Shown: piece by piece, positions 1-32,477 of the stretch | Layout: each line of letters starts with the position of its first letter | Position numbering within the stretch: position 1 is the first letter of the stretch | Virus record (IMG/VR): IMGVR_UViG_3300027805_000054 | Location: 1 to 32,477 of that record | Origin: a virus | DNA: 32,477 nt | Direction: 5' to 3' (one strand) | Notes under the pieces: generated by a model | Database searches by the model: none | The model's input: the letters and a program-made list of their open reading frames with translations, nothing else | What the model was told of the DNA's origin: nothing | Program-made: the position numbers and the translations under genes

Positions 1-2117
1 TTGGTTTTTAACGTTTGGGGATTAAGATTCTCAGTTATCTTTTTAAATATTGCCTTGGAAATACCAGTGTCATTCAGTCCGTCAGCGATCGCAGTTTGAA
101 TTATTTTCGGGAAAAATTTTGATAATCGATCAGCAATAAGTTTGCCGCCTGTTTGTTCTAATTTATCAATAGAACCATTGAGAATTGGAGATATTAAGCG
201 TGGTATTAAGGCATCTATCGCCTTTCCTCCTGCTGAAGCTATTCCTGAGCCAACAGCATTATCAACAACATCTACTCTGGTTACATCTTTTATTTTTCTG
301 GCAAACGACGATAAAGAATCATTGATTTCTGGGAATATTGTATCTAAAGCCATTGACAACTGCGATCCTATGACTCCCGAAAAAGCACCAGTTCCGAGTC
401 TCCCCACGTCAAAAAGTAACGGCAAGATTTGATCTGTTACGGAAATTTTGCTACCAAATCCAACTCCTTTTAAAAATCTTTCTCCTATTCCAGAAAAAGT
501 ATTTCCCACTACTGCCTGTGTGCGATTATTCCTGTTTAAGAATTTTTCTAATTCCGCTATTTCACTGCTACTTGATCTAACTCTAGATTCATAAAGTTTG
601 TATTCACTTTCAAGCTTTGCTAATTCCTTGGATTGCTCACTTCTCAGTCTGGTGAGTTGAGAAGTTAGAGACGTTATACTTCTTTCTAGTTCTTGTTTCT
701 GAGCGTCATCAATAGCAGGATTTTGTATTCTTCTCTGCCTCTGATCTATTTTGTTAGACAAAATTCTTTCATCTAATTTGAAGTTATCTTCAACTAATGA
801 TTTACGGGCATCAAGGATATTTTTTTCTTCTTCTAATCCATCCTTTAATTCCTTTAATCTTGTCCTTGCTTTGTCATTAGCACCACCATCTAGTATCCGC
901 GACAAAGTTGCCCTACCCGCAGCACTAGAAAATTTAACAATTTGTCTGTTTGCAGATTCAAAAGCATTATTAATGGTTTTACTTAAACTTGTTTCCAAAG
1001 AAAGCGCGATCGCTTCTGTGAAATTTCCTGTTGCTAATGCCTGAACTGTTGAATTTAATATATTAGTAACTAATGGTTGCTTGATAATGCCTTTAATAAA
1101 AGCTGCTGATGTTTTATTGCCAATAATATCAATAATTCTATTCTCTAAAGTAAAGTTGGCAAGTTGAGAATTTAAGCTCTGAAATACGGTTCTGACTTCT
1201 GTGCCTGCTAAGTCTTGGATTTGCCTATTAAATCCAGTTCCTATGAGTAAGTTGGCTAGTGGACTATTTGTAGGTATTTGTCCAGCGATAAGCCCCGATA
1301 TACTCCCAGTTAGTTCATCAATGGCTGCTGATGCAGATCCCCCTAGCAATGCTTGTATAAATTTAGGGGAATATTGAGCGATCGCGGGGCTAGTGGCAAT
1401 ACCTTCAACTAATGACCTAACTGGACCCGATCCAACTGTAAAATCAAAGAATGAGGCGATCGCGGTTTGAGCTAAAGATTTATCTAAGCTTTGTAAAGCT
1501 GTTCCAATAGCTTTTTGTGTACCAGAGAATATTGAAAATCCTAGTTTTTCTTCAATAGGATTAAATATAGCTCCGGTAATCCCTCTTACGCCCAAGCTAA
1601 CACTGTCAGATATTTTCTTGGAAACAGGAGTAGTATCTAGTTTTAATATTTCTCTAGTAAATCCTTCCCCGAATGGTACAGCAATATTTCCAATAGCTCG
1701 AATATTGTCACTCAAACTAGCGGTTTCGCTAATTGCGTCCTCCGCTTGCTGCGCTATCATCGAGAAAAAACTGTTAGCAACTGGATTTTCTTGAACAGTT
1801 TTTCTTATCTCATTAACAACAGAAAATAAGCCAGTTATTTTTGATGTTATTAGTCCAACGCTGGTGACAGTAGCTACTCCTAGTCCTGCCATCGCTGTGC
1901 TAGTATCAAGAACTTTAAGCCTCGCCGTATCAGCAAAAGCGGCTACAGTTGCCAAAGAACTTCCTGCTAATGCTAAAGACTTAGAAACAGCAGTTGATTC
2001 CTCTTTTAATTTAGCAAAGGCTACACTCGTATCTTTGAGGACTTTACTAGCTGAATCTTTAGCTTGAATTTCTATTTCTATCGGTCTAGTTGGCTCGTTA
2101 TTTCTGTTAGCAGCCAT
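1..2117 (-). CDS. Tape-measure-like tail protein, C-terminus beyond window
   Basis: An open frame of 705 codons runs from an ATG two bases after the stop of the preceding gene to the left edge without a stop, so the product is partial. The N-terminus (charged, then AKDSASKVLKDTSVAF) resembles the start of many tail tape-measure proteins, and the body is a long helical, Ala/Ser/Leu/Ile-rich chain with several weakly hydrophobic stretches. Residues about 425-530 are strongly charged heptad-like sequence (KELKDGLEEEKN, KLESEYKLYESRVR) that should form coiled coil. Tape measures set tail length and line the tail tube. The family is inferred from composition and N-terminus only; no peptidase or lysozyme domain is visible in the part present. 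It could instead be another large internal virion protein linked to the hydrolase gene upstream. Confidence 0.5.
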   Translation of the reverse strand, partial: MAANRNNEPTRPIEIEIQAKDSASKVLKDTSVAFAKLKEESTAVSKSLALAGSSLATVAAFADTARLKVLDTSTAMAGLGVATVTSVGLITSKITGLFSVVNEIRKTVQENPVANSFFSMIAQQAEDAISETASLSDNIRAIGNIAVPFGEGFTREILKLDTTPVSKKISDSVSLGVRGITGAIFNPIEEKLGFSIFSGTQKAIGTALQSLDKSLAQTAIASFFDFTVGSGPVRSLVEGIATSPAIAQYSPKFIQALLGGSASAAIDELTGSISGLIAGQIPTNSPLANLLIGTGFNRQIQDLAGTEVRTVFQSLNSQLANFTLENRIIDIIGNKTSAAFIKGIIKQPLVTNILNSTVQALATGNFTEAIALSLETSLSKTINNAFESANRQIVKFSSAAGRATLSRILDGGANDKARTRLKELKDGLEEEKNILDARKSLVEDNFKLDERILSNKIDQRQRRIQNPAIDDAQKQELERSITSLTSQLTRLRSEQSKELAKLESEYKLYESRVRSSSSEIAELEKFLNRNNRTQAVVGNTFSGIGERFLKGVGFGSKISVTDQILPLLFDVGRLGTGAFSGVIGSQLSMALDTIFPEINDSLSSFARKIKDVTRVDVVDNAVGSGIASAGGKAIDALIPRLISPILNGSIDKLEQTGGKLIADRLSKFFPKIIQTAIADGLNDTGISKAIFKKITENLNPQTLKT

Positions 2118-2119
2118 GA

Positions 2120-5100
2120 TTATTTTTTAACTCTAGATTGTACGAAATTACGAATTTTTTCTTTCTCAGTTCCAATCTTTTCTTTTAATTGATTGGAAAT
2201 AATATCAACTTCTTCCTGGAAATTAATTAGGGATTTATCAGCTTCTTTTAGTTTCTTGCTAATAGTTCCTTGTCCTAATTGAACACCAATTAATTTAGCT
2301 TCACCTACTATTGCTTTTTTGAGTTTTTGCCGTCTTGTTGTTGGCTTGTCTTTGTTTTTAATTCTATCAATTAAGTCACGTGTCCTCAAGTAAGCTCGTT
2401 CTAAATCTTGCCCTAAACCTCCCAATGTTGATGAGAGAGTACCCCTACCAAGCTTTGAGAGAAGTCGCTGCCTATTGTACTCTTTGGGATTTGAGGAATA
2501 ATTCAATCTGCATTTTTTCTCAGGAGGTAAACAGATATCACCACAGCGTTTATTATCTCCTGAACACTGATTAAGGAAGTCCAATTTAACTTCTAAATCA
2601 ACTTTAAAAATACCATTCAAGGTTGATGATCTCTGGATTTCGTAAGCATCAGTTTTTGGCTCAGAGGGTGGTTTAGTTTTAGTCGTGCGAGGTTTTCTGG
2701 CAGATGGCTTTTTAGTGGATGGTTTCTTGGGAGTCTTAGATGGAGTTGGACTTGTCACTTTAGCCGTTTCTTTGGTAGCCGCTTTTCTTCTGGCGTTAAA
2801 GGCAACTCTTTTTTTCTCCTTTCTGCCTAACTCTTCAAGACTTCCTTCGTAATATCCAAAAGATTCTCTAATAGCATCTCTAACTCGATTATCCTCAAGG
2901 TAATCTTTTGCTGAATGTCCTTTTACGGTGCTAATCCACTGCTGTCTAGCACCGCTACCAATATTGGGAATATTTGATACCGGATCTTGAGAACTGATAA
3001 TAGTCCGATGTCTTCTGGATTGATTCTCTGCAAATCCAAAATGAGGTGTTCCTAAATTAACAACATTAACTTGTCTAAGAACTTCTTTCCCGGTTGGATT
3101 TCCTTTTATGTCCATTCGAGAAAGTAACTCTAATGCTTCTTTAGTTGTTTGCCCAGCCATGCCATGAGCGACAACATTTATCTTTTTATATTTATTTTTG
3201 AGTTCGGATGGATTACTCGCTTTTCTCTGTATTCCATAAGCATATAAATGAGCCGCTAAATCTATTGCATCTTGATTTTTTCCTCTTTTAAATGTTTGCA
3301 AATAATTCTTCATTCCATCAAGAATTTCATCTCCATTACCAGTTTCATTTGATTTTTTATTAATACCCGTTTCTTGTAAATCAAATGGAATTACATAATT
3401 ATTTTGAGTAAGCCAATAATCACCATCGTTATCAGGTTCTTCTCTTTGGAGTAACTTTTTAATTTCTTCTGCTCCATGCCCTTTGCCTGAACCAACAGCA
3501 AATGTAATATTATCTTGAGGAACATGAACCAATCTAAGCTTGACGGCTCTTTCTTCTGCTAATTTAGCAGATTCATCAAAACCTTCACGATATTTCCCTT
3601 TAGTTTGTTCATAAGTTCTGATAGTTGTTCCCAGCAAAAACGCTCCTACTGCTCCGGCCGTCCAAGCGATTGGGGCTGAACCACTAAATTTAATTAATGC
3701 CTCTAGTCGTTTGTTCGTAGTGACAATATCTTTCAGTTGCCGTTTAGCTTCCCGTTCATTTTTATTTCTACCAGATAATCCAGATACAGCGATCGCTCTC
3801 GTACCCAAGCTACGTTTTCTCGCTACACCAGATACAATTCTCTGCGCTGATTCTGGATTTCTATCTGCTAATTTAATAGCGGATCTCATCTCATCTATTG
3901 GCATAGAACCATAACCAACTACACCTTTGCTAGACGCAATTTTTCTTAATTCTCGAATAGTGTAATTATTGCCAGTTTCAGGATTAATAATATAATCCTC
4001 TTCTTTTTTAGGTTCTGGATTAATCTGTTGAGTATTTTCTTCTAACTTGAATCGAGCGATCGCTTGATTGAGCTGTGATAATTCTGATGGTTTTGCTAGT
4101 TCAGAAGTTTTTAACTTACAAACATTATCTTTTTCAATACAAGTAGAACCGCAAGAAATACCAACTTTGCAGCGTTTCCTTTTACCCTTTAATATACCTT
4201 TCTTGGGAACAGCATCATAATAAATGTAAATACTGTCAGAACGTTTTGTTGTAGATTGGTAAGTTAAATTTCCATCTTTAAATGTGAACTTAAAAGGTTT
4301 ATTCTCAAGAGTGAATAAACCTGTTATTTCTCCATTCGGAGAAGATTTGATATTAACTATTTTACCTATCTGCTTATTACAAGCTCGACTAAGTAAAACA
4401 CTAAACTGTTTGATGACTAAATCTTTGCTGGAATTAGCTGCATCAAACCGTCCAACTCCAGACAAGGACTTTTTTAAGATTAAATCTCTCCCTTCTGTGT
4501 ATAAGTTAGATACAGAATCTTTCTTTGTGCGATCAAAATATCTATTCAGTATATCTTGAGTTGATTTATTGACTTCTACTCCGTCCCACACATTATTATT
4601 TTTCTCCCCTGTCCACTGATTATTTTTTGTCATTTTGTAGTGGACGCTAGAATAATACAAAGAATGTCCATTTGCCTTTACATTAGTTTTATTAGGCATT
4701 GTCACTCCATATATTCTTTCAACAGGATCTTTATCAGGGTCTATCAAGCTTAATCCAGTGGGACGAGTTAAGCCAAAATAAGGACTTCCTGTAGTTATAA
4801 CTCTGATATCTTTTACACCCAATTTATCCAAAATTTCGTAGGCTTCTCGCGTTGGCATCCCGCCCCCCGACTGCCCCATTAAATTTATTGGCTTATCTGG
4901 GAATTTCTGATGATAAGCATAAGCTCTAGCAGCGATTCTTACCGCAACATCGCTACGTCCTTTTGTTAGATTATCTTTTAACAAAGCGCGAGTTGCTTTC
5001 TTCAGAAAACTAGGACTAAGAACAGTTTCACCTTTTTCGGCAATTATTTCTTGTTCTGGTGACTCAATTCCAACAACATGATGATCTGGGAGCATTTTAC

Positions 5101-6475
5101 CAATTTGCTGTCCCATGTAATCTGCTTCTAATCCTTTTACACCTCCTACTCCACCAGTAAAAAATGTAATTTGGTTAACTTTATTCTGAGTATATCGGCT
5201 TTCCACTTCTGCGCCATCAGCATTGCTTTGATCTTTGACCGATCTATAACCTGCTTTTAACTCAGACGGAGTTTGATATATTTTTGCTTGTTCCTTGGCT
5301 AGTTCCGCAGAATTAGAAAATCCTGCCTGAAATCTTGCTTTTTGAACTAAATAAGTAGACGTAGGTATTCCTAGCAATAATGCTCCACTAGCGATCGCTG
5401 CTAACTGTAAACCTTCAGGAGATTTTAATTTCAACGAATTGAGCTGTCCTTCTCGGCAAACAGATTTTTTAGAAATGCAAATATCACCGCATTCTTTACC
5501 AATTTTGCAATTAGCTTTATCCATTCTGTCTTGTCGAACGGGAGTAGCTAATCTGTCTTTTACAAATTTCCTAAAGTCGGCATCTTCAAAATATGCGTCT
5601 TGTCCATGTTCAGCTACTTTATTGAAAGATTTTCTGTTAACCGCTTTACCTCCACCTGCTCTATTGACAATATAATCTTTGTCTGATGCGGCAGTCACAA
5701 TATCACCATTACCAGGGATGATATCAACGTCAGGAGAACCAATGGCAGTTGTTTTAGCTTTCACTCCTAATGTGTGGAGAATTTCATTAGTCTCCTGTAC
5801 TGTTAAGCCACCGCCGGAATGCCCTATTAATTGAAAGTCAACATTGGGATTAGCTTTTTTATATGCCAATAATTTAGCAGCTAATTGTCTAGCTACTGGA
5901 TTATGTTTTTTTTGAGCTACTGTTTTGATGAATAATTCCAGTGCTTCATTCACAGCTTTACCTGCACCATCTTTTGCAGGATTACTAGCTACGTTAAAAT
6001 CTTTGTATTCAATTGGTTCTGAATAAAGATTTCTAATTCCAAGAGATTTGATGTTTTCCTCTAGTTTTACGCTTTCAGAAAAAGCATCTTTTGTGCCAAA
6101 TCCACCAACCGCAAATACAGCCGTCTTGATGTTATCTGGTAATTTAGGTGCTTTTATTTTCTCTGATTCTTTCAGTGCTATCTTGCCACTTTCAGTAAAA
6201 CCTTTAATGTAATCCTGTTTTATTTTTTGAATACCAGCGATCGCTCCCAACGTACCAGCAGCAACAAGAGCCGTCCCACCGCCAGTCGCAGCAGCAGTGA
6301 TTAATGCAGTTTTTCCAAAATTATTTGATTTGGACGATTCAGGTTGAGAAAGTTTCTGTTCACCATCTCTACATTTTGATTTTTTGGGAATACAAATCTC
6401 ACCACATTTTTTACCCTTTCTACATACGGCATCAAAGACTTCTTTTCGGTACTTGCTGTTGTTTGCGATCGCCAT
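2120..6475 (-). CDS. Triplicated Cys-motif / hydrophobic segment / alpha-beta hydrolase-like protein
   Basis: This 1451-aa protein starts at an ATG with a good ribosome-binding site (AAGGAAGG). It is built from three repeated modules plus a tail. Each module has a four-Cys motif (residues 18-35, 323-340, 769-786), a hydrophobic helix, a conserved amphipathic stretch of the type GFxxSAxLAxExA, then an alpha/beta-hydrolase-like core. Core 1 has GHSGGG (Ser220) with candidate Asp258 and His290. Core 2 has GQSGGG (Ser536) with Asp583 and His604. Core 3 has AHGMAG, where the nucleophile position is Gly1105, but keeps Asp1164 and His1187. A Lys/Pro-rich linker (about 1240-1285) and a fourth Cys motif (1304-1322) precede a charged, coiled-coil-like C-terminus. 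The serine nucleophile, acid and histidine order is that of lipases/esterases; the substrate is unknown. It lies in a close-packed row with the two other Cys-motif genes and the tape-measure candidate. The hydrolase fold is inferred from motif order. Confidence 0.6.
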   Translation of the reverse strand: MAIANNSKYRKEVFDAVCRKGKKCGEICIPKKSKCRDGEQKLSQPESSKSNNFGKTALITAAATGGGTALVAAGTLGAIAGIQKIKQDYIKGFTESGKIALKESEKIKAPKLPDNIKTAVFAVGGFGTKDAFSESVKLEENIKSLGIRNLYSEPIEYKDFNVASNPAKDGAGKAVNEALELFIKTVAQKKHNPVARQLAAKLLAYKKANPNVDFQLIGHSGGGLTVQETNEILHTLGVKAKTTAIGSPDVDIIPGNGDIVTAASDKDYIVNRAGGGKAVNRKSFNKVAEHGQDAYFEDADFRKFVKDRLATPVRQDRMDKANCKIGKECGDICISKKSVCREGQLNSLKLKSPEGLQLAAIASGALLLGIPTSTYLVQKARFQAGFSNSAELAKEQAKIYQTPSELKAGYRSVKDQSNADGAEVESRYTQNKVNQITFFTGGVGGVKGLEADYMGQQIGKMLPDHHVVGIESPEQEIIAEKGETVLSPSFLKKATRALLKDNLTKGRSDVAVRIAARAYAYHQKFPDKPINLMGQSGGGMPTREAYEILDKLGVKDIRVITTGSPYFGLTRPTGLSLIDPDKDPVERIYGVTMPNKTNVKANGHSLYYSSVHYKMTKNNQWTGEKNNNVWDGVEVNKSTQDILNRYFDRTKKDSVSNLYTEGRDLILKKSLSGVGRFDAANSSKDLVIKQFSVLLSRACNKQIGKIVNIKSSPNGEITGLFTLENKPFKFTFKDGNLTYQSTTKRSDSIYIYYDAVPKKGILKGKRKRCKVGISCGSTCIEKDNVCKLKTSELAKPSELSQLNQAIARFKLEENTQQINPEPKKEEDYIINPETGNNYTIRELRKIASSKGVVGYGSMPIDEMRSAIKLADRNPESAQRIVSGVARKRSLGTRAIAVSGLSGRNKNEREAKRQLKDIVTTNKRLEALIKFSGSAPIAWTAGAVGAFLLGTTIRTYEQTKGKYREGFDESAKLAEERAVKLRLVHVPQDNITFAVGSGKGHGAEEIKKLLQREEPDNDGDYWLTQNNYVIPFDLQETGINKKSNETGNGDEILDGMKNYLQTFKRGKNQDAIDLAAHLYAYGIQRKASNPSELKNKYKKINVVAHGMAGQTTKEALELLSRMDIKGNPTGKEVLRQVNVVNLGTPHFGFAENQSRRHRTIISSQDPVSNIPNIGSGARQQWISTVKGHSAKDYLEDNRVRDAIRESFGYYEGSLEELGRKEKKRVAFNARRKAATKETAKVTSPTPSKTPKKPSTKKPSARKPRTTKTKPPSEPKTDAYEIQRSSTLNGIFKVDLEVKLDFLNQCSGDNKRCGDICLPPEKKCRLNYSSNPKEYNRQRLLSKLGRGTLSSTLGGLGQDLERAYLRTRDLIDRIKNKDKPTTRRQKLKKAIVGEAKLIGVQLGQGTISKKLKEADKSLINFQEEVDIISNQLKEKIGTEKEKIRNFVQSRVKK

Positions 6476-6498
6476 ATTATCCTTCCTTAAATGTATTT

Positions 6499-7620
6499 TT
6501 ATTCTGTTACTTTTTTAGGACGACCTCGACCTCGTTTCGTTTCAGCAGCAACTTGATTTGTTGCAACAATAGCTTTTGCTGTCTGCTCTACAGGAAATGA
6601 TTCTGGATCTTCTGTTGATTTTGATTTTTCCTTAGAAGATGGAGATATTTCTGATTTTGGCTTATTCTTTCCAAGTAATTTTTTAGCTTGTCTGCCAGTA
6701 TTTTTTGCAACGTTTGAAGCTGTCATCTTGATATCTTTTCCAGCAAGCTTCAAGTTACTTCCAATAGCACTAACAGCATTTTGAGTACCAGCTTTAACAG
6801 CACCCGCGGCAGCTCCTAACGAAGCCCCTCTTGTTGTTCCAATAACGCCCGCCATATTCCTTCTGTTTTCGTATTCTTCTTTTCTTGATATTTTTCCTCC
6901 AAGGGATTCTCTTACTTTTCTCGACTGTTCTTCTGCGGCGCGTACACCTTTTACTCCTTCTCCTCCTGCTTTTAAAGCTGCTTTGGCTATGTCAGTACCT
7001 TTTGTAAATTCTTCCTTTCCTTCCTTCGCTGCCTGTTTCAAGCGACTGCCTATAGCTTTCGCTCCACGTCCCAACTCGTTTCTGTTTAAGTACGCAACTC
7101 CACCAGCACCAGCTACAGTAGCCGCGCCAACTAAACCAGCACCAACACCAGCCGCAACACCACCAGGAGACTTTAATCTACCCGCAGCTTGTCTCATCGC
7201 ACCAGCATTGCCAGTGCCGTTATATTTTTTACATTTAGCACCCTTGGGTAAGCAAACTTTTCCGCAAGCTACGCCACCTTTTTTACACTTGACTTGTGCA
7301 TCTAATCTCACAAAGCCAAAAGCATATTCGCAGGGACTATCCATGCTGTCAGTTTTAATGCCATAACCACTTTCTAAAAAGCCTCTAGCATATTCATTGA
7401 TTTCTTCTGAATCCTCTGGAGAGTAATTAAATCCTATTTCATTGCCATCAGCAGCATAATTGTAGATGTCGCCGCCACTCATTAACTGACCAACGATCAT
7501 GTCTTCACTTAATGATGCTGTCAGAATAGTTACTGGTGCATCAAATTCATCTGCATAAACTTTGCCGATCTCAGTTAAAACATCAGTTGTTTCAGAGTCA
7601 AAGTGTTCAGTATCAAACAT
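6499..7620 (-). CDS. Cys-motif protein with hydrophobic segment and AT-hook-like C-terminus
   Basis: This 373-aa protein has no family I recognise. The start is an ATG with GAGAGGAA upstream, one base after the stop of the JAMM-like gene. Residues 1-100 are acidic and soluble-looking. Cysteines 112, 119, 123 and 130 form the same C-x6-C-G-x2-C-L-x5-C-K motif as in both neighbours. A Gly/Ala-rich hydrophobic segment at about 152-178 follows LKSPGG, matching the LKSPEG before the hydrophobic helix of module 2 in the downstream 1451-aa protein, and is followed by a similar charged helix. The C-terminal third is basic and repetitive with a Ser/Lys/Glu linker, and ends in KRGRGRPKK, which resembles an AT-hook. 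It looks like one of the neighbour's modules with the hydrolase core absent. Membrane or virion location is inferred; the DNA-binding hint is weak because basic tails are common. Confidence 0.6.
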   Translation of the reverse strand: MFDTEHFDSETTDVLTEIGKVYADEFDAPVTILTASLSEDMIVGQLMSGGDIYNYAADGNEIGFNYSPEDSEEINEYARGFLESGYGIKTDSMDSPCEYAFGFVRLDAQVKCKKGGVACGKVCLPKGAKCKKYNGTGNAGAMRQAAGRLKSPGGVAAGVGAGLVGAATVAGAGGVAYLNRNELGRGAKAIGSRLKQAAKEGKEEFTKGTDIAKAALKAGGEGVKGVRAAEEQSRKVRESLGGKISRKEEYENRRNMAGVIGTTRGASLGAAAGAVKAGTQNAVSAIGSNLKLAGKDIKMTASNVAKNTGRQAKKLLGKNKPKSEISPSSKEKSKSTEDPESFPVEQTAKAIVATNQVAAETKRGRGRPKKVTE

Positions 7621-7621
7621 T

Positions 7622-8293
7622 TTAAATTTCCTCTCGCTTATAAGTCATTCCTAAATCTTTAGCCGTTCTTTTAATAACTTCGTGGTGATAATCACCCTCT
7701 GCCACATCTATTCTCATCCTGCCTGTAATGATTTTGGTAGCAAATTCTTTATAAACCTCACCTTCGTACTTTTCGTAAGCTGGTTTAATGCGATCGCTCC
7801 ACAACTTTTCATCCCAACCAGATGGAGGAGGTTTGATAGAGTGCCGATAACCATTGCTAACGGCTCTCATTTCTTTGCAATTAGTGATACAAGCAACTTG
7901 AATATCGGCGGAGGAAAAGCTTAAACCTTTGCTTCTAGCATCATTCCTACTCCATCCCAAATTAGGATGATTGTGAGTAACAATTGAGCCTCGCATTTTC
8001 AATAAATCATCTACTGTTAAATTAACTGAAGTGCGATCGCCTCCCTTAGCCAAAATTACTCTACCTTTATCATCAATAATTAATGCTTTTTCCGTTGGTA
8101 AATCTTTAATTTTATCTTCGTAGCGATGAACAATCTTTTCTAATTGCTTTTCGCTAAGACGACATTTCTTGATTCTGGGAATACAAGCATCACCACATTG
8201 ATAATTAGTTTTTTTGCACTTTAGGGTTTGATTTTGGAAGTCTGTCCTTGCTTCGATTCTTCCCTTTAATCTCGCTAGGGGCAGCAGTTTCAT
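7622..8293 (-). CDS. Cys-motif protein with JAMM-like metal-binding signature
   Basis: A 223-aa protein with an ATG start ten bases after GGAGG. Cysteines 26, 33, 37 and 44 form the four-Cys motif shared with the next two genes. Residues 80-135 hold a beta-strand pair and THNHP (His107, His109) followed by FSSAD (Ser127, Asp130). H-x-H-P then S-x2-D is the metal-ligand pattern of JAB/JAMM proteins and of RadC, although the gap between His109 and Ser127 is longer than the usual seven or so residues; a Glu near residue 65 could be the upstream acid. Such domains are isopeptidases or peptidases in characterised JAMM families and are also known attached to phage proteins. The C-terminus is charged and helical. 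Its position straight after the neck genes suggests a virion-associated enzyme. Assignment to JAMM is by motif only, and a structurally different metal-binding domain is possible. Confidence 0.5.
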   Translation of the reverse strand: MKLLPLARLKGRIEARTDFQNQTLKCKKTNYQCGDACIPRIKKCRLSEKQLEKIVHRYEDKIKDLPTEKALIIDDKGRVILAKGGDRTSVNLTVDDLLKMRGSIVTHNHPNLGWSRNDARSKGLSFSSADIQVACITNCKEMRAVSNGYRHSIKPPPSGWDEKLWSDRIKPAYEKYEGEVYKEFATKIITGRMRIDVAEGDYHHEVIKRTAKDLGMTYKREEI

Positions 8294-8369
8294 TTGTTAT
8301 TAATCCTCCAAAAACATTACCCTTTAAGTGAGAATCATCCAATAAAAAACCGTCTTTAATATCACTCAT
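8205..8369 (-). CDS. Possible small ORF overlapping the JAMM-like gene (54 aa)
   Basis: An ATG at 8369 overlaps the TGA of the preceding neck gene by eight bases and has AGAGGT about eight bases upstream. It encodes 54 residues, beginning MSDIKDGFLLDDSHLKGN, before a TAA. The last 89 bases overlap the first part of the JAMM-like gene in another frame. The leading 35 residues look like ordinary protein, whereas the end (KNRSKDRLPKSNPK) looks like out-of-frame sequence. A +1 shift near the AAAGGG at about 8250 would join it to the JAMM-like frame and give that protein a longer N-terminus. It may therefore be a separate small gene, the 5' part of a frameshifted or shift-programmed gene, or chance. 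Confidence 0.3.
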   Translation of the reverse strand: MSDIKDGFLLDDSHLKGNVFGGLITNETAAPSEIKGKNRSKDRLPKSNPKVQKN

Positions 8370-8784
8370 AAATATAAACCTCTTGCTGTCCTTGATCTTG
8401 TTTAACTTGAATACTCCAAGTTAAACCATTATCGGTTAATTGCAGTAAAGTACAAGCTATTTGCGGAGCATCTGGGGTATTATCAATGCTATCTACCAGA
8501 TAATCTACATTCTCAGCTTCTAATTCATGACGTGGATACTTCTTAGAAATACCCTTAATATCAAGAACCCTAGCCATACCCTGTAAATTACTCAGACTAC
8601 TCATGTTTTCCAAATCATATTTAGTTTCTTCAATAACTGGATTTGGGATAACTTGAGTAATTTGGTAATCATCACCAATTAGCCGCCGGATATAAACATC
8701 CCTAACTTTTGGCAGTCCATACTCAACGGCTTTTTTAGCAGCAGCATCGCGCAATATTGACATTCTTTCAAAGAAGCTTGTCAT
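8362..8784 (-). CDS. Putative neck / head-tail joining protein
   Basis: I set the start at the ATG overlapping the previous gene's TGA as ATGA (140 aa); an in-frame ATG 39 bases earlier would add 13 residues that lie entirely within the upstream gene. The product (MTSFFERMSILRDAAAKK) is a mixed alpha/beta protein with no recognised motif, Cys or hydrophobic segment. In DUF2213-DUF2184-DUF4054 head modules the gene after the DUF4054 connector usually encodes another neck or tail-completion protein, and this one has the right size and place. The function is therefore by position only. Confidence 0.5.
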   Translation of the reverse strand: MTSFFERMSILRDAAAKKAVEYGLPKVRDVYIRRLIGDDYQITQVIPNPVIEETKYDLENMSSLSNLQGMARVLDIKGISKKYPRHELEAENVDYLVDSIDNTPDAPQIACTLLQLTDNGLTWSIQVKQDQGQQEVYIYE

Positions 8785-9176
8785 ATAGGGAAACCTATAC
8801 CAAATTTGATATTTCCATCCCATTCATCTTCATCATCAACTCTGGGTGAGAGTGTTCCAACTAACAATTCATCCTTGAGCATTTTGTATCTTCTGCCGTA
8901 GGTTGTTAGCTGAAAATCATCCTGTTGAGCAGATGGAGATGCACTACCACTACCAGAAGCCATTGCGATCGCTCTACCGCCAGTTTCCGCAGTTTGAGCA
9001 TCTTCCATTTCCAGGAAATGCGCCATCAGCAACATAATTCCAGTATCCCGACGTTGACCCCAAAGAGATGTAGCTACAAACTCCTTAGCTTGCTCTAAAG
9101 CAAAATCAACAATTTCGGGATCTTGAGTCTGGAACTTTTTGTATCTAGCAAGAAAACTGGGGCGTGTGACGACCAT
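8781..9176 (-). CDS. DUF4054-type head-tail connector protein
   Basis: This 131-aa protein has the helical pattern of the DUF4054 connector family: an N-terminal FLARYKKFQTQDPEIV, a helix with FALEQAKEFV, a Trp (SLW), then LLMAHFLEM followed by a Gly/Ser/Ala-rich loop and a YGRRY-containing end. In those families the protein forms a ring below the portal and closes the filled head. It starts at an ATG two bases after the stop of the upstream gene and ends in a TGA overlapping the next start, so translation is probably coupled. The length fits the family. Assignment is from motif layout plus position two genes after the major capsid gene. Confidence 0.7.
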   Translation of the reverse strand: MVVTRPSFLARYKKFQTQDPEIVDFALEQAKEFVATSLWGQRRDTGIMLLMAHFLEMEDAQTAETGGRAIAMASGSGSASPSAQQDDFQLTTYGRRYKMLKDELLVGTLSPRVDDEDEWDGNIKFGIGFPI

Positions 9177-9178
9177 AA

Positions 9179-9688
9179 TTATCTCCCAGTAGCAATAGAA
9201 CCGGAAATAGTTTGAGACATAGCCGCAACTTCATCCTGAATATCTTTGAGTCTATCTGCAAGCAACTTTCTCACTTCAGGACGACGATCTACATTCAAAC
9301 TTAGTGACAACCAATCAACATCTTTAGAGTTTTCAGCTAACTCTTGAATGATGCCGATATCCTCAAAATCAGTGGTATCTCTGACTGGAAATTCTGCGGT
9401 TGGCGTGTAAATAGTCAAAGCACCACATTTAATCAAATTGTTAATGGCAATCTGATTAACTTCATGCTTGAGAACACTATTCCACTTGTCAGTATCAATG
9501 AAATTAGTTCCTTTATTCAAGGTGACAACTTCAATTTCTACCCTGTCAGCTAAAGTTAATTTGCTGTCTTTTTTAGCAGCAGTTGGACGCTCAATCTGGT
9601 AATTGAACAATCTTGCACCGCGCACACCAAATGGTATTTGCCGGCTTTTCTCTCTTTCAGGGTGGTAAGCGATCGCAAAGTAGGACAT
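9179..9688 (-). CDS. Unknown virion/head-module protein
   Basis: A 169-aa protein I do not recognise. It lies two bases after the major capsid gene and two bases before the connector gene, in the same operon. The middle region (about 50-110) alternates strands and short helices (VEIEVVTLNKGTNF, GALTIYTP), followed by a charged helical tail ending in a Ser/Thr-rich stretch. It has no Cys-rich motif, signal peptide or membrane segment. Its place between capsid and connector suggests an accessory head or neck component, for example a second connector or a minor capsid protein. The function is inferred from neighbours only. Confidence 0.55.
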   Translation of the reverse strand: MSYFAIAYHPEREKSRQIPFGVRGARLFNYQIERPTAAKKDSKLTLADRVEIEVVTLNKGTNFIDTDKWNSVLKHEVNQIAINNLIKCGALTIYTPTAEFPVRDTTDFEDIGIIQELAENSKDVDWLSLSLNVDRRPEVRKLLADRLKDIQDEVAAMSQTISGSIATGR

Positions 9689-9690
9689 AA

Positions 9691-10623
9691 TTACACCCCA
9701 ATAACAATGTGAGCAGCGTAACGGCGATATACAATAATGCCGTTGTAGTCAAAACTGTAACCACGATAAAAAGCCCAAGGTCCATCGGGAATTAAAGGAC
9801 GAGGGCGGAATGGGTCAGTGATTCTAGCTTTGAAGTACGAGGGATCGCGCTTATAAAACACGGCCACAGCTTCGCCATTCGGTCCGGCAGTTTCAAGTTC
9901 AGCCATTGGCTGAATGTCTTTGATGCTGGGATTATTTTCCAAGAAATATCTCAAAACTGATCTCTCTTGTCCATATTCACTGAGGCGGAACTGACTCATT
10001 AAGAAGTCGTAGCGATTTTCAGGAAGCAAGAGGGTATCGTATTTGATAATTTTGTTGGTAGCTTGCTTGCCACCTTGAATCCCTGCATTTAGTACAGCTA
10101 GAACGTTGTTAGCGTTCATGGTACTGCCATCTAGCTTATATAAAGCCATTGACCGTAGCCAAGCAGGATGATTGAAAAAACCAGCAAGTCCAGTTTTGAC
10201 ATCCCCAAACAACAACAACTTATTCAAGATTTCTTGATAAGCGCGTTGAATTAATATGATCTTTTGTTGTTCAATGGGAACGTTTCTTTTTAAGGTTGCA
10301 GCTATTTCTTTTTCTGTAAATCTGTAGCCATTGCGATAGGTGAATATTCCTTGGTTGAACTGTTCACCAACCATTTCCACATAAGGTAAATTGCTGGTTT
10401 GTCCCCGTGCCAATTCAAAACCACCTACGCCATCAATAGTGGTATAGCTGGTAGATTCAGCCCAAGCTAAATTCTGTTCTTCAATCTGAAATAACATCCC
10501 AGCAGCCGCAGGTAATTCAGGTTTTAACGTCTGAATTACTTGAGCTTCTTGATATTCTAATTCTCTCTGGAAAGCTCCAATGGTAGGAGCATCCAATCTA
10601 ATTTCTGATGCAGCTAAAGACAT
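9691..10623 (-). CDS. Major capsid protein, DUF2184-like
   Basis: This 310-aa protein matches the DUF2184 major capsid family by overall pattern: an N-terminal helix, a segment with aromatic strand (WAESTSYTTIDGVG), the conserved RNGYRFTEKEI region, a long helix (IILIQRAYQEILNKLLLFG), GLAGFFNHP, a Pro/Asn turn (LLLPENRYDFL), and a C-terminal strand set ending VYRRYAAHIVIGV. In this family the protein forms the icosahedral shell with the HK97 fold. The start ATG follows AGGAG at proper spacing. It comes directly after the decoration protein and protease, the usual order protease, decoration, capsid. Length is typical. Confidence 0.8.
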   Translation of the reverse strand: MSLAASEIRLDAPTIGAFQRELEYQEAQVIQTLKPELPAAAGMLFQIEEQNLAWAESTSYTTIDGVGGFELARGQTSNLPYVEMVGEQFNQGIFTYRNGYRFTEKEIAATLKRNVPIEQQKIILIQRAYQEILNKLLLFGDVKTGLAGFFNHPAWLRSMALYKLDGSTMNANNVLAVLNAGIQGGKQATNKIIKYDTLLLPENRYDFLMSQFRLSEYGQERSVLRYFLENNPSIKDIQPMAELETAGPNGEAVAVFYKRDPSYFKARITDPFRPRPLIPDGPWAFYRGYSFDYNGIIVYRRYAAHIVIGV

Positions 10624-10634
10624 AATGCTCCTAA

Positions 10635-11525
10635 TTAAAAGTCAACTTTACAAAGAGTGATGTTTTTGCCAAAAGCTTGTTGAGTAGCAGACAGGATAGT
10701 TACATTTGAGGAAACATTCGCCGTACCACTGGTTGATTTGGTAAGTTTGCCTTGGTTGCCAGCAGTAATTTGAATACGTGCGGTGTCACCAATCACCAAA
10801 TCCGACTCAACAGTTTCAATCCAGATGCCTTTATAAGTTCCGCTATTTTTTAGAACTTCCATCGTTCTGCCAAATGCGTAACCGTCTTGAGCATTTTGGA
10901 ATGTCCCAACTTGCTCGGTAGCTTGGCTGAGAATGGTAACGCCGTAATTAGAGTAATTGGAAGCATGATCTACTAAAGTCATTGCGCCAACACCCTCTAG
11001 GGGATCTTGGTAGTAAGCTGTCTGTCTGCCAACAAATCTACCGAAAGGAATAATAGCGTTAGCTGCGCCTGTTACAGTCTTAGTGATCGTCAAGTCATTG
11101 GTAGTTGCACTAGAGTTAGAGGTAACAGTCAAGACAGTACCAACGGAGCGGGCGGTCAAGGTGATGACGCTAGTGCCAGTGTTTAAGGAGACGTTGACCA
11201 CAGAATAAAATTCTGGATCTGTAATCATCGCGTTGTACAAGCCAGTTCCTAATTCTGCGGTTGTCGCACTAGCATCAGTGCTGAAAGAATCGGATAAGTT
11301 CTTTTGACCTCCACCGATCGCTGCAATGGTCACAGTATAAATTGCAGAATTATCTACTGTTGCGGGTGGGGTGATGGTTACGGTGTCGTAGGTCGCGTAG
11401 TTATTTAACGCAGGAATTATAATTGCAGAACCAATTCCAGACATCATCCCAGCGAGCGCCGGAGACATATATCGGGAATAATTGCTTTGCCCAGTGGCAA
11501 CATTAATTGATTGAAATTCAGGCAT
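10635..11525 (-). CDS. Capsid decoration / structural cement-like protein with inserted Ig-like domain
   Basis: A 296-aa protein lying between prohead protease and major capsid, the usual slot for a head decoration or cement protein. Residues 1-40 and about 155-296 look like one domain (FGRFVGRQTAYYQDP, then strands ending ITLCKVDF). Between them, about 45-140, sits a Thr/Ser/Val-rich segment (YTVTIAAIGG, TITLTAR-like strands, TVTSNSSA) resembling an all-beta insert seen in several phage surface proteins. The insert would be displayed on the outside of the capsid. The shine-dalgarno before its ATG is weak, so translation may depend on the preceding gene, whose stop lies only five bases upstream. 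Assignment is by position and composition. Confidence 0.6.
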   Translation of the reverse strand: MPEFQSINVATGQSNYSRYMSPALAGMMSGIGSAIIIPALNNYATYDTVTITPPATVDNSAIYTVTIAAIGGGQKNLSDSFSTDASATTAELGTGLYNAMITDPEFYSVVNVSLNTGTSVITLTARSVGTVLTVTSNSSATTNDLTITKTVTGAANAIIPFGRFVGRQTAYYQDPLEGVGAMTLVDHASNYSNYGVTILSQATEQVGTFQNAQDGYAFGRTMEVLKNSGTYKGIWIETVESDLVIGDTARIQITAGNQGKLTKSTSGTANVSSNVTILSATQQAFGKNITLCKVDF

Positions 11526-11530
11526 TTTAC

Positions 11531-13021
11531 TTAACTATTTTTGCTAAGGGATAAGGGTTGTTGCCAAGCATTTGCTAATTCTTGCGATCGCTCAGTTTGT
11601 TTTTGTGCAGGATTTTCGCCACTGCGGGTTAAACCAATCATTTGCCGTAAATTGGTGCTGTAAATATCTGAATCAGCAGAATCAGTGCGACCAAAATCAT
11701 CACTGTCATCACCTGATTGAGATTCAATTAGCAAGCGGTCTATCACGCCTTCCAAGTAAGCAGGTGAAGCATTAGACAAATCAACGTCTGGCATGAGTTC
11801 AGAAGCGATCGCATGATAGATGTCGTTTCTACCTAAAGCAGAATCAAACTTAAAGTTAAGACCTAAATCTTCAGCTTTTTTCCAAGCTTCAAGAATGACG
11901 GGAACTGAGTCTTTTCTTGCGATCATTTCTTCCTCATCCCCATATTCTTCATCGCCCTCATCGCCTTCTTCATCATCTTCCTCATCATCTTCCTCATCAT
12001 CTTCATCAGAAGAATCGTATTTTTTCATGTCCATTTTTTTCATGTCCATTTTTTTTATGTCCATTTTTTTCTTTTTGGACTTAGACATCATTTCTTCCTC
12101 ATCCTCGTATTCTTCTTCCTCATCCTCGTCATCTTCCTCAACCATCATTTTCTTTTTCTTGCTGTCTAAAACAAATTCTTCAGAGTCAGCATTCCAGGTA
12201 TAACCGTGCTTTTCAAGAATTGGTAGTGCGTTAGTAGTCACCACTTCGTAAGCATCAGCATGACCTTGATAGCGATCGCGCTCCTCGGTCAATTCTTCAA
12301 TTTGTTGTTGAAGTGCTACTATTTGTTTGTCAAGTTCGATTTCTTTTTCTGATAGAGAATCGGCTTTTATGGCTTGTTTCTCCAAATCAGAAATATGCCC
12401 ACTGACAACAGAGGCAATAAGGGGATCAACTTCGTAAGTAGCTCCCTTGATAGTTAAACTGGCCATAGATTTATGTTTATTAGTTGTTTGATAGGCAACA
12501 TCTTTATCATCACTATCTAAATGCAAGGCAACATCAGAACCCGCACGTCCTTTTTTAGTCAAAGCTACGTGATTGGGTTCAATATCAACTTGAATTGCAT
12601 CGTAATGTTGTCCTCTCCAAGTTCCAGGTTCATTGATGACACGGCATTTATATCCAGTAGATATTTCTGTTGTGTCACCCCTTTCTATGGATCTAACGGC
12701 TTCAGCGTCAGTGACGATCACCACACCTCGAACGTAATCATCCTCTAGAAAAACTGTTGAATCTGTTATCCCTACTTGGTACTGTTTGGCATTTTCAGCA
12801 TTTACTAATCTGTCAGGATGTTCATTAGTAACTATCTGAGAAGCCCATTTTTTTAATGCTTTTTCGTTTTCCTCTCCAGGGCGAAATTCTCTCCTAACTC
12901 CTCCGTCTGGTGTGCGATATTCTAAAATTCCTTGTTTCGCAAACGAACCTACCGCCTTAAAGTAACCTTCAGGCGTTTTGATCGGGCTGCGAATTGTTCC
13001 AGAATCAAATCTTATTGCCAC
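11531..13021 (-). CDS. Prohead protease with scaffold tail, DUF2213-like
   Basis: The first 170 residues match the DUF2213 prohead protease family: a TPEGYFKAVG start region, VTNEHPD, DTTEISTGY, and EPNHVALTKKGRAGSDVAL. The His in NEHP and the Ser in EIST are candidate active-site residues. The rest is scaffold-like: a helical coiled segment (about 205-255), then extremely charged sequence with alternating acidic runs and three KKMDM-type repeats (about 290-365), then a helical C-terminus. The fused scaffold would guide capsid assembly and be cut away on maturation. The start is GTG at 13021 (no ATG fits) and lacks a clear Shine-Dalgarno. It opens the head operon, so its promoter should lie in the 13022-13150 region. 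Confidence 0.8.
   Translation of the reverse strand: MAIRFDSGTIRSPIKTPEGYFKAVGSFAKQGILEYRTPDGGVRREFRPGEENEKALKKWASQIVTNEHPDRLVNAENAKQYQVGITDSTVFLEDDYVRGVVIVTDAEAVRSIERGDTTEISTGYKCRVINEPGTWRGQHYDAIQVDIEPNHVALTKKGRAGSDVALHLDSDDKDVAYQTTNKHKSMASLTIKGATYEVDPLIASVVSGHISDLEKQAIKADSLSEKEIELDKQIVALQQQIEELTEERDRYQGHADAYEVVTTNALPILEKHGYTWNADSEEFVLDSKKKKMMVEEDDEDEEEEYEDEEEMMSKSKKKKMDIKKMDMKKMDMKKYDSSDEDDEEDDEEDDEEGDEGDEEYGDEEEMIARKDSVPVILEAWKKAEDLGLNFKFDSALGRNDIYHAIASELMPDVDLSNASPAYLEGVIDRLLIESQSGDDSDDFGRTDSADSDIYSTNLRQMIGLTRSGENPAQKQTERSQELANAWQQPLSLSKNS
12026..12074 (-). repeat. Three 15-bp tandem units encoding KKMDM repeats
   Basis: Within the protease/scaffold gene the unit catgtccattttttt (plus strand) occurs three times in tandem with only one base difference in the last copy. 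It encodes consecutive Lys-Lys-Met-Asp-(Met/Ile) units in the charged scaffold region. The number of units is likely to vary between related phages by slippage. Confidence 0.85.
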
Positions 13022-13102
13022 AGCAGAAAATAGGTAAGTATTAGTAACATCCTAAATGGTTTAAAATCCAATAAAAATAATTATTGATAATTAACTAATT
13101 AA

Positions 13103-13130
13103 TTGTTTATCGTCCAATTTCGTTTATAAT
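13103..13130 (+). promoter_or_regulatory. Promoter of the Xre-type regulator gene
   Basis: TTGTTT at 13103-13108, a 16-base spacer and a perfect TATAAT at 13125-13130 lie 24 bases before the regulator's ATG. The intergenic stretch 13022-13153 is very AT-rich and must also hold the promoter of the leftward head operon; I see no equally good minus-strand match. Confidence 0.6.
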
Positions 13131-13153
13131 AAAGCAAAGTTTTCTACAAAATA

Positions 13154-13483
13154 ATGGCTAAATTAACAGGGCAATCATTAAATCAAAATTTAGAGTTGTA
13201 CAGAGCGATCGCCAAGAATGTTAGGCAACTACGAATTGAGTTAAATAAAACTCAAAAAGAATTATCAGAGATAATTCAAGTCAGTAAGTATGCTTGGTGG
13301 TTAATCGAGTCTGGTGATACTAGGATGGAGCATGGAATAGTTTTAGCGATCGCTAACTTACTCTGTCTGCCGTCCGTTGAATGTTTGTCAGAGAAAGATT
13401 TTTATAAAACCGTAGGAGATGACTGGAGGGAGAAAACCATTAAAAAAATTGAAGAGAGAAAAAATAATAGATTAAACGGTTAA
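13154..13483 (+). CDS. Xre/Cro-type helix-turn-helix regulator
   Basis: A 109-aa protein with a lambda-repressor-type helix-turn-helix at about residues 20-75: NVRQLRIELNKTQKELSEII, a recognition helix region VSKYAWWLIESG, then a helix ending LLCLPSVE. The C-terminal 35 residues are a basic helix with no peptidase or oligomerisation domain I can identify, so it is Cro-like in size and lacks a LexA/CI-type cleavage domain. It stands alone on the plus strand between the tail-fibre and head operons, with its own TATAAT promoter and hairpin terminator. Its position back-to-back with the head operon suggests it controls that operon or itself; the target is not known. Confidence 0.85.
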   Translation: MAKLTGQSLNQNLELYRAIAKNVRQLRIELNKTQKELSEIIQVSKYAWWLIESGDTRMEHGIVLAIANLLCLPSVECLSEKDFYKTVGDDWREKTIKKIEERKNNRLNG

Positions 13484-13510
13484 ATGTTGCCATATCAGAA
13501 AAACAATGAT

Positions 13511-13540
13511 ATAGTGATATTTCCCTATCACTATTTTTAT
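13511..13540 (+). terminator. Intrinsic terminator after the Xre-type regulator
   Basis: A 9-bp perfect stem, atagtgata (13511-13519) with tatcactat (13526-13534), a 6-base loop, followed by ttttta on the plus strand, 28 bases after the regulator's stop codon. The stem is AT-rich, so strength is moderate. Confidence 0.65.
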
Positions 13541-13548
13541 ATTAACTA

Positions 13549-13578
13549 AAAGCACTGCCGTCTCCCATGCAGTGCTTT
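13549..13578 (-). terminator. Intrinsic terminator ending the tail-fibre operon
   Basis: A 10-bp perfect inverted repeat, aaagcactgc (13549-13558) and gcagtgcttt (13569-13578), with a 10-base loop, lies six bases beyond the end of the last leftward fibre gene. On the minus strand the stem ends in TTT followed by TAGTTAAT. Together with the hairpin at 13511 it insulates the regulator from the leftward operon; it may also work in the other direction. Confidence 0.7.
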
Positions 13579-13584
13579 ATGATT

Positions 13585-13809
13585 TTATATATTTATTATT
13601 CTTGGATATATTTGTCCTGTAACTGGCACTGTTACAACTATAGATCCGCCACCTCCACCACCAGTACCTATTAGGTATTGAACAGGCGGTGCAAGCCTTC
13701 TTGGTATTACTAATCTAAAGGATTCTAAAAACGGAACAAGATTGCTAGTATTATTCAATCGCGTGTTTCCTATCCTTGTGGTATTTAAAAACGCATTTAC
13801 TTCTATCAT
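13585..13809 (-). CDS. Small Gly-rich protein at the end of the tail-fibre operon
   Basis: A 74-aa protein whose ATG overlaps the TGA of the previous gene (ATGA). The N-terminal half is mixed (MIEVNAFLNTTRIGNTR), the C-terminal half has a run of six glycines (GTGGGGGGSIVV) and then short beta-strand-like sequence ending in IYPRIINI. It is the last gene before the terminator. Unknown function; a small virion or fibre-tip component is plausible from position. Confidence 0.6.
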   Translation of the reverse strand: MIEVNAFLNTTRIGNTRLNNTSNLVPFLESFRLVIPRRLAPPVQYLIGTGGGGGGSIVVTVPVTGQIYPRIINI

Positions 13810-14600
13810 GCTGTTCTGATCGCCATTCTCGATGCCGTTGCTGAAATATTATCAAAAACTGTGTAAGTTGCGTTAGTTGTGGGATCAAAAAACTGTTGTA
13901 AAATAGCCATCCCACTATTCGGTACACTAATTACATCATTGCTAAAAAAAGCAATGGGTTTTTTGTTTGTTGTATCTACCAGCATACAATTTGTTAAAAA
14001 TGGACGATTCTGCCATATCTCTACGGTTGGGATACCATTGTCCAAATAACCATTGCAAGAAGTAGCTACGCCTACAGAAGCAGGTCTTAAAAGTGAAATT
14101 GGCTGTAAGCCGTTTGAGGCGTAAGCATTTACCCCTGAATCAATAAATCCATAGGGGGCTTCTCCCCACAGTGTAGGTTTAGATGATGGTCGCACGTAAC
14201 CAAAAAATTTCTCATAGGAAGTCCCTTCTTGTATGATTACCCCTCTTACTTCAGGATGACTACATATATGTAGAGTAAATGCAGCCGTCATTGAGATCGT
14301 GCTAGTAGTCGCTGTCACGGATTCATTTGTACCGATGTCACCTGCTGGATTATAAGAAGAATATCCTCTTACTCTTATTGTTCCTGACGCACTAAAACCA
14401 CCATGTATTATCATTTTTCCCCAGTTAGTATCTGCGGGGTCAGCGTCAAATTGCCAAACTCTTTGTTCATTACCAGTTGTAACGAATGAATCAATCTGAG
14501 AAAAACCAGCAGCAATCATCGCTGTGTTTACCTCATTCATGAATTTTGTTTGTGTACCATCTCCAGTAAACGTTGTTGATGTAATTGTGGCGTTAGGCAT
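13806..14600 (-). CDS. Putative virion/tail-fibre-associated protein
   Basis: A 264-aa Thr/Ser/Ala/Gly-rich protein, probably all-beta, starting at an ATG that overlaps the stop of the long fibre gene by one base (TAATG). There is no signal peptide or membrane segment. It contains segments such as QRVWQFDADPADTNWGKMII and a Cys-containing region (TNCMLVDTTNKKP) but no motif I recognise. Tight coupling to the collagen-like fibre gene suggests a fibre tip, adhesin or receptor-binding component. The function is inferred from the neighbourhood. Confidence 0.55.
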   Translation of the reverse strand: MPNATITSTTFTGDGTQTKFMNEVNTAMIAAGFSQIDSFVTTGNEQRVWQFDADPADTNWGKMIIHGGFSASGTIRVRGYSSYNPAGDIGTNESVTATTSTISMTAAFTLHICSHPEVRGVIIQEGTSYEKFFGYVRPSSKPTLWGEAPYGFIDSGVNAYASNGLQPISLLRPASVGVATSCNGYLDNGIPTVEIWQNRPFLTNCMLVDTTNKKPIAFFSNDVISVPNSGMAILQQFFDPTTNATYTVFDNISATASRMAIRTA

Positions 14601-17600
14601 TATTCAATCTCCATAATTGTCAAAGTCACCTGAACTGTTCCTGCGCTACCAGAAAGATTTGTAATAGTAATGGGGATATTATTTGAACTTGGTATAGTTG
14701 CAATATTAACTATCGGTGATAAAGGAATAGTTAACAGTGAGTTAGTAGTTACGATTTCCATTAATAACCCAGCATCACTAGCATTAAAATTTAACGCATC
14801 TTGTAGGGTAGATGGAACATTTCTGCCCAGATCAGTAGCTTGTTTTGTTGTGTTATTATACATCCTTATTCTAGCAGGTTTATCGGTTGCTACCTGATAA
14901 CAAATAAATCCAGAACTAGCAGTGAATGTAATTTGTTGATGCGCTGCGTTTGATAAAGAATTAGACGTAATAACCACATTGCGTCTTGTCTTTTTAAGGG
15001 CTACTTCCGATTCTGTACCATCGCTTTCTCCTCTAATAAATAGTCCATTGTTCTTGTTAAAAAGCTTTAGTTGATCTACAGACGTTGACGGTGCTGTTGT
15101 TACTTCAGTTAGTGTTATTTCAGAAGCCGCCGTAATACTGCCCGGCGCACCTGTAGCACCTTTATAATTTTTCCATAATCCAGTAAAGTCACTTGCAATA
15201 GGAGAAGTGATGGGTGAAGTCGTAGTTCTTACTGCTATAAAATCCTTAGAGCCATTAAAAGTATTAGTAAATCCTGCACCATTAGCATCATCGGCATAAG
15301 CCACATAAGTGTAGCTAGATAATCCATTAATCCCATTTGCACCTGTAGCTCCCGTTGCACCTGTAGCTCCCGTTGCACCTCTATCACCAGTTAATGTAAT
15401 ATTCCAACTTGTATAAGTACCACTGCCAACAGCGTTATCAACACTTATAGTTACTGACGTGCTGCTAACAGCCGTAACTACACCCTCAACATAATTTGAA
15501 CCATCATTAGCAGCGCGTAACCTAGAGCCTGTCAACCATCCTAAATTAGAACTTGCAGTATAGGTAAAAGTTTTACTGCCCGTACCAATTGAGTTAGAAG
15601 CAGTAGAAGTTCGGGCAATGACTCCTGCTTCTCCTTGAATACCTTGGATGCCTTGTAGTCCCGTTGCACCTGTAGCTCCCGTTGCACCTGTAGCTCCCGT
15701 TGCACCTCTATCACCAGTTAATGTAATATTCCAACTTGTATAAGTACCACTGCCAACAGCGTTATCAACACTTATAGTTACTGACGTGCTGCTAACAGCC
15801 GTAACTACACCCTCAACATAATTTGAACCATCATTAGCAGCGCGTAACCTAGAGCCTGTCAACCATCCTAAATTAGAACTTGCAGTATAGGTAAAAGTTT
15901 TACTGCCCGTACCAATACTATTTGAAGATACTGAGGCTCTAGTAATGACTGCACCTCCGCTTCCACTACCAGCAAAAGCAATATATCTACCAGTTGTGTC
16001 CGTAGGAGAAACAACTGTAGGTAAATTTTCAGAAGTAGTGGAACTAGCGTCATAGAGATACCATCCTGGATTAGTAGTTCCATTATCATCTACAGCATAA
16101 AGTCCTCCGTTTATTCTTTTTGGAGTAGTTGAATTAGTCAAACCTTTCAACTCTGCGATCGCCCCAACTTTAAAAATAGGAGTATCATTACTGACTATTT
16201 TTAACCATCTACCGGGAGAAGAAATATTAATTGCTGTTGGCTTGATAAATAAATCACTGTCATCTACATCATAAGAAGTTGAATCAAACCTATATTCCGC
16301 ATCCACAGAAATTACATAACGAGCTTGCCAAGGAAATATATCAGCAAGTTCCAATGCTCTCAATGCAGATAAATCCGCAACTGGTAAACCGATCGCTCTA
16401 AATAAAGTTTGCAAATCAGCAAGTGTGCTACCAGACTCAACCACACAACCTAATGCCGTATCATGAGAAATCGAAGTAACAGTATTTTCATAGAGATATG
16501 CGATCGCAACTTCATAATTACCAGAAGTGAAGACACTGGAATTAGCTTCAAATGTGCTAGTGAATGAAGTTGGGATAAATAGCCCTACTTCAGCAGCAAC
16601 AGAAGGTAAAGAAGTGATTATTGTGCTACCAGATGAACCTACCAATATTGTTTCGGTAGCGTTAACTCCAGTGATAGGAGTGTCAAAAACATGAATATTA
16701 GAACTACCAACAATTCTTGCATAAACTCTGATTTTACCAGCGTTTAATTTAGCAGTCGTACCAGCAATTGCATCGGGATAATCAGTTCTAATTGCAGTAG
16801 CATGAGTAACAGTAATACTCAGAATTTTAGTAGCATCTAAAGCAATAGAACCAGCCCAAGCCGTCGGACGGCCAACACTATTTACTGTACTAATTACGGC
16901 TCTTAATCCTGCGGTATCAGGAACAGTAGCAGCTACAAAACAAGTTCCATTGTTGGTAACTAAAATCTTCTGATTTGCGGTATTTGAACTCGCGCCAAAA
17001 ACATCAGTTCGTCCAATATTTCGCCATTTGTAATAAGCGATTGATCCCGAACCACTATCAGCTAATAAACTTAAACCTGTACCATTTGGCAAGATTCTTC
17101 TTTTGCCACCAGTGGGGAAAATTCGAGAACCAATATCGTCAAAAGCTGGATCATATTCTGCATAGTGCGGTGCTAAATAGGGATAAATTTTGACAACTTC
17201 ACCTTGATAGGCTTTATTATCAACATCTGCCATATCAAATGCCATTTGTACTTGTAACACATAGGCAGAACCAGCAGGTAAATCCTTTGGTAGTAGTAAA
17301 TTTGTGATTGCATCCCCTTGGTAATCCAATTCACCACCAACGGACATACCAGTTGTATCTAAAACTCCTGTCGACGTACTCGCATAACCCAAGAAAGTAA
17401 TTTTCATTAATCCCTTGAAGTCGTCAGAAGCAATTTCATCATTAGCTGTTGAGCAAGCTATTCTCACTCGCTTACCTTGGGAAATTAGATTATTAGTATC
17501 GTTGACAATCCAAAATTTTACAGGCTTAGACAAATCGCCAGAAACGTCATAATCAGGGGTAATTATTGCTGAATAATCTGTAATTTTTGACAAGTCAACA

Positions 17601-18154
17601 TTTGCCCCTCCCTCATCTATGGTTGATGCTACATAAGGATTAAAATTCTGGGGATTACAAAGAATCCAAGCAGATGCGCGATCGCTCCACTCTACGAAAT
17701 TAGCGGTAGAAGTGACATATCTTCTCATCCCATTAATTCTGTTAGTAGATGGCAAAGCTGCGGGGTTCGCTACCACTGCATTTAATTGAAAATGGGAGTC
17801 ATAGGATAAAGTGATTATCGTTGGTAAAGTTGTTGGGGTAACTCCATCAATATCAAATCCTGGATAAGTGGCCACCACACAACCCGAAGCCGGAGAATTG
17901 GTAGTTGCCATCACTACACCAATTTCATGGATATCACTTGCTGTTTTTCTGATTGTTGATGCCAGTGGAATTAATAGGGATTGATTGGCGGCGATCGCAA
18001 TACTAGCTACTGGAGAAAAGTCGGTTACTCCACTGCGATTTCGACAATAAATCCAAATATATTTTGTACCTGCAATAGCGATCGTTGTATTACCCGATGA
18101 GGTAGCAAGAACGGGAGATGGAGGAGTTGGGGTAGAAGCGTATTGAGTTCTCAT
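14600..18154 (-). CDS. Collagen-like tail fibre protein
   Basis: An 1184-aa structural protein. Residues 1-620 are Thr/Ser/Ile-rich and beta-like. Then come two copies of a module with TGSKTFTYTASSNLGW, GSRLRAANDGSNYVEG and SVDNAVGSGTYTSWNITL, each followed by collagen-like triplets (GDRGATGATGATG, then LQGIQGIQGEAG). A further module resembles known phage fibre trimerisation regions (GFTNTFNGS, LWKNYKGATGAPG). The C-terminus is beta-rich. Gly-x-y triplets are a standard shaft element of phage tail fibres, where three chains wind together, so this is very likely a trimeric fibre. It follows the 772-aa gene by 14 bases without a clear Shine-Dalgarno. It would project from the tail tip and contact the host surface. 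Confidence 0.75.
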   Translation of the reverse strand: MRTQYASTPTPPSPVLATSSGNTTIAIAGTKYIWIYCRNRSGVTDFSPVASIAIAANQSLLIPLASTIRKTASDIHEIGVVMATTNSPASGCVVATYPGFDIDGVTPTTLPTIITLSYDSHFQLNAVVANPAALPSTNRINGMRRYVTSTANFVEWSDRASAWILCNPQNFNPYVASTIDEGGANVDLSKITDYSAIITPDYDVSGDLSKPVKFWIVNDTNNLISQGKRVRIACSTANDEIASDDFKGLMKITFLGYASTSTGVLDTTGMSVGGELDYQGDAITNLLLPKDLPAGSAYVLQVQMAFDMADVDNKAYQGEVVKIYPYLAPHYAEYDPAFDDIGSRIFPTGGKRRILPNGTGLSLLADSGSGSIAYYKWRNIGRTDVFGASSNTANQKILVTNNGTCFVAATVPDTAGLRAVISTVNSVGRPTAWAGSIALDATKILSITVTHATAIRTDYPDAIAGTTAKLNAGKIRVYARIVGSSNIHVFDTPITGVNATETILVGSSGSTIITSLPSVAAEVGLFIPTSFTSTFEANSSVFTSGNYEVAIAYLYENTVTSISHDTALGCVVESGSTLADLQTLFRAIGLPVADLSALRALELADIFPWQARYVISVDAEYRFDSTSYDVDDSDLFIKPTAINISSPGRWLKIVSNDTPIFKVGAIAELKGLTNSTTPKRINGGLYAVDDNGTTNPGWYLYDASSTTSENLPTVVSPTDTTGRYIAFAGSGSGGAVITRASVSSNSIGTGSKTFTYTASSNLGWLTGSRLRAANDGSNYVEGVVTAVSSTSVTISVDNAVGSGTYTSWNITLTGDRGATGATGATGATGATGLQGIQGIQGEAGVIARTSTASNSIGTGSKTFTYTASSNLGWLTGSRLRAANDGSNYVEGVVTAVSSTSVTISVDNAVGSGTYTSWNITLTGDRGATGATGATGATGANGINGLSSYTYVAYADDANGAGFTNTFNGSKDFIAVRTTTSPITSPIASDFTGLWKNYKGATGAPGSITAASEITLTEVTTAPSTSVDQLKLFNKNNGLFIRGESDGTESEVALKKTRRNVVITSNSLSNAAHQQITFTASSGFICYQVATDKPARIRMYNNTTKQATDLGRNVPSTLQDALNFNASDAGLLMEIVTTNSLLTIPLSPIVNIATIPSSNNIPITITNLSGSAGTVQVTLTIMEIE
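15337..15916 (-). repeat. 253-bp direct repeat within the tail-fibre gene
   Basis: Bases 15337-15589 and 15664-15916 are identical as far as I can read, offset by 327 bases (109 codons, so in frame). The copies cover the TGSKTF module and the adjoining GATGAT triplets. Near-identity at DNA level implies a recent duplication or ongoing homogenisation. Short internal triplet repeats (gttgcacctgtagctccc) are nested inside. Confidence 0.95.
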
Positions 18155-18168
18155 ATTTTATTAAATAT

Positions 18169-20487
18169 TCAAGGATGATAACTTTGTGCTACAAGAAGTT
18201 GAATTGTACCTCTAGCATAATCTGCCACCGGATCGTAGTAAGGTCTATTTAATATATAATCCACTAGAAATGTTTTTTTATATCTAATGCTGCCATCGTT
18301 TTCTATTTTCCATTCAGATATCGGAAGTTTTGGGATTTTAAGATCCGACTTAGCATAATTGTCAATATATTGTTCAAGAAGTTCATAGTTATCTACACTG
18401 TAGAATGAGTTTTTATTAAGATTGACGCACTTTATTAAATTTGCTACAGGGAAAAAACCTCTAAATAAATGATAAGCACAAAATGGCATAGTAATCGGAT
18501 TAGTGTGTACAAACTTGACCGTTTGATCACAGATTAACTGATCTGAATAGCTTACTAGAGCTTGAATGGCACTAAATACATCACCTTTATAATTGAGCCT
18601 TAAATAATCTATCCTAAAGGATTCAATATTAACGCTATCTAATTTAAAATTAAAATAGAAATTCCAGAAACAACCATTATCCAATACAATCGCATTGCTG
18701 AAAGGTGTAGCCGCTTTTTTTATATATACATCCTCTGTACTAATAGTAGGCAATTGTTGTTTCCCTGTGATCCTAATGGTGAAATATATAACACTAGAAA
18801 AACTGTCATCTATGCTTTCGATATAACCACGTATTAAATAACTTCTACCGTTTATTACATCAGATGTAATAACATTATTGTTTAGATATGTGTCTAGATT
18901 AATACTACTATTTAACTGAGCGTTGTTAAATGTTTTATTTATTCTTACCCTGAATGAGATAATATCTGAAGTGAAAAAATTAATAACATTGTCCGAGTCT
19001 AATCTTCGTTTGATATTGGGCAAAATTAAGAATTTATCTGTACTATTTAATATCAAACCTGCTTCGTCTTCGTTACCATAGCTCTTCAATTTTAATATCT
19101 GATTACTACTATTGGTAAAATATTCAGTAAATTCAAACTCACCTTCAGATAAATTGCTGTCATAAGTGCTTACTTTAGTTACGTTTGTAAAAGTATGTGT
19201 AATATATTTTTTACCCCAAGCACCAAAAAGTAACTCACCTGACATAGTTTCTGTGTATCTATACTTTGTTGATGATAATTTTTGTGGTATTGAATTATAT
19301 GTAAATGTGCTATTTGTATTTGGCAGCCATATTTGGTGTGATATGCTCTTAGTCCTCCATCCATAGAACGGACGATCAATTAATGTTATTGAATAACCGC
19401 CTGGATTATAAGGATCAGTTGATTGTATTATTTCTTCCGATAATAAATAGGATGACTGCCTAAGCTTTGTCAAAGTCAAGCTTGGATAAACTTGATTGGA
19501 GAGATTTCCAGGTATAATTGTCCTAAGTGTGAAATTAAAAATTCCAGTTAAATCAACAGAAATTGTACCGGATAACTCTTGAATAACGCCATCATGAATA
19601 ACTATATTTTTGTTTTCCGGTGTTATGTTTGTATTTCTTCTCTTGGTGGCTACCCAAGCAAATGTCCCAGGAAAGTAGTCAAAGTCTTTACCTAAACCGT
19701 CCGCATAAGTATCTGGATTATTTGTTATAGGATTGTAACCAGGACGATAGTACCCCGTTATGCTCCCAATAGGTACTAGACCTTGTGGTATTTCTGCTAA
19801 AATCTTGCCTATTCCATCTTCTATTTGTGATTGATATATACCATTACCCAAATAGTTAAAATAACCACCAGCAAAAATAGGAGCTAGTCTAACAGTTTGT
19901 TTATTAACTTTTTGAATTATAAATATCTGTGAACCTCCCCAGTAATTTTTACCAGTGACATAAGGAATAAAATAGCTAGTTGCCAATATATATTTACCGT
20001 TACCCTCATTTTGCAAGAAAGCATCGCCACCATCAACGAGAGGAAAAGCGTCACTAAAGTTGAACGCCGGCGAGGGATCTGTCGTTATTCTTTTTAAAGA
20101 ATACTGTCCACCCGTTAACCAATACTCATAGTCCTTATGTCCTTCTGGTCTAGGAATAGGATTAAATGTTCTAAACTCAGATTGAATTAATGTAATAACA
20201 GGATAAATAACATCACTACTAGCTCTCAATTTTCTCTGAATCAAAACATCCTGTTTAACAACAGTTCTTTGCTCACCAAAAGCATACCAAGTATCATTGA
20301 CTTTAAAAACTATTACCTCACCACTAGAAATAGGATTAGCCGCGATCGCACTAATAGAGTATCCTTTTGGATGATAAACATTGACAGTTCCATCGTTGCT
20401 CATGCCACTAGTATTGCCAACAAAATAGTTGCCAGTGGCTTTGATAATATCAATAATTTCTTGGGATAACTGTTGAGGTGTTTTCAT
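18169..20487 (-). CDS. Large tail-tip protein, unknown family
   Basis: A 772-aa beta-rich protein (many Tyr, Asn, Ser, Ile) with no recognised motif. The ATG overlaps the TGA of the 55-aa gene upstream (ATGA). Its first 20 residues (MKTPQQLSQEIIDIIKATGN) closely resemble the start of that 55-aa product (MSKTQQQLAEELISVIKKLQ), so the two share an N-terminal helix. Position between the large hub-like protein and the collagen-like fibre suggests a tail-tip, baseplate or fibre-base component. The large size and absence of enzyme motifs favour a structural role. Confidence 0.6.
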   Translation of the reverse strand: MKTPQQLSQEIIDIIKATGNYFVGNTSGMSNDGTVNVYHPKGYSISAIAANPISSGEVIVFKVNDTWYAFGEQRTVVKQDVLIQRKLRASSDVIYPVITLIQSEFRTFNPIPRPEGHKDYEYWLTGGQYSLKRITTDPSPAFNFSDAFPLVDGGDAFLQNEGNGKYILATSYFIPYVTGKNYWGGSQIFIIQKVNKQTVRLAPIFAGGYFNYLGNGIYQSQIEDGIGKILAEIPQGLVPIGSITGYYRPGYNPITNNPDTYADGLGKDFDYFPGTFAWVATKRRNTNITPENKNIVIHDGVIQELSGTISVDLTGIFNFTLRTIIPGNLSNQVYPSLTLTKLRQSSYLLSEEIIQSTDPYNPGGYSITLIDRPFYGWRTKSISHQIWLPNTNSTFTYNSIPQKLSSTKYRYTETMSGELLFGAWGKKYITHTFTNVTKVSTYDSNLSEGEFEFTEYFTNSSNQILKLKSYGNEDEAGLILNSTDKFLILPNIKRRLDSDNVINFFTSDIISFRVRINKTFNNAQLNSSINLDTYLNNNVITSDVINGRSYLIRGYIESIDDSFSSVIYFTIRITGKQQLPTISTEDVYIKKAATPFSNAIVLDNGCFWNFYFNFKLDSVNIESFRIDYLRLNYKGDVFSAIQALVSYSDQLICDQTVKFVHTNPITMPFCAYHLFRGFFPVANLIKCVNLNKNSFYSVDNYELLEQYIDNYAKSDLKIPKLPISEWKIENDGSIRYKKTFLVDYILNRPYYDPVADYARGTIQLLVAQSYHP

Positions 20488-20651
20488 CGGTAAGATACAG
20501 TATTATCTCTGATTGTATTTCGAGCATACAACTCTAAAGAAATTGTACTATTACTATCAGTTAATTTTCCATTAGAGATAGAGAATGTTGGCTGCAATTT
20601 CTTAATTACAGATATTAATTCTTCAGCTAATTGCTGTTGAGTTTTAGACAT
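20484..20651 (-). CDS. Small tail-operon protein (55 aa) with N-terminus shared with its neighbour
   Basis: This 55-aa gene fills what would otherwise be a 163-base gap. Its ATG overlaps the TAA of the upstream gene by one base (TAATG), and its TGA overlaps the ATG of the next gene by four (ATGA), which is strong evidence that it is translated. The sequence begins MSKTQQQLAEELISVIKKLQ and ends in LYARNTIRDNTVSYR. The first 20 residues are a helix matching the start of the 772-aa protein downstream. It may be a small tail accessory or a partner binding the same site through the shared helix. Confidence 0.75.
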   Translation of the reverse strand: MSKTQQQLAEELISVIKKLQPTFSISNGKLTDSNSTISLELYARNTIRDNTVSYR

Positions 20652-23011
20652 TAGAATCGTCTCCTATTGGGTGAATTTATTAAAACATCTCCAATTACTT
20701 CGGCAGTACCACCAGTAATTTTTAGGGTTGGGTCGCCTGTCGCGTCTGGTTTTAATGGATCAGTCACTTTTTTCTCAGTGATAGAAACACTGATGTTTGG
20801 CAATAATCCCAATGTAACAGAAGTTGGTTGAGCAATACACAACGGCGATAAGCCATAAGCATTATTATTGCCCTTAAATTCCAGTGACCAGGATGCACTC
20901 ATCACAATCCATTGACCCTGAAAGCGATCGCCTCCAGATACTACAGAATCACCGTCTCTAATTGCTGGATAGAAAGTGAATATAGTTTTTTGAGCCTGAT
21001 CTTTTTGAAGTGCCTCTAATCTCAATTCAGTCTCTAATGCTATTTCAGCTTGTTCTTTATCTTTAGCTAGTGAATAACTTTTACTGCCACCTTCCTCAAC
21101 AAATTCAGATCGTTCATTGTAGTTTGCGTAATAAATGATTGTTGTTTTTGGAGGATTATAAGCCTTCTCATTTTTAGTAGCTTCGTTTTTCTCCCAGTCA
21201 ACTTTTTTAATTGTTGCTTCGGGCAATCTACCAGACACATCTTTAAAAGATATTTTTTCACTCAAATCAGAAAAAGCAGAATTTTGAGTAGAGAACTCAG
21301 TTATTTTTTCCTTATATAAATTTGGTGAGACTACTGTTCTATCGGTTCTATAGTACGACTCCTCCCCAGTTATTTTAGGCTTTTGAGGATCGTCTGGCTG
21401 TGATTCCGGGTCAGGCGTAAATACAAAAGCTGAATTTACTTTTGATTCAGTCACAACCAACATTGAAGCTGCATAATTAGGGTCAGGATAGATAACACCA
21501 ACTTTTACGGGATCTTCGCTGCTTTTTCTGCTGACAAGTTGTTGCAGCCTTGGCTCTAACTCTTCATAATTTTTCCACTCAACAGTAAAAGGTTGACTGT
21601 CATTGTTTTTGCCGTAAATCAACTCTGAGGAAACTAATTTATATGCTGTTTTTGATTCAAAAGGATATTCTTTGTATTGATACAATTCCCACATCTTCTG
21701 AGCAAATTCATCCGTTGCTCTGTCTTCTCCAAATTCAATTGTTTCTTTGTCTTTTTCTGGTTCAAACCGCAATCTTTTCCAGCCCGTAGTTTTCTGCTCA
21801 ACTAAATATTCAGCATTATTCCTGAAAGAACCACCACCAAATGTAGAGTCAAAACTAGCAAAAGAAGCGTAGTCAGGGTGAAGAATTAACGGGACAGTTT
21901 TAGGAGATAAGCTAGTTGCTCCTGATTGATCAGAGTCAATTGCCTTAATGCTTAAAGTTAATCCAGAAATAGTTTCATAAAAAGATTCTGTTTCTTGATA
22001 CTCAACAACTTTCCAGAAATTCTCAGGCTCATCAGTAAAAAGTAATCTATCTCCAATATGTATATCTTCTGAAGTATATTCAAACTTAGCAATCTCCACT
22101 ACCTCTTTCATAGTGACACCATTCACGATAGTGGTTGTTTTCCTGGTTTTACTAGGACTAGAAGCATCGCTCGTAGAATCTAAACCTCGCAAAACAGTAG
22201 TTCCAGCAGGAGGTGAATTAAAATTTTCATCCGTTTCTACAAGAATTTGAGTAAATGGTTCTTTCCTGGTAAATGGAATTGATGACGGAGAATTTGGCAC
22301 AGTATTAGTATCGTCCTCTTCTGTATCGCCCCATGTCAAAACAGTATTTTTAATACCTTTATTGTTTCTTCTCAAGGTATTAGAACCGTCGCTAGTTATT
22401 TCTTGAATAGCGAAGTCCCAACGACCGCCAGAACCTAAGCTTTTTAGTGCCACAGAACCATTGCTATAGGAAACATAACAGCCATTAACAGCAGCAATAT
22501 TAGCAACAACATCATCTACTGATATAGCAAGATTTCTGTCAGCGTTAGCAGGAATAGGGATTAGCGCAGTCGGTCCATTATATCTAATTCCAGCTTTGAA
22601 CGCGATCGCAAATATATTAATATTTTTAGCACCGTAGGGAACAATCTCAAATACTTTAACTTTTTTAGATATTTTCTCTTCAATAGCTGATTTTAGAGCA
22701 ACATTCACAGTGAAGATACTAAATCTACGACTATTTTTCCATACATAATTCTGACGACTGTAGCTGTACGCATCAACTATATAATCTATGCCATAAATAG
22801 TAACTTCCTTATCTCCTTGCTTAGGATTATAAGCAGACTCAAATTGTGAAATATCTTGTTCAAGAATATCTTTATATTCCAAAGTACCGGACGGAAACCC
22901 CTGAAAAGTCACCCCAAAACTAACAGTACCATCAGTCATAGGAACTGGTAGTTGGGGAGGATTCCTGACAATTGACGTAGTTAAACTTTCTGTTCTTCCT
23001 CTAAAAGCCAT
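20651..23011 (-). CDS. Large tail/baseplate hub-like protein
   Basis: A 786-aa protein starting at an ATG that overlaps the preceding stop (TAATG). The N-terminal third is beta-rich with features resembling phage hub or tail-assembly proteins: GVTFQGFPSGTLEY, YGIDYIVDAYSYSRQNYVW, and a helix with ISVDDVVANIAAVNG followed by WGDTEED. The central region is charged and helical (EFGEDRATDEFAQKMWELYQ), and the C-terminus is beta-rich (SASWSLEFKGNNNAYGLSPL). No lysozyme or peptidase motif is evident. Position after two smaller tail proteins and before the fibre genes supports a tail-tip hub, but the family is not certain. Confidence 0.5.
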   Translation of the reverse strand: MAFRGRTESLTTSIVRNPPQLPVPMTDGTVSFGVTFQGFPSGTLEYKDILEQDISQFESAYNPKQGDKEVTIYGIDYIVDAYSYSRQNYVWKNSRRFSIFTVNVALKSAIEEKISKKVKVFEIVPYGAKNINIFAIAFKAGIRYNGPTALIPIPANADRNLAISVDDVVANIAAVNGCYVSYSNGSVALKSLGSGGRWDFAIQEITSDGSNTLRRNNKGIKNTVLTWGDTEEDDTNTVPNSPSSIPFTRKEPFTQILVETDENFNSPPAGTTVLRGLDSTSDASSPSKTRKTTTIVNGVTMKEVVEIAKFEYTSEDIHIGDRLLFTDEPENFWKVVEYQETESFYETISGLTLSIKAIDSDQSGATSLSPKTVPLILHPDYASFASFDSTFGGGSFRNNAEYLVEQKTTGWKRLRFEPEKDKETIEFGEDRATDEFAQKMWELYQYKEYPFESKTAYKLVSSELIYGKNNDSQPFTVEWKNYEELEPRLQQLVSRKSSEDPVKVGVIYPDPNYAASMLVVTESKVNSAFVFTPDPESQPDDPQKPKITGEESYYRTDRTVVSPNLYKEKITEFSTQNSAFSDLSEKISFKDVSGRLPEATIKKVDWEKNEATKNEKAYNPPKTTIIYYANYNERSEFVEEGGSKSYSLAKDKEQAEIALETELRLEALQKDQAQKTIFTFYPAIRDGDSVVSGGDRFQGQWIVMSASWSLEFKGNNNAYGLSPLCIAQPTSVTLGLLPNISVSITEKKVTDPLKPDATGDPTLKITGGTAEVIGDVLINSPNRRRF

Positions 23012-23796
23012 TATCTGTCATAAGTGAGAGAACCAATTCCTTGAATACCTGTAACTTGATTATTTTCTTGGAAGTCAGGTAAATAATTTCTATCAACAAA
23101 AGTATTAGCTAGTTTACTGGGTTGATTCCAGGTAAATTCCCACAATATAGGATTAATAATATCTTTACAACTGCGAAAACTTTTACCAATCCAGTCAACT
23201 TGATCTAGAAATTCCACTGGGAGGAAAAAAGAGGCGATCGCGCATTGGACTACAGGATTAATAGTTAGTGCGCCAGTAACAGTAATTGAATCACCAATTG
23301 CTAACAATTCGGCGCTCTCAATTACTAGGGATGTTCCTGATTGAGTAAAACTGTCACCAGGATAAATAGCAGTGGGAGTGAAATTGCCAGGAATTGATAT
23401 TGTGTATGGAGCAGAAGATGAAATGCTAGACGTAAAAGTAATTATTGCCTCTGTGGGAGTAGTTTTTTGATAGAAGTGAATTTTATCTGCACTAAACCAA
23501 AAATTGTCAGGTAAAGCTTCATCGGCGGACAATACTTTCGTGTAGCCAATAATCCTCACATCCACTAATTCTGCATTTACGCTAACAGTGGAGTAATCAC
23601 CAATAAAATCAGGCTTTTCAGGACTCAAATCATCAACCGTCCATCCTGGATTAGTCCACCAATTCGCGTAAGTATTCACTCTCAATAACGGACCCATTCC
23701 TCTGTCAGTTTCCGAATACCAAAAACGACAAACAGAACCCATGCTAGACAAGGGTTCTGGAGAAACGGGTAAATCAGTGTTATTGAGTCGGAACAT
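23011..23796 (-). CDS. Tail-tip protein, unknown family
   Basis: An open frame begins at 23856, inside the preceding gene, but the likely start is the ATG at 23796, one base after that gene's TAA, giving 261 aa (MFRLNNTDLPVSPEPLSS). The protein is beta-rich with aromatic clusters (RFWYSETDRG, NWWTNPGWTVDD), a middle stretch of Thr/Ser/Ile (SISSSAPYTISIPGN), and a C-terminal FRSCKDIINPILWEFTW. No known motif. It is the second gene of the tail operon and is probably a distal tail or baseplate component by position. Confidence 0.55.
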   Translation of the reverse strand: MFRLNNTDLPVSPEPLSSMGSVCRFWYSETDRGMGPLLRVNTYANWWTNPGWTVDDLSPEKPDFIGDYSTVSVNAELVDVRIIGYTKVLSADEALPDNFWFSADKIHFYQKTTPTEAIITFTSSISSSAPYTISIPGNFTPTAIYPGDSFTQSGTSLVIESAELLAIGDSITVTGALTINPVVQCAIASFFLPVEFLDQVDWIGKSFRSCKDIINPILWEFTWNQPSKLANTFVDRNYLPDFQENNQVTGIQGIGSLTYDR

Positions 23797-23797
23797 A

Positions 23798-24178
23798 TTA
23801 TTTGAAAGTTTGAGAATCAAACACCAGTTCAATCGTATCCATAAAGTTAATCCCATTTGCCGTAAAAGGCTTAGATGGATTTACTTTAGTTAAAATCGCA
23901 TCTGGAATTAAATATCCAAAAACATTGATATCCTCAAAACTAGCTGCACCAGTGATTAACCCAGAGACATTATTGTCTCGTTCGTTTTCAAATGCTACTA
24001 AGTCGGCTTCAGTACCGCCAACCAAAGTAAACGTTACTGTCTTCTTTACAAGTTGGACAGTAGTAATCGTACCATTTCGATTGATATTTACGTCCTGGGT
24101 TTCTCTATCACTGAAAGCGATGGAGTCTGGTTTGAAAGTGTATCCACGAAACGGAAAATAATTTGCATTAATAGCCAT
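23798..24178 (-). CDS. Small tail protein, first gene of the tail operon
   Basis: A 126-aa beta-rich protein (FPFRGYTFKPDSIAFSD, then TVTFTLVGGTEADL, ending TIELVFDSQTFK) with a size and feel consistent with distal-tail or tail-tube-associated proteins, but no firm family match. Its ATG lies about 120 bases from the divergent Xre gene at 24299, so the tail operon promoter should lie in that gap. The Shine-Dalgarno is poor. The short size and first position in the tail-tip operon are the main basis for the call. Confidence 0.5.
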   Translation of the reverse strand: MAINANYFPFRGYTFKPDSIAFSDRETQDVNINRNGTITTVQLVKKTVTFTLVGGTEADLVAFENERDNNVSGLITGAASFEDINVFGYLIPDAILTKVNPSKPFTANGINFMDTIELVFDSQTFK

Positions 24179-24298
24179 ATCAAAAATAGGGAAACATACT
24201 GTTCTAAGTACATTTTAGTTAACCCTATCCTAATTACCTATATAAACTTTTTATTACAAATATGTTATATTAAATCTGTTTACTTAAATATTTTTATA

Positions 24299-24511
24299 GT
24301 GAGTAAAATATCTGAGTTACGAAAAACGAAAAAGATTACTCGAAGGGAGATAGCGATCGCTCTCGATGTCACCGAAACAACTATTTACAACTGGGAACAA
24401 GGAACAGGTATCTCGATATGGATAGAGCGAGTTGTCAAATTGTGCGAAATATTAAATTGTGAACCAAAAGATTTATTACCCCAAAGAAATGAAAACATTA
24501 ATCTGGATTGA
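24299..24511 (+). CDS. Xre-type helix-turn-helix protein (70 aa)
   Basis: The longer frame runs back through the divergent tail gene and is not credible; the GTG at 24299 gives a compact 70-aa protein (GTG AGT AAA ATA, first residues MSKISELRKTKKITRREI). Residues 5-60 are a full Xre helix-turn-helix: ITRREIAIALDVTETTIYNW and VVKLCEILNCEPKDLLP. Few residues remain outside that domain, so it is a minimal Cro-like repressor. It overlaps the RusA-like gene by 23 bases and sits opposite the tail operon, so it may control that operon, RusA, or both. Confidence 0.75.
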   Translation: MSKISELRKTKKITRREIAIALDVTETTIYNWEQGTGISIWIERVVKLCEILNCEPKDLLPQRNENINLD

Positions 24512-24953
24512 GGGTAGAGGAATGGGCAAAGCTCGTCCTAGAGGTAGTAGCCGAGTCACTAGGAAAAATGGCAGAAATATTGCTGTTACTAAATTTCATA
24601 CCTGTTCCAAATACAGGCAATGGACAAATGATGTCATTCGCCAAATAGCAAAACAAAACACACCTAAATTCACAAAGCCAGTTTCAATTTGTTGTAACTT
24701 CGTAAATTTTAAGAGTTCCGACACCGATAACATCACTGGAGCAATTTTAGATGCCCTTGTCAAATCCAAAGTTATCGGGAATGATTCTGCCAGTTATGTA
24801 GTTAAATCGGCTGGTGAGTTTAGCAAGCTACGAAAAATCAGAAACTCTCCTAAACAAATTGGTATTTTAGTAGAGATTGAAGAGAGAGAAATTAAGGAAC
24901 TTGAGCCAGAATTAGCTAACTTTATTCGTGGATTTGGTGTATCTATAGGTTAA
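24489..24953 (+). CDS. rusA: RusA-family Holliday junction resolvase
   Basis: A 154-aa protein from the ATG at 24489. A start further back (24459) reaches into the Xre gene, and one further on (24522, with GAGGG seven bases upstream) is also possible. The family pattern is clear: an initial strand and KARPR motif, KYRQW, then SDTDN (Asp78, Asp80), AILDAL (Asp88) and GNDS (Asp99), matching the three catalytic Asp positions of RusA dimers. Loss of the usual DD pair to ND is within family variation, since one Asp remains. RusA cuts four-way DNA junctions in phage recombination and replication. It overlaps the Xre gene, so the two are probably co-expressed. Confidence 0.85.
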   Translation: MKTLIWIEGRGMGKARPRGSSRVTRKNGRNIAVTKFHTCSKYRQWTNDVIRQIAKQNTPKFTKPVSICCNFVNFKSSDTDNITGAILDALVKSKVIGNDSASYVVKSAGEFSKLRKIRNSPKQIGILVEIEEREIKELEPELANFIRGFGVSIG

Positions 24954-25289
24954 TCTATAGATAATTTATTCATACTTCTATGTTAATCAAAGCTTCCTGG
25001 AACAAATCTTCCAGAAGGCTTCTTACTTCTATCGAGCTACTGCTTTTTTTCAATTTTATACCAAACACCACTAGACTTCTTAAACTTGAATCCATAAGCT
25101 TGTCGTGGCAAGTGGGGCATATCCAGAATCTCTAATAATTCTTCCTTTGTTCGTTCCCAACCGTTAACAGCGTGTTCTTCTAATCGCCGTAACAATTCAT
25201 CAGGATGGGGACGATTAAATTGAGAAGCTACAGCCATTAAAAAGTCTTGATTACTAGGAATAATATTATCTATAGATACATCTATAGAT
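24953..25289. repeat. Three copies of the palindrome ATCTATAGAT
   Basis: Perfect copies lie at 24953-24962, 25268-25277 and 25280-25289; a half-related ATCTATAGG is at 24941. The last two are 12 bases apart, about one helical turn, but lie inside the gene of a DNA-binding protein where they encode part of ESIDVSIDNI, so codon repetition could explain them. The first overlaps the stop of the RusA-like gene. Confidence 0.4.
24991..25030 (+). terminator. Hairpin after the RusA-like gene
   Basis: agcttcctgga (24991-25001) pairs with tccagaaggct (25010-25020) in an 11-bp stem containing two non-Watson-Crick positions, followed by tcttacttct. It lies between convergent genes and most likely terminates the plus-strand Xre-RusA transcript. 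Confidence 0.5.
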
Positions 25290-25561
25290 TCACCAACTCG
25301 TTCGGTTTGATATTCTGCTACTGTTTCCATGTCAGCGTAATTATAATTAAATTCTGCCATTACTTTACCACCTTTTAAATGCTCATGCAAAGCATCCAAT
25401 ATCTCTACTTGATATTGATAAATATAGGATTTTCTCTTATCTCCATATTGCTTAAAAGGTTGAATTTTTAGATATTTTAACCTGTTGTTCAATGTCTGAT
25501 CCGATATGCCATACTTGACTTCCAGTGGACGTAGAAGTACAGGAGTATTGTTGAGTTCCAT
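25037..25561 (-). CDS. MerR/excisionase-like DNA-binding protein
   Basis: A 174-aa protein. Residues 8-60 look like a MerR-type winged helix: LLRPLEVKYGISDQTLNNRLKYL, then a turn and KSYIYQYQVEILDALHEHL. The rest is charged and mostly helical (LLRRLEEHAVNGWERTKEEL), ending in a basic strand rich in aromatic residues (YGFKFKKSSGVWYKIEK). No signal or membrane segment. It stands alone, between convergent and tandem terminators, with a 12-bp palindrome just upstream of its start. It may be a regulator or DNA-architecture factor; the target is unknown. Confidence 0.55.
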   Translation of the reverse strand: MELNNTPVLLRPLEVKYGISDQTLNNRLKYLKIQPFKQYGDKRKSYIYQYQVEILDALHEHLKGGKVMAEFNYNYADMETVAEYQTERVGESIDVSIDNIIPSNQDFLMAVASQFNRPHPDELLRRLEEHAVNGWERTKEELLEILDMPHLPRQAYGFKFKKSSGVWYKIEKKQ

Positions 25562-25569
25562 GTCAGCAC

Positions 25570-25586
25570 CCTAAAATATTTTAAGG
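25570..25586 (-). promoter_or_regulatory. Palindrome immediately upstream of the MerR-like gene
   Basis: TAAAATATTTTA (25572-25583) is a perfect 12-bp palindrome about ten bases before the ATG, so it lies where a repressor or the gene's own product could bind. Its AT-richness makes chance occurrence possible. Confidence 0.3.
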
Positions 25587-25632
25587 TCAGGATATCACAA
25601 CTTGGTGCTTCTATAGTTGTATCTATTGGCAT

Positions 25633-25661
25633 AAAAAAGCCGCACTGGTGCAAAGTGCGGG
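25633..25661 (-). terminator. Intrinsic terminator after the virion morphogenesis gene
   Basis: On the minus strand a GC-rich 7-bp stem (ccgcact at 25640-25646 paired with agtgcgg at 25654-25660) is followed by six Ts. It lies about 70 bases beyond the stop at 25732 and separates the helicase/virion-morphogenesis transcript from the MerR-like gene. The shape is classic for a Rho-independent terminator. Confidence 0.85.
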
Positions 25662-25731
25662 CATGGAGTGGTTACTGGGGTTGATTTAAAAATTCAATAT
25701 ATAAAGATGGGAGATATAGAAATATTATAGC

Positions 25732-26166
25732 CTAAATATCCTCCAAATAATCATTAATAATATTTAAAATTTCCTGTTTATCTTCCTCGTTAATCCCAAG
25801 TATTTTTCTTTGGGGAACGCCAATACCAAATTGATGTTTATAAGCTTTAGCATCATTAATCCCAATAGTGCAAGAAGTAGGAGTGATTTTATAATTTACC
25901 CTACTTCTCATCAATCCAGTTCGTTGCAATATCCTAAGTATTTTACCTTCAGATCGCTTGAGTCTAATGGTAAAGATTGACAACGGTTTCCAGGGTCTAC
26001 CATCTGGATCTACTTCCTGCTGAAACCGCAAATCAACAGAAGCAATCCCATATTCACCAATTTCCTGCATCACAGGAGTTAAATTACTGGTTTTACTCAA
26101 TAATTTAGTTAATGCCTCCTGGATAGCTTTGTCTTCATACTTGATCGAGAAAGACGGATCTGACAT
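25732..26166 (-). CDS. Phage virion morphogenesis (tail completion) protein
   Basis: A 144-aa protein from the ATG at 26166; the open frame extends 12 codons further upstream, but the protein family starts here. It matches the phage virion morphogenesis family (gpS-type tail completion): LTKLLSKTSNLTPVMQEIGE, then a helix, then DPDGRPWKPLS with ILQRTGLMRSRVNY and a CTIGINDAKAYKHQFG stretch. These proteins act in finishing the tail or joining it to the head. It is last in the row with the helicase, 38 bases beyond that gene's stop counting from the longer frame, and is followed by a strong terminator. The place, next to a DNA-metabolism gene, is unusual for a tail protein. Confidence 0.8.
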   Translation of the reverse strand: MSDPSFSIKYEDKAIQEALTKLLSKTSNLTPVMQEIGEYGIASVDLRFQQEVDPDGRPWKPLSIFTIRLKRSEGKILRILQRTGLMRSRVNYKITPTSCTIGINDAKAYKHQFGIGVPQRKILGINEEDKQEILNIINDYLEDI

Positions 26167-26240
26167 ATTATTTAGGCGATCGCAGTTAATAAGCGATCGC
26201 ATCTCTAATCACAGGTATCGCTCTAATATTCTAACAAAAG

Positions 26241-27902
26241 CTAGGCTGCCATTTCGCTATCTTCTATCCGTTCTTCCCCAAATTCCCACAAGTAATATTT
26301 GCGAGAATATGGCAAATCATTCTCAGATTTAGCTATCAAAAAAGCCCAGTACATATCTTTATCCTCATCTGTTGGATTTTCACCAAAAATGCCATGCAAG
26401 AATAATTGTCTATGGGGGTTTCCTCCAAACTTGTCTTTAAATTGGAAATATACCCATCCTGGCTTTAATTTGTGTTTCCAGACTTTAGAAAGTGCATCTT
26501 TCACAAATTTAATTTTCTCTTCAAATAGCGGGTCATCAGTTGGCAATAATTTGGCTTTTGATTTTTTAGCTTTTGACTTCAATTCAACCATCTCACCAGT
26601 TGGCTTTTCTATATCCTGTTTGGGGAAAACATGGCCGCATTGGGGGCATTCCATTATGAAGCAGTAGAGAATCTTCTGACAACCAGGGCAGCACTTGACT
26701 GGGGCTTCACCCTCTGACTCCTTACCCTTAGTCAAAGTAAATTTCTTGATATCTTCTACAAATCCAAACCTAGCAACATTGCCAGTTTGATCTAAAACCA
26801 TGCAATCTACTTTCCCTGTTTCTGGTGATATTCTCAGTCCACGCCCCAACTGCTGAAAATAGATTGACTTGGATTTAGTGGGACGACACATTAAAACACA
26901 GTCAGCCGGTGGACAGTCAAATCCTATTTGTAAAGCTTTACAGGATGACAATACCTGAGTTTTACCAGTAGCTAATCTCTCAAACATCTGTCTTCTGATG
27001 TGCCCCGGCGTGTCTCCGTCTAAATGTTCCGCAACTATTCCATTGTCATTAAACTTTTGCGCGATCGCCTTGCTATGCTTAACATCAACTGCAAAGGCAA
27101 TAGTTTTTCTATCACTGGCCAGTCGTTGCCAGTTTCGCAACATTGATTCCAAGACATCTTCATCATTCATGACTTCACTAAGCCCACTTTCGGAATAGTC
27201 ACCAGCTATGGTTTTGACTTTGGACAAATCAGGTTGTTTAACCCCGTAGTAAGTCCCACGAACCAAAAACCCTCTATCCATTAATTCTCCCGGAGTAGGT
27301 GCAGCTACCAGAACATCAAACTTATCTCCCATGCCTTGTTTTTTTGACAATCGGTATGGTGTGGCGGTCAGTCCGATTTTTATAGCGTTTTCATTCTCAT
27401 TCAATAATTCAGAAATTACAGATATCCAAGCGGTTTCATGGGCTTCATCACAAATAATGACATCTGGCACGAATCCTTCTTTCCACCAACTCCGACGGGG
27501 TAAAGTTTGAGCCGATGCAATTTGTACCAATGCTTCTTGATTTTCGTTCCATCCTGCTTTGATGAAACCACATTCTAGTCCAAACGCTGAAAACTTCTCA
27601 TAAGTTTGTCCAACTAGCACATCCAAGTGGACAATAAATAATACTTTGCGTCCCCGGCTAACAGCATCAGCAACAATTTTGGACGCAATAACTGTTTTAC
27701 CCGAACCTGTTCCAGAAACTCCTAAAATTCGCTTGTGACCCCGACGGATCTCACTGTAGATATTCTTGATAAATTCAACTTGATAATCTCTGAGTGTAGG
27801 TTGTTGAGTTTCTTTTTTGATTAGCTCTAATTGTGTCATAATAGTTTTGTCATTAGCCTGTGTAGAGGTTATGGCAGTAGTGAGTCTGTCCCACAGATTC
27901 AC
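26241..27902 (-). CDS. RadD-like superfamily 2 DEAH helicase
   Basis: A 553-aa protein with the standard SF2 order: LRDYQ near residue 37, Walker A GTGSGKT (64-70), DEAH (152-155), GLTATPYR (about 178-184), a HLDGDTPG segment, and QLGRGLR (about 353). A zinc ribbon (CCPGC and CPQCGH, about 405-425) follows, as in RadD. Beyond it a Lys-rich linker leads to a C-terminal domain with KPGWVYFQFKDKFG. RadD-type helicases take part in DNA repair and recombination. The frame starts at GTG 27902; an ATG at 27839 gives 532 aa, and neither has a clear ribosome-binding site. The domains are complete from either start. Confidence 0.85.
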   Translation of the reverse strand: MNLWDRLTTAITSTQANDKTIMTQLELIKKETQQPTLRDYQVEFIKNIYSEIRRGHKRILGVSGTGSGKTVIASKIVADAVSRGRKVLFIVHLDVLVGQTYEKFSAFGLECGFIKAGWNENQEALVQIASAQTLPRRSWWKEGFVPDVIICDEAHETAWISVISELLNENENAIKIGLTATPYRLSKKQGMGDKFDVLVAAPTPGELMDRGFLVRGTYYGVKQPDLSKVKTIAGDYSESGLSEVMNDEDVLESMLRNWQRLASDRKTIAFAVDVKHSKAIAQKFNDNGIVAEHLDGDTPGHIRRQMFERLATGKTQVLSSCKALQIGFDCPPADCVLMCRPTKSKSIYFQQLGRGLRISPETGKVDCMVLDQTGNVARFGFVEDIKKFTLTKGKESEGEAPVKCCPGCQKILYCFIMECPQCGHVFPKQDIEKPTGEMVELKSKAKKSKAKLLPTDDPLFEEKIKFVKDALSKVWKHKLKPGWVYFQFKDKFGGNPHRQLFLHGIFGENPTDEDKDMYWAFLIAKSENDLPYSRKYYLWEFGEERIEDSEMAA

Positions 27903-27963
27903 TATTTTAATTCGTGCATTTTAGCATTTTTTGAGTGTATTTGCAACTATGAATTGGCATTAA

Positions 27964-27994
27964 AAAAGGTGAGTTAAATATTAACTCACCTTTT
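27964..27994 (-). terminator. Strong bidirectional intrinsic terminator
   Basis: aaaaggtgagttaa (27964-27977) and ttaactcacctttt (27981-27994) form a perfect 14-bp stem with a 3-base loop, followed on the minus strand by further Ts. It ends the leftward operon of small genes just before the helicase, and by symmetry may also work rightward. Confidence 0.85.
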
Positions 27995-27997
27995 GTT

Positions 27998-28096
27998 TTA
28001 GCGATCGCAGCACTCAAATACTATCCTGGCAATTTCTTGACTAAACATTTTCCAATGGGCGATCGCTATCAATTCCTCAGACGGTGAAAGTTTCAT
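27998..28096 (-). CDS. Small ORF (32 aa) closing the early operon
   Basis: An ATG at 28096 overlaps the TGA of the preceding gene (ATGA), and the 32-codon frame (MKLSPSEELIAIAHWKMFSQ) ends three bases before the strong terminator. The fit between start overlap and terminator supports a real gene, but it is short, has no Shine-Dalgarno of its own and no recognised motif, and a HIP1 octamer covers both ends. Confidence 0.5.
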   Translation of the reverse strand: MKLSPSEELIAIAHWKMFSQEIARIVFECCDR

Positions 28097-28299
28097 AATT
28101 CAACTTTTAAATAGCTCCAGCTATGTTTTGCAAGTTCAGCTAGTAATCGCGATCGCAATGTATGAGAAGACGTTATGCAAAAAACTAACTCGTAAACAAC
28201 TATAGAAGCACTAAATCGTTTTTCATTTATGGTGTAACTAGGATTAATAGCATTAGCTACGGCTTCCAACTGATTTTTGTCAAATGCTGCTATCTTCAT
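28093..28299 (-). CDS. Small early-operon protein, unknown
   Basis: 68 aa with a good ribosome-binding site (AGGAG, nine bases before ATG). The sequence is a mixed alpha/beta protein (KNQLEAVANAINPSYTINEK, then VVYELVFCITSSHTLRSRLL) with no motif I recognise. The next small ORF overlaps its stop. Confidence 0.6.
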   Translation of the reverse strand: MKIAAFDKNQLEAVANAINPSYTINEKRFSASIVVYELVFCITSSHTLRSRLLAELAKHSWSYLKVEL

Positions 28300-28326
28300 T
28301 CGTTTCTTCTCCTAATGTTTTAGTAT

Positions 28327-28554
28327 CTATCTTTGCCCAAACTCAATCCACTCACTGCCCTGTAAAATAATTCCCCAATCTTCAAAATGCGATCTACTGC
28401 CATAAACACCAGAACTCATTAGCCTGAAACCCACATTTTTGTACCGGAAACTATACTCAAACTCCATGTCAATTCCATACTTTTCTTGAAGCTCTAACCA
28501 ATCATGGTGGTAGTTCTTCAAAACATTTATATCTTCATCTGTTATTTTATCCAT
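28327..28554 (-). CDS. Small early-operon protein, unknown
   Basis: 75 aa, ATG preceded by AGGAGA. The N-terminus is an acidic helix (ITDEDINVLKNYHHDWLELQ) and the rest is beta-like with aromatic residues (EYSFRYKNVGFRLMSSG, then FEDWGIILQGSEW). No family recognised. It lies two bases after the stop of the upstream gene and 27 before the next one. Confidence 0.6.
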   Translation of the reverse strand: MDKITDEDINVLKNYHHDWLELQEKYGIDMEFEYSFRYKNVGFRLMSSGVYGSRSHFEDWGIILQGSEWIEFGQR

Positions 28555-28556
28555 GA

Positions 28557-28760
28557 TTATTCTCCTAATTCAAAATCTAAATCACAGGAATGAATATCTT
28601 CATTAGCTGGAATTTGATTTTTTTCAATCTTTTCAAATCGCAATAACTCCGAACTGTTTATATCTGAATATGCTCTTGTTCTAACTGATTCCAGTGTGCA
28701 ACTTGCATAATATCCATAGACGCGATCGCCTATAAATACTACATAATATTCAATGCTCAT
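28557..28760 (-). CDS. Small early-operon protein, unknown
   Basis: 67 aa; the ATG overlaps the TGA of the preceding gene by four bases (ATGA) and has AGGAG nearby. Residues 3-30 are beta-rich (YYVVFIGDRVYGYYASC); the C-terminus is acidic and ends FELGE. No family recognised. Two Cys residues (21 and about 59) do not form the tetrad seen in the virion-module genes. Confidence 0.6.
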   Translation of the reverse strand: MSIEYYVVFIGDRVYGYYASCTLESVRTRAYSDINSSELLRFEKIEKNQIPANEDIHSCDLDFELGE

Positions 28761-28978
28761 GATTTGTTGTCTCCTAATGATTCAATCGAGTCTAAAAAAT
28801 TCACTAACTCATCATCACTCTTGCTCAATAATTGCTCAACAACCGCCAGTCTTTGTAAATCCTTTTCTGCTAACTTCTCAAGGATAAATCCAAGCAAAGC
28901 AGATTCAGGATCTTTGGAGTGAAGTTCAGGCAGCAATTCTAAGTCCTTTGGAACATTTCTTTCTGCAAATTCAGTCAT
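28757..28978 (-). CDS. Small acidic helical early-operon protein
   Basis: 73 aa, strongly acidic and almost certainly all-helical (LLGFILEKLAEKDLQRLAVV, then LSKSDDELVNFLDSIESLG). The start has GGGAGA upstream. Small acidic helical proteins in early phage operons are often anti-host factors or DNA mimics, but nothing here identifies a target. Confidence 0.55.
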   Translation of the reverse strand: MTEFAERNVPKDLELLPELHSKDPESALLGFILEKLAEKDLQRLAVVEQLLSKSDDELVNFLDSIESLGDNKS

Positions 28979-29009
28979 TTATTTCTCCCAGTTATTTATT
29001 GATCGCTAA

Positions 29010-29393
29010 CTAAACACCAAACTTTTGTTTCCATCTATTTATTTCGTGCTGACTTGTCCCTGAATTATCAAAGTTTTCATTATCTGTCAGAGGGATGGAT
29101 ACACCACAAGATGCAGCCAAGTCATTGCTTTCCTCAATTAACTTGGATACAAAACTGGAGCGATCGCCTACAGGAATATTTTGTAGTTTCTCGTAAGCAG
29201 ATGGACTTACACTGAAAGCTACTTTGTAAGCTGGTTTTTCTGCTTTTGGTGGACGACCACCTAAGTTTTTTCTGTAATATTGATTAATGCAACCCTGGCA
29301 AGTTACTTCTTCAATATTGCTGGATAAGTGAGGGAAAAATCCTTGATTATTACAAGACTGTTTCCCTGAGTAGTGGATTTTATTTGTTGGCAT
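29010..29393 (-). CDS. Zinc-finger-like / ribbon-helix-helix-like small protein
   Basis: 127 aa, starting 14 bases before the stop of the upstream gene. The first 40 residues carry SCNNQGFF and TCQGCINQYY, giving three Cys and a His in a possible zinc-binding arrangement. GGRPPK at about 45-50 resembles a minor-groove-binding element. Residues 55-90 (YKVAFSVSPSAYEKL, then GDRSSFVSKLIEE) fit the strand-helix-helix layout of ribbon-helix-helix proteins. The C-terminus is Ser/Asn-rich. A DNA-binding role is likely by composition, yet none of the three motifs is decisive on its own. Confidence 0.5.
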   Translation of the reverse strand: MPTNKIHYSGKQSCNNQGFFPHLSSNIEEVTCQGCINQYYRKNLGGRPPKAEKPAYKVAFSVSPSAYEKLQNIPVGDRSSFVSKLIEESNDLAASCGVSIPLTDNENFDNSGTSQHEINRWKQKFGV

Positions 29394-29706
29394 TATGAAT
29401 CAACTCGTATGCGTTTTGAGGTACTGATTCAACACCAAATTCTTCTTCGCTTCCTTTGATACTTTCTTCCAGCATCTCAACACTAATGTCAATAAATTCA
29501 CCTGTCTCCAATCTCTCTTTGACTACATCAGTACCATTACACTGAATATTCTCTTTGGAATCAAAAAAATAGTCGTGTGTAGTATCGCAAGGAACTTGAA
29601 TCAATCCATTGCTAAACTCATACACTTTAAAGGCGTAAGATGAATCTCCGTCGCCAGGATTTTCGTTTGGATTAACTGCGATAACTTCTAAGATTTTAGC
29701 TTTCAT
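29380..29706 (-). CDS. First gene of the leftward early operon, unknown acidic protein
   Basis: 108 aa, acidic (VNPNENPGDGDSSYAFKV, ISVEMLEESIKGSEEEFGVE), no recognised domain, no membrane segment. It begins 31 bases downstream of a strong minus-strand promoter (-10 at 29737-29742), so it is the first product made from that operon. The Shine-Dalgarno is weak. The role is unknown; its promoter-proximal location suggests an early function. Confidence 0.6.
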   Translation of the reverse strand: MKAKILEVIAVNPNENPGDGDSSYAFKVYEFSNGLIQVPCDTTHDYFFDSKENIQCNGTDVVKERLETGEFIDISVEMLEESIKGSEEEFGVESVPQNAYELIHNANK

Positions 29707-29736
29707 CGTTTTTACTTCTTTGCTTGCTACCTCTTT

Positions 29737-29766
29737 ACTATAACTAAACTATTAACAGTTTGTCAA
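29737..29766 (-). promoter_or_regulatory. Promoter of the leftward early operon
   Basis: On the minus strand, a perfect TTGACA (29761-29766), an 18-base spacer and TATAGT (29737-29742). It is the strongest promoter match in the window and faces the operon of small genes ending at 27998. Confidence 0.75.
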
Positions 29767-29777
29767 TACTAAACTAT
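29743..29777. promoter_or_regulatory. Direct repeats overlapping the early promoter (likely operator)
   Basis: actaaactat occurs at 29743-29752 and again at 29768-29777, 25 bases apart, flanking the -35 hexamer. Between them aaactattaacagttt is an imperfect palindrome. The arrangement fits a repressor binding beside the -35. Confidence 0.5.
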
Positions 29778-29833
29778 AAAAATACTTTAAACGCTTGTGA
29801 GGTCAGCTTTTCAGGATTTATTACAACTATTTA

Positions 29834-29862
29834 TTGATTCTCTATAGTAATAATGCTAAAAT
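29834..29862 (+). promoter_or_regulatory. Promoter for the rightward replication-type operon
   Basis: TTGATT (29834-29839), 17-base spacer, TAAAAT (29857-29862). The expected start of transcription lies at or just before the leader hairpin at 29865, 60 bases ahead of the ATG. Overlapping alternatives such as TATAGT at 29843 cannot be excluded. Confidence 0.55.
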
Positions 29863-29864
29863 AA

Positions 29865-29899
29865 AAACACCTCCCCAAATGCACTCCGGGAAGGTGTTT
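29865..29899 (+). promoter_or_regulatory. Leader hairpin upstream of the initiator-like gene
   Basis: AAACACCT (29865-29872) pairs with AGGTGTTT (29892-29899), plus CCC with GGG inside after one mismatch, then ctttgtt. The stem sits at the predicted 5' end of the transcript. It could be an attenuator or terminator in the leader, or an RNA stabiliser. The short run of Ts is imperfect. Confidence 0.5.
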
Positions 29900-29923
29900 C
29901 TTTGTTCAATCAATTTTTGAATT

Positions 29924-31054
29924 ATGACTACTATAACACCATCTGGCTTTTTTACGCAAGTCTTAGGCGAAGTTTCTCACCCAATTAATATAGTGAGAGA
30001 ATATTTAGAAGCATTCGGCAACAAATGTAAAGCTGCAATCATAACTTGGCTTGACTCATGGACACGCACCAAAATCGCTCAAGGCAAAGATACATGGATT
30101 TGGGAGAGTCAACGGTCTTTAGCAGAAAAAATAGGATACAACAAATCAACAGTCAATACTCACTTAAACAAATTAATTGATCTTGGCATTATCGAAGCAT
30201 CTTTACAAGCACCAAATAGCTGCTCACGCCTATTTAAGTACAGATTAAATATTGATAACTTGTCTGTATTCCTTGACCAGCAAGGATTTTCGTCGTTAAA
30301 TCGAAATTCCGTACATGGTAAAACGGAATCCCGGACAACAGAAGACGGAAATTCGGACAATAACTTAAATCTTTCTCTTAATTCAAATATTCCTAATTCT
30401 TATAAATCAATCAACAACAGTGATGATGCTGAAGCGTGTGAGATTTCTAATTTAGAAGAATCAAGAGAAGAGAAGCAGACAATTGATCCTCCTGTTGACA
30501 AGCCAAAACTAAAATCCTCGGAAAAACAGATAACTCTTCCTGAAGACATTAATTCCGCCGCCCCGCAGCGCGACGCGACAAATCCTGACGCAGAAATGAA
30601 TAATCATTTAGTGGCAAGCTTAGGCATCACATTAAATCCTAAGCTAAAACGATTCTTGGCATCCGTAACAGTGGAAGAGGTGCTAAAGGGACTCGCCGCT
30701 TATCGCTACACGCAGGAAATCAGACAAGTACCGATCGCAAGCAAAACTGGTTTCATCATTGACTCCATCAAAAACAATTACATGGAAAACACAAATATGT
30801 GGATTCATGCCAATGAAGAAGACCGGAAATTTATTTTGCTGACTGTAGGCGCGATCGCAATGGGAGTAGATTTAGTTGGCGGATTCCTTGTAGCAATGAA
30901 TACAGGCACGATATCGTTTGTGGACAAAAATGGTGAAAATAGTGCTTTTGTCTTGAAGCTATTAATCGAATCACTTTCTCGCGTAGGCTACAAAGATACC
31001 TTGAAAGAAATGCTGAAAAACTATCGCATCTACATGGAGATGCAAGCAAAGTGA
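29924..31054 (+). CDS. Replication-initiator-like winged-helix protein
   Basis: A 376-aa protein. Residues 25-110 hold a helix pair and a winged helix (SQRSLAEKIGYNKSTVNTHL, then LIDLGIIEASL), as in phage O-type and plasmid replication initiators. A low-complexity, Ser/Asn-rich linker (about 135-165) follows. A C-terminal helical domain contains LAAYRYTQEIRQVPIASKTG and FIIDSIKNNYMEN, resembling the common 'Pro-x-Gly-x-Leu, Ala-Ile-Lys/Arg-x-Asn' end of such proteins. The promoter and leader hairpin upstream fit a copy-controlled initiator. It may also be a transcriptional regulator, since the wHTH alone does not separate the two. Confidence 0.5.
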   Translation: MTTITPSGFFTQVLGEVSHPINIVREYLEAFGNKCKAAIITWLDSWTRTKIAQGKDTWIWESQRSLAEKIGYNKSTVNTHLNKLIDLGIIEASLQAPNSCSRLFKYRLNIDNLSVFLDQQGFSSLNRNSVHGKTESRTTEDGNSDNNLNLSLNSNIPNSYKSINNSDDAEACEISNLEESREEKQTIDPPVDKPKLKSSEKQITLPEDINSAAPQRDATNPDAEMNNHLVASLGITLNPKLKRFLASVTVEEVLKGLAAYRYTQEIRQVPIASKTGFIIDSIKNNYMENTNMWIHANEEDRKFILLTVGAIAMGVDLVGGFLVAMNTGTISFVDKNGENSAFVLKLLIESLSRVGYKDTLKEMLKNYRIYMEMQAK

Positions 31055-31302
31055 TTATGAAAACAAGTACATCAACCCCAACTAGAATTATTGGCAGCTA
31101 TTTTAGAGACGTTGACGGCTGGCAACGGATGAAATCTCTCGATAGAGAATGTTCAGAACAAAGAATGTTACAAACCTGGACAAGCAATAAAAACTGTCGA
31201 GGCAGAAATTTTGATTTTGTGATTGATAGACCACAAGAAATCGCTAGAAATGGAAAATCTTGGATTTGGAACTTGTACGGATTTAAGATTTGTAGAAGGT
31301 AA
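31051..31302 (+). CDS. Small protein downstream of the initiator-like gene
   Basis: 83 aa from the GTG that overlaps the preceding TGA (GTGA); an ATG six bases later would give 81 aa. A GGAGA lies 12 bases before the GTG, which favours it. The protein is basic and aromatic (RIIGSYFRDVDGWQRM, ending GKSWIWNLYGFKICRR) with no recognised motif. Function unknown. Confidence 0.55.
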   Translation: MIMKTSTSTPTRIIGSYFRDVDGWQRMKSLDRECSEQRMLQTWTSNKNCRGRNFDFVIDRPQEIARNGKSWIWNLYGFKICRR

Positions 31303-31339
31303 AAAATTTATCTGCGTTCACGTAATATCTAGGAGTAAC

Positions 31340-31753
31340 ATGGAAATTCAATTAGAACCATTCAAAGAAATCAACAAACCAGTCCTAATTGACTGGGAAT
31401 ATGCTTTAAAAGCGGTAGAAAATCTTGATAAGTATGCCAGCGATGAGAACAGAAATCCAATCAAAGGAAAAGCAGCGATCGCTATATTAGCTGAGTATGG
31501 TGCGATCGCCTACAAGTGTATTTATCCTCCAGAAGATACTAAATTGGCAATCATCATATCTCCTCCTCATGTTCGGTTTTGCCCTTCATCCGATGGATTG
31601 GATGGTGTTTTTATTGAAAACTACACAGAAGAAAAGCATGGTAAATGTTTTCTTGAATTGACTAAAGATGGTTTATTTGCTTACAACAATATTGATTCTA
31701 GAATTGACGGTTGGGGATTTTTCAGCAATATGATTTGGAGAGGAAATAAATAA
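31340..31753 (+). CDS. Unknown protein in the rightward operon
   Basis: The open frame begins earlier (31223) within the previous gene, but the ATG at 31340 has AGGAG five bases upstream and gives 137 aa (MEIQLEPFKEINKPVLIDWE). It has a helical N-terminus (ALKAVENLDKYASDE), then AAIAILAEYGAIAYKCIYPP and a beta-rich end with SPPHVRFCPSS. No family recognised. Probably co-transcribed with the initiator-like gene. Confidence 0.6.
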   Translation: MEIQLEPFKEINKPVLIDWEYALKAVENLDKYASDENRNPIKGKAAIAILAEYGAIAYKCIYPPEDTKLAIIISPPHVRFCPSSDGLDGVFIENYTEEKHGKCFLELTKDGLFAYNNIDSRIDGWGFFSNMIWRGNK

Positions 31754-31777
31754 GCGATCGCATAACCAAGGAAAATT

Positions 31778-32041
31778 ATGAAAATCTGGAGAATAGAAGT
31801 CAAAATTGAAGCTGATGATGATCTTTCAGGAGATGAAATTATCAATTTCTTAGAGAGCATAAATCACCGTAGTATCGAATATTTAGTTGTTTCCAAAACG
31901 GATAAATATTCTGACAACAAATTTCTTAGAGGGTTTATCTATTTTGGGCAGAACTTCAGGTGGTGGCGATCGCACATAGACCCTAGACCGAGTTTATTGA
32001 TAGATGACTCAATGTTTTGGGATATTCTTTGCTGTCAATAA
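31778..32041 (+). CDS. Small protein, unknown
   Basis: 87 aa with AAGGA six bases before the ATG. The N-terminus is a strand-helix pair (MKIWRIEVKIEADDDLSGDE, then IINFLESI) resembling ferredoxin-like small proteins; the C-terminus is aromatic (YFGQNFRWWRSH). No recognised motif. Confidence 0.55.
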   Translation: MKIWRIEVKIEADDDLSGDEIINFLESINHRSIEYLVVSKTDKYSDNKFLRGFIYFGQNFRWWRSHIDPRPSLLIDDSMFWDILCCQ

Positions 32042-32123
32042 TTTGCGATCGCCCAACTCAATTACTAGCTTTATCAAAATAAATGTGTTTTAATAATTAT
32101 CAAATCCAGATTATTTGAACATC

Positions 32124-32411
32124 ATGAATAAAGAGCAATTAATAATAGCGATCGCAACCGAACTACCAGGAACAACAAAGAAAAATATCAATCAATTTCT
32201 TGATGCTTTCACAAAAGTTGTTTCTGAAAGTGTAGCTGACGGCGAAAAAATCACCATTGTTGGGTTTGGAACTTTTGAGTCCGTCGAAGTCAAAGAACGT
32301 ACTGGACGTAACCCCAAAACCAACGAAGCTATCACAATCCCTGGCAGTGTAAAACCAAAATTTACACCTGGAAAAAACTTCAAAGAAAAAGTTTTAGCAG
32401 CAAGCAAATAG
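32124..32411 (+). CDS. HU-family nucleoid/architectural protein
   Basis: 95 aa from the ATG at 32124; a TTG 9 bases earlier in frame is the only other start. The whole length matches HU/IHF proteins: MNKEQLIIAIATE, then GEKITIVGFGTFE, ERTGRNPKTNEAI and PKFTPGKNFKEKV. HU proteins bend DNA without strong sequence preference and can assist replication, recombination and packaging. Its presence beside an initiator-like gene on a phage suggests a role in initiation or in DNA condensation. It may be a phage-borne copy distinct from the host's own HU. Confidence 0.9.
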   Translation: MNKEQLIIAIATELPGTTKKNINQFLDAFTKVVSESVADGEKITIVGFGTFESVEVKERTGRNPKTNEAITIPGSVKPKFTPGKNFKEKVLAASK

Positions 32412-32477
32412 TTTTTAAGCGATCGTTTTGGTGGGCGATCGCATTTACAATATCCAAAAACAAAAAACTAATTAACC

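Follow-up and report, generated by a model that had tools for sequence, protein, structure and literature searches.

The stretch of DNA analysed here, called the window, comes from IMG/VR, where it is a 32-kb virus record (IMGVR_UViG_3300027805_000054; 32,477 nucleotides). Its nearest relative is Aphanizomenon phage vB_AphaS-CL131, with a DNA identity of 84% over 55% of the first 25 kb. On the minus strand, head genes are followed by the genes for proteins of 223, 373 and 1451 amino acids (aa) and then by a tape-measure-like gene (Table 1). CL131 has the same gene order (gp038–gp049), where the counterparts of these three genes are annotated "hypothetical". In both phages the three genes sit within the virion cluster, between the head genes and the tape measure, and each carries a cysteine motif, C-x5/6-CGxxC[IL]-x5-C, named C4. 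A likely tail fibre is encoded elsewhere in the window (14600–18154, minus strand): a 1184-aa protein with collagen-like repeats and tail-fibre-like PHROG matches.

Table 1. Features of the C4-tagged genes and their neighbours, listed in minus-strand order
Feature	Position	Strand	Description or basis
Upstream head genes	8362..13021	-	Connector genes including DUF4054, major capsid protein PF09950, cement protein, DUF2213 prohead protease
223-aa C4-tagged JAMM/JAB-fold protein	7622..8293	-	Conserved E68, HNHP 107-110, S127xxD130; orthologue CL131_gp044
C4 tag of JAMM protein, CKKTNYQCGDACIPRIKKCR	8159..8218	-	Strict search; predicted beta hairpin
373-aa protein: adaptor, C4, then Gly/Ala-rich hydrophobic, basic tail	6499..7620	-	Orthologue CL131_gp045
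Adaptor domain of 373-aa protein, about aa 9-83, predicted alpha-beta4-alpha	7372..7596	-	hhalign with other adaptors, C4 excluded; AF2 pLDDT about 70-83
C4 tag of 373-aa protein, CKKGGVACGKVCLPKGAKCK	7228..7287	-	Strict search
1451-aa modular protein: four C4 tags alternating with three alpha/beta-hydrolase-like units	2120..6475	-	ORF, motif and Pfam searches
C4 tag 1, CRKGKKCGEICIPKKSKCR	6368..6424	-	Strict search
Hydrolase-like unit 1, GHSGGG	5516..6148	-	Approximate borders; weak Lipase_3 match
C4 tag 2, CKIGKECGDICISKKSVCR	5453..5509	-	Strict search; last conserved element ahead of swapped unit
Hydrolase-like unit 2, GQSGGG	4481..5278	-	Comparison with near-identical phage
Adaptor domain before tag 3, aa 685-741	4253..4423	-	hhalign to Mu-like, PaV-LD and G564 adaptors
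C4 tag 3, CKVGISCGSTCIEKDNVCK	4115..4171	-	Strict search
Hydrolase-like unit 3, AHGMAG	2726..3448	-	DUF676 match, aa 1092-1153
C4 tag 4, CSGDNKRCGDICLPPEKKCR, then conserved C-terminal domain	2507..2566	-	Strict search
Tape-measure-like gene, start, cut by window end	3..2117	-	Same position as CL131_gp049, annotated tape measure

A strict pattern search of all six frames of the window finds six C4 copies, all on the minus strand and confined to the three adjacent genes: one in the JAMM-like 223-aa protein, one in the 373-aa protein and four in the 1451-aa protein. The rest of the window has none, exactly as an earlier note on this DNA had stated. Shuffling within the three tagged proteins gave no C4 match in 20,000 trials, which rules out chance repeats as the origin of the copies. 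The cysteines themselves are concentrated in the motif (16 of 17 in the 1451-aa protein, 4 of 5 in the 373-aa protein). C4 segments are strongly basic, with a mean net charge of +5.5 over about 26 residues, and the C4 of the JAMM protein forms a β hairpin in the predicted structure; this modelled hairpin and the basic charge would fit either zinc binding or disulfides. Membership in the LDL-A, conotoxin or known zinc-finger families was rejected, as matches were at chance level only. The earlier note had also placed a hydrophobic segment after four copies; a moderately hydrophobic segment follows three (best 19-mer Kyte–Doolittle values 1.39, 1.52 and 1.58), none above 1.6.

The 223-aa protein has an AF2 model with a pLDDT of 87.6, and only the RadC JAB domain (2qlc; probability 0.98, E 0.008) matches its fold convincingly in the PDB. 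It also carries the invariant motif E68, H107-x-H109-P and S127-x2-D130. The E...HxHP...SxxD motif and the predicted fold together confirm a JAMM/JAB metalloprotease fold, and the label "JAMM-like" stands.

The 1451-aa protein is built on a different plan. The DUF676 match in the window lies below the Pfam cut-off, while those in the CL131 and G565 homologues lie above it. The GxSxG nucleophile motif is present in units 1 and 2; the serine is absent from unit 3, which is therefore probably an inactive relative. In place of GHSGGG, unit 3 reads AHGMAG in the window and AHCNGG in Nostoc homologues, and the unit is kept in all copies seen. Disparate effectors may share one chain: the window protein holds three hydrolase-like units, and in a Nostoc homologue a kinase-like domain is present as well. 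The homologues in a Nostoc phage contig (L018, 7044–12290) and in G565 (L074, 5055–11726) have one more C4, with a HipA/PI-kinase-like domain after it. Inspection by eye suggests that L034 may join kinase- and ART-like parts.

Many C4 copies are preceded by a 55-aa domain, here called the adaptor. Profile comparison of five separately aligned sets, with the C4 residues removed, indicates homology among adaptors (best E 2.5e-10, against 0.002–0.7 for column-shuffled controls). Not all adaptor pairs are significant, and the 373-aa family therefore joins the others mainly through G564, a 154-kb virus. The adaptor model is moderately confident (pLDDT 64), and its fold has no PDB match with E <0.1. 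The likeness of an Arthrobacter major tail protein to the Mu-like adaptor (E 0.002) was treated as chance; that protein has no cysteine.

The domains joined to these constant parts are varied. Pfam domains in tagged proteins include ART, ART-PolyVal/PARP, ATLF-like peptidase, HipA_2/PI3K-like kinase, DnaJ, DUF676/cutinase, DUF3626, LPD1, GNAT and InPase; several of these matches are below the curated cut-off and rest also on motif and context. Further C4 cargo comprises HExxH peptidase motifs (seen by eye), an HNH-like protein and a ParB-like domain (weak phrog match). Comparison with a near-identical phage (L015) gives 95–100% identity up to tag 2, about 25–30% in unit 2 and 97–100% again from adaptor 3. 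ORFs at the same locus of PaV-like phages are 85–100% identical over the first 160 aa, through C4, and thereafter mostly far less so; the C-terminal part is ART-like in one and something else in another. ORFs of a single locus thus pair a constant adaptor and C4 with different C-termini. C4 is a mobile module of cyanophages. One prophage has the InPase domain PF18823 joined to its Mu-type portal (L034, 6427–8496), and another has it joined to adaptor, C4 and GNAT (L114, 15319–16965), which suggests exchange between portal-borne and tag-borne cargo.

The distribution of C4 extends well beyond the CL131 group. CL131, six IMG/VR contigs and two Nostoc contigs carry C4 in the same genes as the window; the earlier note had allowed that related phages might lack the motif at this locus, and every close relative here has it. 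Planktothrix phage PaV-LD, whose capsid protein is 34% identical to that of the window, has seven tagged ORFs, five of them between the connector genes and the tape measure. G564 has 15 C4 copies, Synechococcus phage S-CBWM1 has five tagged genes, and in Nodularia phage kac65v151 variants of C4 occur in gp019 and gp025, which lie between the portal and protease genes, and in gp198. Of 218 Nostocaceae genomes, about a dozen have C4 matches; each Mu-like prophage inspected has one or two tagged genes, mostly directly after the portal gene. In another cyanobacterium belonging to the same order (G619), a Mu-like prophage carries, between its presumed MuF and portal genes, a row of genes with the tag or the adaptor. 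Within proteins, C4 may be N-terminal, internal, near the C-terminus or repeated. The search across cyanobacterial phages and genomes proposed earlier finds C4 genes near head genes and with varied partner domains. Exceptions to this position are gp106/gp113 of S-CBWM1 and, in L065, two genes that stand among presumed tail genes.

Cyanobacterial host genomes rarely contain the motif. Among 386 genomes drawn at random from the phylum, 3 had matches with a first profile and 5 with a broader one (2 of these 5 off-target), and a purely host motif was rejected on this rarity. When 84,980 species genomes were scanned with a single tight version of the motif, only two loci were confirmed, both of them in Nostoc phage contigs; a further 15 raw matches are, by estimate, at about chance level. 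Matches of a short query to a Gordonia MuF protein and to Salmonella phages SPN3US/SEGD1 contain no C4 pattern. The prospect, raised earlier, that C4 might be widespread in unrelated host proteins is thus not borne out in cyanobacteria, but its core does occur in unrelated small exported proteins of Proteobacteria with signal-peptide-like N-termini.

Several observations link C4 to the virion. Mu-like prophages show the order portal, C4 gene, MuF, major capsid protein (MCP), and two Nostocaceae prophages encode Portal_Mu (E 1e-116 and 1e-107), adaptor, C4 and effector in one reading frame. RIO-, ChoK- and APH-like kinases are reported in S-CBWM1 virions (PMC10665884, citing Xu et al. 2018). 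The S-CBWM1 genes so annotated, gp113, gp161 and gp162, all begin with C4, and three of the five C4 proteins of this phage, which is distant from the window phage, therefore match kinases reported from virions. S-CBWM1 gp174, annotated "virion structural protein" and located beside the MCP gene, has only four cysteines, all in a C4. A PknB-like kinase of this phage, gp173, bears no tag. In gp113 and gp161 (L123, L134), C4 lies at or upstream of the annotated start codons; the true starts are therefore probably upstream, and the deposited proteins probably lack their true N-termini. The virion proteome of CL131 is reported as 23 proteins by LC-MS/MS (PMC6293099).

A virion-detected kinase of the T4-like phage S-CRM01 (L135, 148–2613) has no cysteine, and C4 is therefore not needed for packaging in every cyanophage. 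Its start, MISFDQFLSEKK, resembles a T4-type capsid targeting sequence, which would make it the same kind of cargo with a different tag.

Because three tagged S-CBWM1 enzymes are reported in particles, C4 appears to mark proteins that the virion carries and probably delivers into the host cell. Our main reading, held at a probability of roughly two in three, is that the three genes of the window encode virion-carried effectors with a shared portable cargo or docking tag, namely C4, plus the adaptor where present. The earlier proposal of a shared tag marking a system for virion delivery or assembly draws strong support from comparison across about six cyanophage lineages, from the portal fusions and from the reported virion kinases; that C4 itself is the targeting element we infer, as we do its contact partner, delivery into the cell and the effector activities.

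A model of this system can be outlined as follows. While the head is assembled, C4, together with the adaptor in proteins that have one, would attach to a component of the prohead or close to the portal, and this docking would pack JAMM, lipase-like and other enzymes into the particle. The packed effectors would pass into the cyanobacterium along with the DNA, to act at an early stage of infection. The C-terminal cargo would be exchanged through recombination beside the tag, giving a polymorphic effector set, and in the 1451-aa protein several tag-plus-cargo units are joined in a single polypeptide. A wider claim, which we put at even odds, is that unrelated cyanophages (siphovirus-type, Mu-like, Nodularia phages and the cyanomyovirus S-CBWM1) use C4, by itself or joined to the adaptor, as a transferable tag for capsid loading. 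The tag alone would then reveal a large, so far unrecognised set of injected effectors and could bring foreign proteins into cyanobacteria.

The main rivals of a cargo tag are a nucleic-acid tether and a generic stabiliser. As a tether, C4 would be a small nucleic-acid-binding zinc knuckle that ties effectors to packaged phage DNA or to host nucleic acid, with other parts sorting them to the virion. Four invariant cysteines, strongly basic segments and the predicted β hairpin all suit such a knuckle, and several cargos act on nucleic acid (HNH, ParB-like), but many others do not (lipase-like, JAMM, DnaJ, ART). C4 matches no Pfam zinc-finger family, the C4 profile alone has no PDB sequence match, and the core occurs in exported proteins with signal-peptide-like N-termini; a tether appears rather unlikely.

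The second rival takes its strength from those same exported proteins. Because C4 is very short and its core is found there, it may be a generic cysteine hairpin: disulfide-stabilised, suited to the oxidising periplasm or the outside, and protecting or folding the N-terminus on the virion surface or during periplasmic passage without being a sorting signal. The core C-x5-CGxxCI-x5-C ends small proteins with signal-peptide-like N-termini in Vibrio, Leisingera, Mesorhizobium and Aureimonas, and occurs also in Pseudoalteromonas phage C5a gp23 and in a cyanobacterial lipoprotein-like protein; in the proteobacterial setting it leans towards a redox or structural hairpin. The tagged phage proteins, however, have no signal peptide and start like cytoplasmic proteins, and a stabiliser leaves unexplained the restriction to certain kinds of gene, the portal fusions and the joint retention of tag and adaptor while the cargo changes. 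This explanation is judged unlikely. Very unlikely is a membrane-insertion module of late or lysis-related enzymes made of C4 and a hydrophobic segment, a membrane role also considered in the earlier note: such a segment follows several CL131-like and most G564 copies and would suit a lipase-like cargo with a membrane target, but among PaV-like copies it follows just one (a Pro/Val/Ile repeat), and all nine Mu-like copies lack it. The segment is therefore lineage-specific and no general membrane tag, and a purely non-virion role is contradicted by the fusions to portals and by the report of tagged kinases in virions.

A cargo tag of this sort would join an already known kind of protein, the virion-borne effectors (PMC5512222, PMC5576092, PMC9503650). 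MuF polymorphic toxins have a conserved virion-linked N-terminal part, varied C-terminal toxins and a location near the portal, and delivery by the particle has been proposed for them (Jamet et al. 2017, PMC5576092). C4 proteins likewise combine a constant part with varied C-terminal domains near the portal. Unlike MuF toxins, the tagged protein of Mu-like prophages has a gene of its own next to a genuine MuF gene, and C4 can be repeated within one protein and occurs also in a phage of unicellular Synechococcus; PF04233 (Phage_Mu_F) has no match in the window proteins or the tagged relatives scanned. Polyvalent proteins carry ART-PolyVal, LPD1, InPase, JAB, ParB-like and zincin-type peptidase domains, form portal and MuF fusions and are presumed to be injected with the DNA (Iyer et al. 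2017, PMC5512222). C4 proteins share these kinds of effector, the head-cluster position and the Portal_Mu fusion, but most consist of one or two effector domains and the tag rather than long mixtures. No cysteine module is named in the main text of that paper (0 matches for "cysteine").

The T4 capsid targeting sequence is a short N-terminal tag on Alt, an ADP-ribosyltransferase, and on IPI–III that brings unrelated proteins into the head for ejection; it is a propeptide of roughly 10 residues removed by the gp21 protease (PMC9026906). C4 is also a short tag common to unrelated proteins, including ADP-ribosyltransferase cargo, but it is a cysteine hairpin that can be N-terminal, internal, repeated or C-terminal, and so is not solely an N-terminal propeptide. 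By analogy, C4 would act like the MuF toxins and the T4 tag, yet without the defining feature of either. Searches of Pfam, NCBIfam, PDB sequences and an incomplete body of literature gave no record of the C4 tag, of its adaptor or of their occurrence across unrelated cyanophages.

Sequence is a poor guide to which proteins phages pack and inject, most of all in cyanophages, whose genes of this type are mostly called "hypothetical". A 20-residue signature across unrelated phages would allow virion effectors to be listed from raw sequence. Such a signature is consistent with the enzymes reported from S-CBWM1 virions and indicates a delivery tag distinct from MuF and the T4 sequence. Predicted early-infection effectors in bloom-forming cyanobacteria would then include JAMM, lipase-like, kinase, ADP-ribosyltransferase and acetyltransferase proteins.

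Two further groups resemble C4 outside these phages. The LDL-receptor class A domain has roughly similar first four cysteines and a CI-P element; it has six cysteines and a calcium-binding DxxDxxDE motif, whereas C4 has four and lacks the last two and the acidic motif, and the PDB match is at chance level (relaxin receptors, E 1.2 and 2.4). The small exported bacterial proteins have a core spacing identical to that of phage C4 and similar residues (KGKACGxSCI), and common descent is plausible. They differ from phage C4 proteins in their signal-peptide-like N-terminus, extra cysteines on both sides, lack of an effector domain and mainly proteobacterial hosts. Mostly unannotated, matching no named family found and ending CC-x2-C-x5-CGxxCI-x5-C-x5-C-x-C, they occur on plasmids of Vibrio nigripulchritudo, Leisingera, Mesorhizobium and Aureimonas (L119–L122) and also in L116 (G179:C1:938898-938954). 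Gp23 of phage C5a (L126, 3099–3539) has a signal-peptide-like N-terminus, the C4 CRKGQPCGNSCISWKKTC and an SH3 domain, and is apparently exported. In Mesorhizobium, the gene for the small Cys-rich protein adjoins a thermonuclease gene.

What the first reader, a model, noticed from the sequence alone, without database searches (positions are those of the whole stretch)
2120..8293. A four-Cys motif shared by three adjacent genes of otherwise different kinds
Six copies of C-x(5,6)-C-G-x2-C-[IL]-x5-C-[RK] occur in the 1451-aa protein (four), the 373-aa protein (one) and the JAMM-like protein (one), and I noticed none elsewhere in the window. In four copies a hydrophobic segment follows. The motif may be a small metal-binding or disulfide domain acting as a shared docking, membrane or virion-targeting tag. 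A tag carried by several potential effectors in one operon is the signature of a dedicated delivery or assembly system.
Basis: partly seen in the sequence, partly recalled or inferred. Interest (0 to 1): 0.8.

Follow-up and report, generated by a model that had tools for sequence, protein, structure and literature searches.

The report
Phage tag on injected effector proteins
Several unrelated cyanobacterial viruses attach the same tiny four-cysteine module to very different enzymes that appear to be packed inside the virus particle and injected into the host, so this motif probably marks a shared way of loading and delivering effectors.

Summary
The motif is real: six copies, in three adjacent genes and nowhere else in the window. 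It recurs in the Aphanizomenon phage CL131 family, Nostoc prophages, Planktothrix phage PaV-LD, Synechococcus phage S-CBWM1 and many IMG/VR contigs, nearly always near virion genes where context was examined. It is fused to unrelated effector domains: cutinase-like hydrolases, JAMM-like, kinases, zeta toxin, zincin metallopeptidases, GNAT, DnaJ, and portal fusions. In 218 Nostocaceae genomes every hit lies in a prophage. The three S-CBWM1 kinases reported in its virions all carry the tag at the N-terminus; a fourth kinase gene lacks it.

An unforeseen pattern suggests a mechanism. [RK]-x-D (mostly before A) lies just upstream of 139 of 175 tags. [RK]xD[AS] is strongly enriched in the DUF2213 maturation protease/scaffold (119 sites, 16 expected), and one site lies in the capsid protein N-terminus. 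The pairing is confined to lineages with DUF2213. Prophages with a Mu-like protease have [DE]-F-[AS] there instead. Close relatives swap whole effector cassettes at tag ends.

Best reading: the tag is the N-terminal module of virion-packaged effectors, exposed by the maturation protease. Cleavage, cysteine chemistry and the tag's own role are untested.

The parts
2120..6475 (-). 1451-aa polyprotein-like gene: tag1 - cutinase-like hydrolase 1 - tag2 - hydrolase 2 - pre-tag domain - tag3 - hydrolase 3 (catalytic Ser lost) - tag4 - helical tail
6368..6424 (-). tag 1
5453..5509 (-). tag 2; cassette swap with relative L003 begins at its 3' end
4115..4171 (-). tag 3
2507..2566 (-). tag 4
4460..5524 (-). 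tag 2 plus hydrolase-2 cassette, modelled as a cutinase-like alpha/beta hydrolase (GQSGG)
   Evidence: AF2 pLDDT 77.8 pTM 0.79; Foldseek cutinases prob 1.00, E 1e-4
4241..4426 (-). pre-tag domain (PTD) upstream of tag 3, approximate
   Evidence: profile-profile match to pre-tag domains of other phages, 95-96%
4514..4525 (-). KKDS, candidate maturation-protease site
4439..4450 (-). RFDA, candidate site before the PTD
4232..4243 (-). RSDS, candidate site between PTD and tag 3
2645..2656 (-). KTDA, candidate site upstream of tag 4
6499..7620 (-). 373-aa gene: PTD (about aa 9-90) - site - tag - Gly/Ala-rich hydrophobic stretch - Ala/Lys-rich tail with weak AT-hook-like end
7228..7287 (-). tag of the 373-aa protein
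7297..7308 (-). RLDA candidate site directly before the tag
7345..7356 (-). KTDS candidate site
7622..8293 (-). 223-aa gene: tag followed by JAMM-like domain (E, HxHP, SxxD conserved)
8159..8218 (-). tag of the JAMM-like protein, preceded by R-T-D-F
9691..10623 (-). major capsid protein (PF09950) with RLDA at aa 9-12 (10588-10599)
11531..13021 (-). DUF2213 head maturation protease/scaffold with six [RK]xD[AS] sites (about 1 expected)
3..2117 (-). N-terminal part of the presumed tape measure protein, by synteny with CL131 gp049

Best explanation
The four-Cys motif is a short modular domain that sits at the N-terminus, native or proteolytically exposed, of effector proteins packaged in the heads of several unrelated cyanophage-type tailed phages. 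Proposed steps: (1) effector genes lie among head and tail genes (shown); (2) the proteins enter the prohead (shown by published proteomics for three S-CBWM1 kinases, inferred here); (3) where a pre-tag domain or another effector lies upstream of the tag, the head maturation protease cuts between them, at R-x-D|[A/S] in DUF2213 phages and probably at [DE]-F-[AS] in phages with Mu-like proteases (inferred from site statistics); (4) tag-headed fragments remain in the head and are ejected into the cell, where the enzymes act (inferred). New effectors are acquired by cassette exchange at tag boundaries (shown in two pairs). In this window the load is three cutinase-like hydrolase modules (the third apparently lacking its nucleophile), a JAMM-like protein and a PTD-tag protein with a basic tail. 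The tag itself is most likely a packaging or ejection handle.
For: Six copies in the window. In CL131 seven strong copies plus one weak copy, all between capsid and tape measure genes. Partner domains: Pkinase, APH, HipA-like, Zeta_toxin, DnaJ, LPD1, zincin, GNAT, cutinase/DUF676, plus a portal-tag-kinase fusion. In 218 Nostocaceae genomes 10 have hits, all in prophages. S-CBWM1 gp113, gp161 and gp162 (RIO-, ChoK-, APH-like kinases) start with the tag, and PMC10665884 reports APH, ChoK and Rio2 kinases in S-CBWM1 virions; the fourth kinase gp173 has no tag. [RK]xD lies within 22 aa upstream of 40/46 CL131/Nostoc-type tags against 15% in random windows, 14/14, 5/6, 7/8 and 4/4 in four other lineages, but 2/16 and 0/2 in lineages without DUF2213; 139/175 unique tags overall. 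119 [RK]xD[AS] sites in the DUF2213 proteins against 16.0 in shuffles, max 29 of 1000. Forward test: 10 of 13 newly found R-x-D-tag contigs carry DUF2213 (the three misses are about 20 kb fragments), 0 of 4 without the site. Mu-like-protease prophages have [DE]F[AS] 8-14 aa before 9 of 10 tags (LDFV in the tenth). Cassette swaps start at tag ends.
Against: No protein of this window or of CL131 is shown here to be in the virion or cleaved; CL131 has LC-MS/MS data (PMC6293099) but its table could not be opened. No cleavage assay. Tag 1 of the 1451-aa protein is preceded by VFDA without R or K; the JAMM and tag-2 sites have F or K after D. Capsid proteins of some tag-bearing phages (G010, the Mu-like prophages) lack a site. 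Other virion kinases (S-CRM01, S-TIM5) have no detectable tag in their genomes, so the tag is not required for kinase packaging in general.
Confidence: 0.68

Rival explanations
1. The tag is only a linker or structural staple (disulfide or zinc mini-fold) between domains of virion proteins and carries no targeting information; packaging is dictated by the pre-tag domain or by position in the operon.
For: In CL131-type proteins tags lie between domains; a pre-tag domain is present in many lineages and could be a cleaved capsid-targeting propeptide like those of T4 or SPN3US.
Against: In S-CBWM1 and other contigs the tag is at or near the N-terminus with no pre-tag domain, and three such S-CBWM1 proteins are reported in virions. 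Unrelated phages keep the same 20-residue motif on unrelated enzymes.
Confidence: 0.2
2. The tag acts after injection, as a host membrane, thylakoid or cell-envelope docking or translocation element, perhaps redox-switched, and not in packaging.
For: Hydrophobic segments follow several copies; a similar core occurs in small lipoprotein-like or signal-peptide proteins, suggesting compatibility with an oxidising compartment.
Against: Many tagged kinases have no hydrophobic segment in the sequences seen; the lipoprotein-like family may be convergent.
Confidence: 0.15
3. R-x-D upstream of tags is a by-product of related, charge-rich linkers or coiled coils, not a protease site.
For: Many sites lie in repetitive RIDALKRKC-like linkers of one large phage group, so counts are not all independent.
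Against: Enrichment holds in five lineages, in the protease/scaffold after composition-preserving shuffles and in the capsid N-terminus; it is absent where DUF2213 is absent, and a different motif occupies the same place with the other protease.
Confidence: 0.12

Closest known systems
Prohead-protease-processed ejection proteins with targeting propeptides (T4 internal proteins and Alt, phage P1 Dar system, SPN3US E proteins)
   Same: Proteins packed in the head and ejected; SPN3US cuts after A-x-E with a P1' Ser preference in portal, protease and ejection proteins (PMC10052503), the same grammar as R-x-D|[A/S]; T4 and P1 use N-terminal capsid targeting sequences (PMC9024508).
   Different: Here a conserved four-Cys module lies just after the candidate cut and so stays on the mature protein; it recurs in phages with different capsid proteins and proteases and is repeated up to five times in one polypeptide.
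Polyvalent proteins of phages and conjugative elements (Iyer et al. 2017)
   Same: Multi-domain virion-operon proteins with zincin peptidases, LPD1 and DdrB/LPD5-related regions.
   Different: That paper reports a paucity of polyvalent proteins in cyanobacteria and its main text does not mention cysteine; here the effectors share a tag and are often single-domain genes side by side.
MuF polymorphic toxins of temperate phages (Jamet et al. 2017)
   Same: Variable C-terminal effector domains on a constant virion-associated N-terminal part; in Nostoc Mu-like prophages the tag protein sits right after the portal gene, the MuF position.
   Different: No MuF domain found in the tagged proteins scanned; many tagged genes per phage, whereas MuF phages have one with rare exceptions.
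LDL-receptor class A repeat
   Same: Short Cys-rich CxxG..CG..CIP..C likeness (E 0.025).
   Different: Not significant, C2-C3 spacing differs; eukaryotic calcium-binding module.

Membership tests
Prohead-protease-processed ejection proteins | Present in purified virions | tested here: inconclusive
   Literature statement for three tagged S-CBWM1 kinases (PMC10665884); no data for the window's phage
Prohead-protease-processed ejection proteins | Shared cleavage motif in protease, capsid protein and effectors | tested here: met
   Statistical only; capsid site absent in some lineages
Prohead-protease-processed ejection proteins | Cleavage shown by N-terminal sequencing or MS | not testable with these tools
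   Needs virion proteomics
Polyvalent proteins | Several effector domains in one polypeptide in a phage late operon | tested here: met
   1451-aa protein with three hydrolase modules; G309 proteins with LPD1 and a DdrB/LPD5-related region
Polyvalent proteins | Catalogued polyvalent domains in the window proteins | tested here: not met
   No LPD or MPTase match in the window's three proteins
MuF polymorphic toxins | N-terminal MuF domain (PF04233/PF06152) | tested here: not met
   No match in the window's tag proteins or the tagged proteins scanned
MuF polymorphic toxins | Immunity gene next to the effector | not tested
   No systematic search
Known zinc or disulfide mini-domain | Match to a curated family or solved structure | tested here: not met
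   Pfam, NCBIfam, PDB sequence and Foldseek give no significant match
JAMM/JAB metallopeptidase (223-aa protein) | E, HxHP, SxxD motif | tested here: met
   Invariant in 8 homologues; no Pfam match and no structure made
Cutinase-like alpha/beta hydrolase | Fold and GxSxG nucleophile elbow | tested here: met
   Foldseek prob 1.00 for hydrolase 2; GHSGG and GQSGG in modules 1 and 2, HGMAG in module 3

The most novel reading that the evidence does not exclude
The four-Cys tag is a transferable packaging and/or ejection signal that works across unrelated capsids: a general effector-loading code of cyanophages, with cleavage sites co-evolved to each phage's own maturation protease and effectors exchanged as tag-headed cassettes.
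Probability: 0.45. Interest if true: 0.88.

Novelty: new variant of a known kind. Interest (0 to 1): 0.78.

Why it matters
If right, a 20-residue motif is a searchable marker for injected effectors in cyanophages, whose early takeover proteins are largely unknown, and it gives their maturation proteases predicted cleavage sites. It would explain how unrelated phages share weapons by swapping cassettes, fill the reported gap of polyvalent proteins in cyanobacteria, and offer a candidate signal for loading chosen proteins into cyanophage particles.

Tried and rejected
Host protein domain: rejected, since 292 genomes across the phylum gave only two convincing carriers, both prophages. tblastn with a 27-aa consensus found nothing, even in known carriers, so it is uninformative. 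Foldseek of the pre-tag domain plus tag model (pLDDT 67.5) gave no PDB match at E<=0.001; whether the tag is a Zn or disulfide site cannot be read from it. LDLa resemblance is not significant. The tag as the cleavage site itself was rejected: tags persist where the R-x-D site is absent. No tag in 2AV2, Mic1, S-CBS4, Ma-LMM01, S-TIM5, S-CRM01 or S-B68. Several IMG/VR pattern hits were chance frames and were dropped. A survey of another phylum as control failed because the tool needs a genome handle. The Xu et al. 2018 paper is not held. Paper searches for a described tag of this kind found none; the library is open-access only.

Full report
Observation. A six-frame scan confirms six copies of C-x(5,6)-C-G-x2-C-[IL]-x5-C-[RK], four in the 1451-aa ORF, one each in the 373-aa and 223-aa ORFs, all minus strand, and none elsewhere. 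The window is a 32.5 kb IMG/VR virus record. Its capsid protein is 91% identical to that of Aphanizomenon phage vB_AphaS-CL131 and the gene order around it matches: protease (DUF2213), cement, capsid, DUF4054 protein, a small protein, JAMM-like, 373-aa, 1451-aa, tape measure.

Relatives. In CL131 seven strong tags (an eighth, weaker one in gp048) lie between capsid and tape measure genes and nowhere else in 113 kb. A Nostoc linckia prophage has seven there and one more in 9 Mb, which lies in a second, Mu-like prophage. PaV-LD has four and S-CBWM1 five; 2AV2, Mic1, S-CBS4, Ma-LMM01, S-TIM5, S-CRM01 and S-B68 have none. Of 292 genomes across the phylum eight passed E<=0.01, but only two carry convincing long-ORF tags, both prophages; one other is a lipoprotein-like protein and the rest are short frames. 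Of 218 Nostocaceae genomes 10 have hits; the contexts inspected are prophages with portal, terminase, protease or capsid genes nearby, some by sequence likeness to the annotated ones only. Two IMG/VR pattern scans found many more carriers; a reversed-motif control gave 14 stretches against 94.

Partners. Pfam on about 30 tagged proteins: protein kinases, APH, HipA-like kinase, Zeta toxin, DnaJ, LPD1, zincin peptidase, GNAT, cutinase or DUF676-type hydrolase, DUF3626, and a phage portal fused through the tag to a kinase (some matches are below the curated cut-off). Modelling of tag 2 plus module 2 gives a cutinase-like alpha/beta hydrolase. Module 3 has HGMAG in place of GxSxG and is probably inactive. 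The 223-aa protein keeps E, HxHP and SxxD, the JAMM signature.

Direct virion evidence. S-CBWM1 gp161 (ChoK-like), gp162 (APH-like) and gp113 (RIO-like; the annotated start lies at the 3' end of the tag, an upstream start adds it) begin with the tag. [quoted passage not shown] 2018, which I could not read). The fourth kinase gene, gp173, has no tag; whether it is in virions I do not know. gp174, annotated as virion structural protein next to the capsid gene, also has a tag.

Pre-tag domain. In many phages a domain of about 75 aa (helix, four strands, helix) precedes the tag. Profile comparison links those of the 1451-aa family, the G005 phage and Mu-like prophages (95-97%); the 373-aa family is linked more weakly (58%).

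Candidate cleavage sites. [RK]-x-D, mostly R-[LIM]-D-A, lies within 22 aa upstream of 87% of CL131/Nostoc-type tags (15% expected) and 83-100% in four other lineages, but at background where no DUF2213 protease is found. The DUF2213 proteins themselves carry 119 [RK]xD[AS] sites against 16.0 in shuffles (19 loci, of which one gave no ORF and one a wrong ORF). The capsid N-terminus has one (RLDA in this window). In CL131 the motif is enriched in tag genes (12 against 5.9) and other structural genes (22 against 7.7) and not in the rest (18 against 17.1). As a forward test I asked whether newly found contigs with R-x-D tags carry DUF2213: 10 of 13 do, the other three are about 20 kb fragments, and 0 of 4 without the site do. 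Phages of the other kind have a Mu-like protease where one is detected (Pfam missed the protease of the Nostoc Mu-like prophages, which I assign by sequence likeness to that of S-CBWM1). In those prophages [DE]-F-[AS] stands 8-14 aa before nine of ten tags (LDFV in the tenth), usually also before the pre-tag domain, and twice in most of the proteases. SPN3US offers the precedent: its protease cuts after A-x-E with a P1' Ser preference in protease, portal and ejection proteins (PMC10052503).

Cassette exchange. The window and L003 share identical JAMM and 373-aa proteins and a 1451-aa protein about 90-95% identical over its first three quarters, except one stretch. DNA identity is 80-93% up to the end of tag 2, about 30-50% through module 2, and 96-100% again just upstream of the pre-tag domain, close to the RFDA site. 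CL131 and L004 show the same at another tag. This resembles polymorphic-toxin diversification, with the tag as the constant flank.

Interpretation. The tag marks effectors destined for the virion, and after the inferred cleavage would be their N-terminus; in S-CBWM1 it already is. Shown: distribution, partners, site statistics, swaps. From literature: virion presence of three tagged kinases. Inferred: cleavage, packaging of the window's proteins, injection, and the role of the tag itself (packaging handle, ejection handle, or docking after entry). Counts of sequences are not independent because many contigs are related; the lineage-level agreement carries the argument.

Noticed in passing
L062 4985-5254 (-), L067, L090, L092, L101; L113 (cyanobacterial genome): Small proteins, several with signal-peptide or lipoprotein-like N-termini, ending in CC[KR]xCxxGKACGDxCIxxxxxCxxxxGCAC share the tag core outside the effector context; homologous or convergent is open.
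   Followed up: partly
S-CBWM1 MG450654 70404-70466 (L202): The annotated start of gp113 (RIO-like kinase) lies at the 3' end of the tag; an upstream in-frame start adds the tag, so the gene is probably truncated in GenBank.
   Followed up: yes
window 2906-3523 (-), approximate: Third hydrolase module has HGMAG in place of GxSxG, probably a catalytically dead copy.
   Followed up: partly
L016/L133 proteins; L054; CL131 43704: Degenerate tags with two cysteines (GxPCGxSFIxxxxxC, CGESHI) in the same positions.
   Followed up: no
window 6499-6530 (-): C-terminus of the 373-aa protein reads KRGRGRPKKVTE, AT-hook-like (weak, Pfam E 0.066), suggesting DNA binding inside the head.
   Followed up: no
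CL131 8800-12981 (gp012): Unusually long putative portal protein (1393 aa) with seven [RK]xD[AS] sites, possibly also processed.
   Followed up: no
L108, L109, phage hits H3-H6: JAMM-like homologues in gut Clostridia/Ruminococcus contigs and gut or Fusobacterium phages align only from about residue 45 on, that is without the tag; one hit is annotated minor capsid protein.
   Followed up: no
G344 L196 1805-4708 (-), G321 L197 7286-11083 (-): Proteins that look like portal - pre-tag domain - tag - effector fusions in Nostocaceae prophages; portal part judged by sequence likeness only.
   Followed up: partly
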